From Daedaleopsis sinensis (taxonomy: Eukaryota > Basidiomycota > Agaricomycetes > Polyporales > Polyporaceae), in NCBI GenBank assembly GCA_033807695.1, contig CM066302.1, positions 4,464,001 through 4,528,000 of the forward strand: DNA of 64,000 nucleotides. Reading direction: 5' to 3'. The notes beneath the pieces were generated by a model. It had not been told where the DNA came from, did not search any database, and saw only the letters and a list, made by a program, of their open reading frames with translations. The position numbers and the translations under genes were made by a program. Shown in pieces: positions 1-64,000 of this stretch (position 1 is its first letter; every line of letters starts with the position of its first letter).

Positions 1-4
1 TGTA

Positions 5-983
5 AAGAACTTCGCCGCACACTTCCCTGATGATGCGAATCCCCCTGATCTGGGTAACCAATCCCCCGTGACACCCTCCGCTGCTACTGCCCTGACCATC
101 TGACCATCAGGACCCAAAATGTACAACGCTTTGGCATCCATACCTGACGAAGCGCATTCGGGCTCAACCCGACTCCATTTAGACCTATCCGACGCTGTCA
201 ACATCCTGACATATGCATCGAAGACCCGAGAAGGTCGTCCAGGTTTCGCGCTATGGCATATCTTCGCGCCCGAGGATGCAGATCGGATTAGGTCATATCT
301 CCGAAACCGGTTGCCTCGAGGAGCACTTGTAGGCGACCCGATTCATAATCAAGACACATACCTCACGAACAGCATGCTCGATGAACTCGAACAGAACTAC
401 CAGGTCCGCCCGCATACTATTCAGCAATATCTTGGCGAGGCCGTCTTCATCCCTGCGGGCTGTGCACATCAGGCAAGGCATCCTGGTATACGTATACAGT
501 ACTGTTCCCTTGTTGATGCATGTCGTACACAGGTCGCTAATCAGGCGGATTGCATCAAGATCGCTTGCGACTTCATTAGCCCTCAGAGCGTTCACATCTG
601 CGGTCAACTCAATGCAGAGTTCCGGACGCAGAGACTCGCACACAGGTGGCCAGACGACGTCATACCATTCACGTGGTTAATGTATTATACATGGCTCACC
701 GCTGACTTCATCAAGGATACACTTGTATCACGGTGAGCTCTGACCGCATGCAATCTATCTTCAGATCTTGACAGCTACCATGCACAGTGACAGCACGAAC
801 CAAGTAGAGCCAATCGCCCGTATAGCGAAATCATCGGCGGATCCGAAGGAATCCCTGAAGTTCTACTGCCCTTTATGCACTACGGGCGCCATAAACGAAT
901 ATGAAGGAAGCAGTCGTTTCCAGTATCGAGCGGGATTGCTAAGCCATGTGTACGTGCACTACAAGGCTGATTCCGCTCTCTGA
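5..983 (+). CDS. KDM3-like JmjC domain protein, 3' end
   Basis: The gene is cut by the window edge. Exons 5-53, 111-724 and probably 765-983 join in frame; intron 54-110 is typical, while the second (725-764) is short with a weak donor, so a stop at 734-736 is the alternative. The peptide has the JmjC iron ligands: His and Asp in LHLDLSDAVN, and the distal His in FIPAGCAHQ, followed by a KDM3/JMJD1-like tail (DFISPQSVHICGQLNAEFR). Known members are Fe(II)/2-oxoglutarate histone H3K9 demethylases in the nucleus; activity here is inferred. If the last exon is real, the C-terminus carries a CPLC...HVYVH zinc-finger-like segment. The N-terminal part and any zinc finger there lie outside the window. 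Confidence 0.75.
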
Positions 984-1254
984 ACCAACGACTTACATGC
1001 GCCACTAGTGTCCAAGCTCATCACATAGCGATAGATCGCAAAGAAGCAGACAAATGTGCCAATCCCAAAGTCGGACCGCTTGCTCTCGCACGAAGGATCG
1101 TCAATATCGTTCGGCGTGATAGCAGAGTATGACATCGTGTGTATAATGAACAAGATTGAAGGTTCCTATGTCGCCCGACATCAGCCGCTTGCCTCCGCTC
1201 GTGACGCGCATCGGAAATGCCAGTTCACGGTGATGAAGCTTTGAAGCTTGGGCG
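984..1254. other. Short intergenic stretch, nothing recognised
   Basis: This lies between the JmjC gene and the degraded copper ATPase. No coding signal beyond short open frames. It contains the palindrome CACTAGTG near 1004. Confidence 0.5.
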
Positions 1255-3000
1255 CTATCTGCGAGGAGCTCCGCGTCGGTCACTTGCGGGTCGCCGCCCT
1301 CGGTGAGCGTCCCGAGCTGCGCCGCCTCTTGGAACGCTTCGCTCTACTGCGCGCGAGGATGCCGAACTTGGCTGCGAGTCCGGAGCCGACGAGGAGCGCG
1401 GTTGGCGCCGCGAGCCCAATTCCGCACAAGCAGGCGACGACGAAGACGGCGATAGCGAACTCGAGGGACTCTCAAGTGCGGTCGGCGATTGATGGGAGCG
1501 ACACACCCCAGCCTCCCACTTCGATGTCAAGATAATCTTCGGGAAGAGCGTGTGCACAGTTCTGAGTTCAGTGCCGTTGAATTGCAGAACTTTGCTCGGA
1601 GCGGGGATGACACTCACATAGTCTTCGTGTCCAGGAAGACCTTGTCGCCGACTTGCTTCTTAACGGGCCGCGACTCGTTTGACGGTAGCTCGCTCACTGG
1701 GGCCGCCCCATTTCCAGAAACGATCGTGCCGTCCGCGGGGGAGCTCGCTCCATGCAGCACACGCACGACATCGCTGACCTCGAGGAGCTCGACATCGACC
1801 TTCTCAACCCGGGTGCCCGGCTTCGACGGGCAGTTCCGCTCTTCGCTAGCGGCATCGCCCTTCTCCGCGTCGGCCGTGTCGTCCTGCACCGTGCTTGTCC
1901 GCGACAGCTGGCTGGGTGACGCGGCTGCGGACGTGGGGCGCAGCTTCCCGAGTGCTGTGATGGCGTCTGCTGTCCGGCCCTTGTTACAGGCTTCTAGGAA
2001 GCGACCTGTGCGATGGGGTCAATATACAGGCGAGTATGTCCACTATTAGAACACTCACCGGCCAGGAGGAACATGGTCAGCGACACGACCGAGTCAAAGT
2101 AGGTCGTGGTGTCTCCCATCCCAGAAGGAGACGGCGGATGTGCTGCTGTCAAATCTAGCAGCGCGATCGAAGCGAAGTACGCTACGGAGACTCCTGTCGA
2201 CACCTATATCACGAACATCAGTATGTGCCAGGACGCTCGGGCAAGGGTCTGACGACGCACGAGCAGATGCTGCCAAGCCTGACAAACCGCCTCCACACGG
2301 CCGCGGCTGCCCTTGCGCCACAGCGCGTAGATCTCCCGGATGCTCCTCCGTTGGAACAACCCGGCGCTGTAGAACATGACCGGGGTCGCAGAGAAGAAGA
2401 GCGCCCACTCCGCCCGCGAGACGTTCCCCGCCCATACCGGCTCCTCGAACCACATGCGCGTCGCATTGCCAGCGGGGACAAGCATCATGTAGACAGTGCC
2501 AATGATAAATTGATAAAGGTCGGCACGGCGGCCACGATGGAGAAGGGAGCATGTGTCGTTGCTCGCGGCGCTGCATGTCGCGCACGGTCCTCGAGGAGGG
2601 CGGGCGGTAGATGGCGTGTCGTTGACAACTTCTTCTAGCTGTGGCACTAGCTTTCGATAAGTTCCGCGACCGCAGTCACAGACTTCCCTATCAGGTTCAC
2701 GGCGTCCTCGGATACTCCAGGAATGGCCGAGAGCAGCCCTGTGATGGTATTGACACAAGACGCGCACGTCATGGCAACTCTACCCGCAGTGGGCCGTCCG
2801 CGTTAAAAAGAGAAGTTGTCCTCCGCTGAGAACGAGGAGGGACGAGCGACTCTATGTTCACGACTTCCGCGGTGTAGCCGATCTCCTCAACTGCAGATGG
2901 CGAAAGACCGAGAAAATCGACGGGACCCGCGCATACGGTCTCAGATCTCAGACCAGCGCTTGAGCTACTTACCTTCAACCTGTTAACTTGACTGATAAGG
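1255..3000 (-). pseudogene. CCC2-type copper P-type ATPase, degraded
   Basis: Minus-strand pieces match a copper-transporting P1B ATPase in the right order but in shifting frames. Near 2640-2800 is a heavy-metal domain with MTCASCVNTI. Near 2200-2500 is a first transmembrane region (FYSAGLFQRRSIREIYALW), and at 2040-2200 the STGVSVAYFASIALLDL segment. At 1614-1889 is the actuator domain, where the expected TGES loop reads SNES. At 1370-1500 is the metal-binding helix, where the family CPC reads CLC. At about 1290-1345 the sequence runs from EAFQEAAQL straight into GTLTEGG, so the DKTG phosphorylation site is missing. Homology stops near 1255, so the nucleotide-binding domain is absent. Intact homologues move Cu(I) across trans-Golgi membranes; this copy cannot. 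The 5' end is uncertain (about 3000). Confidence 0.8.
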
Positions 3001-3458
3001 GAGCCTCGAGATGCGCGACACAGCGACGAAAGACAAATGCTCGGTATACCGGTGGAGATTCTGGAGAAGGGCGGCGGGAGGTGCGCGCAGGCGGTGATGG
3101 GCGCATCAAAGCATGTCATGCTTTGACGCTCCATGATCATCCCATGATCATCTACATCGGACATCCCCACCTCCCTCAAACCGTAATATTGTCTCGTACA
3201 CACTATATATAGTCGTAGATCGTATGTCAACAATCAGAAACTCCCCACGATGATGAACGTACCTCTGAGCGTTGATCAAGCGTTGATCATGTCGTATTCG
3301 CTTCTTCCTCTGCGAGACATTGACCGCGGATGGTGGCCCAGGTGGGTCTTCGTTCGACATGTACGTCACCAGGGGTAGCTCTTGGATTGCGATTCCCTCT
3401 TGCTGTACAGCGGACTGTGTAGACACAGGGCGGCGAACTAGGGCTTCAACCAAAAACA
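3001..3458. other. Intergenic, no firm gene
   Basis: This lies between the copper ATPase relic and the next minus-strand gene. A possible extra 3' exon of that gene (about 3250-3415, minus) is open but does not splice in phase, so it is not called. Confidence 0.4.
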
Positions 3459-4692
3459 TCACCAGGGAGGTAGACGGTGGGGGACGATTGGAGCGCGACC
3501 CGATTGTTCGAAAAATGTGTGCACGTAAAAGACTGCCATCTCTTCCTCCTTACGAACAATGTCCTCCGCGCTCATATCCGTACTTAGCGGCAGAGCTTCC
3601 CGTATCTCGAGAGGGCAGCGTGACCACCGAGACAAGACGAGCCGGAATGCTTCCAGGCTATACGTGCGTTGATGGGGTAAGGTGCTGTAGAACGCCATGT
3701 CGTCGGGGAGCCGATCCGGCAACGAATACAACATCTGGTTTGGAAACACATCCGCCAGGAGAGCATCCCGCATCTCTATATGTCGAGATATGTGTGGCCA
3801 CCTTGAGCGGTGTACCGAAGATGTTTCTCACCGGAGATCCCATGATAAAGTACATGCCCGCCCTCGGCACCAGGCTGTAGGCATATGTCGTCGGGGTTCG
3901 TCCTGACGGCGACCGCGCGGACGTTTGTGTCCGTGAGCATGGACACATCCGTACGAATGAACCATACCGGTACGCCGGAAGCGAAGAGGAGCTGTACAGT
4001 GTTGGGATCCGTGGTAAAGACACCCATGAGACCGAGATCTACTTCGCGGCCGCCGTACTTCTGCGCCGGCTTGTAGATGTCGGCGTAGTCTATGTAGGCG
4101 CGAACCATGAGGCAGTACCGCTGAGTCTGGCGGACGTGCATGACGGCATCTCGGAAGGTGCAGGGAAAGTAGAGAAGACGGGAGGAAGCATTCTTCATTG
4201 ATGTCTTGAGCCAGAGCAAATGGTCATCCGGACGCCCTCGCGCGTGAACCAATTCCGCGAGAAAGTCGACGAGCTGGAGTAGGGGAGATAAACAGCCTCT
4301 AGTGAGGAGACCTAGCGTTGTGAAAAGGGCGCCTTCGAGACGAGTGAAATCCGCTTCATTCGGAGACCACCACAGCGGCCCATAAAGGTGGGATGAAGGC
4401 AGTGGGCGCAGAATTGCACATAGATATTCGTGATCCTTTGTGAACTTTTGCGGCCATTGAATTGGGTCGACCATGCCGTATCGACAGTCCGACCGTAGCA
4501 CCACGTCGACGATGCCGATGGATGGGCGCGGTATGAATGTCACGTTTGGGGAGCTCACCACATACTTCTTGTCTCCGCAGTCTGCTAACGCGAGGGAATC
4601 ATGCCATGAACGCGGGGCTAAAAAATATCAATCGATGTCTCGGGACGACGATGAAAGATCGTACCTCCACTTCCTAATTCGATAATTGCCAT
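3459..4692 (-). CDS. Conserved Agaricomycete protein of unknown function (365 aa)
   Basis: Exons complement(3459-3775, 3832-4584, 4665-4692) join in phase. The short first exon starts at an ATG and encodes MAIIELGSG; both introns have GT...AG ends (80 and 56 nt). The protein has no signal peptide. It is rich in aromatic and hydrophobic residues, with a central helical stretch (LFTTLGLLTRGCLSPLLQLV) and the motif GVPVWFIRTDVSML, which I recall from a large uncharacterised family in polypore genomes whose members often lie near transposons. No catalytic motif was seen. The stop overlaps a GTGATG donor-like site, so a further 3' exon is possible. Function unknown; the frame looks intact. Confidence 0.65.
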
Positions 4693-5455
4693 CTGTGACC
4701 GGGCGTGCGGGCTGAGACTGCCGAGCAGTGCGCGCGTAATGGCGTCGAGGCGGAGCGAGCTTCAACAAGGATGTTTGGGCGGTTTGCGGATTCGGACGGT
4801 ACCTATACGAACACAAGTTCATATAGATCGCGTACACCAGGGGACCTCAGAGTCTCTCTAGTACACGCGTCTCGTGAGGAGAATGAGATTCCTCAGGTCT
4901 TGCTGAACGTCACTTTAACAGCATGAGCTTTGTATGAAGGTGGGGCTTGTGTTCACGTACCAGACGATTAGATCTTATGGATCTACGTGCGACGAAGAGG
5001 GGGCAGGTCGGGATAAGCTGGCTACCGAAAGGGACAGTCTTAACGTTGGGGGCGCCGGCGCAAGGGAGTTGTATCGACTTACCGGTAATTTGGTCTCCGT
5101 TTCAGTGTTCCGCGCGATAGCACAAGTCTGGGGAGGAGGAGGAGGAGTAGAAATCTGAAAAATCTGAGAGTTCAAGCTCAAGTTGCAAGCCGGATGCTGC
5201 GGGACCGCATGCGGACCGCGATACGCGCGGCGCGCTGCGGCGCGTGATAGCGGGCTACGAATCTGATGGCGCTCGGGTCGCGCGAGCTGAATAATATTAA
5301 TAATAGTTGAAGTTGAACGTTGAGGCCCCGACTCCGAGTCGGCGGTTCAGAATACCTACCTAGATGTGTTAGAAAGCGCGAAAATTGGTCACACAACGTG
5401 CACAATTCGTCATAAATCGCAGCGAACAACAAGGAGAGCAATGAGCGAGGTAACC
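4693..5455. other. Intergenic stretch without a supported gene
   Basis: Only short open frames occur. There is a small GGA-rich tract near 5140-5150. Part of it is probably the promoter of the unknown gene ending at 3459. Confidence 0.4.
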
Positions 5456-6520
5456 CTAAGCCAGTACTCTCCCTCCACCTTCTCTAGCTGCTCGCACCTG
5501 CTTCAGCTTCTGTTCCAACGCGTCGCGATTGGTCTTCACTAGGAGGACAGCGGGGATGAAAGAATACTCTGTCGTGTGAGCCGCTTGCTGGGAAACTTCG
5601 TTGTCATCGGTCTCAATGACTGCTAGTAGTTCATCGAGCTTGGTGAAGACGACCTCGAGTCGGGATTTGCTGCGGAATAGCTCGGCAACCCGGGGGCATA
5701 GAGTCGATGCACCGGGCTCAGTGCATCTGGTAGCAATGCGAACCTGGAGAGGTCCAAGTTGTTCGAGCGCAGAGAAGAGCGTGGTAGTGATGGATGTGGC
5801 CAGCTCTACTTCGGACCGGGTGTGGGTGAGAGAATCCGTTAAGGCTTCGGATAAAATTGCGATGAGCCCCTCGAGAGGTAGTATGCGTGGACCAAACACG
5901 ATTCGCTCAAGTCGCGATCGTTCAAGGGGTTTCAGCGCGAAGAGAATGATGTCGTGAACGAATAACACCCTGGAAGCTCCTTGTGAGACTCAATGTGTAG
6001 AACCAATTGGTGAAACGTACCGGCTCAAACCCAGTTCGATGTGTACTAAGACCAGCAATAGAGCCTCCGACAATGCACGCGACAGCGTTCCGATATCGGC
6101 GAAGAGGTGGATGTCGCTAGGTACTTGGTCTTCATCGTCTTGGGGGTTATCGAAGGCGATCGCAGCCTGCGCGGCGCCTTCGAGAGAATGAATGTCGGCG
6201 ATCACGTACGGCAGGGGGGTGTTGCGCAACAGGAGGTCATAGATGACATACTGATGCTGCAACAAAGCGTAGAGTGAGGGGGAGGAGTTCCCGGCTGCGC
6301 ACACGTAAGGGATGACAGCGATGGGTCGCAGGAGACAGAGGCTCGAAATGCTGGCGTCGGAGACGGAGTGAATCGAGGCTAGTATGTGTGGATGATCCCG
6401 TTCCAAGGGTAGCTCTTTCGTGTAGTTGACGAACTCGGAGTTCAGGGCATTGATGTTGAACAAAGGGTGGAGTAATATAGCCGCAAGAGCTGCTGCTGCT
6501 GCGATATGAAGTAGGCTCAT
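5456..6520 (-). CDS. Uncharacterised helical protein, two exons
   Basis: Exons complement(5456-5965, about 6019-6520) join at ...ELGLSR|VLFVHDIILFALKP with the donor GTACGT. The product is about 337 aa, predicted largely helical and Leu/Ala-rich. It starts with a hydrophobic segment (MSLLHIAAAAALAAILL), which could be a membrane anchor or an internal helix if there is an upstream exon. The C-terminal part (EYSFIPAVLLVKTNRDALEQKLKQVRAA) ends as an amphipathic helix. An in-frame upstream exon near 6590-6610 could not be spliced convincingly. I do not recognise the family; an armadillo-like or trafficking protein is only a guess. Confidence 0.55.
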
Positions 6521-7613
6521 ATTGTCAGGCTGAAGGATGCTGAGAATGATCAGCGTACGAATCTGTCAACGCGAGCGAGAGACAGTACCTGAATAACCGT
6601 ACTCCGGGGGACGTTGAAAAGTGTATAGTCACAGACGGTGTAGCAACGCAATTGGTAAACCACGAGCGCAGTGTTACTGTACGCTCCAGCGCCTTATCAC
6701 GAGGTTTTCTCGTGGGCTCCGGCATGCGCATGGTTCCTGGCCCTTCCTGCGAGACCGAGTCACCCTCAGGCTGGGCCCTGGGGCCCTGCGTGCAGCAAGT
6801 TTGTTGACTCAGAATAAAATCGCGTGTCGGATCGGAGATCTGAGATCTGAGCGATGAGCGCTAGCGCCGAGGGGTGCAGCAGGGTGCAGGCTACGGTACT
6901 GGCAACATCACACCTACCTGATCCCAAGCCGCGCCCCTCATCTTGCTACAAAGCTTCAAGCTTTCAAGCTGCAAGTTCAAGGCCTGTCTCGATAGGAGCG
7001 GCCCTCCCACCGTGGTCGACATCCGGGGACCACGAGCTGAGGCAAAGCTGAGGTACGCTATATTGTAGCGACGAGCGTCTTGTTCAGCAGAGCACATAAG
7101 CTTAGATTGATTTTATCGCGATAACTACGGTTACAGCTGTACAGGCCACTGCTCCGGACTTGTAGCTGCCCTCCGTCACAACATGCACCTCCGCCCTCGC
7201 ACCGATCTCCCTATGCAACGGCTCATCGCAATCCGCCAGCGATTTCTTCTACGATGGCGTCACAGAACTTCTGCTCGCCGACGTAGCAGATACTCAGCTA
7301 TACTGAACACGGGGATCCGCGCGATTTACATCGTAACGCTATCTGTTCTCTCCCTAATCCTGACCTACCGACAGTGGTCGGTTGCCGTGTTGTCTGCTAC
7401 ATGCTCGGTCGACTTTCTCCTCATATATTTGGTATCCGCCTGTGAGTAATGGCAGTCTGACAGTTATACGATGTATATGACTCGGCAGTATTACAGGTCT
7501 ACATCCCGCATTGCGATATCGCCTACCTCCGATTCATGCCCGTGCTAGGACCGATACACCGATGACTGTTTTCGTATGGGGATCAAATAGTGGATTTGTT
7601 CCTATAGGTAGGC
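6521..7613. other. Intergenic, probable upstream region of the CACTA transposase
   Basis: No supported gene. There is a short GATCTGA direct repeat at 6835-6850 and an 88-codon open frame at 7183-7449 with a hydrophobic C-terminal half, which may be a chance frame. The 5' inverted repeat of the CACTA-type element should lie in or upstream of this stretch, but I could not identify it. Confidence 0.4.
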
Positions 7614-10600
7614 ATGTCCTTCAATGCATGTGGTTCTCCATTTGATGGCTCGACAGCTGTCAATGCCAATTGGAGAGTATGCGACATTCTGATGACACTG
7701 CAACGTCGTCGCCTCATCCCACAACTCACTCGCATTCGCCCATTGCTCTATTACGACTCCTTCAAGCGCACTCCACTACCTGAAGATGTGCTTCTGCGGA
7801 ATATTGGGATACGGGACCTTTCGATTCTCCAGCTCAGGTACTCTCTTCCTGGGGGTTCCTCTCGCTCCTCTGGTAAGATTGTTGGGGTCTTTGGGATGAT
7901 CCAGCATTGAGATGTGATAGTAGGCCTGCTGCTGGACGAAATTGAACTCGACGAACGTTCAGAGCGGTTTCCCAGGAAGAAGAGTGAGTATTTATTCCAT
8001 GACACATGGTATGCTGAGTCACTCCGCTCACACGCAATGCAGGTCATCGTTCTCGTCGTAGCGATCTTCGTCGAGAGCAAGATGAAGAACTATTCGACTA
8101 CGCTCCTGCCACTGTACCGTCCCAGCCCCAAACTGGTGCTTCTAGCCGGGATGCAAAAGGCAAGCAAGTGCCTGTACGTGGTACTACTCGAGCATACCCG
8201 GCGGACCAAGGTCAGTAACCAACTTGCATCTACTGTCTAGCTCAGATGTGAGGAGGAGTAGGTAATCGCTGCCATTTCTAGGGGATGACAAGAGTCGTGC
8301 AACATTCACGACCAAGGATAGGGCTCAGATTATGCCTGTCGTGTCAACGTCTCGAGCTCAGTCTGTGTCTCGCCCTACAACACGCCCTGTTCTCGAGGAT
8401 GCGGCATCTCAAGGATCATCGAAGTCGGAACCGTTAAGTGGAAACCCCGCTGAAAATTTCGACCCGGACTTGTCACGGGCCCACAGCCAGAAGGCATCAG
8501 CGTCGACGGAAGGAACCGCTCTCGACGACTTGCGCTTCATAGAGGCATCTATACTCAGTCGCGCTCGCCTCTATAGCTTTGGAGCGCCTCTGTCGTTCCG
8601 CAAAATCCCATACGACAATCCTATCTTCGAAGCCACTGATATCTCCGAGTCGACTCACGCCAATAGCGGGCCGTACGCCCTGGATACGAACATTGGGTTA
8701 AATGCAGCCTTTCTGGATCACGAGCTCGAACTGTTGGAGATGTACCGAGATGTGCAAGCAATCAAGGCTCTCGGTTTTCGCTCCCTCAGCAAACAATGCT
8801 CTGCATTGACCTCGCTACTCAATCAAGAATGGTCCCGCCTGCAACTTCAAAAGGACCGTGAGTGGACAAGACAAGCATCGGCCCGTGCAGCTTCCGAGCG
8901 GAAAGGCGCATGCTATGTGGATTCTGGTAAGTAAGTCAAAACACCTCATACAGTAAGCGTTGCTCAAGCGGTTTAAGCTCGATACTTTGCCAAGTCGCAC
9001 TTCTTCTCAAACCCCCTTGTCACCGTCCATCATATCACCGCGCTCCTCCTTCACGTTCTCTACAAAGTTCCCCGCCGTGCCACCAGGATCCTACTGGTCG
9101 CATTGCGGCTGCTCGTTCGCGTCAGCAAAGGTCAACATCTAGACACCGACAATACCTTCTTCCTGGAATCCTTGCCCATCGACATCCGTACCATATTGGG
9201 GCGCTTCAATCTCGATCCCGTCGTCCACGAACATGTATGCTGTCCATCTTGCTTTGCCATCTACAGCCGTCCCTTCCCAGAGCACTGCTCACACAAGAGG
9301 ACCGAGCGGAGCAAACCGTGCGGATCTCCTCTCTGGCGCGCGCGTAACATCCGAGGGAGGTTGCTGTCCTTCCCTCTCCGCGTGTATCTATACCAGGACA
9401 TGAAACACTGGATGGCACGCCTACTGTCTCGTCCCGGATTAGAAGATATGATGGAGTCCTTGCTGAAACGCGCTGCTGGTCCAGTACCTGCCGTGATGTC
9501 GGACATCTGGGACGCTCCTATCATCCGAGAGATGCGCTCGAAAGATGGTAAACGCTTCGTCGACGCGCCAACCGATGAGACCCGCCTAGTTTTTGGACTT
9601 TCCGTCGATGGATTCAACCCCTTCCAATCGAAGCAGGCGAAGCAACAAGTTTCCGTCACCGCGATTTATCTCTACTGCCTCAACCTTCCTCCACATCTCC
9701 GCTACCTCCCGGAGAATATCTTCCTCGTTGGCGTCGTCCCAGGTCCTGGCAAACCCTCCGTCGATCAATTCAACCATTTCTTAGTACCTCTGGTCCGCGA
9801 TCTCTTAGACTTTTGGGAGCCGGGAGTGTTCTTCTCTCGAACCGCGAAATATTCCAGCGGCCGCTTGGTCCGTTGCATCCTTGGTCCGCTTGTCTGTGAT
9901 CTGCCGGCTGCCAGGCAAGCCTCGGGCTTCGGCGGCTACAAATCCAAGTATTTCTGTAGCGTGTGCAAGTTGCTACACAAAAACATCGACGAGCTCGATA
10001 CCAGCAAATGGCCGGAGCGTTCTAGCGAAGAGCATCGAGCCGATGCGCAAGCTTGGAAAGACAAGCCTACCATCAAAGGCCGCAAAGACGCTTTCAAGGA
10101 GAACAGTATTCGCTGGTCTGCTCTCCTAGACCTCCCGTACTGGGATCCTGTTCGTTTTACCGTCATAGATTCCATGCATAACCACTACCTAGGGTTGCTC
10201 AAGCATCACTGTCGTGAACTATGGGGTATGAATGCAGACGCTCAGGACGCCGACGATGCCGACTACACTCCGCAGCCACCGCAGCAAGACATTGCAACAG
10301 CCCTTGACAGACTCTATCACGGCACTTCCTCGCAACTCGAACAGTGCACGCGTCCAGTGCTACGATACCTAGTCTCTATGCTTAGCATTCCGCACAAGAA
10401 GACTACGAAGCAATGCTTGGTACAAGCGCTGTTAGAATATGTAGGTTCTCCTTCCGCCTGTCGCTATGCATCACGCAGCTGAGCATGGTCAATTCTAGCG
10501 TCAAAAGGAAGGTATCAAGATTGAGGGTCGAAGCTCGTTAGAAACAAAGGCGTCATCAAGCGCTAACGCGGGCGGAGACGAGCCTGAGAACACTGCACGA

Positions 10601-12523
10601 CAGCCCCAGCAAGAGGGCCGAAGCAACAAGAACAACATCGTCGCTGCGGAGAAAGCGTTCTTAAGCGGAAATGCACTCAGCACGCTGTCAAGCAAGTTCA
10701 ACCTTGGTGTCTTTCGGGTGCTCTGCGAGCACTACCAACTGTCGTGCAAGGGTGTCAAGAAGGAACTGATCACCCGTCTGATCGAATTTGTATGTATTCC
10801 TGCTCCTATATACGTGAACGCTCTAATCGAGGTTGGCTCCTCTACCAGCGAAACAGTTACCCACATGGCACCCTGACGCCTCGTATCCCTGCAGGCGTCA
10901 TAGTCGAGGCTCCTGTCCCTGCTCGGAAGAAGAAATCGACGAAACAGCCGTCAGATAACACAAGCCAGAGCAACACAGTTAGTCTGAGTATTCATTAGTA
11001 GACGACTTGACATGACAGTCACTTACAGAAAGATGATGCCGCTGTGGTGGACCAGACGAACGACAACTCTTCCAGTGAGAACGCCGACACGATTCTTGGC
11101 AAACACACTCTCAAATACATCCATGAACGAATGCCGCGAACTGAACTCCCTTCTTGGGTCAGCCCCGTCCCTGCCAACGTTGGAAAGAAGGCCAGAGGGA
11201 AGCTCAGCGCTGACCAGTGGCACATATTCTGCGTTGTATACCTGCCAGTCATTCTCATCCGATTGTGGCACAAGAAGGGCGATCGTCACAAGGCGATTCT
11301 CGACAACTACATGGATCTAGTCACTGAGGTCGTCGTGGGGAGCTTGCTGGAGATGTCTCAGGAGGCGATTGATCTCTATAACATCGTCTCCATCCGGTAT
11401 TTGCAGGAGATGAAGAGGTTATATCCTGACGCGAACACCACTCCGAATCAACACAACTCCATTCACATTGGCGCTTTCTTCCTGCCCTTATACGGCCCAC
11501 TGCATGCCATTCGCACGTTCTTCTCGGAACGCATGAACTACCTACTGCAGGGCTTAAATACGAACATGAAGTTCGGTGAGTAGCTGTGTGTAGGTTTCTT
11601 CGAGAGTGTGACTAAAAACGTCTAGGCGAGCTCGAGCCCACGTACCTCAAGCATAGTTGTCGCGCGGCAAACCTGCGCGTCCTACTAGAAGACGACACCG
11701 TCCGTGTGAGTGCTCAAGAGCTGGCCGAGGCTGTACAAGAAGCTGCCGCCGAGGACAGACGAGGCACGCGGCTGCGCGAGTCAAAGTTCCTCGGGATAGG
11801 GTCGTCCAGCAAGCAAGGAGCAAAGCAAGTTACCTTGTCGGACGACTGTCTGCACGCCTTCATCCAGTTTCTCAACGACGAACGCGGTCAAGAGACTTTC
11901 GTGGATATACGCGAACGGCGAGAACTGCCAGGAGCGCAGCACCTAACGAACAAGGCCCGTCACTGTTCCCGCCTGTTCCACGGAGGCGTAACTTTCCGTA
12001 GCCCCTCCGACTCGCCGAAGGACAGTAACATCGTCTTTGAGACACCAGGAGCCCTATCTTCCCATCGCGCCGGTCGCATCAAGGAGATGTTTACCTACAC
12101 CATACATGACGTTGACGGAAAGCGGACAGAGTCTACCTACCTCCTGGTTCAACAGCTCGAAGAGCTTTCGAAGGCAGACGCACAGAAGGACCCTTACCGA
12201 AAGTACGGCTTCGCCGGTGGCCGACTCTATTATGCTCGATACCTGTCGCCAATCGTCATACGCGCAGACCATATTGTCTCGCACTTTGCCCGCACACCGA
12301 TGGACTTCAAAGGTATATCCAAACCCTGCTACCACGTACTTTCGCTCGACAAGGTTGGTGACCGGCGTACTACTTTCTTGCTCGTTCGCCATGTACTGAC
12401 TAGCGTATTTAGACCAAGCGCCTTGTGGCCCGAGTTCCCGACCTGGAAGATATGGATCAGCTGGATCTGGGGGAGGTAGACGACTTGGACGATATGATCA
12501 TTGACTTAAGCGAGCTTCAGTGA
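7614..12523 (+). CDS. CACTA-type transposase (Transposase_21 / Tnp2), ten exons
   Basis: Exons 7614-7872, 7924-7983, 8043-8210, 8282-8926, 8978-10440, 10499-10789, 10849-10977, 11029-11575, 11626-12353 and 12413-12523 join without a break (4401 nt, 1466 aa). Residues 1-90 resemble a ubiquitin-like fold (ILMTLQRRRLIPQL...LLRNIGIRDLSILQLR). Residues about 430-860 are the Tnp2 catalytic region, with a CPSC...CSH zinc knuckle, GLSVDGFNPF, the segment NLPPHLRYLPENIFLVGVVPGP and a YFCSVCK knuckle. Exon 6 holds a SAP-like helix pair (FRVLCEHYQLSCKGVKKELI), a likely DNA-binding insert. Exons 8-9 match the conserved C-terminal domain, including FFSERMNYLLQGLNTNMKFGELE. The enzyme should cut and paste the element in the nucleus. 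The start at 7614 is the first ATG of the Ubl-like region; an upstream exon is possible. Confidence 0.88.
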
Positions 12524-12780
12524 TGTTCTGTGTACAGTTCATAAGTACTAGTCACCGCGCTGCTTTCTTCATAGTCACTGCCTCCCCAAGTCCGCGCGGC
12601 GCAGCCTGAGGGTCCGATGCGGCACTTGGGACAATGATCAATGTTCACTCTGACTCGAACAAAGGACTATTTGGCTCTTTGCCGTTTTTTATGTATAAAA
12701 ACGCGGGAGCGCAGTGGAAGCCCACCGAAACACAAACCTCACTTCTCACTCGCAACAGCTCGTCGTGAATACTTACCAGG
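12524..12780 (+). promoter_or_regulatory. Promoter with TATA box for the downstream gene
   Basis: TATAAAA sits at about 12694, roughly 85 bp upstream of an ATG at 12781, with a short C/A-rich leader between. This spacing fits a fungal core promoter. Confidence 0.45.
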
Positions 12781-14539
12781 ATGCCTGCTATGCGTCGACG
12801 AGGAACCCTGGTCCTCGTGGATAACAGTGGGGTTCAGTCGCTTTTCGATGGGACACGTGGCTCAACTGATCAGGCAAGCGCGCAAGCCTCAATTTTGCGA
12901 GCCCGGCCTTAACTCTAACCTTCTCTTCCTCGAACCTCCGCGCATTGGCTAGACACCATACTCTAATCGTCTCCGATTTTCGCTGTCAGCCACAGGGTGA
13001 GATATCTCATGTTCTGTCTGTCATATTTCGGTTGATTGACCTTTGACCGCAAAGCCGACGATCCTATGAAGATGGTACACCGACGACTTTGGCTACGCGA
13101 CCTGAAAGCATCTCCAGTAAGTCTACCCATCACTAGTCCATCTTTCCACTTAATGAAAATGGTGGTTGCGCGTATGGCGATCGTCAGACCCCCAATTAAA
13201 CAAGATCAACACCGGACCCGACCGTTCGACATGCACCTTACCGACTATCGAAGACGAGAGCGATCTTGTCAATATCGTCGGAGCGGATGAAAGGTCGTTT
13301 GGTCAGGAGCAAGGACAAGGTGAGATACATCCTATACTCTCCTCGACGGACGAATCTCTGGTCTGGTTGCTATGGACTCTGAAAAATGTCGCAGGTCATA
13401 CCTCCGGCGAATCACCCTCTCGTCGTTCTTCAAGCTGCTCACCGGTGCCTTATCTCCGGTTTGGGACACAAAAAACGCATGGAATGACTAGTCCTTCCTC
13501 GTTCCGTGTGCCACCGGTCACTCAGGTCGCCATTCAGACCGACGACTATCCAGCAGGGGTCCCTTCGCCCCCCCTTCTGGACGCTGGTACTCACTTCCCT
13601 CACCGAATACTCGCGTCGACCGTCAACACGGAAGCAACTCCGCGCCTTCCCGTAGCTTCTGCGGTCCCTACCGCGACTCAGATTGCACCACTGTTCTCGA
13701 CGCCCCCGAATGTCCCGGGAGAGATCTCGCACACCACCTCTACTTTAGAACCCGCGGTACGCATGCTCAGAAGTGGTGCTCGGCCTGCGCGATTATCCCC
13801 GACCTCGATGGAGACCGCTTCAACGCGGCAGCCGATTTCCCCTCCCGACGCTGCACCGCGCAAATGCAGAGCTCTGTCTGCTGAATCGTCCCTATCCTCT
13901 ATCTCCTCGGATGAAGATTCGCACACCTCCGCTCGACACTCATCATTCACTCCTGATGTGTGCAGCGATGCTGGGCAGGCGCGTTCCATTTCACGTTCGC
14001 CCACTTCTCCAGAAGCCCCAGTAGCACCCCCTCCCCCTCCCCAAGACGCACCCAAAAGCGCTATCGATATCTTCGACGAGGTTGCATCCGACCACCTGCT
14101 CGCGGGCCAAACTTGTGCTCCGGAGCATGTCAATTGGGTCGACCACAGGTACGCGAAGGAGATACGGGGAGGCAAGGGCGAGACGGTGTGGTACAAGTCG
14201 TGTGGACGATATGAAGTGCATCATCCTCCCGCATCTCTTCAAGCATCTGTAGACGAGATCTACATCCACTGCGACGAACGCACATACCATACTGACATGT
14301 GGGTTATGGACTCCTGCGGTTCTTGGATTGCGGCAAGCGCTGGCATCAAGCGGCCGTCAGACCCGACCCGTCGCCTCAACATTCAGCGTAACGGGGACCC
14401 TAGCTGGGTGACGCAAGGATCGTGGACTGCGTTCCGATATCGCGAGCGTCGCGATCGCAAGAAACGTATGCGCACTGACGCTGCCTTGGTGCGTTTAACG
14501 TCCATGAATCATAGTCCACCGCTGATCGTTAGCTCTTAG
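12781..14539 (+). CDS. Ser/Pro-rich protein, likely transposon-associated
   Basis: The main exon reads open from about 13188 to 14539, with one in-phase intron at about 13320-13394. Upstream exons from the ATG at 12781 (MPAMRRRGTLVLVDNSG) and around 13066-13116 (MKMVHRRLWLRDLKAS) are plausible, but their joins were not resolved. The middle is low-complexity Ser/Pro/Thr, with a run of prolines near 14031. The C-terminal 130 residues are ordered and rich in Trp, Tyr and Cys (YIHCDERTYHTDMWVMDSCG...WIAASAGIKRP), ending in a basic patch RRDRKKR that could be a nuclear signal. The family was not recognised. Position and strand suggest an accessory gene of the CACTA-type element. Confidence 0.5.
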
Positions 14540-15125
14540 GGCTAAGGGAGTTGTCGTCTGCACGTCGCTCGGGCATGTCGCTCCTACATCGTTTCTAAGC
14601 TACTGTCCATCAATATTATATCATTGTACTCACGTTGTTCTACTAATGGCAATCATGGTTACCGTGCCCATTGTGCAATAGCTGAGCGGTATGGACCAAT
14701 AATATAATATCCGACATAAGTGCATATCTGACGCGCCGAATTTTGGATTTCGTGCATTCCAGACCACGTTGTGAGGGGGTCATGTACAACGAGGCGTCGC
14801 AGAGGCCTCCGGCGTCAAGGACCATCCATCCACTACTGCACCTCGACGACCTATAGCTATAGTTGCAGCGAACTTATCTCTCTTCCCTGCTAGCTTGCGA
14901 CCAAACAATATGGAAGGACAAGCGCAGGTTGTCGGTATGTGGACACTATTGTCATTGTCGCAGACGGTCGTTCACGATTGGCCTAGGTGAGCCACTACAA
15001 CAGCCTGCTGCCAGTACATCCCAGATGGCGGGTCGGAAACTATGTAGGTGGTCTACAACGAAATCTGACACTTGGAGTCTAAATGCTCTACCTTAGCCTC
15101 TTCTCGCAAGCCGGGGAAGAGAGGG
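14540..15125. other. Intergenic / 5' exons of the next gene
   Basis: An ATG near 14911 (MEGQAQVV) followed by GT...AG pairs suggests short leader exons for the gene ending at 19469, but one proposed exon ends in a stop, so the structure is unresolved. Confidence 0.35.
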
Positions 15126-18100
15126 ATGGAAGAAGAAATACCCGAACCGCAGGGAGATGCCGGAAATCAAGACGACCGCACTACTCGCGTTATCAAAGCT
15201 ATCCCAGGCAAGCTTGCTCGTATTTACCCTGACAGTATGTTGACTACGCTTGCGCAGCCAAGAAGAGGAAACCAGAAGCTTCGTCGGACGACGGACAAAG
15301 TCGTCCTCACCACTCTAACTCACCTGCCACCGAGGAGGCTTCTGTCGCCGCCGAAGAAGTCTCCGATGAGGTCTCTATCGCCTCCGATGAGGCCTCTACC
15401 ACGTCGATTTCTTCCAAACAGCCCTTCAAAGGCTACCGCCAGCGATTGAACGAGAGGAAGAAAGGATCAAAGCCCCGCGATCCGGGTATTGCCTTAGGTA
15501 AAAGGAGGCGAATCCATGGACCGTCGGCTGAGACGCTTCTCGGAAATCTCTGGGCTCTAATGCAGCAGAAAGCGGGCTCGGAGCAGGCTGTGACCCAAGG
15601 CGAAGTGATGGATCTGTACCGCTCTCATGGTTTCCCAGACGGCGTCGTCGTCGATTCAGATGCAGACATGAGGGACAATACAGGTATGTGGGTGTCGAGG
15701 TTATCCCGCGTCATCGACTCATATGTGTAGAAGGATTTGACGTGGAGTACGATCAACCTAGCGGCATGGCGGAGGATGAAGTCGACACTGATGCTGTGAT
15801 GGAACTTGATCGCCTTGACGCAGTTACTGCAATTGACTCGGCCATGGCTGAGCACGCTGGCGAAAACACAGGGACAGCCCAAGCCGAGGTCAAACTCGAG
15901 ATGGATATTGAGGAGAGCCCAGGGAGAGCCGACACAGAAGTCGAACTTGACAGGAATTCGCACGACCGCGCAGCCGTTGTGGATGGGCAAGACCATGCCG
16001 ACGTCGATTTCGACATCGAGAAACAAAATCGCCCGATCACAGCAGACGACTCCGCGCGACACTATCCCGACTTCGAGCCAGATAGGACTGGTATGGGAAT
16101 GTCGAGTAGCAGTGCCACGAATCGTGGACACGATAACGCAGGTGTTGCTATTGACGATATGGAGATGTCTCATCAATCCGACCAATCTGAACCTTCTAGT
16201 CCTAGTGGTCCGTCCTTGCCTACAGCTCAGCGTGATCGCACGGACGATTCCGACTTCGGCGGCTCGAAGCGTCAACTACGCGATATGTTCTCGTACAACC
16301 CTCAAGATTCGAGTTCGGACGAAGACGACGAGACAAGCACCGAAGAGTCTAGAGATGCCTCACCGACCCCGCACCCTCGCACTACTAGAAACTCGTATTC
16401 ACCAGAAGCTATGGGGGAAGATGCTGCTCATCAAGCCGCGCCATTTGCGTATGAGATCGAGTTAAATCAGGATCCTGATGAGTCCGATGCTGGGCTTCGC
16501 TCTCCACCTTCAAACGCTTCCACCCCGCGCAACGTTGAGCGACGTTCTTCCTCTGGGTCTTCCTCGTTTGCACCCAATGGCTCGTCTACACGCTACGTTA
16601 AGTCGCGATCCGCATCTCAGACTAGCTCCCAGGAGGATGAAGAAGCTCCGTTCGGCCAACCCTCTCCTTACACCAAGAATATGAGTTCCTCTCGCACACA
16701 CTCCCAGACGCCACCCCCCGTACCACGTCAGGATCAGGCTCACGACTCGGATGCCGAACTTAATGCGCCTTCTTCGAAAGCTCCCGATCCGCAATATGCC
16801 AAAGGACGTTCCTCATCCGGCTATCCCTCGCTTACACGCAATGTCAAGTCGCGATTAAAATCTCAGACTAGCTCCCAGGACGATGAAGAGTCCACATCTG
16901 CCCGCATTTCGTCACCCTCTAAGCAGCCGGATAGTTCGCGTCTACATTCCAAGGGCACAAATCAGGGACCGAATCGGCTTTTCATGCTGTCCGGAAGCGA
17001 GAACAGCGAGAACGGCGTGAACGAAAACACGACGCCTCCTGGTTCCCCTGGTCCACCACGCATGGTCATGGAATCGTCTATTGAAGACATTGATCGTCGA
17101 CACATAGCTACGCCGTCCGTGGCCTACGAGGCAAGATCGGTTGGGACCCAGGGTGATATACAAATGCCTGGCAGGCTTGACACCTCGAATCACGTTTCGG
17201 AGAACTCTGCTGACGAGGTCGAAGCTGACTTACTTGTCGTACGTCGTCTACCTAGCGCGTTCGCCCCGTACTGACGGAGGTCCGTAGGATGATCCTGATA
17301 CCCCCCAATCGATTCGGCGGATAACACCAAGGCCGTCGAGTGATCCGTCAACATCTACCAACAGACGGTCACCCTCACAGTCGACCATGCACCGTTTAGG
17401 AACGTTCTTCGGCTCTATCGCACACCGAACGCTCAGTGTGATGAGTGTTCCCGGTCAGTCTGCGCCGGCGACTTCTACTCCAGTGACCACCGGTGTACCG
17501 GCGTCGCAACTGGCAGGTTGGGACGGCTCCCAACTTCCCCTACCCTTTCCCGAATCCGAAGCTGGCATGGATGTCGATGTCTCTAGCGACAGCAACTCTG
17601 GGCACCGTAACAAGACTTCCCCTGGTATTCGGGGGAAGAAGCGTAAGGTCAGGGACAACGAGCATCCCCCGCACAATGCATGGGCTGCAGAGCCCACCGC
17701 CGCCTCCAAAAAGGGTAAGGAGAAGGAACAGCTAGACTTGGGGATACCTCCTACATCAGCTGGGAATGCTAAACGTCTACGCTTTCTCCAATCTGCGAGC
17801 AACGACACGGAGCGCGACATTTCTTCGTCAACTCGCAAGAGGAAGATCAAGGGCAAAGAGGTTGCGGGAGACACGCCGTCTCCTGCGAAGCGTGCACCGC
17901 GTTGGGCGGATGGAGTAAACGCTGCGTCTTCATCATCCTCCGTCCCGCTCGAGAAACTGGCCACTACGTCAAGATCTTCCAGGGCGTCAGGTTCAGCTGC
18001 TCCCTCAGGTGGCGGCGGTGTTGGAAGCATTGGCGCTGCTGACGCCGAGAGCGACGGTGCTCCTCCGGGCGACGGTGGTAACGGTACTGGCGGAGATGTC

Positions 18101-19469
18101 GAGGGCGTCCTGGTGTGTCTTCCGGCTGTTCACCTATACAAATAGGCATTAATCCTGCATGTTGGTAGGCTTTCGTTCCTGCAACAAAACGCGACGTAGC
18201 TCTGCTCACAGCAGCCGTCGAAGGCCTGTCCACCGAAGTTCGAAATATAACTAGCCATCTTGCTGGATCCAACCAGGCGTCTTCTACTCGTCAGCGCAGC
18301 CACGGACAACAGCCTTCTGCTCATGTCGACGATGAATACGAAGGTGATGACGAGGAAGAGCCTATAAAAATCACGAAGCCTGTGAAACATCGGAGTCCGG
18401 AGGAGTTGCAACTCGCAGTCAGTAGTGTCACATGTGCCTGTGTCCTCTCATCTTGATCATCCCCTGCAGGCCGACGTACAGGCCTACGCACTTGTGATGC
18501 TGGGCAGAAAAGACAAGAGCTCTCGATTCCGCTCGGCAACAGTAGCTACGCCGGCACGCGTTCTAAATTTCGATCCTGACCAAGGCCCGTGTTGCGACGC
18601 TAAGAACTTCTGCCTCGATCTCGCCGGTACTCCAGCATCAACGTTCAACGCTTCCGCAACCAAGGTCTTCGTTGAAGATTTCATCGCAAAACGTGCAGGC
18701 GCCTGCAAAAATCGTGTACAGATTACGAAGATGTTTCGATCCCACTTCAAGACTCTGCAGCGTCACTACAATGCAATGAAGGACGCTTCCGCCCCAGCCA
18801 CTTCCTCGAAAGCGGCGAAGAAGAACTTAGCACTTGCAAAGGAGCGGAATCGTCGTTACCAAGGGAAATACGCAGTGGGTTCTCATTCGGCTCGAGCTCA
18901 GTGCGAAACGAAGTATCTCATCAAAATTTTTAGCTTTTCCATCGTCGTCTTCGCATCGCTAAACGTTTCGCGTCGACTAAGCCACACATCAAGATCCTTC
19001 AGCGCCTGGGGGTGGACGGTATGAGCTCGGACGAGGAGGATGCTCAGGGCCCATTCGTTCGATACCGAGTATTCAAGAAAACGTGGAGACATGCCCAAGT
19101 CACCGAATTCCTACGGACTCTCGACGCTCTATATCGCAAGTGGAGACGAGAGTCTGGGCAAGCTCCTAAGCGTGGTTCTATGCAACGTCGCCGGTACCTC
19201 GTCGACGAAGAGTCCAATGACCGTCCGGCTGTGCCGCGACTTCCTAAGAATGCTTACGATCCCGATTGGCTAGCCGAATTAACACCGACGCAGCTGGACG
19301 ATGTTTCTCCCTGTAAGAAGGAGAAATACGACTTCAGTCATGATCGTGCTCTCAAGAGGTATGCTGTTTCTCAGTCCATGTTCCCCAGTGCATACTGAGG
19401 CTCATGTGTGTATACAGGTCTGTCGCAAAGTTTCGGGAAGAGGTCATTGACGGTGTGACTTACGTGTAA
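15126..19469 (+). CDS. Large nuclear Ser-rich protein with conserved W/R-rich C-terminus
   Basis: Exons of about 15126-15218, 15257-15683, 15731-17238, 17288-18112, 18169-18417, 18470-18874, 18934-19358 and 19418-19469 join; all except the first join were phase-checked. The N-terminal 800 residues are disordered and full of Ser, Asp and Glu, with imperfect repeats (KSRSASQTSSQEDEE, then KSRLKSQTSSQDDEE) and basic signals such as KKRK. The C-terminal part is ordered: HRRLRIAKRFAS, then GVDGMSSDEEDAQG, then RVFKKTWRHAQVTEFLRTLDALYRKWRRESG, then YDFSHDRALKR. I recall this C-terminal module from many uncharacterised Agaricomycete proteins linked to transposons. A DNA-binding or transposition-accessory role is inference. 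Start uncertain. Confidence 0.6.
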
Positions 19470-19761
19470 ATGGGAACATACGATCACAGCATTCTGGCGT
19501 GCTGGTGGAAAGAGAGCTCGTCACTGGCTTGTCGCTGGCTATCTTGTTATAATTGACACACACGTAGACGATTGTGAAACGCAACGAACTGTACAGTTCT
19601 TTACATTACTTGAGTACCCCTAAGAGCAGATCTAGAAAGACAGAGCATGACAGAATACAATCCATCGTCCGCGATCCATTATGAATCAGCTCAGGCTACA
19701 ACGATGATCTTACTCTACACGGTGGTGAAGCACCACCTCCATGACGATGTGACCTAGCGCT
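19470..19761. other. Short AT-richer spacer, nothing recognised
   Basis: This lies between the 3' end of the CACTA-associated gene and a convergent family X gene. It may hold terminators and the right end of the CACTA-type element; no inverted repeat was found. Confidence 0.35.
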
Positions 19762-20734
19762 TCACATAGTACGGGGAAAGTCCAGATCATGCACATCTTC
19801 CGACCTCGTCGACGGCACAGCGCGAACAGGAACAGTGAAACGTACGTCCTTGTGCCCCGGGCGGCGCAGGGTGCACACCATCCCATCCCGCAGTACGAAC
19901 TTCTCCTCTCCAGGAACGATATCCTTCTGAGCGCACCCCCAAGCACGCTCGAGGGAGACTATCCTAGTCGCCGCAGTCGAGCCGAGTCCACCGGAGGTCG
20001 CCCACAGTTCGAAAGCGAAGGGAGAGTTGACTGGCTGGCCTGTGCGGGTACGGACGAAGTCCATGCAGAACTCTTGCCTATGTAAGGAGCCTGGGAAGAG
20101 GCGAATAGAATACGGCGAGTGAGGAATGGGGCGGACGAGGATGTCGGGTCCGTCTGACGATGGCTTGTACTGTGGATGAGGGGATACATTAGGAGGAGTC
20201 CAGGGCCTCAAGTGGAGAGGAGAGACGTACCCCTGTTACTATCCCTTCATAGCTCAATGCCCTCGCAGCTGCCGAGATGACCTTCTGTGCGGGGCCGTCG
20301 AACGCCACATGGATAGCAAGCTCTGCATCTAGCCAGGTGTAGAGATCGGCTTCAGGACCGTTGTAACCGTTCGATGAGAGGGTCAAGATGTCGAAGTCAT
20401 TTCGCGGCTCGAATCGTGGGTACTTCTTCCGGATGATTTGCAAGCATATGTCGCGGAAGGAGGTGGAGGCCCGAGGAGTAGACGAGGATAGTGTCGACGA
20501 CGGAGATGGTTTGGGAATGGCGGAGGAGAAAGACAGGGGTGTTGGCGACGATGGGGTCGTCGATAGGTCCTGTTTGGACACGGAGGAATGGCGATGAGAC
20601 GATCTGGCCGTCTTGTACTTGTCGTATGGCCGCTGTCCGAGACGGTTGCCCTGGAGCTACTCATGAGTACTGGCTAGACAGATGCAGCGGCGGTGTATTA
20701 CCTTGGAGGATGAACGATGGCACAGAGAGGACAT
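19762..20734 (-). CDS. Family X protein, copy 1 (288 aa)
   Basis: Exons complement(19762-20169, 20231-20656, 20702-20734) join in phase; the start is an ATG preceded by ACAAAC. After a Ser/Pro-rich leader comes the N-terminal module (FRDICLQIIRKKYPRFEPRN, then DFDILTLSSNGYNG), an exon boundary at GIVTG, and then the C-terminal module (SPYSIRLFPGS...CMDFVRTRTG...EEKFVLRDGMVCTLRRPG...DVRFTVPVR). The same two-exon architecture is seen at 43184-44017. The C-terminal module looks like a small beta-rich domain. Function unknown. Nearly the whole gene, its promoter and 1 kb upstream are repeated without visible change at 47001-47973. Confidence 0.65.
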
Positions 20735-21777
20735 GTTTGTGGGAGAAAGTAGTCTGTGCGAGGTGTGATGGTGGAGGTGGTCTTGGGTCAAGCTGTAACA
20801 GATGATGTTTGACGCACAGGACCAGGTTGATGACAAGGGTGGATCACGTGTCGTCCCTCCTCCCAGGGGTTTTTGGAAACGCCTGTTCCAGATGTTATCC
20901 TCCTCCCTCCATCATCGTCGTCGTCGTCGTCGTCGTCTTCCCCCTCCTCCTCCCCCCTCCTACAACACTCACTAGCTTTCTCTCCTCTCTACGCTACAGT
21001 GCGACGTATCACACTGCGCAATCAGACTTCTCCGAACCTACATGTGGACTGGCTGCGCTCCATCGTCCTGGTTCGTCATCTCGTGAGTTGTCGTGTAAAG
21101 CTAGTTTATCGACTTGTACTTACTGGTTTGTATTCTAGGATGATACCTAGCTATGCTGTCGTGGCACTGTGGTGCTCCTCGACGGAGACGGACACGGAGA
21201 AGCTCTGTCTCGAGTCGCTTCATCTTCATGGAGCTCTGGCGTCCGCTACTCTCCCCGTGCCTCTTCAGAGGGCCTGCCTTAATGGCTAATGGCTGATATT
21301 TGTTACAAGTCGGGTGTGTATCTGCTGGGCTCATCCGAAATGCGCTTTTTCACTGATCTCGCAAACGCTATGTTGACTCCATGTAGAAATCGAGTTCGAC
21401 GGCGCTCAACCCAAACCGAGCCGAAGAAAGTTTGTGAACAGATACTCAGTGCACAGTACCGTAAGTTGATACGTCTTCTGATCATTTGCGTTCCATGTCA
21501 CATTTCGCTTCGGTAGCGTATCTGCCGTCCTTGGATGCAATCATGTCGTGCTGGGACCAATGAGCCGTGCGTGAACCACCGATGTCCCTAACGATTGATC
21601 AGGTGCACTCACCATGTCCCATACAACAGGCATCGCGCAGCGAACTTGTTCTCAAGATCATCGCGAATCTCAAGACCTCATCTGTATACCTATTCCGTCT
21701 ACGACACGTACACCATTAAGACTCTGAGGTCCTTTGGTGCACGTCACCATCGTGAACTTGTGTTCATGGATACACTC
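19796..21777. repeat. Long direct repeat, copy A (1982 bp)
   Basis: By eye this is identical to 47035-49016 (offset 27,239). It starts inside the last codons of family X copy 1 and ends in non-coding DNA. Single-base differences occur only just outside the left edge. It includes a (CGT)n run near 20914-20938. Confidence 0.9.
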
Positions 21778-22059
21778 TGCACTCGACTTATCCTCTCCCT
21801 TCCGAACGGCCTGAAGACGTCGGTTTTCAGCCTTAAAAACGTCACACTGGTCTTGCGAACGCGCTCGAATTCGATGGACGACTACATACGGAGATTCGAT
21901 CCCCCTCCTCCATTCATTACCTTGGCTTCTTCGTCAATCCACGACCACGACCACGACCTCGTCCTCGTCCTCGCTCTCGCTCTCGCTCTCGACCTTGCCC
22001 TCGCCCTCGCCCTCGACCTCGACTTCGACCTCGACCTCGACCTCGACCTCGACCTCGAC
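20735..22059. other. Non-coding stretch with microsatellites
   Basis: No supported gene. It holds the upstream region of family X copy 1, a CGT trinucleotide run at about 20914-20938, a CT-rich tract at 20940-20965, and the start of the hexamer repeat listed separately. Confidence 0.45.
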
Positions 22060-22070
22060 CTAGTCTTCGT
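21948..22070. repeat. Hexanucleotide repeat (GACCTC/CTCGCC type)
   Basis: There are about 20 imperfect copies of a 6-bp unit. On the minus strand, one frame reads as alternating Arg-Ser and Arg-Ala, and another ends the gene at 22060. Confidence 0.85.
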
Positions 22071-22881
22071 CGACCCAGCTCTCGTCGCCGTCATCGTCAA
22101 CCCAGTTTTCGTCGCCGTCGTCCATCCAGTTATGGCTACCGTCGTTCTCTCGGATTGAATCTTCTTTCCCGACGCCCACCCGGCCCTTCTCTTCGACCTT
22201 CTGCCCGAAACCGACGGCAATCCCCAACTCCGTATTCCCGCCCTTGCCCCCGCTTGGACCCGAAACCCCGATCTGCACCCGAGCCGCCGAGATATGCCGA
22301 CTCTTCGAAACCTGCGTGTGCCATGTTAAGGTCCCGAAGCTGTAATGCGTTCCCTCATCCATCGGCAAGATCCCGGGGGGGCCGCTGACACGCTTCTTGC
22401 GGCGCGCGTGGCGGTGGTAGTGGATGTGGGCATTGACCGGGTCGGCCTTGATCAAATCGACGCGATGATGCCACGGGATGGCGTGAGCTAGTTTCGGGAG
22501 GCCGTTGATGATGTATGGGGAACCTGCAGGATCGGCGGGGAGGATATGAGCGGCATTAGGGAGAACCTGAGGGACGCCGGGACGGTTTCGATGTTGTTGA
22601 CCATGATCGCGAACGATGATCCCTCGCAGAGCGTTCGCATCGTTGAACCAGATTCCGGGCTGCACGACGAGGTTTGACCATCCCCGCTCTACGACAACCA
22701 GCGACAAGCCCCAGGTGTGTACCAATACCCGGAGTCTGAAGAGCCACCCTATGACCGTCCACACATATTGCAGATATATGTCTCCGGCGGATTGGTTGTC
22801 GAAGAGGCCGCCGGTCGACCCGATTACCATGTTACGGGTGATGAGGTCTCTGGAGTTGTTGTCGTCTGGCTCTGCGTCCAT
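22060..22881 (-). CDS. Hypothetical protein (about 273 aa)
   Basis: A single long frame from an ATG at 22881. An upstream exon is likely, because a GTACGT donor lies near 22970 and the TTAG acceptor abuts the ATG. The N-terminal half is hydrophobic and Trp-rich (DIYLQYVWTVIGWLFRL, then LVHTWGLSLVVVERGW), possibly membrane-linked. A His-rich basic segment follows, then a Gly-rich stretch. The C-terminus is a short acidic Trp repeat (NWMDDGDENWVDDDGDESW) that runs into the hexamer repeat, so its length may vary between strains. Not recognised. Confidence 0.4.
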   Translation of the reverse strand: MDAEPDDNNSRDLITRNMVIGSTGGLFDNQSAGDIYLQYVWTVIGWLFRLRVLVHTWGLSLVVVERGWSNLVVQPGIWFNDANALRGIIVRDHGQQHRNRPGVPQVLPNAAHILPADPAGSPYIINGLPKLAHAIPWHHRVDLIKADPVNAHIHYHRHARRKKRVSGPPGILPMDEGTHYSFGTLTWHTQVSKSRHISAARVQIGVSGPSGGKGGNTELGIAVGFGQKVEEKGRVGVGKEDSIRENDGSHNWMDDGDENWVDDDGDESWVDED

Positions 22882-23502
22882 GCTAATAATGTATTCATAT
22901 CAGCTTTGACAGATATCACAGAAACGCTGTGCACAAGATTCGCATTTCGGCAGATTGTGCTACGTACCCTGAGTTATGCGGAGTAGTGTTGCGGTCGCTT
23001 GCGAGTATACGGCAGGAACGTCAAGTTCAGAGTTCAGGTCTCAGGCGACCAGCAGCGCGCTATTAAGTACTCGATCAGTTATGCCTCCCGTCTTCACTGA
23101 AGACTCGTGTCCATGGACGTTTTCGCCGGACCTGCGCCCGACTTAAGAGGAGCACAAAGCAGGTCGCGATAGCATGTGAGAAAAGAAGGGCGAGGGAACA
23201 AATCAGAAGTCGACATTGTCTCGTTCTCCTTTGTGCGCGACGCCTCGTGTGCTTTCTCATGTGATCTCTGGTATGCTTCTTTTTCTTCACTTTCATTTCC
23301 TGTGCGAATCCAGGTCGTATTCCGTGCACCGACGCCGGTTTTTCCAAACCAATACATTGGCGCCCTCGCGGCTCACGGAACAGGTCCCGGACTTTCCATA
23401 GTCAAAGGTGGGCATCCCCTTCATCATCCGCAGCGACGCGCGGTTCACCCCTTCCCCACTCCTCCCAGACCTGCTCTCTCAAACGTCCGCAGTCCTCCTC
23501 TC
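22882..23502. other. Intergenic, divergent promoter region
   Basis: This lies between two divergent genes. It contains possible 5' exons of either but no firm signal. Confidence 0.4.
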
Positions 23503-24204
23503 ATGTTGAAGGCGGCGAGAAAAGAGCGAAAGCAGCGACGAAGGAGCAGTGGAAACCACCCCCCTGCTAAACGCGTACGGGTCAGTGATCCTTCGATTCC
23601 TTTCTATGTGGGAGGAAGCTTCGCTTACCCCTTCTCCCTCTTGTCACAGAGTGGTGCATCTCCCGAGCCGACGCGAGTCGCCAATTCACTCGATCCTTCA
23701 GCTGCAAACGCCTTGACGCAGAAGCCTGTGGATGCGTCGTGCCCCGTTGTCGCTACCGCACAGACCGTCTTGTACCACGATCACGGCGTCGAATATCCCA
23801 ATTTTGCGTCTCCAGGCTCTACCGCACTCGTGGGAGACGAGATTCCCTCGCGGCACGTCGGACATTCGGAGCTGGCGCATGGTGTTCCTTCCCCGCTTTC
23901 GCCTGCAACGTCGATGCTCGAGGTTAGCAACCGGCAGCTGGGCAAGGCCACTTCCTCACAGTCGACGAAGACCTCAAAACCCACGTCCATGCAGTCGACA
24001 ATGCGTGAGTGGTGTCTCAGAGAGGTCTCCCGCACGTACCCGAATTACCCATACCGCAACGACTTCGAACTCCTCGCACTTGTTTCGGGACTGTATGACG
24101 GGGTTCCCGAGGAGAACTTGGCAGCCCGACTAAAGAAGGATTACCAGAAGTTTGTGAAGCTCATGAGTGGGGAGCGCATCGCGCTCGAGCAGCCCATTCA
24201 GTAA
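23503..24204 (+). pseudogene. Family X protein, copy 2, lacks its second half
   Basis: From ATG 23503 the frame encodes a basic leader (RKERKQRRRSSG, PPAKRVRV: nuclear-type signals), a Ser/Pro linker and the family N-terminal module (MREWCLREVSRTYPNYPYRN, then DFELLALVSGLYDG). It stops at LEQPIQ, the place where the two full copies reach their exon boundary (GPITG / GIVTG). The C-terminal SPYSIR module is missing. The left end of the KDZ transposon begins 7 bp after the stop, so the 3' half was probably lost or displaced by that insertion. The remaining frame is open and could still give a truncated protein. Confidence 0.55.
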
Positions 24205-24211
24205 CAATTCT

Positions 24212-24277
24212 CATTTTAGCTGCCCAATATGATTGACTAACGACCATTCTAGCGGCCAAATCTGACTCGATCGAGCC
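24212..24277 (+). repeat. Left terminal inverted repeat of the KDZ element
   Basis: It matches the reverse complement of 43100-43165 at 57 of 66 positions. The longest shared blocks are CCCAATATGATTGACT and AATCTGACTCGATCGA. Confidence 0.92.
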
Positions 24278-25838
24278 GCACTTAGGCACATGTTCGTGTT
24301 CCGATCCGGCCCATCTGTACCGCCGCTATAGCGACTCGATCGGATGTCCCACCCGGAAGGGCGCAGCGGATAGCGGTATCCGATCCGACGTTGCCGCGCC
24401 GCTGTGTTTGCTGCTCGATCCGGACGCACGAGTCAATGCTAAAGCGGTTCGATCGAGATCTATATACGCTTACAAGGAATACCCTGCGGGCTCGTTTGTC
24501 GATACCATTAAGCTATCGCAATCAATAGCACCACCACTTCCACATCTGCGTGGTCAGATCCACCTTACAGGAACCGTTCTGGCAGACCGATCGAGCTTAA
24601 CATTCGCTCATCCGGGCAGTTCGATCCGGCGTGACAAGGCACCATCGTAGAGGCCGGATCGAGGTCCACGGTATCGCATCCGGGCGGTCAGATCCGGTGT
24701 AACAAGACACCATTGTAGAGGCCGGATCGAGTTTGTCGTTTCCATATCCGCACGGTTAGATCCAGTGTAACAAGGCGGCACTCTAGAGGTAGGATCGAAC
24801 CGCGCGGTTTTCGTATCCGGGTGGTCAGATCCAATCCGGCTTGTTCATTCCTGCAAAAGAAATACCTTTACAGCCACTGCCAGGGTCGAACCGCCACATT
24901 GCAGTCATTCAAGAGTGATACCCATATCAATCTTCCGACTAGGCTAGTAGGCTGTGTTTTAGTATACAAGGTTGTAGGTATAAGTGCCAATCCCAAGTCA
25001 CGAGATTATAACCACTTTCTGCATTCCACGCCTCTATGTAGGTTAAACCACTGATATTTGCTGCACGCATTTGCGTCTAGAGGTATTGTTGCGTCACATG
25101 TTGTCGTTGTCAGTCAGATCCAATAAACAGTGTACCCGCTTTTGCGCATGGATCGAGACAGTCACAATACGCGTATGCGCGGTTCGATCGAGATACATGT
25201 GTGCCTATTATTACTACACGATCTAGCGTTCCACGGTGCCGTAGTTGCATTCCGATCGGACCGGCCAAGGTACACGCTTCGGCGGCTCGATCGGGCCAGT
25301 GTAGAGTACATTTATGTGTTCGGATCCGAGGCCCAGTATGCACACATCAGCAGCTGGATCCATAAGACAGCCGAGGGAGGTCGGACGGGTGCTCATCCGA
25401 GAGACAGCACGGCGGAGAGAAGTCCGACGGCTGCTCGTGCAGGCAGAAACAATGCTCATATGCGCGACTCGATCCGCATACATGTGTACCCATTAATACT
25501 ATCCGATCCAGCTTCCCATTGGGCCATATTCGCATTCCGATCGGACCGGCCAAGGTACACGCTTCGGTGGCTCGATCGGGCCAGTGTAGAGTACATTTAT
25601 GTATTCAGATCCGAGGCCCAGTATGCACACATAAGCAGCTAGATCCAGAGACATCTTGATGGAGAGAAGCCGGACGGCTGCTCGCTCATCCGAGAGACAG
25701 CACGACGGAGGGAAGTCCGATGGCTGCTCATCCGGATACAATAGAAATGGCACAGCGGAAGGATCCAGATCTAGAAAATATAATAACTATCTAGTTAGAC
25801 TAAGTACAGTTCCATAGCCAGATACTTGTATGATACTA
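24278..25838. repeat. Left subterminal repeat region of the KDZ element
   Basis: Non-coding and dense in GATCCG/CGGATC and TCGATCG words. From about 24605 to 24830 there is a tandem array with a unit near 68 bp (about three copies; core: TGTAACAAG, then GAGGCCGGATCGA). From about 25180 to 25650 a unit of about 180 bp occurs twice, 286 bp apart (shared core GACCGGCCAAGGTACACGCT). These may be transposase-binding arrays; that is inference. Confidence 0.75.
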
Positions 25839-27659
25839 CTACAGGTACAGATTGTCGTCGTCGTCAACCGGGGGTTCCCATCTAGACGCCGTGGACATCA
25901 CCAGCCAGTCATTATAGTTCATCCACTCCCGCCGGCTCAGATTTGGCTCAATGTCCCCAAATTCCCATGTTTCGGCTACCGACACTGGTCCGCGAGGGGT
26001 AGTCGCCCGCGGTCTCGACCCGGATGCTATCGGGGGGGGCAACGGGGTGCTGGGCATTTGCGTGTGAGATCCGGGCGGGACAACCGGAGATGGTGCGGTA
26101 GACCTACGTGCACGAGATCCTGAAGCTGAGACTGGGGTGGGTGTGTCAGACCTGAGCTCCCGAGATCCGGAAGCAGCGAGAGAAGTCATCCCGGGTGTGC
26201 GGGTAGGAGAGGGGGAGTCCGATGGCGAGGACAGGAACAGCGGGGTGCGCTGGCGACGAGGTGTGTGTGGTGGCGGCTCCGTCGACATAACCGCGTCAAT
26301 GCGTTGCCCAAAGCCGGCGGGGACTCGGAAAGGCGAGCCCGGCGGGTCGCGCGGTTCTGCGGTAGGCGGCGCAGGGACGCGGAAAGGTGGTCGCGGGGCA
26401 TCGCGCGGGACAGTCGGGGATGCGGCGGGGACTCGGAAAGGCGAGCCCGGCGGGTCGCGCGGTTCTGCGGTAGGCGGCGCGGGGACGCGGAAAGGCGGTC
26501 GCGGGGCATCGCGCGGCACAGTGGGGGGTGCGGCGGGGACTCGGAAATGCGAGCCCGGCGGGTCGCGCGGGTCGGCGGTAGGCGGCGCGGGGACGCGGAA
26601 AGGCGGTCGCGGGGCATCGCGCGGCACAGTGGGGACTCGGAAAGGCGAGCCCGGCGGGTCGCGCGGTTCTGTGGTAGGCGGCGCGGGGACGCGGAAAGGC
26701 GGTCGCGGGGCATCGCGCGGGACAGTGGGGGGTGCGGCGGGGACTCGGAAAGGAGAGCCCGGCGGGTCGCGCGGCATCGCGGCGTGCGCAGCGGGCACGC
26801 GGAAAGGGGCCCCGGGTGGGTCGCGCGGGATTGCGGGGGGCCTGGCGGGTACGAGCAAAGGAGAGCCCGGTGGGTCGCGCGGGACAGCGCGAGGTGCAGT
26901 GGGCACGCGCAAAGGAGAACCGGGTGGGTCGCGCGGGATAGTGTGGGGTGCGTCGGGGACTCGGAAGTGGGAACCCGGCGGGTCGCGCGGGATTGCGGGG
27001 GGCCTGGCGGGTACGAGCAAAGGAGAACCGGGTGGGTCGCGCGGGACAGCGCGGGGGGCGGCGGGCACGCGCAAAGGGGAACCGGGTGGGTCGCGCGGGA
27101 CAGCGCGGGGGGTGGCGGGCACGCGCAAAGGGGAACCGGGTGGGTCGCGCGGGACAGCGCGGGGTGCAGCGGGGACTCGGAAGGGGGAGCCCGGCGGGTC
27201 GCGCGGCATCGTGGCGGGCGCGGCGGGCACGTGGAACGGGGAGGTAGACGACTCACCCGGGGTCCATCCTCGCGGCGATGATCCCGTCTGAGAGCTCACA
27301 TCGACTTCTCGGTCACGTCCCGGTATCATGAACCTCACCCTTGCAGTTCGGTTCGACGCAGACTCTTGCGACATTGGTTGGCTCCGGGAAGAGCTCGCAA
27401 AGCCCAGCTCGCTTTGGACGACGCGCGCCGGAGGTTGCGGGTGGGGACTTTGTTCCACCGCATTGCCGTGGAACACCGCTCGCGCAAGCCACGGGGCCAT
27501 CTCAAATGGTGAGGGCGAGGATGACAATCCCCTCTCCGAGGGCCCTTCCGAAGCAGGCCCCCGGTTGGCGGCTGGGGTGGACTCAGTTGCAACGTGTCCT
27601 TGGGAGCTGTCCTCCTCGCCGTCCTCGTCGCTGTCTTCGGCAAGACGGCGGAAAGACAT
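25839..27659 (-). CDS. Proline-rich tandem-repeat protein of the KDZ element (606 aa)
   Basis: A single frame starts at an ATG at 27659; an extra 5' exon with the start MRVEFDRRGAGIVFKGFCG at 27952 is possible. The N-terminus is acidic and Ser-rich (LAEDSDEDGEEDSSQ). Residues about 140-440 are around 20 tandem units of 13-16 residues with the core PRDPPGSPFRVP(A)AP, alternating with PRDAPRPPFRVPAPP. The C-terminal 80 residues are ordered and Trp-rich (VAETWEFGDIEPNLSRREWM). The DNA is a GC-rich minisatellite, so copy number should vary. No enzyme motif was seen. Its place inside the element suggests an accessory gene product; role unknown. Confidence 0.65.
   Translation of the reverse strand: MSFRRLAEDSDEDGEEDSSQGHVATESTPAANRGPASEGPSERGLSSSPSPFEMAPWLARAVFHGNAVEQSPHPQPPARVVQSELGFASSSRSQPMSQESASNRTARVRFMIPGRDREVDVSSQTGSSPRGWTPGESSTSPFHVPAAPATMPRDPPGSPFRVPAAPRAVPRDPPGSPLRVPATPRAVPRDPPGSPLRVPAAPRAVPRDPPGSPLLVPARPPAIPRDPPGSHFRVPDAPHTIPRDPPGSPLRVPTAPRAVPRDPPGSPLLVPARPPAIPRDPPGAPFRVPAAHAAMPRDPPGSPFRVPAAPPTVPRDAPRPPFRVPAPPTTEPRDPPGSPFRVPTVPRDAPRPPFRVPAPPTADPRDPPGSHFRVPAAPPTVPRDAPRPPFRVPAPPTAEPRDPPGSPFRVPAASPTVPRDAPRPPFRVPAPPTAEPRDPPGSPFRVPAGFGQRIDAVMSTEPPPHTPRRQRTPLFLSSPSDSPSPTRTPGMTSLAASGSRELRSDTPTPVSASGSRARRSTAPSPVVPPGSHTQMPSTPLPPPIASGSRPRATTPRGPVSVAETWEFGDIEPNLSRREWMNYNDWLVMSTASRWEPPVDDDDNLYL
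26330..27235 (-). repeat. Coding minisatellite, about 45-51-bp units
   Basis: Direct tandem repeat underlying the PRDPPGSP units. The composition leaves several other frames open on both strands. Confidence 0.85.
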
Positions 27660-28303
27660 TTTCTGTCAAAGGGTCAGCGAACCGGTTGAGGGCAGCATTA
27701 GGAATGACAATAAGTAATACCCTTGGAGACATGGGTGTGGAATACCGGATTTCGCTGGCTTGCTGAGAGGTGAGAGGTGAGAGCCTGAGTGGTGGCACGG
27801 CGAGACAGTCGAGTAAGAGAGACAGCAAGAGAGTCGAACAAGAGAGACGGCAAGAGAGACCCACCGGGAAATCCCAGGGCAGTTGAGTCACCAATACCAC
27901 AGAAGCCTTTGAATACAATGCCAGCACCGCGTCTGTCAAACTCAACTCTCATTTGGCAAGGCGGAATGCCGGTGTTTCCCCATGTGGTAGGCTGAGCGCC
28001 TGGTGCCGTATCCGGCCCGCGCCTTCTCTGTCATCCGGCGCAGTGTATCCGAGGCCCGGATACCCCGGATAGTCCAACCTCTTGACGTTTCCGGATGACT
28101 GCGGCCCCGGGTGAAACACATCGTTTGACTTCGCCGCGTTATAGTCCTGCGCCCGACGCAACCGTTTCCTTTGCTCCCCCCATCTTGCACGCTCTCTCTG
28201 CCCACTCTCTCTGCAAGCTCTCTCTGCACGCCCCCTCGGCAAGCTCTCTCCGCCCACTCTCTCTGCATCCTCTCTCTGTCCTTTCTCTCCGCCCTCCTGC
28301 GAC
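27660..28303. promoter_or_regulatory. Divergent promoter with mirrored purine/pyrimidine tracts
   Basis: This lies between two divergent KDZ-element genes. 27770-27870 is rich in GAGAG on the plus strand, while 28190-28295, just before the ATG at 28304, is rich in CTCTCTC. CT-rich tracts before the start codon are a common fungal promoter feature, so the two may be matching core promoters on opposite strands. Confidence 0.5.
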
Positions 28304-30509
28304 ATGGCTTCCGATCAGGCTCTCCTCGACCGCATCCTTACGATCTCCGCGCGTGCGGAACACGCTTTCTGCCGGGAGCCCCAGGAGGACCGGGAGCAAC
28401 AACGGGCGCGGTGGTGGGTTATGTTCAAGCAAGAGCTGAAGAACCTGCTCGAGGCGATGGAGCAAGTACAGTCCCCCATGCGTATCCCTCCATTCGCATT
28501 TGCTGTTTGGCAGGAGAGTATCCGGGCTTCCCAAGACCCGCAGGGCAACACGTCCATCCGTCCCCACAACCTGGTCATGTACGGCACCCGGCGAGGCACG
28601 GAAGGTGTCTTCACCGCGGACCCCGATTACCAGGTTCCGCATGTAGAAGGCTGGTGGCAAACCTTCCGTAAGTCTTTTTCTCCTCAATTTTCAATCATTA
28701 ACCTCAACGTTCTGCAGCTCTCGAGACGCGAATCCACTGGCTCCCGGCTGAGACGCGTCAACAGGTTCAAGGCCTGTTGGCTCAACGGCTGGAGTCGATT
28801 TCGGCTCCCATCCCCGACGCCCGTCCTCCCGCCTCAACCGGACCTCAGCCGGGCACAAGTTCCGCGCCTCCCGCGCCTCCCGTGGAACCAGTCCACCCGA
28901 ACCCTCCGCCCCCGCACACCGTTGACCCCTCCTCGCCCACCACCCCCAGGCGGCGTGGTAGGAAAGACCAACCCGAGCCCGCCCCGCCGAGCGATTCAAG
29001 GACACCCGATTCCAAGACTAAGAAGGGCAAACGCAAGCTCGGTGAGGCTCAGCCTCTACCCCCGGCTGACGACGACATGGACGTCGACCCCCCCAACCCC
29101 CTTCCTCCCACACCCGAGCGTGGGCGACGTCGGCGCCGCAGCAAGGACGCCTCTGGGGGCCCGGAACCCACCACTCCCACCCGAGATGCGTCCGCGTCGA
29201 GGCAGCGGAGCTCCAGCCGGAAGTCGCAACAGCCGGAGGAGGAAGAGGGGTACTCCGGGAAGTTGAGGGTGATCCGGGACCCGCCCTTCGACCCCCTCAT
29301 CCACAACCCCATCGACATCTCCACCCAAGACGTGGCGGATGTTTGGGCTCGATCGGTAAGTACCTACGGCCTTTCCGATCGTATGCGGTATCACTGATGG
29401 TTGCTGCAGTTGGTGAGCTGCACCAGCTGCCAGGAGAGGAACTACCCGGACTGCCGGGTCAATATGACCTATGGAGCGGCCTGCAACTTGTGCAGGGTCA
29501 AGAAGCTCCGGTGCTCGTTCGTCCGTCGTGGCCCCAACCAGAACCAGTACCTGCAGCGATGGTGGCTCCTTCGCGACTGGTTCCTCAAGGGCGACTATGC
29601 GAAGCACCCGGCCGACCTTCCTAGCGCATCGGGTGCGGAGTTGCAGATACCGCAGTGGCTAGTCGACAAGGTCAAGGAGGCCCGGGCGGCCAAGTCCAAG
29701 TTCGTGAAGACCGTCGTCTTCAACCCAGCCGCAACCGAGGATACACCTCCCGTGTACCTTCTCGTCACCGGTTCCACCCCTCCTCCCGCCGCACCCACCG
29801 CGCCCGTCATTCCCGCCGCTCCTGAGGCAGAAGTCCTCCCCGATCTTCCCCCAGCACCCGAACCAAGCACACCCGGCTCCCTCCCGCACACCCCGGGCGA
29901 CAGAAAAGGCAAGAGGGTCGTTCGGACCTACGGCAAGGCCCCAATCCACGAACGTCCGAGCCCGCCATCCGAGGAGGAGGACAGGCGGAAGAGAGCCCGG
30001 CCGGATGCCCCGGTGGTGCCTCCCGATATGCGTAAGTGTCCGCACTATGGGGTGGTGATTCGACGCTGACCATTGCAGGCGATTGGACAGAGATACCCTC
30101 CGTCGAGGACGAGATCGCACGCCGGCAGGAAGGAGAGGCTTCCGGGTCAACGACGCGTTCCCGGCCGCCTCCTCCCCCTCCGCAGCAGCCGGTTACACGC
30201 GAGGAAGACCCGAACCGCCCCTCGGCCACGCTGCCTGAGGAGATACAAGCCCTCCGCGCGCAGGTGGCCCAGTCCGAGGCCCGCTCGGAAACGCGTGATC
30301 GCGCGGCCATGGCGCTCCTCCACGCGATGCACACGCTGCTGATGGACCAGGCCGTCGTGTTGCAGAGCATGAGCAACCGCATCACGGTCCTCGAGCAAGC
30401 TTGGGCCCACGACGATGACTGGTCGCCGTCGGTATCCGCAGCTCCGGATAGCAGCACGGAACTGGGGGACGACCGGGTGGGTTCACCGGATACTCCGGAC
30501 GAGGTTTGA
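28304..30509 (+). CDS. Zn-cluster-like protein of the KDZ element (684 aa)
   Basis: Exons 28304-28667, 28718-29355, 29410-30031 and 30079-30509 join in phase. An N-terminal ordered domain (residues 1-150, Trp-rich) is followed by a long Pro/Ser/basic linker with NLS-like RRGRK, KKGKRK and RRRRR. At about residues 335-370 is a Cys cluster, SCTSCQERNYPDC...ACNLCRVKKLRCSF, with the CxxC-x8-C...CxxC-x5-C pattern close to fungal Zn(II)2Cys6 DNA-binding domains. A Pro-rich linker follows, then a C-terminal coiled coil (EEIQALRAQVAQSEARSETR...MSNRITVLEQAW). This suggests a nuclear DNA-binding protein that oligomerises; it could recognise element ends or regulate its genes. That role is inferred. Confidence 0.75.
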
Positions 30510-30766
30510 GCAGGGACACTTTTTTGCACTCATGTATGAACTATGGACTAATTTCTTGTACTCGCACGCTTTCTTGTACGCACGCAGATGTCGCTGAGCA
30601 GTGATAGATTTTTGCACGCATGCTTGTATGATCTATGGACTATTTTCTTGTACTCGCACGCTTTCTTGTACGCACGCAGATGTCTCGGCTAGCAGAAACG
30701 AATAATATACACAACTTCTTGGACAATACAGTGTGATAGAAGAGCAAAAAGCCCGTAATAAAATTG
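30510..30766. repeat. Tandem duplication between convergent genes
   Basis: Two copies of a segment of about 90 bp (core CTCGCACGCTTTCTTGTACG) lie at about 30532-30600 and 30620-30690, between the 3' ends of two convergent genes. Confidence 0.75.
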
Positions 30767-33700
30767 TTACAGAGATTCAAGTCGGGTAGACCTGCGTACC
30801 TTGGGGCCGTCTGGCTGAATGTTCGAAGGGCCACCCTCCGGCTGGGGGTCCTCCAGCACGCTGCTGCCAGCTACCACTTTAACCACGCGACCGCGACCGC
30901 GACCTCCTCCTCGGCTTGATCCTCCTCCCCAGCTTGCACCACGGCCTCGCACGCGTGGTTTCCGATCGTCAGGTCCGGCTGCCTGCTCGTCCCGGTCGGA
31001 CTCGCTGGCAACGCGCTCCTCGGGTACGCGCGCAGCGCGACCACGACCTCCTGCGCGCGTCTTCCGAGGAGCGCGTTTGGCAACCTGCTCGTCGTAGTCG
31101 GACTCGATGGCAGCGCGCTCCTCGGGTACGCGCGCGGCACGACCACGACCTCCGGCGCGTGTCTTTCGAGTGGCGCGCGTGGCAACCTGCTCGTCGTAGT
31201 CGGACTCGATGGCAGCGCGCTCCTCGGGTACGCGCGCGGCGCGACCACGACCTCCGGCGCGTGTCTTTCGAGTGGCGCGTGTGGCAACCTGCTCGTCGCG
31301 GTCGGACTCGTTGGCAGCGCTCTCCTCGGGTACTTGTGCGGCGCGTCCACGACCTCCGGCGCGCGTCTTCCGAGTTGCGCGTGCAGCCACCTCCTCTTGG
31401 TCGGACTCGATGGCGGCGCGCTCCTCGGATACGCGATCGCCCATGTCGTCTGCGCGGTTGCCGGGGGCTATGGGCTCCTCGGGGTGGATGTGCGCACCCG
31501 GGACAGCGTCTCCTGGGACGGCGGGGGCACGGTCATCACCAGCGCCTCCCGACAGACCAGGCGCTTTGTGATTGTCGGCGCTTCCCGATGGCCCAGGCGC
31601 CGCGTGGCTGCCAGCGCCTCCCGATGAGCCAGGCGCCGGGTGACTGCCAGCGCCTCCCGACAGACCAGGCGCTTGGTGATTGTCGGCGCTTCCCGATGGC
31701 CCAGGCGCCGCGTGGCTGCCAGCGCCTCCCGATGAGCCAGGCGCCGGGTGACTGCCAGCGCCTCCCGACGGGCCAGGCGCCGGGTGACTGCCAGCGCTTC
31801 CCGATGGCCCAGGCGCCGGGTGGCTGCCAGCGCCTCCCGATGAGCCAGGCGCCGGGTGACTGCCAGCGCCTCCCGACGGGCCAGGCGCTTCGTGATTGTC
31901 GGCGCTTCCCGATGGCCCAGGCGCCGGGGGCCTGCCAGCGCCTCCCGACGGGCCAGGCGCCGGGGGCCTGCCAGCGCCTCCCGACGGGCCAGGCGCCGGG
32001 TGGCTGCCAGCGCCTCCCGACGGGCCAGGCGCCGGGTAGCTGCCAGCGCCTCCCGACGGGCCAGGCGCCGGTTGGCTGCCAGCGTGCTCGGACATATCGG
32101 GAGCCGGACCGGAAGCCTTGGTGCGGGGGCGGTCGACAACCGAGCTCCCCACGGCGGGGGCGGCAGAGACAGCGGTGTCGGCTCCGGGAACTTGGGGATG
32201 GTAGGCTACCTTATGGCAGACCGGGAGAATATATGACTCGATCTCCTGGGGGCCATTGGATGGACTGTTGCGCATATACTCGGGCGCTCCACAGAAAAGT
32301 GGCTCGCCCTCCTCGGCCTCGAAGGCAATCTTGATGTCGCGCAAGGTCAATCCGGTAAGGAGGAGCCAGCACTGGACGTCTCCGGCAGACGAGGTCTCCT
32401 TGAGGACAGTGTCCCTAAGGTGAAGCAAATGTTCTTGCCACGCGGGAAGATTGGCATGGACGGCGGCCGGAAGGGACACATTCGGAGACGACCATCCCGG
32501 CCAGTCCGGGTAAGTCTCACTGTGTACGTATGTACATTTGCGAAGCTACCTCAATGCGGTCAGCTTTAGACATTGATAGCAGAGATGTCGCTTACCATGT
32601 GGCGCCAGCACACCAGCAACTGATGCCACTGAGGCTCGTCGCTGAGAGCCCAAAGGTAGGCAAAGGGTTCGCCCCTCTGCTGCGCCCATTTGGGAGGCTC
32701 GGCCCTAGCGGACTTGACGACGTCCGGGTCAGGAGGGACTGGAACGAGGAGAGCCGAATCCAGACTGCCATTCGCCGCTACTACCGTGTCAGCCGAGGGA
32801 ATGTCGCCGTCGACGTTAGCTACCCTCCTTGCGGCAGGGCGGGGAGCCACAGGCCAAGTAGACCGGGAGCCGGATGGGCCAGCTGCAGGGTGCGAGCCGG
32901 ATGGGCCAGCCGCACGAGCATCTGAGGGTTGGTCTGCACGCGGTCGGGGAGAGTCGCGATCAGGCCCAGACGTGTCGCCGTCTCCCTCAAAGTCGTCGTC
33001 GTCGTCGTCGTTGTCGTCGTCGTTGTCGTCGAATTCGAAGTCGTCAACGGCTGCAGATTTGATGCCCTTCTTCGCGAGTTTGGCCCGGGCTCGATCTTCT
33101 CGCTCGGCCGCCTTTGCGGAAACCTTGGCCTTGCCTTTGCCCTTGCCCTTGCCCTTGCCCTTGCCACGACGCGGCTTGGGCGGAGGATCCGATTCTACCG
33201 CCGGGTGGTCGTTGTCCATGTCGACGTTCTCGGGGAAGGCTCGCCCTTTGGGCGGGCGGGCTCGCTTGTGAGGGTTATTTCGCTTCTGGACGGCGTCCTC
33301 GCTGAGCTGAGCCCCGTACATCGCCTGGACGCGATCGCCTTGCTTGTTCAGAATGTGAGTAAACTGGAAACGGTCATCGGCATTACGAGCAGTGTCCTGC
33401 ATGTCATGAAGACATTCCCACAAGGGACCCATGTTGTCGGTGTTCATGTGGTTGGGGTCGGCCCAGGTGAACTGCCGCGTGAAGCCGTCGAGCACGAAGT
33501 AATCTCCCGGTCTTGCGGCTACCTCCCGCCAAGGCACTTTGATCAGACTCGTTTGGCCCTTCCCGGATACGAGGCCCCAGGCCTGTGCTGTGTCGGACGT
33601 CAACACCCGAACCGGTTACGTTGTGTCGGTTACTCACTGTAAAGTTCGGAGAAGCATGCGTGCACAACCTTCTGCCGAATACCGTTCCCGACGATGTCCT

Positions 33701-34709
33701 TCCCGTTATGTTGCCGAGGCAGGATGGGCCATCCGAGATCGGTCCATTGAAGCATACTCGCACCTGGTTTGGCGACGGGGGCCAACTTGTCATCTTCGCT
33801 GTCGTCGGAAGGCTCAGGGACCAATAGCTTCATCGCGTACGTGCTGACTGCGTGGGTCATACCCTCCACAGCCTTCTTGTACAACGTTTCGAAGGGCTTG
33901 ATATTTTCTGGGCCCATGAGCAGGCTCGTGTCATACCTGATTTAAATCAGTGCACGTCCCAGAGGTTATGTGACGGAGAGTGCTACTTACGTGACGACTT
34001 GCAGCTGACCCTGGTCGTCGAGGTAGCACCACACTTGCCAGTGAAACGCCCGAAACTGGTCCCAGAAAACCTTGGTAGCAGCACGGCTGTAACGCGGGCC
34101 TCTGACTTGGGCAGCTCTGTGATCGGGTAAGATCAACTACTCCAGAGTCATGGATGATTGACTAGGAAAGGGTACTTTGCAAGAACCTCTTTGGGCGGGC
34201 CGTTGTCCGTCCAGACCTTTGCTTTGGCCTTGTACTCAGCTTTCGTTTCATCCGAGAGCTCGTTGAACAGTTGGCTGCGAGCTATCATAAGGGCAGCGAT
34301 GGCCTTCTTTTGCTCGGTCTCCATGATAAGCTGCTGGCGTTCGGCAACGTCGTCCGCGTTCTCGGGTGAGTCATTGAAGACTTGCTGAGCCGTCCAGCTC
34401 GCCCGATACTCATCCGGGGTCCTCTTCTCGGCAGATTGTATCCGGCCGTTCATGAACTCGCGGATGTTCTGAGAAGATAGTTTGGTTCCCGCACGATCTC
34501 CCAGATGGGTTAACAACACCACTCACCAAGGCCAGAAAGCCGGCGGCGTATCCGCGAGGGTCGTCGTCATTTCGCTCTTTCAGGAAACGGTGGGCGCATT
34601 CCAACCGAGTTTTTTTCCGCTCTGAGGTGCTCTGAGTGATGTAGTCTTCGAGGACGTGCTCAATGAGGTACTCTCCCTCCGCTTGAGTGACAGCAAGTGG
34701 GTGGGACAT
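30767..34709 (-). CDS. Large acidic/basic repeat protein, possible HMG-like box (1213 aa)
   Basis: Exons complement(30767-32515, 32596-33587, 33638-33936, 33991-34116, 34176-34468, 34527-34709) join in phase (3642 nt). Residues about 60-160 look like an HMG-type helical box (helix AIAALMIARSQLFNELSDET, then AEYKAKAKVWTDNGPPKE). Next is a domain with FWDQFRAFHWQVWCYLDD, then WREVAARPGDYFVLDGFTRQ. A basic KGKGKGKGKGK tract and an Asp-run follow. The last exon begins with an ordered helical domain, then about 14 units of APGPSGGAGSHP (12 aa) and five units of about 32 aa with the core RKTRAGGRGRAARVPEERAA. Nuclear, DNA- or RNA-binding character is likely from charge and AT-hook-like GRGR motifs. 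Its start lies 397 bp from the divergent TET/JBP gene. Confidence 0.75.
30960..32090 (-). repeat. Two adjacent coding minisatellites
   Basis: At about 30960-31440 there are units of about 96 bp (RKTRAGGRGRA repeats). At about 31540-32090 there are units of about 36-39 bp (APGPSGGAG repeats). Both are in frame. Confidence 0.85.
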
Positions 34710-35106
34710 GGCGCAAGAGTGACAAGGGAGTATCGTGAGCAGAGATTTATTGAGGGCACTTGAAGTCTGTGTTGTGTTTTCCTACACCGAGGTACCCTCC
34801 TTCATCCATCCGGACCCCACCCGAGCTGCCCACGCTTAGCTGCGTCTTGGACACACCTGCAGTCTCTCTCATCCGATAAAGGCCTCGGATAGATGGACGG
34901 GATGGGCTTAGGTCAAACGAACGCAGCACCGATGATATCGGCTGTATACTCAGAAAGGAGACTCTAACCAAAATAGTAGGATGGGCGTGAATTTTGCTAG
35001 CCGAGATTTGATGCTAGCCGACAGTCGATTGCCGACCATCCGAACACGTTACGTCAAGTCTCCAGCATGCACGAAGCTGCTGCCACGTCGCCGTTGTTTC
35101 CGAGCA
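34710..35106. promoter_or_regulatory. Divergent promoter of the acidic repeat gene and the TET/JBP gene
   Basis: A spacer of about 400 bp between start codons on opposite strands. An alternative in-frame ATG for the TET/JBP gene lies at 34981. No TATA box is obvious. Shared upstream control is likely from the layout alone. Confidence 0.45.
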
Positions 35107-36441
35107 ATGTCCTTCTCCGAGCAGCTATTTTTCCAACACCATGTTGCGGATCGCCTTCACACCCTATTCATCCGGAAACTACATCGGGTGCGCGCCGCCC
35201 TGCCTGAGGAGAGCCCGACGGATGACTTCAAACCGCTATGGTCTCAAGAGTTGGAGCGGGATTTGGATCATGCCGCAGATGTTCTAGTGGCTGCGTGGTG
35301 CTACCCAGGTGAGTTCCAATCGCACATGTCCAACACACGTGCAGCTCAACCCGTTTTCAATAAGTTACCATGGAATGGAATGCCGAAGATCTTCGCGCGT
35401 CCCTCGGATGCCGGGCCAGGGGCCTTGACTTGAATTTGGAGAACGAGCTTTTGAACATATTTTTACCTTTCTGTCCACCGGCAAAGGTCATTGCAAATGA
35501 CCTCCCCTTGCTCCAAGTGCCTGCAATAGTGACGGATAACGTCGGCCACATCTTGATGTGGCACCTCCCAGGGATATTAAGACCTGGAAGGCAGGTAAGT
35601 CCCAGATCATCCATCTGTCTCGTCGCATACATCCATACCATATACATTCATCAGCAACAAATTCTGGACGCTACCCGACATATCGAGACACGACTCCGGA
35701 CCAGCAAGCCATCCGGGAAGGGCGGGAACAAGTGGAGAGAAGCTGGCCAGTTTTTCTCACCCGGACGAGAATGGCGTTCCGGGGCTTGGCTGGTGTGGCC
35801 CGCCGGATACCAGCTTGGCCATCAGGTAAGGCAATTTTATCCGAGCGCATGACGACATGTATCCGGCCTTGCTGACTTCATGCTCGGCTCAGACGGCCAA
35901 ATTCCCCCCCGCACCTAGCGCGTCATGGTACCATCCGAGCACCCTAGACTGGGCCCATGACAGCAAAGAATCAGGAGCCTTATTCAGCGCCTTGCTTAGG
36001 GTCGCCCACCCTGTGCAATATCAGGTTGGCTTTGAGACACTCTTCCGGGCAGCCGAACGGCATGAACAGGTAGCCGAGGCCATGAAGGCGTGGCCCATGG
36101 TTTACCATGCCCTGCACATTCTCTCTAATCGCCAATCGCCGTTCCATCGCGACATATCCTCCCAGCCGACATGGTTTGACCTTCTGATTACCCTTAGTTC
36201 CTACGAGCGTGCCCAGCTGGCCGCTAGGAACATTGGCATGCAGATATCATACAAGCCAGGTACCGCAGTGTTCCTATCCAGTTATCTCGTGCATCACGGG
36301 GTATCCGAAGTGCCACCGGATAGGCTGTGCTATGCCTTTTTCATGTCCCGAGCACTGCACAAGAACATGGCACCGCCGGATGAGGCTAATGCAAAGTCCC
36401 AAGCGGCCGTGACTCCATGGATGACCAGAGACACTTACTAG
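35107..36441 (+). CDS. TET/JBP-type 2OG-Fe(II) dioxygenase (383 aa)
   Basis: Exons 35107-35308, 35365-35594, 35655-35825 and 35893-36441 join in phase (1152 nt). The last exon carries the double-stranded beta-helix core: iron ligands His286 and Asp288 (SPFHRDISS), distal His335/336 (SYLVHHGVSE) and the 2-oxoglutarate-binding Arg345 (PPDRLCYAFFMSR). These positions match the Tet-like 2OG-Fe(II) oxygenase family of Agaricomycetes, related to TET/JBP enzymes that oxidise 5-methylcytosine or thymine in DNA. Substrate and activity here are inferred. The N-terminal 140 residues are family-specific. The gene ends 61 bp before the KDZ transposase start on the same strand, inside the transposon. A longer N-terminus from ATG 34981 is possible (42 extra residues). 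Confidence 0.85.
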
Positions 36442-36502
36442 CCAGTCCCTACGCGTAGCTACCCATCTTGTATCCATCTCTACCCACTCTACGCCCTTCT
36501 GT
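36442..36502 (+). other. 61-bp spacer between TET/JBP and KDZ genes
   Basis: Very short for two separate fungal transcription units. It is pyrimidine-rich (CTACCCATC, TCTCTACCC). It must hold the terminator of one gene and the promoter of the next, or both are read on one transcript. Confidence 0.5.
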
Positions 36503-39500
36503 ATGTCTCTACCCCGGCCCAAGACTATACATCCGGTTCAGAGGAGAGAGATAGTACCCAAGAAGTCAAGAAGAGGGACGACTTATGTGACCCGGGTGAA
36601 AAAAGGAGGAGCAACCTCTGGTACCCCGGGTGGCGCACTTTCCAACCGCTCCAGTGCGAATTTGAGCACACCCGGTACGCCGACCGGCAGGGGAGCTTCG
36701 CCCTCCGGCAGCTTCGATTTTCAGATTGAGGAGCAGCCGAAGAAGAAGAACGTATGTTGCGGTATTGATATAATGCACTGCGTCGTTGACAGACCTATGC
36801 CAGACCCCGAACGAGTATCAAAGATCATGGCTGGCAGAATGCCGGAGCAAATATCTGAATGTGCTGTACCTGCAGGAGAATGGGAATGGTGGCCTATCAT
36901 GCAGCTGTGGAGTCGCTGCTTCCTGGAGATGTATGGACTGTTTCGGGACTCCAAACCTGTGTTACTCCTGCTGCCGGGATGCACACTCTCAGCATCCGTT
37001 CCATAGGGTAGAAGCCTGGACGGGCACCCATTACAAAGCCGCGTCTCTACGCAATGTCGGGCTGACGTTGCATCTCGGACATGGGGGCCAACCCTGTCCC
37101 TGTCGACGGTTCAACTTCGTCGGCCCACCGTCACCGACATCTACCCCCCGCACGAACAAACCACCCGAACTCCACCCTCAAGCCTCGCCCACCGCCCGAG
37201 TAGCCAACGAGCTGTTCCGCGAAGCCCACGGTAGCCAAAGCCCTTTGCCCGTGTTGTTTTCGCTCGTCGGGAGCGTCAAACCATCAACTGACACACCGCG
37301 AACGACGCGATCTCTACCGCGGCTTCGCCTAGCCTCCAGCCCGCAGGGACCGGACTACAACTCGCAGCAGTCTAGCTCCCCATCGACTGCTTTCAGTTCC
37401 AGCTTGTCGCGACCGCTATCTCCCTCGTCAGCACCACCCGAATCCCCGTACAGCGAATCTGTGGCCGGGAACACTCCATTGTCCACGGCTCCTAATACTC
37501 CGACTTTCCGGGCAGGCCAGCTTGCGCCTGGTCGAACCAAGAGGACGTGGGATGACTCGGATTCTATGTCTGCAGAATCCGTGTTCCGCAAACGACTCCG
37601 GATGGCTGCGACTGAGCCGGATGCCCCGGTAGCCCCAGAAGAAGCCGACGAAGCAAGCGATGGTGAATGGGAAGACGACAACCCAACTGATCCCGTCAGC
37701 AAGGAGCTTGAGGATGAGGGCTATACGGTAGAGAAGGAAGACCGCGAGCACATGCCCGGAGATAAAGAGCAAACTGGGGCGATCCCCGTCGCAACCACCC
37801 GCCGGGTGGTCAGCTCCCAAATGATGGTTATCGTCGACACGACCGGCATTCACGAGCTACCCGTAGCTCCATGTCTATGTCCCACCGCGAAAGCGATCGA
37901 CATCCAACTTCTGACTCTGGGTCTTTATCCAGCCACCCAGCGGCGACCAAAGACTGCTTTCACCACGCGCTGCTTGGACGATGTGCTCTTGACCAACAAG
38001 GAATGTCGAACCGCCGTAATGAACTACTATAACCGGCTGAGGCGTCTCACCAACGACATCTTCCCCCATACTGTCCCGGTATGCGATCTCACCGAAAATT
38101 CCAACACACTACTAAACTTTCATCAGGATCGCTACCGAGACATGTTGAGGGTATCCCGACAGTGGCGAAATCTCAAGGGAAGGAAGTTTCATGGGATAGG
38201 GTATCCGGATGCACCCGAGCCTGGGCCGGGAGGGCTGGCAATCTTTTGTCCGGCCTGTCCGAGGCCAGGAGTCAATATGCCGGAAGGATGGGAGCAGGAT
38301 AGGCTGCCGTATGTCGCTCCTTGCTCATACTAGCAATGCGACTAACTATAATGCTAGGTGGAAGCATCGTGCATCTATGATTATGGATGGGAACTTTACT
38401 GCTCAACACCGCAAAATGAAGAATCCGGAGGACGATGTTCGCTTTGCCGACGGACATGGCTTTATGGTAGAAGACGCCCCTTACCGAGAGCACTTGAAGA
38501 CGGCCTTCCGCCGGAGACAGGTGCGTACGCTGCGTATCCGTGAACACCCGAATATTATCTGACCATAGAGGGAGCAGCAACTCACCTGCCATGACCATCG
38601 CGCTGTACTCTCTGCGTCAGCCGTCCGACCGGGGCTGGAGTCTACTGGTATCGGCGCCGTCGCATGTAGCCGGCATGGGTTTTTCTATCCGCGCTGTGTG
38701 GTGAACTTTGAGAAAGGCGAAGGGTAGGTGGAGTTCAATCCTGGGACGCCATATGAACGTACTGACAACTAATAGCCAAGGGAACATGGACTACGCCTTT
38801 TATCAAGCGATGTTGTTCATATACGGCATCACCATGATATTGTTGTTCTACGACATCTACTGTTTTTACTGCCGTCACCTTTGGGAGAGGTTTGACAAGA
38901 GTCCCGGGCTATCAATGCCAGAACATCTTCAAGTGGATGGAGGGATCGATCAATTTCATGTTCATGGCCATGTCAAGGAATGCTACCCTCGCTACTCACC
39001 GAATTTCATTGCCGGCGCAGGCATTCAGACCGCCGACATCATCGAAACTCTGTGGGTCAAGACCAATCAGATTGCCGACAGTACTCGAGGAATGTCCAGC
39101 GCACACAGACAGGAAAGCATCGACGACATCATGAACGACTCCAATTGGACCAAGTTGACACGTCACAGTACGGACTTTCCCCCTTGTATTATATCCCGGT
39201 AGAGCTGACTCTCCATCGGCAGCCGCTTATTTAGTAAAGAAGTGGAAAGCTGCTTGTGCCGAATACGAGCCGGCAAAGGTGGCCCTGGAAGAGGTGACTC
39301 CTCAGTCTAACCCGGAGGCGGTTGCTGGATGGAAGACCCTTGCCGAACAAGCAGCAGCCGCTCGCCGGGATAACATCGAGATGATGGATATATATGACGT
39401 TCAATCTTCCAAAAGTGAGTGCACACACGGATGCTTGCTACATTTCTCATTGATTTGTGTCCAACAGTTCCAACCAAAGCGGATATCGCATTGGAGTTAA

Positions 39501-40770
39501 CCCGGGAAGAAAACCAGGGACGGCGCGGGTATACTAAGGGGGCAGCCGGCTGGATACTTTCCGGTCTCAAGATTGAAGAACAATGGTAAGAATGGAGCTA
39601 AGAGGGTGTGATACCTGTAGACAGTACTGATGAGGACCATACAGCTTGTTGGTAGCCGCGAAGGCGAGAACCATCAATGCAAACTCCCCAACACCAGAAA
39701 GGTTGACATTGGAGCAAATGAGGAGTCGCCTGCTGACCGACATCACAAAGTTTCACCGCCAAGCATCCAAGTTTGTCCCAGCATCAGTCGTCAGCGAGGC
39801 CATTGCACGAGCTCCCCTCGGAAGTCCAATAGGGCCCGGCTGGGACAGGCTCGATGACGATCCGACGGGAGAACAGGAAACAACACTGGGGTCGCGACCA
39901 CCATCGCCCGACGACGACATCCCGGAAGCGGATACCGCAACCCCAAGGGATATCTCTCAGGCACCACCCGAACGACTGACCATCTGCTTACCTTCTCACC
40001 TCGGCATCAACGTCTGCACCACTCACAAACTGAACAAGTTGGTAGAAGCCGAGCGAAAACTTCGTGTTGGCCAGATGAACGACGCGCTTCATCGGGTCCG
40101 GGTAGCCGTCGGATACAAGTCTGTTCTCTATCGCACATCGGTTCGCCACTCGGGCACACACCGTCAAAAACTCCGCAGCTTCGACGACGTTCATCTCGTT
40201 CAAGCCGATGTGCTTGCCAGTGCTCGGCTGTACACTGCGGCTCGGGACTCGTATACCAAACTCTACAAGCGTGGCAAGCCCGACGACAATGCTGAGCTAG
40301 CAACGAGTCTCGACAAATACAAGGTGCTGGAGAAGGCGGATCTCAAGGCCAATACTGCGCTCATCGAGCACAGCGTTCGTGGAGTTAGCCGGGAACATTT
40401 ACCCTGGTTCTGGGGTCTGGGGATGGACGCAGCCTCCCGGGATGAGGGATGGTCGGGAGAGCGTAAGCACTTCGGCTGAGATATAGAAATATCCCATCGC
40501 TAATGCTACACAGTCGCCAGAGTGATATGGCTGCGGGCACATGCCCGTCACATACGTCTTCAAGAGGAGATTGTTCTACTTCTAACCGAGATGGAGAAGA
40601 CATCCGCGACCTTCCACCATGAGGAGACAAGATGGAGGGGTCGGGAAGCATCAAGCTACCGGGGGTGGGCGGCTCGCCAGGCGACCCTATGGGGAGATTT
40701 GCGAAGCCATGCAGATACTGAGTTTGCTTCTGTTAAGCTGCTGTACCCTCCACCTGATGTGACCCTCTAA
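36503..40770 (+). CDS. KDZ transposase with N-terminal CxC2-like cysteine cluster (1266 aa)
   Basis: Exons 36503-36751, 36804-38078, 38127-38308, 38358-38520, 38569-38723, 38776-39167, 39223-39414, 39468-39585, 39645-40462 and 40514-40770 join in phase (3801 nt) with no stop. At residues about 115-190 is a Cys/His cluster (CSCG, CMDCFG, CYSCCRDAHSQHPFHRVE) of the CxC2 type found with KDZ enzymes. A Ser/Pro linker follows, then the conserved entry APCLCPTAKAIDIQLLTLGL. The RNase-H-like catalytic core has MIMDGNF (first Asp), DVRFADGHGFMV, TGIGAVACSRHGFFYP, NMDYAFYQA, FYDIYC (second Asp), GGIDQFHVHGH, RYSPNFIAGAGIQTADIIETLW (catalytic Glu region) and GMSSAHRQESIDDIMNDSNW. The C-terminus is helical. 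The enzyme should excise and insert the element in the nucleus. Confidence 0.92.
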
Positions 40771-41228
40771 CCATTAGAATGTAACAATTTGCGAGCTATT
40801 CAACGGTGGTCCTGCTTCAATTTTGGGCCGGCTAAGTAATCCCGCAACTGTATCCGATCCGGGTGCCTAAGAGGCAACACAATAGTATTCGATCGAGGCG
40901 TGACAGTGGGTACTCGAACCGTCCGATCCGGGTGCTCGAGCGGGTACTCGAACCGTCCGATCCGGGTGCTCGAGCGGGTACTCGAACCGTCCGATCCGGG
41001 TGCTCGAGCGGGTACTCGAACCGTCCGATCCGGGTGCTCGAGCGGGTACTCGAACCGTCCGATCCGGGTGCTCGAGCGGGTACTCAGCCCACAGGATCTG
41101 CGTGCGCGAGTGGTAAGAGACTTGAGCATATATCAGCCGATGGGATGAATTGGAATGCGCGCGGATATCACGCAAGCTACTACCAAGCAGTATTACAGAC
41201 AGTGATACATCAGGGAAACTACAAACAT
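40771..41228. other. Spacer between convergent genes
   Basis: Holds the 34-bp tandem array described separately, and otherwise unique sequence that probably includes both terminators. Confidence 0.5.
40908..41085. repeat. 34-bp tandem array, five copies
   Basis: The unit contains TACTCGAACCGTCCGATCCG followed by GGTGCTCGAGC. Full copies start at 40908, 40942, 40976, 41010 and 41044, nearly without change, followed by a partial sixth. It carries the GATCCG word that is also dense in the left subterminal region. Confidence 0.93.
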
Positions 41229-41941
41229 TTATTCAGATTCGTCATCGTGAACGATGAGGGCATCTAGATCAGACTGATGTATAGTCATTGGCCGTGGCTG
41301 CGAGTACTCCTTAAAATGGTGAACGATAGAAAAGTTAACAAGTGACGTACCACGAGACTGTCCCCAGACGTCCACCATGATGGCTTCGGAATACCATCGG
41401 TGTCTGTCCATGTCCACCACACAGGGCCCAATTTCCGGGCACCTGCGGATAGGTCGCCGTAGGATTGCTGCACCATGAAATCCCGCGCGCCTTGCATCCG
41501 AATTTGCGATATACTGGCAATGTTGACGCGAAGTCGCATACCGTACCACTCGGTTTGCTCGAGCACTATCGCCATCGGCGACGGCGGTCTATCCGGCGGG
41601 TGGATTTGGGATAGAGTGACGGCCACGCCATAGCTGTACGCTGCTATCCACTGCAACCCTTGGTTAGCGCGCGGTATAAGGGAAAGGGAACGCAAGTGAG
41701 TTTTCACCAGCTCGCGACCGATGCCATGGGCGAATCTCGCAGTATCCGCCGTACTCGGGTTCAGGATGCGTTTGTAGGCCAGGAGTGCCTCCTGCATCCT
41801 CCAGCCGAGGAGGTCGAGCTCGGAATCAGCGGAAGTCTTGACTAGGTCCCGGTGGGTGGGTACAGTCGCTTGTTCTAGTGACTCTAGGGTTGGGAGCTGG
41901 GGAGCGCCGGATACACTGGATGGGTCGTTCGGCTGCGACAT
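41229..41941 (-). CDS. KDZ-element protein of unknown function (223 aa)
   Basis: Exons complement(41229-41309, 41351-41941) join in phase. The start MSQPNDPSS is an ATG at 41941. The protein has a helical N-terminal half (LGWRMQEALLAYKRIL, then GIGRELVKTHLRSL) and a conserved-looking middle (GLQWIAAYSYGVAVTL, then TEWYGMRLRVNIASIS), followed by a WWTWTDTDG motif. The C-terminus is short and acidic (LIVHDDESE). No known domain. It is the outermost gene on the right side of the transposon and converges on the transposase. It might help in transposition, but nothing in the sequence shows that. Confidence 0.6.
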
Positions 41942-43099
41942 GGCGGGAGAGTGCAAGCAGGCAGTGGCGCGACCATTGATACTTATGTGCCGAGTTTGCG
42001 AGTTTGCGCTATTGTACCTGGAACAATAGGCGACTTGCCGGCTGACTAGACGCCCGGTTGTTCCGTTATTGTTCCCCATGTCAGGGAGTCCAGACCCAGG
42101 CTCCTCACCTGGGCTCCGCGGACATTGTCCACATCCGAGAGGTTTCCGGAGCCAGGGGTGCTGAAGGTTAGCAAGCTGCGACACAATGTTGGAAGCAAGG
42201 CAGCCGGGAAAAGACAAATGTGCCGGATGCTGGGTGCGTGGAAATATTCGTTCGGGTGACCGAAATGGGAACGCGGGGAGTCAGATCGAGTCGCGTGTGC
42301 GGGTATCTATGTGTTCGGATCGGATAGACTGACCGGCAGTAGACCTATGCAGAGGTGACTCGCAAGCTGCTGGCAATGGATGCGAGGCAGCCCGGAGACG
42401 ACAAATCATTGCCGGATGCTGGGCGCGCGGAGATATTCGTTCGGGTGACCAAAATGGGAACACGGGGAGGCGGATCGAGTCGCGCATGCGGGTATGTATG
42501 TGTTCGGATCGAACAAGCTGAGATAAGTGTGGTAGTAGCTCCAGTACTTTACACTCAGCTGTACAGCCGGTTTGAACATGTGTAGACAAGCTATTGTAAT
42601 CCAAATAGCCACTTGAGGTTGTATTTGTCCCTGAGATGCCGGATAGTCGTAGTAGATTGGTCCCCAGTCATCTACTACTACGTTGACACAAGCCGAGCTA
42701 TTTGCTTCTGACCCGGGAAATAACATGTAACAGCATTTCCCTAGCTGTGGAAAGCTATAAGAACATATAGGATCAAGTACTGGAGGGATTCATGTGACAA
42801 CGGGTAGGTACGGATACCATGCTCCCGAGGTCCGCTTTGACCTGTGCTCGTCATACTATAAGTGAAAGGTTAAACAATTGGTATAAAGGTTATATGAGCC
42901 ACTAAGGGACTAATTAGAAGGGTATAGCGTAGCAAGAGAGCCGGGACCGCTACACTGTAGGTCCAATTCAAGGCTCCAGAGGTCGCAGGCAATAAGGCAG
43001 GGTACCCGGAAGTCACTCCGAATACCCCCCCGGATCGAACAGTAAATATGGTATATATGACCCCACCCCGATCCATCCGCTCGGAAAGGTAAATAGGTT
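41942..43099. repeat. Right subterminal region of the KDZ element
   Basis: Non-coding. A segment of about 100 bp (core ATATTCGTTCGGGTGACC, then GATCGAGTCGC and TATGTGTTCGGATCG) occurs at about 42225-42325 and 42415-42510, 190 bp apart. The last part shares ATGTGTTCGGATC with the left subterminal region near 25314. The remainder is AT-richer with no gene. Confidence 0.7.
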
Positions 43100-43165
43100 G
43101 GTTCGATCGAGTCAGATTGGCCCGCTAAAATGGCCATAAGTCAATCATATTGGGTAGCTATAATG
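43100..43165 (-). repeat. Right terminal inverted repeat of the KDZ element
   Basis: Reverse complement of 24212-24277 with nine mismatches. Confidence 0.92.
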
Positions 43166-43183
43166 TAATATGTTTACTGAGCT

Positions 43184-44017
43184 ATGTGGCTCGAGGTGCT
43201 GAAGGACAGCCTGATGGTACGAGGCATCCCGTCGAAGTTGGTGAAGCCAGTGCCGTTCGGCCTCCACATCTCTACAACGCTTCCTGCGCCAAAGGTCCCG
43301 TCACCGTCTCAGCTACCGATGTCTGCAACGCTCCGCCAATGGTGCGAGAAGACCGTCCACGAGAAGTATCCGAGCTACTGCGTTCGAAACGACTACGAAC
43401 TTTTACAACTGGCCGCATCCGGTTCTTGGTACGCTCTCGAAGACGATATCGCCAGCCGTCTGGAGTTGGACTTCGAAATGCATCTGAAGAACACCGGTCG
43501 TCAGGACGATCGGGAGGGTGCCCTCGAGAGCATCTCCAAGGTGCTGAACGTTCAAGGACCAATTACCGGGGTATGTCTCCATTTCGATCGCATGCGCTAT
43601 GTAAGTATAGACTTAACTCGATGATAGGCAAAGCCTTGCCACGGTGATCCCAACGTTCAGATGTATGCCATCAAAGGAAGCCCATACTCAATCCGAGTCT
43701 GGCCTGGATCCCAGCGATTCCGAGAGAACTGCTTGGATCTTGTTCGCACCGACACCAACACTACGATTGTAGTGGGCCGAGCACCAGAAGGCTACAAGTT
43801 GTACCTCGAGCCTTTCGGCGAGCGGTGGCTTAGTCTTGGCGACGATTACGAACTCAAGACAGCAGAGGAGAATTTCGGAATACCAGCCAGCGAACGAATC
43901 GCCGTGGAGGAGAAGTACATCGTGCTTGACGGGATGAAGTGTTTGATGAAGACACCTCCTGGGTTGGCGGATGTGCGCTTCAAAATAGGCATCCGCCCGA
44001 AGACGAAATCGGAGTAA
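43184..44017 (+). CDS. Family X protein, copy 3 (258 aa)
   Basis: Exons 43184-43570 and 43628-44017 join in phase. The N-terminal module (LRQWCEKTVHEKYPSYCVRN, then DYELLQLAASGSWYA) is followed by an exon boundary at GPITG and the C-terminal module (SPYSIRVWPGSQRFRENCLD...EEKYIVLDGMKCLMKTPPGL...DVRFKIGIRPK). It is clearly paralogous to copies 1, 2 and 4 but strongly diverged from copies 1 and 4. The ATG used lies only 19 bp outside the right end of the KDZ element, so its original 5' end and promoter may have been replaced by the transposon; an internal Met (LPMSATLRQWC) is an alternative start. Function unknown. Confidence 0.65.
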
Positions 44018-44498
44018 AACGTGCGTTGTACTCCCGACCGGCGGTGGCTTTAACTGTTGTAAGAAGTAAGTCACGTTGTGTACACTAGCGCATCCAGAGC
44101 CCCTGAAATCAGTTATTATTGTCTCACGTCGGTTTGGTCCTAACAATCCATGAACACGCATCAGGCGGTCTCGCGCCCTACAAGTCAACACGTGTCTGCT
44201 GGTGATCGTTGACGGTTCAGAATATCCGGCTTGAAAGCTCAAATCTATTAAACACGGAAGTTGGTAGTCCTTAGACCCGAATCTGCAGTACTCTGAGTCC
44301 GGATCCTCAAGGCGTCCTCATGGGGGGCGTACACCAAGGTCCAGGTCTAGATCTGCCTTCCACGCGCCGTGTCATGCATTGCCGTTCAGACATGAACCTA
44401 AGTCGTGCCGCCACGTTGTGTTTTTCGCCCCCTTCTTTGTCTGCGCTACGCTCAGAGATTCTAGAGGTCAAGTTGAGCAGCCCTGACTTCACCGTGTC
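44018..44498. other. Intergenic, nothing firm
   Basis: Upstream region of the coiled-coil gene. No TATA box was recognised. Confidence 0.4.
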
Positions 44499-46842
44499 AT
44501 GGACCGATCAGACGACCGATGTCCTGTCTGTGACACTGCTCACATTGTTCTCACTGCTGGCGGTATCCGATGGTGCATCTGTACTCTGACAGTTGCTGAC
44601 CGTGACATTGAATTTCTACGGACTGAACTAAGAGCCACTACCGATAGAACGTTGGCACTCGACGAGGAACTTGCTGCAGAAAAAGAAACTGCAGCGGGGC
44701 TACGAAGGGAACTGAATGATAGTAGGAAGCAGCTGGTACGTCGCGGTTTCCACCATTGCTAATCGCCGCTCATTATTCAAGTTGGTGATAGGACATCCTG
44801 CAGAAGAACTACATCGACCTCGAAAGCAGGTTCAGCCTCTGTGTAGAAACGCAAGAAGAAAGGCAGCATAACGATACCAACAAATATCGTGATCTAGAGG
44901 ATAAGTTCAGTGAGCTTCAACGTGGATCGGTCCGTATCATCGTCCTGGTTTGGCATCGTTATATTCATCGCGATTAACTGTGAGGTTTGCAGCGCCAAGC
45001 AGAGCAAGAACTGAAGGATGCAGAGTCCGAACGTGAGTTGTGGAGGAACAAGTATGAATCCGGAGAGCAAGAGCACAAAGCTACGAGTAGTCGCCTCGAG
45101 AGCCGTGTTCGATTTCTAGATAGCGAGAACGTGAGTATCTCCTCGCCGTCCAGTACCTATTCTAAAATTCTCGTTTGCATACTCGGCAGAACACCCTCAA
45201 CCAAGAGGTCAATCTATATCGGGAGCGATGTCAGGGGTTGAGTGGGCAGGTGGCCGACCTCACTTCTCGGCTCACCGCGTGCCAAGCAAATCTCTACCAT
45301 CTCGAAGTTGAGCTTGAGCAGATAAATCACTCAACCACGAAACAGCGTGACGATGGCAAGTCCTCAGCGCCGTATGCTGTATAGAATCGACTGATATTTG
45401 TACGAAAGCGGCCAACAAACTTGTGCTGGATGACGAACGAGAACCAAGAGAACGTACCTCAGATGCCAATCAACCAGAAGTCTCCGTTCACGAACCACCT
45501 TCCCAAGAACGCACGATCACCCAGGTCGAGCAGGTGGAACAGCAGTCTTCAGCCCCTTCTACCACGCAATCCCATAGTGGATCAGGGCTTTCGGAGTCTT
45601 CTCAGAGCGATACAACCCCACGGATCGATCATCCACCAGATCACGCGCAAGACGCGTATCCTGCTCCGAGTCTGAACAGACACATCGGGGATTCTCTATC
45701 CGTTCCTCCTGGCACTCTCGTAGCGGATAACTCCCGCTGCGAAAACCGACTTGCACGACGCCGCTCCGTATCCTGCGAACCCACGATTCAGCCTTTCGAT
45801 CTGACTCGATGCCTCACGGAGTCAAGGGGTCGTCGTTCGAGCGCTAGCCTCTCAGGGCTGGCCAACGATATCGTGACTCTTCGCCGTAATAGGAGCCTTT
45901 CTTCCTCCGATCTGCGGCAGTTACATGAGCGTCTCCAACATCCCCGGCTGTCACGCTCCTCCTCCTGTCCGCATTCCTCCCCCACATCGTACAGAAACGG
46001 ACGCACGGCAGAAATCATGTCCGCCGACTCTTCCAACGACCACGGCCATCAACCGTGTACGGTTGACTACAGCTACGTCAGCCAGATTCAAGACAATTGC
46101 AGCAGCGTGGGCAGTGCTCACCAGGCCGCGGCATCCGAACAGCCTCCATCTATGGTTGAAATGGTAGCTGCATCCTTACCTAGGCCACCGTTGATGGCCG
46201 GACAGTTACATATCATTGTGGGGCCTGTCTGCAATCGGGACATCCGGTAAGTAAACCACATAATGCTTGTGGCTTGGGGCTGTTCGAATTAACGCTTTCA
46301 CCTAGTTTGTCATGGCGGGCCAACAATTTCGATCGGAGCACCACCTTCGCGCTGTATAGTTCAGCATGGAGGTCTAGCAGCCTCGTGGAGATATCTATCG
46401 CGGAAGACTGCGTCGCGGCGCTATTGACTGCCGGTGTGTTCTTCCTTTGTGGATACGATGATGCTGGATCTTTCGCCCTCCTCTGGATTGGTATTACGGC
46501 GGTACTTTTGCGATTTCTGACGCTAGGTACAAACCCTCTGCAAGTAAGTTTGTCGCAATAATCGCACTTTGGCCGACTAATAAGATACTATTGCGTCAAC
46601 AGCCTTCTCGCTCCGATCTACTTCTTGCGGCGGTCTTGTGCATCATTTTAGGATATGCTCAGATCAGATCAGCCCTGGTTCGTCTTATAGACGTCCACTT
46701 CATCTGTACTTGCAACCAGGGCCGTGTGTGGAGTGCCGTGAACGTGATATGCATCCTGAATGGGAGTATGGCTGCCTTGACACACTGGGCTGGGGGCTTG
46801 TCGGGTGCTGTGTACTATCGCTGTTATGCTGTATTCACGTAG
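44499..46842 (+). CDS. Membrane-anchored coiled-coil protein with N-terminal CxxC/CxC motif (664 aa)
   Basis: Exons 44499-44735, 44792-44929, 44993-45130, 45190-45355, 45409-46246, 46306-46543 and 46603-46842 join in phase. Intron 45356-45408 has a GC donor (GATG|GCAAGT), the known minor GC-AG type. The N-terminus has CPVCDTAH...WCIC, half of a RING- or ribbon-like knuckle. Residues about 45-230 form a heptad coiled coil (DRDIEFLRTELRATTDRTLA and following). A Ser/Gln-rich disordered stretch follows, including RRSVSCEP and RSLSSSDLRQL. The last 160 residues hold three or more hydrophobic segments (CVAALLTAGVFFLC, LLWIGITAVLLRF, LLLAAVLCIILGYA, VICILNGSMAALTHWAGGL). An organelle-membrane tether is a reasonable guess. 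Not recognised as a named family. Confidence 0.65.
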
Positions 46843-47000
46843 TCGAGGTACCAGTCTGATTCATGTGGAATGAGGAACCCTCGACCTTGAAAGGACGGCG
46901 TGATTATTATTCGACATCGGACCATGATACTTAATTGACAAATATATTTAACGAGGAGCCAGATACTACGACATCCCAGTGAGGTGGAAATGACTACATG
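46843..47000. other. Short spacer, nothing recognised
   Basis: AT-richer sequence between two convergent genes. Confidence 0.4.
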
Positions 47001-47973
47001 CTAGACGACTGGAGGGAAACAAAGTTCGTGCACGTCTTCCGACCTCGTCGACGGCACAGCGCGAACAGGAACAGTGAAACGTACGTCCTTGTGCCCCGGG
47101 CGGCGCAGGGTGCACACCATCCCATCCCGCAGTACGAACTTCTCCTCTCCAGGAACGATATCCTTCTGAGCGCACCCCCAAGCACGCTCGAGGGAGACTA
47201 TCCTAGTCGCCGCAGTCGAGCCGAGTCCACCGGAGGTCGCCCACAGTTCGAAAGCGAAGGGAGAGTTGACTGGCTGGCCTGTGCGGGTACGGACGAAGTC
47301 CATGCAGAACTCTTGCCTATGTAAGGAGCCTGGGAAGAGGCGAATAGAATACGGCGAGTGAGGAATGGGGCGGACGAGGATGTCGGGTCCGTCTGACGAT
47401 GGCTTGTACTGTGGATGAGGGGATACATTAGGAGGAGTCCAGGGCCTCAAGTGGAGAGGAGAGACGTACCCCTGTTACTATCCCTTCATAGCTCAATGCC
47501 CTCGCAGCTGCCGAGATGACCTTCTGTGCGGGGCCGTCGAACGCCACATGGATAGCAAGCTCTGCATCTAGCCAGGTGTAGAGATCGGCTTCAGGACCGT
47601 TGTAACCGTTCGATGAGAGGGTCAAGATGTCGAAGTCATTTCGCGGCTCGAATCGTGGGTACTTCTTCCGGATGATTTGCAAGCATATGTCGCGGAAGGA
47701 GGTGGAGGCCCGAGGAGTAGACGAGGATAGTGTCGACGACGGAGATGGTTTGGGAATGGCGGAGGAGAAAGACAGGGGTGTTGGCGACGATGGGGTCGTC
47801 GATAGGTCCTGTTTGGACACGGAGGAATGGCGATGAGACGATCTGGCCGTCTTGTACTTGTCGTATGGCCGCTGTCCGAGACGGTTGCCCTGGAGCTACT
47901 CATGAGTACTGGCTAGACAGATGCAGCGGCGGTGTATTACCTTGGAGGATGAACGATGGCACAGAGAGGACAT
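47001..47973 (-). CDS. Family X protein, copy 4, duplicate of copy 1 (288 aa)
   Basis: Exons complement(47001-47408, 47470-47895, 47941-47973). The coding sequence is the same as copy 1 as far as I can see, except for the last ten or so codons: copy 1 ends VHDLDFPRTM and this copy ends VHELCFPPVV, because the left edge of the duplication falls there. Promoter and upstream DNA are also duplicated, so both should be expressed alike. Domain content is as for copy 1. Confidence 0.65.
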
Positions 47974-49016
47974 GTTTGTGGGAGAAAGTAGTCTGTGCGA
48001 GGTGTGATGGTGGAGGTGGTCTTGGGTCAAGCTGTAACAGATGATGTTTGACGCACAGGACCAGGTTGATGACAAGGGTGGATCACGTGTCGTCCCTCCT
48101 CCCAGGGGTTTTTGGAAACGCCTGTTCCAGATGTTATCCTCCTCCCTCCATCATCGTCGTCGTCGTCGTCGTCGTCTTCCCCCTCCTCCTCCCCCCTCCT
48201 ACAACACTCACTAGCTTTCTCTCCTCTCTACGCTACAGTGCGACGTATCACACTGCGCAATCAGACTTCTCCGAACCTACATGTGGACTGGCTGCGCTCC
48301 ATCGTCCTGGTTCGTCATCTCGTGAGTTGTCGTGTAAAGCTAGTTTATCGACTTGTACTTACTGGTTTGTATTCTAGGATGATACCTAGCTATGCTGTCG
48401 TGGCACTGTGGTGCTCCTCGACGGAGACGGACACGGAGAAGCTCTGTCTCGAGTCGCTTCATCTTCATGGAGCTCTGGCGTCCGCTACTCTCCCCGTGCC
48501 TCTTCAGAGGGCCTGCCTTAATGGCTAATGGCTGATATTTGTTACAAGTCGGGTGTGTATCTGCTGGGCTCATCCGAAATGCGCTTTTTCACTGATCTCG
48601 CAAACGCTATGTTGACTCCATGTAGAAATCGAGTTCGACGGCGCTCAACCCAAACCGAGCCGAAGAAAGTTTGTGAACAGATACTCAGTGCACAGTACCG
48701 TAAGTTGATACGTCTTCTGATCATTTGCGTTCCATGTCACATTTCGCTTCGGTAGCGTATCTGCCGTCCTTGGATGCAATCATGTCGTGCTGGGACCAAT
48801 GAGCCGTGCGTGAACCACCGATGTCCCTAACGATTGATCAGGTGCACTCACCATGTCCCATACAACAGGCATCGCGCAGCGAACTTGTTCTCAAGATCAT
48901 CGCGAATCTCAAGACCTCATCTGTATACCTATTCCGTCTACGACACGTACACCATTAAGACTCTGAGGTCCTTTGGTGCACGTCACCATCGTGAACTTGT
49001 GTTCATGGATACACTC
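47035..49016. repeat. Long direct repeat, copy B (1982 bp)
   Basis: Same orientation as 19796-21777 and, by eye, no differences. The two copies enclose the hexamer gene, family X copies 2 and 3, the KDZ element and the coiled-coil gene. Confidence 0.9.
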
Positions 49017-49842
49017 CTTCCGAATTCGCAAACCCTTCCCGCCCATACCTCGAAGATTCATGACAATCGCAAGCTGGAACTCGAAATGCTTCCTCATATC
49101 GTCCGTCCCTCGCCAGTTGCTCGCACGTCCTCCATTCCCGCACGGTTCCAGGATAGGGTGATGCGACTCACCATATAAATCTGTACCGGAACCACCCAGG
49201 CTCAGGATTCTCACAGCAATGGATGTGCGAATATCCCAACTACCCGCGTGCTTGAATTGTGTGAGCCTGTGTTCTTATCTCGATCATGTCTCAGCCTCCC
49301 TCACTCGTCTCTTCACACTGCTCAGACATACACAGCATGTCGACAAGGCCGAAGGTGGTTGAAAGCGCAGCAGAAGTATCACGGTGAGAAGAATCGCGAT
49401 ATAGATTTCCTTTGCTGAGTCGTTGAATCGTAGCCGGTATTTTGAGAGCATGGTGCGCCCAAGAGGGACGGTGCCTGCAGCGAAGTTATATGCGTATCGC
49501 AAGTACAGGCTACACATCAAAGCCAGAACTATTGTGCGCCACATGTCGGAGGCGCGATTTGGGAAGGGGAGATGACAGTCGAGGAAGTGTCAGGACGGCG
49601 TTAGAGGTGGATCTTTGGTGAGACACTCTGCCAATATGTCCCGGGCTTCATTGATCGAGCAGCTCTGCAGGATTAGTAGCCTAGCTACATAGATTGCACG
49701 GACGGTAATATCAATTTGGCCCTGCAAGATCGCAGTTGCTCGAACACCAGCGCGAGTGCTTATGCTGTTTCGGTCACTGATAGTCATCTTCTACTCTCTG
49801 AGTCTTCTTCGCTTCCCCGCCTTAGCTCCTTAGACCCTCGCC
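49017..49842. other. Spacer with weak minus-strand open frames
   Basis: Two short minus-strand frames (49284-49544, with a hydrophobic segment; 49590-49787, helical) could be exons of one small gene, but no convincing join was found. Nothing else was seen. Confidence 0.35.
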
Positions 49843-50701
49843 ATGACGCGCTGCAGCGGCACCACACAACAAGATCATTGTCGTAAACGCCACGTCTCGA
49901 CTCAAGACGACCTGTCATATCCGAGAGGGCGGGGACTACTGCCATACTCATACCGTGGTGAGCCTCCGAAGCAAGTGTTTCCGTACACCGCGATACGGCC
50001 ACATCTATGTACCATTTGCGGGTACGTGGTCGTAGGCTGAATGTACGGCTTCACTCAAATCGTTGTCAAATCGTTGTAGAATTTGTTTCAGAGGACTTAG
50101 AGCCTCTGACGCAAATCCTCTTGCGAGAGGAAATGCTCAAGAAGAGACCAGAGGGGGAACCCGGGTACATCTACGCATGTGAAGTGATAGGTAAATCATT
50201 GCACTCATTTCACGGGTCGGTGCTAAAAAAAATTGTAGACGACAACGACCGTGACGTCTTCAAGGTCAAGATCGGTCGCACAGAGAAGATAACGCGACGT
50301 ATGGCCCAGTGGTGGGGTCATTGCCCGAGTACCGAACCGCATTTGCTTGGAATCTGGCCGTGTTCGCCTAACGACACATTCCAAATCGCACACCTCACCA
50401 TCAGCAAGCCTCCGGTATGACATCTGGACAAACTCGAACGCCTCGTGCATCTCGAATTAACCGACCGCGCCGCAAACGAGCCGTATCTGAACGCGAACGC
50501 CGCTGAGGTGAACGGCCGAGGCGGCTCTCGGAACGGAACCCCCGCTATACGGACACGTTGTAGAGACTGTAGGCGGCGTGTTTCTACTTGCGAGTGGAAC
50601 GTTATTGACCTGAGGTATCTTACACTGCAGGCGACACCGTCCATCAAGAGATATTCGCTTTCAAACGTTTTGAAGGTGAACATCGAGGACGCGAAGAGAA
50701 G
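49843..50701 (+). pseudogene. T5orf172 (GIY-YIG-like) domain gene with in-frame TGA
   Basis: Exons 49843-49957, 50080-50190 and from 50239 join in phase. Translation gives RCSGTTQQDHCRKRH, then EEMLKKRPEGEPGYIYACEV, VFKVKIGRTEKITRRMAQWW and LLGIWP. This is the fungal T5orf172/Mug113-type domain, which belongs to the GIY-YIG nuclease superfamily (GYIY and KIGRT motifs). The downstream part KLERLVHLELTDRAANEPYL and the CRDC knuckle are in the same frame but separated from it by TGA at 50418-50420, where I expect a Cys codon from memory of the family. It is therefore probably a recent nonsense allele. Without the stop the gene would continue to at least 50701. The biological role of this family in fungi is not established. 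Confidence 0.65.
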
Positions 50702-51345
50702 TGGGGACGGTACGTTAGTACATACTTGTATTAGCGGCAGTGGCAGCCGCCTACATAGAGCTGCAGCTCTCTATTACCTGTTGACTTTAGCAGCGAACCC
50801 CTCGGCTCTTTGGACACAATACGGCCGCTCGGGCATAGAATCACCATGAATATCTGGTCGACCCTTCCGTCTACTCCACCACCCGCACGAAGAAAGCGTA
50901 GACCCAGGTCTGCGTTTGCATCGACAACCATTGGTCTCCCATAGCTTGTCACCGGTCTCCCGCAGACGCCCTGCTCGCGATCCGTCTACCACACCGGGTG
51001 TATGCCTGGCAGGGCCCGAACACTGCCCCGCTCGTGTACATGTCTGGCGTTCTCCCTCTCACGTTGCCGCTGTATGTTCATGGTATGCGTTTCTAGGTGA
51101 TTGAGCTGACTTTACACGCAGAAAGTTTTCCAAAATTTGGCACTCGTCACCAGCGGCGCGCGATGACTATCACGATCAGACGCTCACTTCCGGTACCAAG
51201 AGTTGAATGCGCGTCAGTCTCGATCAGCCTCGCGGCAAATCCATGGGCTCTCAGGAATCGGTATAAATTCCGAGGCGCGTGTGACGCCACTCTTCTTCTG
51301 TCTTCGACTGTATCCACAAAAGCTTTTACCACCTCCGAACTCACG
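50702..51345. other. Intergenic, no gene supported
   Basis: May contain the last exon of the T5orf172 relic and the promoter of the next gene. A TATAAAT-like word lies at about 51262, roughly 80 bp before the ATG at 51346. Confidence 0.4.
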
Positions 51346-52623
51346 ATGCCCCCTCGCTACATTGTTGCTACAGAGGCCTGCCCTATCCTCAACGAAGAGC
51401 GTGAGCGCATGGATCTGGTTCTCTTTCAGTTAGAGTCCGATGTGCGCAAGTGAGTGGCACATTCATGTTCATTGTTTGTCGTTGTCCTAACATTCGCGAC
51501 CCGCAGTGTCTTACGGCCAGCTGGCTTTCCTATGAGTAGGCCCGGGGCTTGGCGCGCATCGACCCTCGAAGTTTTCACCAAGTTGAACCGAAAGTACCGT
51601 CGTCTGGCTAGAATGGACATCCAGGCAGCATGGTTAAGGATGTTGTTCATGGGTCCGGTAGAGGATGTGATCAGTGGGGTGGATGGACATGCGCGTTCTT
51701 ACGAAGAGATCGCGGGTCTTTTCGACAAGGTGTGTCGCAGCCAGACCCGTTGTCGTTCTTTGCTTATCTGCCCCACTCCAACAGTTCCAGAGGTTGTACA
51801 GAGGCAACACGGTCAGACTCACGTATCTCGAGCGAGTCTCGTTCGGTGGGGTGTTCAGTACGTTCGAGGATAGTGTAGAGTCCTACAAGCAGTTCTTGGA
51901 CGACAGCCGCCAGCAACTTACTACCTACCAGCCGTACTTCAAAATGTTGGGCCAATCGGCGGTACGCTCATCATTTCGGTATTCAGATTCCGGCGTTTCA
52001 CTGACAACTAGCCGTGACAGTGGGCTCTGAGATGTCATCTTTTGCCCCTGAAGGACGCTGCCTCGTCGACGCAGGCAGTCAGTAACATGCTACCGTATGT
52101 CACCCAGCTGCGTACGTTGCAAAAGGACCGCGACGCTCTCGGAAAGCGTGCCGTAAAGCTCTACGCCGATCTCACCCGCACTCTCCTTGACTGCGGTTAC
52201 ATGCGGCGCGCCGATTTCACCACCAAGTCCCAGGAGTATGCAAGCATAACGGCCGCCCTCAAGGCGCAGGTCGAGCCTCAGAATGCTGCCCTCATAGGAC
52301 TCCAGGTTAGTTGAGCTCGTATCCCACTGCGCGTACGGCGTAACTTTGTTTTCGCTAGGCCTACATATCTCTCGCGCAGTCCACGCCGACGGTCCTGCCA
52401 GGTCTCGAACCAAACACAGAGGTGTCCATCGAATGCCTTCGGACTGCCCACATCCAGTTCGAGCAACTCACTGAAGCCGTGGACAGTATGGACGAGGTGA
52501 GCAGAGTCCGCTCATGACATTGACTTCTCTAACAAACTCTAGATCGTGGCTCCACTCCGTACGGCACTTAAACGCAACATTGACGCACTGGAACAAAGAT
52601 TGACTGTGGTATATATTGAATGA
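51346..52623 (+). CDS. Helical protein of unknown function (335 aa)
   Basis: Exons 51346-51449, 51507-51729, 51785-51961, 52021-52305, 52359-52496 and 52543-52623 join in phase (1008 nt). The start MPPRYIVATEACPILNEERE is the first ATG after a TATA-like word. The protein appears almost entirely helical with coiled-coil segments (VTQLRTLQKDRDALGKRAVK, then LKAQVEPQNAALIGLQAYIS, then LRTALKRNIDALEQRL). There is no signal peptide or transmembrane segment. The length and pattern fit a cytoskeletal or complex-scaffold subunit, but no family was recognised. The frame is intact. Confidence 0.65.
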
Positions 52624-55466
52624 GGAAATGCGGGAGTGCACCCGGGCGTTGCTTCCTAGCGATGTTGTGTTGAATGGTCGTGCGTATGCCGACAGTGATA
52701 ACTTGAAACTTCTCCCTGGTGATTCAAAGTTTCATATGTAGATGCTTAGCATCTATGCAACGCTCATGGGTCTGTTAATGGTATAGTGTGAGTAAGTTGT
52801 ACTTGTCTCGAGGACAAGCAAGGCCTGACATGGTATTGAGAGAATATTCCGGGTTCAATTTTCTTCGACGTGCTGGAGTAAGTGTTGCCATTCTCATTTG
52901 TTACACAAGCAACTGACATGGAGATGCCCGCAGAGCTGATAATGATAATGTAAGTAGTCTGATTCACGGATGCGAGGCAGACCTCGAATCTACGTAGACT
53001 ATACTGAGGCAACATCGCTCAGATTGCTCGCGAACCGCGAGGGCTGGTGAGTACCATTGACTCTTGATCAACGTGGCTGACGGAGATGTGCCGTAGGGGT
53101 ATAGAGTAGTTATATGCCAATTCACGCTTCGGAGAGCGAGTACGACAACCGCGCGAAGTCATGACCACGTTCAGTCCTGCGTCCAACCGTGACCGACTTC
53201 TTCAGGTACGCACCTTGAAGCTTCATGAATGAAAGCAGGCTCGGACGCGGACGATACCGACCTCGTTCCGCATCGCCATCCGCAAACGCGAACTCGGACC
53301 GCGAGGACGAGGGCGACACCCCGCGCGAAGTCCCGACCAGTGTCAACGAATGGGCGCTTCCACTTAAACGACCGGTTCGGCGTCAAACCTCCCGGGCTCT
53401 ACCATATCCTCCTCCCAGATCCGCGCTGGGACTGTCACCACCCTCCTCAGAATACTTCACTGTCGGCTACTACCATCTTTGATCACTGACCGACGCTCGA
53501 TCATTCGCCTGTTTACACGAACGACGTCACTCGAACAACAGCCACGCCGTGCAATTCAGACCACGGAATCCAGATCGTTACACGCGAGGAGGGATACGGA
53601 CATACGGATTGGGGAGGCATGCACGCACAAGCCTTTGCGGTAAGCTGCATACTGCGAGCAGTGTGACCAAACAGCTCACGAATGCAGGTGTGGGCTACGA
53701 TGTTTCGTTGGGACGGCAGGCGACGCAGCCCAATCAGGGCAAGACGTTTTGTGAAGGCGAGTACTGATTTATGCGATGGGTCTGGTCTCTGATAGTTCAA
53801 GCAGGCCATGAGGGACGCAGGGTTCGTCATCGTTCGTCTCTCCCAACACGCCATGCAGTTTGTGCCGCCGCCCTATCTAGGACATGTCTCTCTCCTATGG
53901 ATCGTAGTACGTCAAACGGGAGCGCAATGATCCCGCCTGAGGCTGATCCACGCGTATCTTTCTTTGGCAAGCCGGAGAATGGGAAGATCGGTGTGAGCGA
54001 TATGACAAGGTATATACTCGACATACGCCTGGATTGAATGCGCTAACGTTGATTTAGCCTGTCGGAGTCATTGATTACACTCTATGACATGAACCTCAAG
54101 ATGGCGCTTCAAGCGGGATCTTAAGCAAGGCAGGGGAAGCAGGCAGAGGACGAAGTTCGAGAGGGAGAATGCTTGGAAACAAAGTTTGTGGTCTTCTTGT
54201 CGTAACGCAACATGACGTCCTTGCGATACAAATTGTGATTGCAAGTTCTAATGATCAGGCGAGCAACGACCCCGCCACTAACTTGCACTAAGTACCCGTG
54301 CTCAGAGCACGCTTAGCCTCGCGCAAGTCACCCGCCGGTCCCGCCGCGATGTCTTTCACCAGAGTTTCCGTCGCTCGCACACGTCAAAGTACACCCCAGG
54401 CAGATCCCCATGAACACGATCCTCAGCCTCCGCACGTACTCGTCCCACCCCCACCTCGTCCCACCCCCACCTCGTCCCACCCCCACCCTTCCCCCCCATG
54501 GACACTCATACTCACTGCACATATCTTCCACCACCGTCTCCCCGTCACATCCGTCTACTTACAATCCTCTTCATATAGCCTCCAACACTATCAAGACTCC
54601 TCTTAGGTCTTCCAAACGTTTTCCGTACCGAGGGTACTAGCTGTGCTATCTCTGCAACCACAGGCCGGGGCGGCCACTGTCGCACGGAAGAAATCGGGTG
54701 AGCACTCAAGTCTACTTCTCTAACATTACCGACAGCCGTCTCAGAGTCGAGCATCTTCTCGATAAAGAGCAAGCTCGGGAACATCGTCAAGGGCCAGGAG
54801 ACCGTCAGCTCGTTTAGGTTTGGCGAGCTGAAGTCGCTCACCCTCAATACGTCTACGTCGCTCTCTGCGCGGTACGACTTTGCGATGTCCTTAAGATCCT
54901 ATATTATATCCGGTCGCACACGTCTGACGCAAGCTAGACTTTCCAGAAGCGTATGGGCAAGGCCACGTCGTGATGCTTGTTCTAAGACTTGCAGGCAGAC
55001 GACACGGATTCACGCACTCATGCGCGTATCTTCACGGATCGCGGACCCATTCCCGCTCGAGCGGCCCGCTGCTGCCCTCTACCCAAGTTCGGGAGCTTGA
55101 GGATAACCCAATGACAATCACGAGCTGGAACAGGATCGACGCGCGCAACCACTAAAGTGGGCATTCTGATATACGCCATGCCGTCACGGTGGAGAGAACA
55201 CCGGTTGCTTCCGGAACGCTGGGAGAAGGCAGCGAGACACAACTCCGCCAGGGTCGCCGGGCGCTGCCCATCTCGAGATTCTGCTTGCTGCATTTCTCCT
55301 TCCGATATTGCCTCCGGGTATCTGTATCTCGACAAGGCTCCTCAGCGCGCCATCGCTCTCTCTCCGACACGCGGCCCAGCACGGATTTATAAAGCCCTCC
55401 TCCCCGTCCGCACGTCCGCCCGCCGCTGCTTCCCTCCACTCCCCTCCCCACTCCCCGTCCGGCGCG
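52624..55466. other. Gene-poor stretch with fragments and a short tandem repeat
   Basis: Open pieces at 53180-53490 and 53540-53770 (with REEGYGHTDWGGMHAQAFA in one frame) suggest a degraded gene, but frames change and no model holds. At about 54438-54490 a 16-bp unit (CGTCCCACCCCCACCT) repeats three times. Around 54740-54890 a frame with FRFGELKSLTLNTSTSLSA may be another fragment. A TATAAA word at about 55388 precedes the BCS1-like relic by roughly 80 bp. Confidence 0.4.
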
Positions 55467-57560
55467 ATGCAATCGCTCAAGAGCCTGCTCTCCCCTCTCA
55501 CGGGCAACGGCAACCCCATCCAAGACACTCTGGTCAGTCTCCTCTCACCCTCTCCGCGCACAAGGAAGCTCAACACGCGCGACCCCTACAGAAACTCGTC
55601 GTCATGGACGGGACGGTAGAGACCGCACGGAGGGCGTCAGTATCCGCGTGGAATGGGTTCATCGACTGTGAGTGCCCGGAGCCTTCGCCCGCGCTCGCTA
55701 CATCTCTCAACCCACTTCCCCAATAGCGTTCTTCCTGACTGACTGCGCACTTCAGTCTAGAAGACTACCCGCATGACTGGTACGTCATCCCGCCTACCGT
55801 TGCGGGACCGTGACTCACTCGCTGCGCGAACATACGTCCACGTCCACGTCCGCATGCGCAGGCTGATGTACTGGTTGTCAAAGGCGAGCGGCGTGTTCTT
55901 CTCAGGGATGTGGTATTGGAGCCGGGAGAGCTGAGACGGATCCGCGTATGCAGCAACCAGCACGGGGGCGCAGCCGCGAGTTTGACATCACGACGCGGAC
56001 CGGGTAGCGGCACGGGCTGTCGCAGAAGACCACGGGAGACCTGGCGGACGACGAGAACGAGAACGAGAACGAGAACGAGAACGAGAACGAGGACGAGAAC
56101 GAGGACGCGGGCGAGTTCCAGCAGGGCGGCGGGCGGAAGCGCAAAGGTGAGCGCGCGCGTTCTCGGAAATCCGCAAGCTGAGCTGACGAGCGCGATGGCT
56201 CGAACTCCGTGACTGCGCCAGGAACCGCAACGCAGTGGCGATTGTGCCGAGTATGGGTCAATGATTGTCCTACGTGGACTCACGGCGGGGAACACAAACA
56301 CGACACACACCATCTACTACCGCGGACATTGGCTTGGGGTGAGCTCGTCTGATGTCTGGCCGAGCGTGTGCGCGTGATAGCCAGACATCTCAGGCTGCCC
56401 GAATGCTCACCTAACGTGTCTTGCTTGTCGCTCAGCACATACGGCTGCTGGAGATGGAACGGAGCGCGCCAGAAGCGGCCAATGAGCTCCATCGTGCTCG
56501 AGCCAGGCGTCCAGGACATGATCCTGGCCGACTGCAAGGACTTCCTTGCATCTGAGAACTGGTGAGGGGCTCCGACATCCTGATCCTGTGACGAATGTGC
56601 CCCTGACCGTCGACTGCTTCCAGGTACGCCGAGAGAGGTCAGTTGGGCGCAACAGCAGCTGCCATGCTATCAGGTTGTTGACCCGGCGACAGCCTAATCA
56701 CCATCCACCCATGTCTTGCAATGGGAAGACGTCTATACACAGCCTTGCGGGGGAGGTGGGACTGGACATATACGTCGTTTCGCTCTCTTCGAAGGGGTAA
56801 GCCGGCCGCGCAGGTCGCACTTTGAATCCAAGCGGAATGAGCGACAACACATTCACGACGTTGATGGGTAATGTACCGTCGAGGTCGGTGTCTTATTTGC
56901 ATTCGTATTCGTATTCGAACTGTGGCCGAGATGCGCGCCCGCGCGGACGCCTCCTGACATCCTGCCCTCAACAGATGTTATCCTCCTTCTAGAAGATTTA
57001 AACGCTGCGTTCACGCGTGGAATATCCCGCGACGAGCCCTCCACGGGGGTGCCGACGACGAGCTCATCCTCCAGCAGCTCCTCGTCCAGCAAGAGCAAGG
57101 ACGACAACGACGGCTCCACTCTGAGCTTGAGCGGTCTGCTGAACAGCCTCGACGGCGTTGTCGCGGTCGAGGGTCGGTGAGTCGTCCCTGCTCCGCCCTC
57201 TATCTCCCTCTCTCCGAGTCACCAGTACCGATTGTCGCCGCCGGGCCTGCGCATGCTGACGTGCCGCTGTCCCCCAGCCTTCTGTTCGCGACGACGAACC
57301 ACATCGAGCGTCTCGACCCCGCCCTCAGCCGGCCAGGGCGGATGGACGTCTGGATAAACTTCAAGCAAGCAGAGGGCATCTTCAAGTGCTTCCGCCAAGC
57401 CGCCCGCGAGCGCGAGCGCGGCCGTCGCACCCGCGGCGGCCGACGGCAAGCCGAAGCAGCCGCAGCCGCGAACCCAAGCGCAAGCGCGCGACGCATGTGA
57501 TCCCGCTCCTGGCCGAGGACGAGATCTCGGTTCGCGGACGCCATTCCTGAGAACGAGCTG
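55467..57560 (+). pseudogene. BCS1-like AAA ATPase, frameshifted copy
   Basis: Pieces follow the order of the expanded fungal BCS1-type mitochondrial AAA family. The N-terminal part has MQSLKSLLSPLTGNG, ETARRASVSAWNGFID and HFSLEDYPHDW; then LEPGVQDMILADCKDFLASE; a poor Walker A region around 56690-56740 (only NGKTSIHSLAGE remains); GLDIYVVSLSSKG; Walker B VILLLEDLNAAF; and LLFATTNHIERLDPALSRPG, then RMDVWINF (sensor and Arg-finger region). In the exon at about 55728 a 4-bp tandem duplication (GACTGACT) shifts the frame between FFLT and AHFSLED. The segment expected to encode GVPGSG of the P-loop is scrambled. A GAGAAC repeat at 56047-56110 expands a linker. Family members are ring ATPases with a BCS1_N domain; this one is probably non-functional. 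Confidence 0.7.
56047..56110. repeat. GAGAAC hexamer repeat
   Basis: About ten imperfect copies inside the BCS1-like relic. Confidence 0.85.
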
Positions 57561-58330
57561 AGCGTAAGTGGAGCAACGTGAAAGGTCTTCGCCCAATGCA
57601 GCGTTCACAACGCCGAGGTACACTGGACCGAGTCACGCAATGAGCTCTGGGACTCTTGTCACGATGCATTGTCTTCAAGGGCTCCGAGTCGGGCATGTAC
57701 ATGAGCACGACTCAGAGGTGTGGATGGAGCTGGTTGTTGGTAGTTATCTCGATAGTTGTGTAGTTCTTACTAAGTCTTATTCTTATTCTCTGTTCTACAC
57801 ACTCCGTAATTTGAAATCACTCGTCAAGCATCAGGATATTTTGTACGAGAGAAAGGGTGGCGATAGTTGACCGCATATGGCAATTGAGATCACGTGACAA
57901 CAAAAAGAACTTACAGATTACAGCACTTGGTAGGTGATCGCGATGCTGCGCACGCTAGGCCCGATTCCACCAATGGTCGTCTCGGTACGTGATCAGGTTG
58001 TTCAAGTCGTAGCAATTAGTTGCAATTGCGTTGAAATGTTCTTCAAGACTACGCGAATGCACGGCAGACGCCGAGCGAGCCCAGGTAAGAGAACGGGGGA
58101 CTTCGGGAGACTTCGGGTGGCCCAGCGGGAAAGACCGGGTGACCCAAAAACCACGTGATCCCCAGTTTGTGAACACAAGAAAACCCGATTCATTATGGAA
58201 TCGGAAAAAAGACTATTTTGAACAGTTTTGGTCAGCCTGAGAAATCTTTTAAGTGAAATTCATCATTGCAGATTGTCCAAGATCTTGAACTGTTGGATGT
58301 TTGCTGTGTTCAAATCCAACATTAGTGAGT
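57561..58330. other. Non-coding, nothing recognised
   Basis: 3' flank of the BCS1-like relic. A short A-rich stretch leads into the minisatellite. No gene supported. Confidence 0.4.
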
Positions 58331-59150
58331 TGATGATTGTTTGAGAGGTTCACTGCATTCATATTGTTCGAAAAGTTCACTGTTCATATTGTTCGAGAGG
58401 TTCACCATGTTCAGATTGTTCGAAAGGTTCCAGATTGTTCGAGAGGTTCGCTGTGTTCATATTGCTCGAGAGGTTCACCATGTTCAGATTGTTCGAGACT
58501 TAGACTTGGAGGTTCATTGCATTCAGATTGCCTCGAGAGGCCCTTCACCGTGTTCAGATTGTTCGAAAGGTTCACCGTGTTCATATTGCTCGAGAGGTTT
58601 ACCATGTTCATATTGCTCGAGAGGTTCGCTGCGTTCATATTGCTCGAGAGGTTCACCATGTTCAGATTGTTCGAGATTTAGACTTGGAGGTTCATTGCAT
58701 TCAGATTGCTTGAGAGACCCTTCACCGTGTTCAGATTGTTCGAAAGGTTCACCGTGTTCATATTGCTCGAGAGGTTCACCATGTTCATATTGCTCGAGAG
58801 GTTCACCATGTTCAGATTGTTCGAGACTTAGACTTGGAGGTTCATTGCATTCAGATTGCCTCGAGAGGCCCTTCACCGTGTTCAGATTGTTCGAAAGGTT
58901 CACCGTGTTCATATTGCTCGAGAGGTTCATGTTGGAGCAAGTCGCACGAGGTCGTCAGAGCAAGCAGAAAAGCATGAGATTCCGGTTGTCCTGTACGTAG
59001 GTCGTGGTACAGAGGCAAACAGATGAGGTACGAAAATAGTATGGCGAAGGAAAATATGAGGCTCGGAAAGTGCCGGCGAGCAAGCGCTCGCTCGAACGAA
59101 GCCATGTTCCAACAGTTCACCGTGTTCAGATTGCTCGAGAGGTTCCAAAA
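58330..59150. repeat. Minisatellite with unit of about 26 bp and higher-order structure
   Basis: The basic unit is TGTTCATATTGCTCGAGAGG followed by TTCACC, with variants TGTTCAGATTGTTCGAAAGG, and repeats from 58330 to 58935. A larger block that includes CTTAGACTTGGAGGTTCATT recurs near 58495, 58675 and 58825. After 170 bp of unrelated DNA one unit returns at about 59117-59146. It is open in several frames on both strands because of its composition; no real gene is implied. Confidence 0.9.
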
Positions 59151-62100
59151 CTGCACTCAGATAAGACACATTGCAGTAATAGTGGCCAGATATTGAATTT
59201 CACTCTTAGTATTGAATTTCACCCTTAGTATATTTTTGTGCTAGTTGAAGTGAGTTATGACTACTACCACTACTATTGCTACTACTATTACTTACTAGGC
59301 TACTACAACTGACACCATGCAACTACTACTACCACTAGTGCAACTACCAGCAACTACTGCTGAATACTTCTAATAGTAGTGGCTCGCCTTCTGTAGTAGT
59401 GGTTAGTTGTAGTCAAGGTAGTAGTAGTAGCACAGAGGTAAATTTTCACAGCAGTTACATTAGAGTCACAGCACATCCATCAGGAAAACGGTCACTGTAC
59501 GGTAGAGGATTGAAACATACTACGGACAATGGTATAGAGTGATAGTTGTGGGTAGCGCTCGTCGGGGCTTGATCATCTATGGTAATGAGTGATCGTGTCG
59601 GGCATATAATTGGTAAATTGTGGTCTTGGCCGTCGACTAATGGTAATCTATTGTAGATTAAAGCACAAGAAAGATTACATTATACAGAGCTCTATTGATT
59701 TAAAGCTACAAAACATAGTGCTACTGGTGACAGCCTAGTAGCTCTACTGTAAGTAATGCAAATGAATCCGAGGCTTGAGCCGAGGGGAACGGGATCGTGT
59801 TTCGCTATCTGGGGGCCAGCGCTCAGCCAGTTGCCCAGTATAGTAAGTTTGCCTGCCCTAAATCAATGCGGCGGTTTCCGGGTCACCTTGACGCTGATGT
59901 TCGACTACGGACTTGGTGTCATCGCGACCGTCACCCTCTCAGATCTCTGACTCTGCGTGCCCTCTTTGTGCCCTCTACTGTTGGTCTCTGTGTCTAGGTC
60001 TTGTGCTACTGCGGGGCTACTGGTCTGCCTATGCTGGTCTGCCTATGCTGGTCTGCCTATGCTGGTCTACCTATGTTGGCTAGGCTGCTATCTGTGGGGG
60101 CTTGACTAAGAGTCTCTTCTTGGTTCCGAAGGGCAAGTACCTGCACGACAACGATGCAGCCATCCATGGATGCATGAGGTATGTGTCCCGACTTGCCATG
60201 GGCATCCTCCCGGTCTTCTGCTCATTCCAATGCGACAGCACCTCAAGTCACGGGCAGTTCCCAGGGCCGCGTCCGACGTGATCATGTCGACACGTCTACC
60301 ATGCTGTAGTAGTACTACTATCCCTGTACAGTACTCGTACTAGTTTGAATGTCATTGGCCGCTGTTTTCCTCTCTTGTGAATGGTCTATCCCTACCAGAA
60401 GCGAGCCCCGAAGCAAAATACCACCCCCCTGCAATCGTATCACGCTGTCATATGTTATAATGTTCGTCTTCAGTGCTAGAATGTGATCGTGCGAGACGAT
60501 CCATGATCATAGCGCCGGTGGCTTATGCTAGAGCATGTCAGACTCACACGGTGTCCTCTAGCATGCATGACAGCCTACGATGGGTCTCTGGTAATTTTCA
60601 TCAACAAATAATCACAATCTACCAGCATTACAACTATCTACCGGCATGATAATCTATGTCCATGTACTGTGCCGATTTCCTGATGTCCACATTGGCAAGA
60701 TGATTACAGTATCTTCACCATAATTCAGTGGTTTATATTGCAGTCACAGCGAATACATTTTATAAATGTTTCTGTGGTGTAATGTCTTTAGAACTGTACA
60801 ATTTATTCTAGATAAAGCATGTTGTCATTGTGAATGTAACCATGGTTTTCTTCTTGTGTAGACTGCTAGCACATGGCAGAAAAACTGAATTCACATTTGC
60901 CCTACGGCTGCAGTATTTCTCGTAAATATGATGTAATTCACATCGGGGATCCATCGGGGAGACACTTGTAATGTAGTCACCATGTGTTTACCAGCATAAT
61001 TGCTGGTTCTATTTCAGCTATAATCGCCAGATATAGTAGTACTTTGAACTGCAAATCTATGGCAGCCGCATTGCATTTATATTACAAATTTTTCTCCGAT
61101 GAAATCGGGGGGTACAGCAGCATTATAGTGGGATTTTAACCACGATGTAAACACGATGTAACAACTGGTTTCACAGCCTGATGCCCCCGGTGTCAGGATC
61201 TTCTGGTTTCTGTGCGACTTTGACCTCACTGAAGTGTGCAATCGTTAGGTCACTGTCGCGCCCGTTTCCCAGCGCGCCGTGCTGTATGCTGGTGAGAGGT
61301 TCTCAAAGACACGGCCATGGTGAAGGAGATAACATGCGGTGCGTCATGGACGCCGACTTCATTCTCTGCTGTTCAATCCAACATCGTTTTTGACAGCGGC
61401 GAGGGCATCGCGCTCATACTATCCAGGTGATTCTCCAAACGTTTGCTTTCTCGTGTCTTCGCGGCGTCCACCCTCTCTGCCGACGCACCTTCTTCCATGC
61501 GACCATCTGGAGGGGAAGTCGATTATGCTATTGCCTTGTGGACTTGGTGAATCGCCCCCCTATGCGTGCTGAGACGGCACCCCTCGGTTCTCGTGTCCTC
61601 CTTTGCGGTATACGATCCACCTTCCTGTCTCAGCCCCGACCGTCGGCTTCCTCGTACTGCGAACTCCGTCTTCCGAGAGAGGTCGTTCCGGTGAGCTCGT
61701 CTCTTACTCTTCAGATTAGTAGGACTAGTAACGTTGATCGCTGTCGCCGGCGGCTCCCCCTTGATTTTGTAGGTGCATGTGTGTTGCTGTGTAGTCGATC
61801 TACGATGCCCGTTCTTCGCTCTGTGGCAATGGGATGCCCTTGCTCTGTTCTGCAGCACCAACAATCATCTTGCTATGTCGCCAGATCCACTGCAGTCTAA
61901 CTACCCTATGTTCACATGCTGGCTACGGCGTTGCGCCCGACCTTTCAAATTTCAGGTTTCAACATCTCCCCAAGTCACGTTTCATCCACTGGCGCTGGTC
62001 ATGCGGTTCGGAACGCCGCGGATATCTAGCACGCTAGCAGGCGTTTCACTTTCACGCAATCTCCGTCGTGCGCGCTCGCGACCACTCGTTGTAACCTGCA

Positions 62101-62530
62101 TTCACTGTGCCCCGACGTTCAACAGGCTCTAAAGATTCGCGGGAGCACTCTAGAGAAAAATATCTGTGACAATCTGGTGTCGTCTACACGGCCGTGCCTC
62201 AACCCGAGGGAGGGTCAGACACGCTCGACGATGTCGTTTGTGTTTCCTGGAATAGGCAACCTAGACGCTAGAGTAGCAATGGATCAAGCTTGCGCATGAT
62301 GCGTGGGTACCGGAGGCGCGACGCGTACTTACGCGAGGTAAATGCAGCAGGCCTATCATGGTCAGGCTGCAGTGCGATATGTTATTGCGCTCGCGAGTCG
62401 CACCGCACTTCGCCTCCTTGGGCACGGTCGATGTTATAACACATCGACTCCGAGAGAGGGAGGATCGTGCCTACCCCCCGTCATCATTCGCCGCTCTACT
62501 CTTGACGCTCTATGAGAGACCTCTCCTGAG
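59151..62530. other. Gene-poor, AT-richer stretch of 3.4 kb
   Basis: No supported gene. At 59255-59440 CTA/TAC-rich and GTA/TAG-rich halves face each other and could pair as an imperfect hairpin. At 60019-60078 a 14-bp unit (CTGGTCTGCCTATG) repeats four to five times. 60400-61170 is AT-rich. Weak open frames at 61181-62130 have no coding character I can support. It may be remnant transposon or heterochromatin-like DNA. Confidence 0.45.
60019..60078. repeat. 14-bp tandem repeat
   Basis: Four to five copies of CTGGTCTGCCTATG, the last ones with changes. Confidence 0.85.
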
Positions 62531-63957
62531 ATGCGCCCGCGGTTCTGGATCCTTGCCCTATCTTTTGCATCGGTGGTCCGCGCCAAAACGTTGACTGTTG
62601 AAGACAATGGACGGACCAGCAGGGCGCCAATGTGTACTATGATTTCAGAGGTGAGTCCCACAACCGCCGTCCATACCCCAATGCCCTCCCACATATACGC
62701 GCTCAGGCACGCAAGTGGAGGTCTTTGCGACCCTGCGACCGACGGGCTCCTACTTGACCAACGTGTCGTTCGCGATCGACAACGAGACGCCGACGTGGTG
62801 GACGACGACCGACTTCGTGGAGGAAGAGACGTTCAACAAGCTCGTGTACACATCCCCCAGCGCGCTCTCGTCTGATTCACTACACCGCATCCTCATCACC
62901 AACTATGGTGTCCGCTTTTGGCTGGTCTACATGGAGATCACGACAGTCGACCCGACGTCTGGGGGGGGCACAACCTTCGCAAACGGGTCATCCATATACG
63001 CCCTCGTACCGCTCGTCATCGTCCGAGCACACGGCCCTGATCGTGGGCGTAGTGGTTGGAGTGCTAGGCGTGGCGGCACTGATAGCTGCCGGTATATGGT
63101 GCCTCCGTATTCGTTCCAGGATGCGCGCGCAGGAGAAAGCCACGTCCCTCGCAGCAACACCGTTCGGTACGTCTTCAAGCACTGGCGGCGCGCTCCTGTC
63201 GAATGCTTACTTGGCGCTTATAGTTGCGCATCCCGCGACGACGAGTTCATCACACTTTTCCAAAGACCGCCCTCCAGAAAGCCCCCCCTCGCGCTTCCAG
63301 CGATGGCTCAGCATCACACGCCCTCACGTTCACCCAACGAGCGAGCCCGTCTACCCTTCCACACTCAGCGCGGCCATATCTCATACAGAGCCACGCCCCC
63401 CAAACTCGCCAGCTCCCAACGACGACACAGCAGGGCGGCTTGCCGCAGACGACCCGCCCAAACGACGCCCGCTGCCAGCACCCCCGCACGTCCGCATCCC
63501 GCCCGCAGCCGGGCCCGCGAGCACTCCCAGCGCGCCGCAGACGCCCAACGGCACCGTGCGCACGCAGTCGCAGTCTGCGGGGCCCGCGGCGCGCTCCGCG
63601 TGGCTCGCGCGCGCGTTCTCGCTCTCCTCCGCGCACTTCCGCGACCCGGGGCACGCGCCGGACGCGGCCTCGTCTCCGCTCTTCCCGCGCTCGAGCGAGT
63701 CGGGCCTCTCGGGGTCGAGTGCGCCGCCGACGCGCCCGCTGTACTTCCGCTTGCTCCGGCGCTCGCGCGACGGCGGCGTGCGGCTCGCAGGGGGCTCCCC
63801 GCGGGAGATGGAGGGTGGGGAGGATGCTGCGTGGAGTGTGGGGGTGTATGAGGAGGCGATGGAGGCGATGAGCGAGCGGTCGACGCTGCCGCCGTCGTAC
63901 CAGCAGTTCCATCCCGGGTCTGGGGCGAGCGGACCCCATCCTCCTGCCTCTCGGTGA
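62531..63957 (+). pseudogene. Single-pass membrane protein with extracellular beta domain, two frameshifts
   Basis: A signal peptide (MRPRFWILALSFASVVRA) is followed by KTLTVEDNG, typical of a large Agaricomycete family of secreted/membrane proteins with a carbohydrate-binding-like ectodomain. A one-base shift near 62609-62614 is needed to continue (DQQGANVYYDFR), the intron 62651-62706 then joins in phase, and the ectodomain runs to ITTVDPT. A second shift is needed at a run of eight G (62961-62968) to reach SSSSEHT, the transmembrane helix ALIVGVVVGVLGVAALIAAG and a long Ser/Pro-rich cytosolic tail ending PPSYQQFHPGSG. A later intron (about 63168-63222) is in phase. It is either a pseudogene or two sequencing errors in an otherwise normal gene. 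Confidence 0.6.
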
Positions 63958-64000
63958 TGTCTGTGGATGGGTGCGTGTCGTCTGTACCCATCTGTCTTAC

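Follow-up and report, generated by a model that had tools for sequence, protein, structure and literature searches.

The window, a stretch of 64,000 nucleotides from Daedaleopsis sinensis, harbours a complete transposable element of 18,999 bp with 5'-CA...TG-3' termini, perfect 7-bp target-site duplications and six genes (Table 1). In the window copy, these genes are predicted to comprise 25 exons and 19 introns with no internal stop. The introns are GT-AG throughout because the exon script permitted nothing else, and the reading frames were restricted in the final exon models, since repeats in other frames distort them. An earlier reading of the sequence alone had already found all six genes open, with about 24 exons in the five genes that have introns. 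Its 606-aa protein in a single open frame is borne out, while its proteins of 1,213 and 223 aa are now modelled at 1,223 and 219 aa.

Table 1. Element features and insertion site in window coordinates (C4 and C3 denote the locations of the other full copies)
Feature	Position	Strand	Details
Complete transposon	24190..43188	+	18,999 bp, 5'-CAGCCC...TATGTG-3'; borders common to C4:472815-491686 and C3:186924-205812
Left target-site duplication GCTCGAG	24183..24189	.	same 7-mer at both borders
Right target-site duplication GCTCGAG	43189..43195	.	same 7-mer at both borders
Left inverted-repeat arm	24203..24277	+	subterminal, begins 13 bp from end; 62/75 vs right arm
Right inverted-repeat arm	43100..43174	-	62/75 vs left arm
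Host open frame, left part	23173..24189	+	continues at 43196
Host open frame, right part	43196..43624	+	joined to left part across insertion
Gene 1, proline-rich repeat protein (about 18-aa repeats)	25839..27659	-	606 aa, single exon; sister-family relative
Gene 2, Zn2Cys6-like cluster	28304..30509	+	684 aa, 4 exons; C-x2-C-x7-C-x9-C-x2-C-x6-C
Gene 3, repeat-rich C-terminal half	30767..34709	-	1,223 aa, 6 exons; HMG-box-like domain in exon 2, 34176-34468
Gene 4, TET/JBP dioxygenase	35107..36441	+	403 aa, 3 exons; H306xD308, S311, D317, H356
Gene 5, KDZ transposase with CxC2 domain	36503..40770	+	1,279 aa, 9 exons; Pfam
Gene 6, WWxW...P.WW C-terminal motif	41229..41941	-	219 aa, 2 exons; no known domain

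The core of the inverted repeat reaches 57/66 in its best ungapped 66-column match, against a mean of 28.6 and a maximum of 35 in 300 shuffles. The repeat noticed earlier is real, but it had been taken for the ends of the element, which lie 22-23 bp further out. The former borders, 24212-43165, are corrected to 24190-43188 owing to the comparison with other copies and the 7-bp duplications. When the flanks are joined and one duplication copy is removed, 481 codons remain open, and three paralogues align across this junction, reading through the insertion point; judged from the sequence, the window element splits a host open frame. Joining 900 bases of flank per side around the C4 copy gives an open frame of 469 codons, for which no gene is claimed, and the same operation at the C3 copy gives no open frame longer than 163 codons. 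The window also contains a 1,994-bp direct repeat, with one unit on each side of the element.

Three full-length copies, including that of the window, occupy different sites in the genome, and each has its own perfect 7-bp duplication (CGCTCGC pair at the C4 copy, GATGGTC pair at the C3 copy). Their pairwise divergence is 0.32%, 0.32%, and 0.04%, and no disabling change is present in any of the six genes of the three copies when the window gene models are carried over to the other two; gene 1 varies in length while remaining in frame (606/624/556 aa). At least nine end matches were found in the genome, six in the full copies and three in one-ended relics (a left end on C1, right ends on C8 and C4). 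Ends at unrelated loci without the internal genes, against which the sequence-only reading had staked itself, were not seen among these matches listed. Two relics are depleted in CpG. Over three aligned stretches, 96 differences run from CpG to TpG/CpA and 22 run the other way, counting alignments with 89% identity or more and leaving out shorter repeat matches that overlapped. Host methylation of CpG in these repeats would be expected to leave such a pattern.

Gene 5 matches the Pfam domains KDZ (PF18758, 2.3e-46) and CxC2 (3.1e-22), and its D595, D714, and E778 are candidate catalytic residues, given their conservation in four families. Gene 4 matches Tet_JBP (2.1e-13). The earlier proposal is supported: the KDZ element is complete, its TET/JBP gene is intact, and the remaining five genes are open as well. 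The solved relatives found for gene 4 are only of the CcTET type of Coprinopsis cinerea (PDB 7vpn, 7w5p, 8jkk), distant proteins (E 6e-22) aligned over residues 48-380. Compared with 7vpn, gene 4 keeps the catalytic HxD, the distal His and the equivalent of Asp337, which is critical for 5-methylcytosine, and differs in having Ser at position 331 where CcTET has Gly. It thereby carries every hallmark of an AG-type TET/JBP protein (HxD, distal His, Asp337 equivalent, Gly or Ser at 331); this motif definition, and Ser at 331 in Kyakuja TETs, appear in the part of Kojima 2025 (PMC12730594) that was available.

Genes 1, 2, 3, and 6 have no Pfam match above the cut-off. Zn2Cys6 clusters follow the consensus spacing CX2CX6CX5-12CX2CX6-8C, and the six cysteines of gene 2 are invariant across four aligned families; its Zn_clus match (E 0.1) covers 14 residues only and scores 13.2 bits against a cut-off of 21. 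In gene 3, the script favoured an extra 45-bp intron within the repeats (1,208 aa), and this stretch was retained as one exon. A fold search with the gene 3 domain returned HMG boxes with modest scores; for Pfam HMG the window and sister proteins have no match, and family C reaches at best 16.3 bits against a cut-off of 25.4. Outside this genome, the domain has one match, P0002, among 7,990 candidates scored. Gene 6 likewise has one outside match, P0001, and its structure prediction has a pLDDT of 37.

The element family is not alone in the genome, where a sister family occupies four loci in addition to the three full copies and TET loci number 22 in total. The one sister copy examined has all six genes in the same order, 31-92% identical by segment, and third codon positions are the most divergent between it and the window copy in all six. 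The order of genes 2 to 6 is kept in the diverged families C and D, whose models, like those of the sister, come from the same exon script and are rough at repeats. In the family D transposase model, part of the middle is missing, and the gene may have decayed. No clean CA..TG ends with a 7-bp duplication were found for the sister family, nor any such pair inside the stretches examined for the two diverged families; in the initial 10 kb of C and of D, the inverted repeats were rejected as GC-rich or chance-looking. Across this genome, a KDZ match lies 2-4 kb downstream at 21 of the 22 TET loci, a divergent relative of gene 3 occurs at 19 of them and a relative of gene 6 at 19, in the same places. 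Other gene-6 matches adjoin a KDZ match or a gene-3 relative, or fall in a relic of the window family. Gene 6 regularly accompanies the KDZ/TET unit, and the consulted parts of the literature on these elements gave no account of the extent of this cargo conservation.

The identity of the element is nearly certain, and its features point, with a probability of roughly 90%, to a recently mobile TET-positive cut-and-paste DNA transposon of the Kyakuja (KDZ) type. This fit rests on the 7-bp duplications (3/3), the 5'-CA..TG-3' ends, the transposase with KDZ and CxC2 domains and the CcTET-like dioxygenase, that is, on domains, duplication length, termini and the TET gene and not on a transposase phylogeny. 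The transposase would cut at the CA..TG ends and join them with a 7-bp stagger. The dioxygenase would oxidise 5-methylcytosine placed by the host on the repeat, possibly also N6-methyladenine, and oxidation of 5-methylcytosine would keep the element transcribable, its ends cuttable, or both. The HMG-box-like gene 3 and zinc-cluster-like gene 2 proteins could be DNA-binding helpers that bend the long inverted ends, bring them together or recruit the dioxygenase to the element. It is somewhat probable, as far as sequence can tell, that the element oxidises its own 5-methylcytosine and so escapes silencing, and the recurrent helper set may be a built-in means to this end. A more elaborate version is doubtful, in which the transposase, TET, HMG-box-like bender, zinc-cluster and gene-6 proteins form one complex that recognises its own inverted ends, oxidises methylcytosine specifically there and couples erasure of the mark to DNA cutting.

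Rather unlikely, yet with some footing, is that the TET protein marks the element and does not free it, oxidised methylcytosine being a stable chromatin mark on transposons and the enzyme acting untargeted on all repeats. Many transposons of Coprinopsis and Laccaria, retrotransposons among them, are reported to carry oxidised methylcytosine, which in Coprinopsis mostly accompanies 5-methylcytosine (Kojima, PMC12730594, seen in part). However, the KDZ match beside nearly every TET locus is to be expected if the enzyme works to the advantage of its own element, although this is not decisive. It is very improbable that genes 1, 2, 3, and 6 were picked up from the host by accident and are not working parts: their lack of Pfam matches means that no element function is known for them, and gene 1 was found only in the window and sister families, but the shared placement of gene-3 and gene-6 relatives, the company kept by the remaining gene-6 matches and the order retained in families C and D argue otherwise. 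A dead, passively duplicated segment resembling a transposon can practically be dismissed, since, despite the other duplication in the window (the flanking direct repeat), three copies lie at different sites with identical borders and a perfect duplication each.

Self-demethylation by an element-borne TET can be approached with near-identical, open, apparently recent copies that have exact ends and defined sites, and they offer a direct test bed for TET against methylation silencing. Moreover, the recurrent partner genes are now identified and should be included in any test of transposon TET function.

An element-encoded protein reportedly counteracts silencing of its own DNA in Spm/TnpA. Vandal and Spm/TnpA rely on a regulatory or binding protein with sequence specificity, unlike the window element, which encodes a predicted oxygenase. 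The anti-silencing plant Vandal, as cited in the available part of PMC12730594, offers an analogy in that a protein of the element counters its own silencing, as proposed here. KDZ1-KDZ3 of Cryptococcus neoformans (PMC12810828, seen in part) are KDZ elements that are likewise mobile, carry inverted repeats and have target duplications, but they are about 9-11 kb long, with CxC1 instead of CxC2, inverted repeats of 139-241 bp and duplications of 4-8 bp, and the part seen reports no TET gene, which the window element has. An earlier source on TET-positive Kyakuja transposons, cited by Kojima 2025, is reportedly Iyer et al. 2014. As far as the available part of PMC12730594 goes, duplications are of 8 bp in Zisupton and the Dileera family Zisupton-1_PGr, while TET-positive Kyakuja elements of Agaricomycetes, already described for Polyporales, share with the present element the KDZ and AG-type TET/JBP proteins, CA..TG termini, 7-bp duplications and Polyporales hosts. 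The sequence-only reading had called the KDZ-TET/JBP link established for basidiomycetes. Two Laccaria Kyakuja families lack inverted repeats, an absence reported there for these two and not stated as a general Kyakuja rule, whereas the window element has its subterminal repeat. The same part names no further Kyakuja proteins, whereas the window element carries four more genes.

The sequence-only reading had delimited the element at 24212-43165 by 66-bp inverted ends. The inverted repeat itself holds, with 57 of 66 ungapped columns matching where 300 shuffles reach at most 35, and it lengthens to 62/75; its terminal position does not, the repeat being subterminal. A left-end query found at least nine places in the genome (51.6 Mb in 24 contigs searched, match counts being lower bounds), and their flanks align on common borders, which place the element at 24190-43188. 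This window copy of 18,999 bp starts with CAGCCC, ends with TATGTG and has GCTCGAG on either side. Further full copies and one-ended remnants of the same family (relics) are listed in the table. The window copy diverges by 0.32% from the C4 copy and by 0.32% from the C3 copy, and the latter two differ from each other by 0.04%. Paired ends lacking the internal genes occur at none of the nine end matches listed.

Coordinates of the window features and related loci (C1, C2 and so on are contigs of the same genome)
Feature	Location	Length	Remark
Full copy	C4:472815-491686	18,872 bp	CGCTCGC both sides
Full copy	C3:186924-205812	18,889 bp	GATGGTC both sides
One-ended relic	C1, from about 1304222		left end
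One-ended relic	C8, near 588.3 kb		right end
One-ended relic	C4, near 3798.2 kb		right end
Paralogues of interrupted frame, spanning junction	C3:2716049, C7:1068618, C9:152446		49-56% identity
Direct repeat flanking window copy	window 19784-21777 and 47023-49016	1,994 bp	99.85% identical; no target duplications found
Open frame, predicted CACTA/Plavaka-like transposase	window 8977-10479		Transposase_21 1.4e-14; Plavaka match below cut-off
Open frame with JmjC domain	window 104-733		1.1e-8
AT-richer segment	window 58329-59000		tandem repeats at 58341-58929
Two sister-family copies, same orientation	C1:5344001-5369000		starts about 19.1 kb apart; within about 62 kb of contig end; palindrome beyond right end of first copy
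Gene-6 match off TET loci	C12:2133674		with gene 2 and transposase DNA
Gene-6 match off TET loci	C8:2746818		with gene-3 relative
Gene-6 matches off TET loci	C7:3509026, C8:581354		with KDZ
Gene-6 match off TET loci	C8 relic of window-copy family

The window copy interrupts an open frame, and joining the flanks minus one copy of the duplication restores 481 codons. Pfam finds nothing in the host protein at E 0.01. Alignments with three paralogues span the junction and stand in for an empty site; in two of the three, a single-residue gap falls three residues ahead of the junction. Distant relatives of the host frame also lie within the 1,994-bp repeat.

Six genes in 25 exons encode 606, 684, 1,223, 403, 1,279 and 219 aa (genes 1-6). 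A small splice-aware script produced the models, taking conservation against the proteins of a sister family as its guide; one additional small intron that the script placed within the repeats of gene 3 was removed by hand. As had been claimed, the genes are open: when the models are transferred to the other two full copies, all 18 gene copies run from ATG to stop without an internal stop, with GT-AG at every intron. Length varies only in gene 1, a proline-rich repeat protein (606/624/556 aa), and gene 3 (1,223/1,162/1,162 aa), each difference being a multiple of three bases. Pfam likewise bears out the proposed TET/JBP-like dioxygenase (gene 4; Tet_JBP 2.1e-13) and KDZ transposase (gene 5; KDZ 2.3e-46), and recognises CxC2 in the latter (3.1e-22). 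Genes 1, 2 and 3 have no match at E 0.1 as single open frames, and genes 2, 3 and 6 nothing over the cut-off as spliced proteins or conserved parts. The six-cysteine cluster of gene 2, invariant across the four families aligned, suggests DNA binding. The predicted structure of the gene 3 second exon is good from residue 22 onward (mean pLDDT 81.6), and the structures most like it are HMG boxes, though with modest scores; this HMG-box-like fold would also point to DNA binding.

The sister family occupies four loci with DNA about 70% identical to the window copy, and the C1 copy, the one examined, carries the complete six-gene set with order and orientation kept. In blocks picked for similarity, NG86 gave dN of 0.19-0.57 and dS of about 2-3 or undefined, third codon positions differed most in all six genes, and YN00 returned a value for gene 1 alone (0.69 to 1.04). 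Related families C (C11) and D (C2) keep genes 2 to 6 in order, gene 2 being weak in C.

A Tet_JBP search found at least 22 places, whose neighbourhoods were counted by eye from match tables. Among those listed of 175 KDZ matches, a same-strand one lies 2.0-4.2 kb downstream at 21 of the 22, the exception being C8:554527. Gene-3 relatives lie upstream and divergent at 19/22 (lacking at C4:3438748, C4:3553401 and C8:554527), gene-6 relatives downstream at 19/22 (lacking at C1:5375943, C8:600028 and C8:554527), and gene-2 relatives at 9/22 with the window query alone. A second gene-6-like match stands next to family E (C5:913287). Gene 6 shares the KDZ strand at 13 of the 19 TET loci that have a relative of it, families C and D included; it is opposed at six, in the window (41229-41941) and sister families only. 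Most simply, this stretch would have been inverted locally in a common ancestor of the window and sister families.

The DNA itself shows the borders, the duplications, genes that are open, copies that are nearly identical and a conserved neighbourhood. The KDZ transposase would move the element by cut-and-paste, and the TET enzyme may demethylate the element's own DNA. In three aligned stretches from two relics, CpG-to-TpG/CpA differences number 96, against 22 in reverse, the ancestral state not being known. This excess is what methylated CpG would give, a host context that would fit self-demethylation.

The sole solved relatives found for the gene 4 protein are CcTET-type entries (6e-22), with whose metal ligands H306, D308 and H356 align; at position 331 stands S311, and D317 corresponds to Asp337. 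This is the pattern given by Kojima, in the available part of PMC12730594, for AG-type enzymes of Kyakuja elements, which belong to the KDZ superfamily. The same part describes Kyakuja elements that carry a TET gene, have CA..TG ends and are flanked by 7-bp duplications, reports TET-positive Kyakuja from Polyporales, and contains neither of the words zinc and HMG. No paper announcing the six-gene set was found among titles and abstract openings of the open literature. Thus, the window copy belongs with the published TET-positive Kyakuja as a known element type with recurrent accessory genes, which Repbase may or may not already list.
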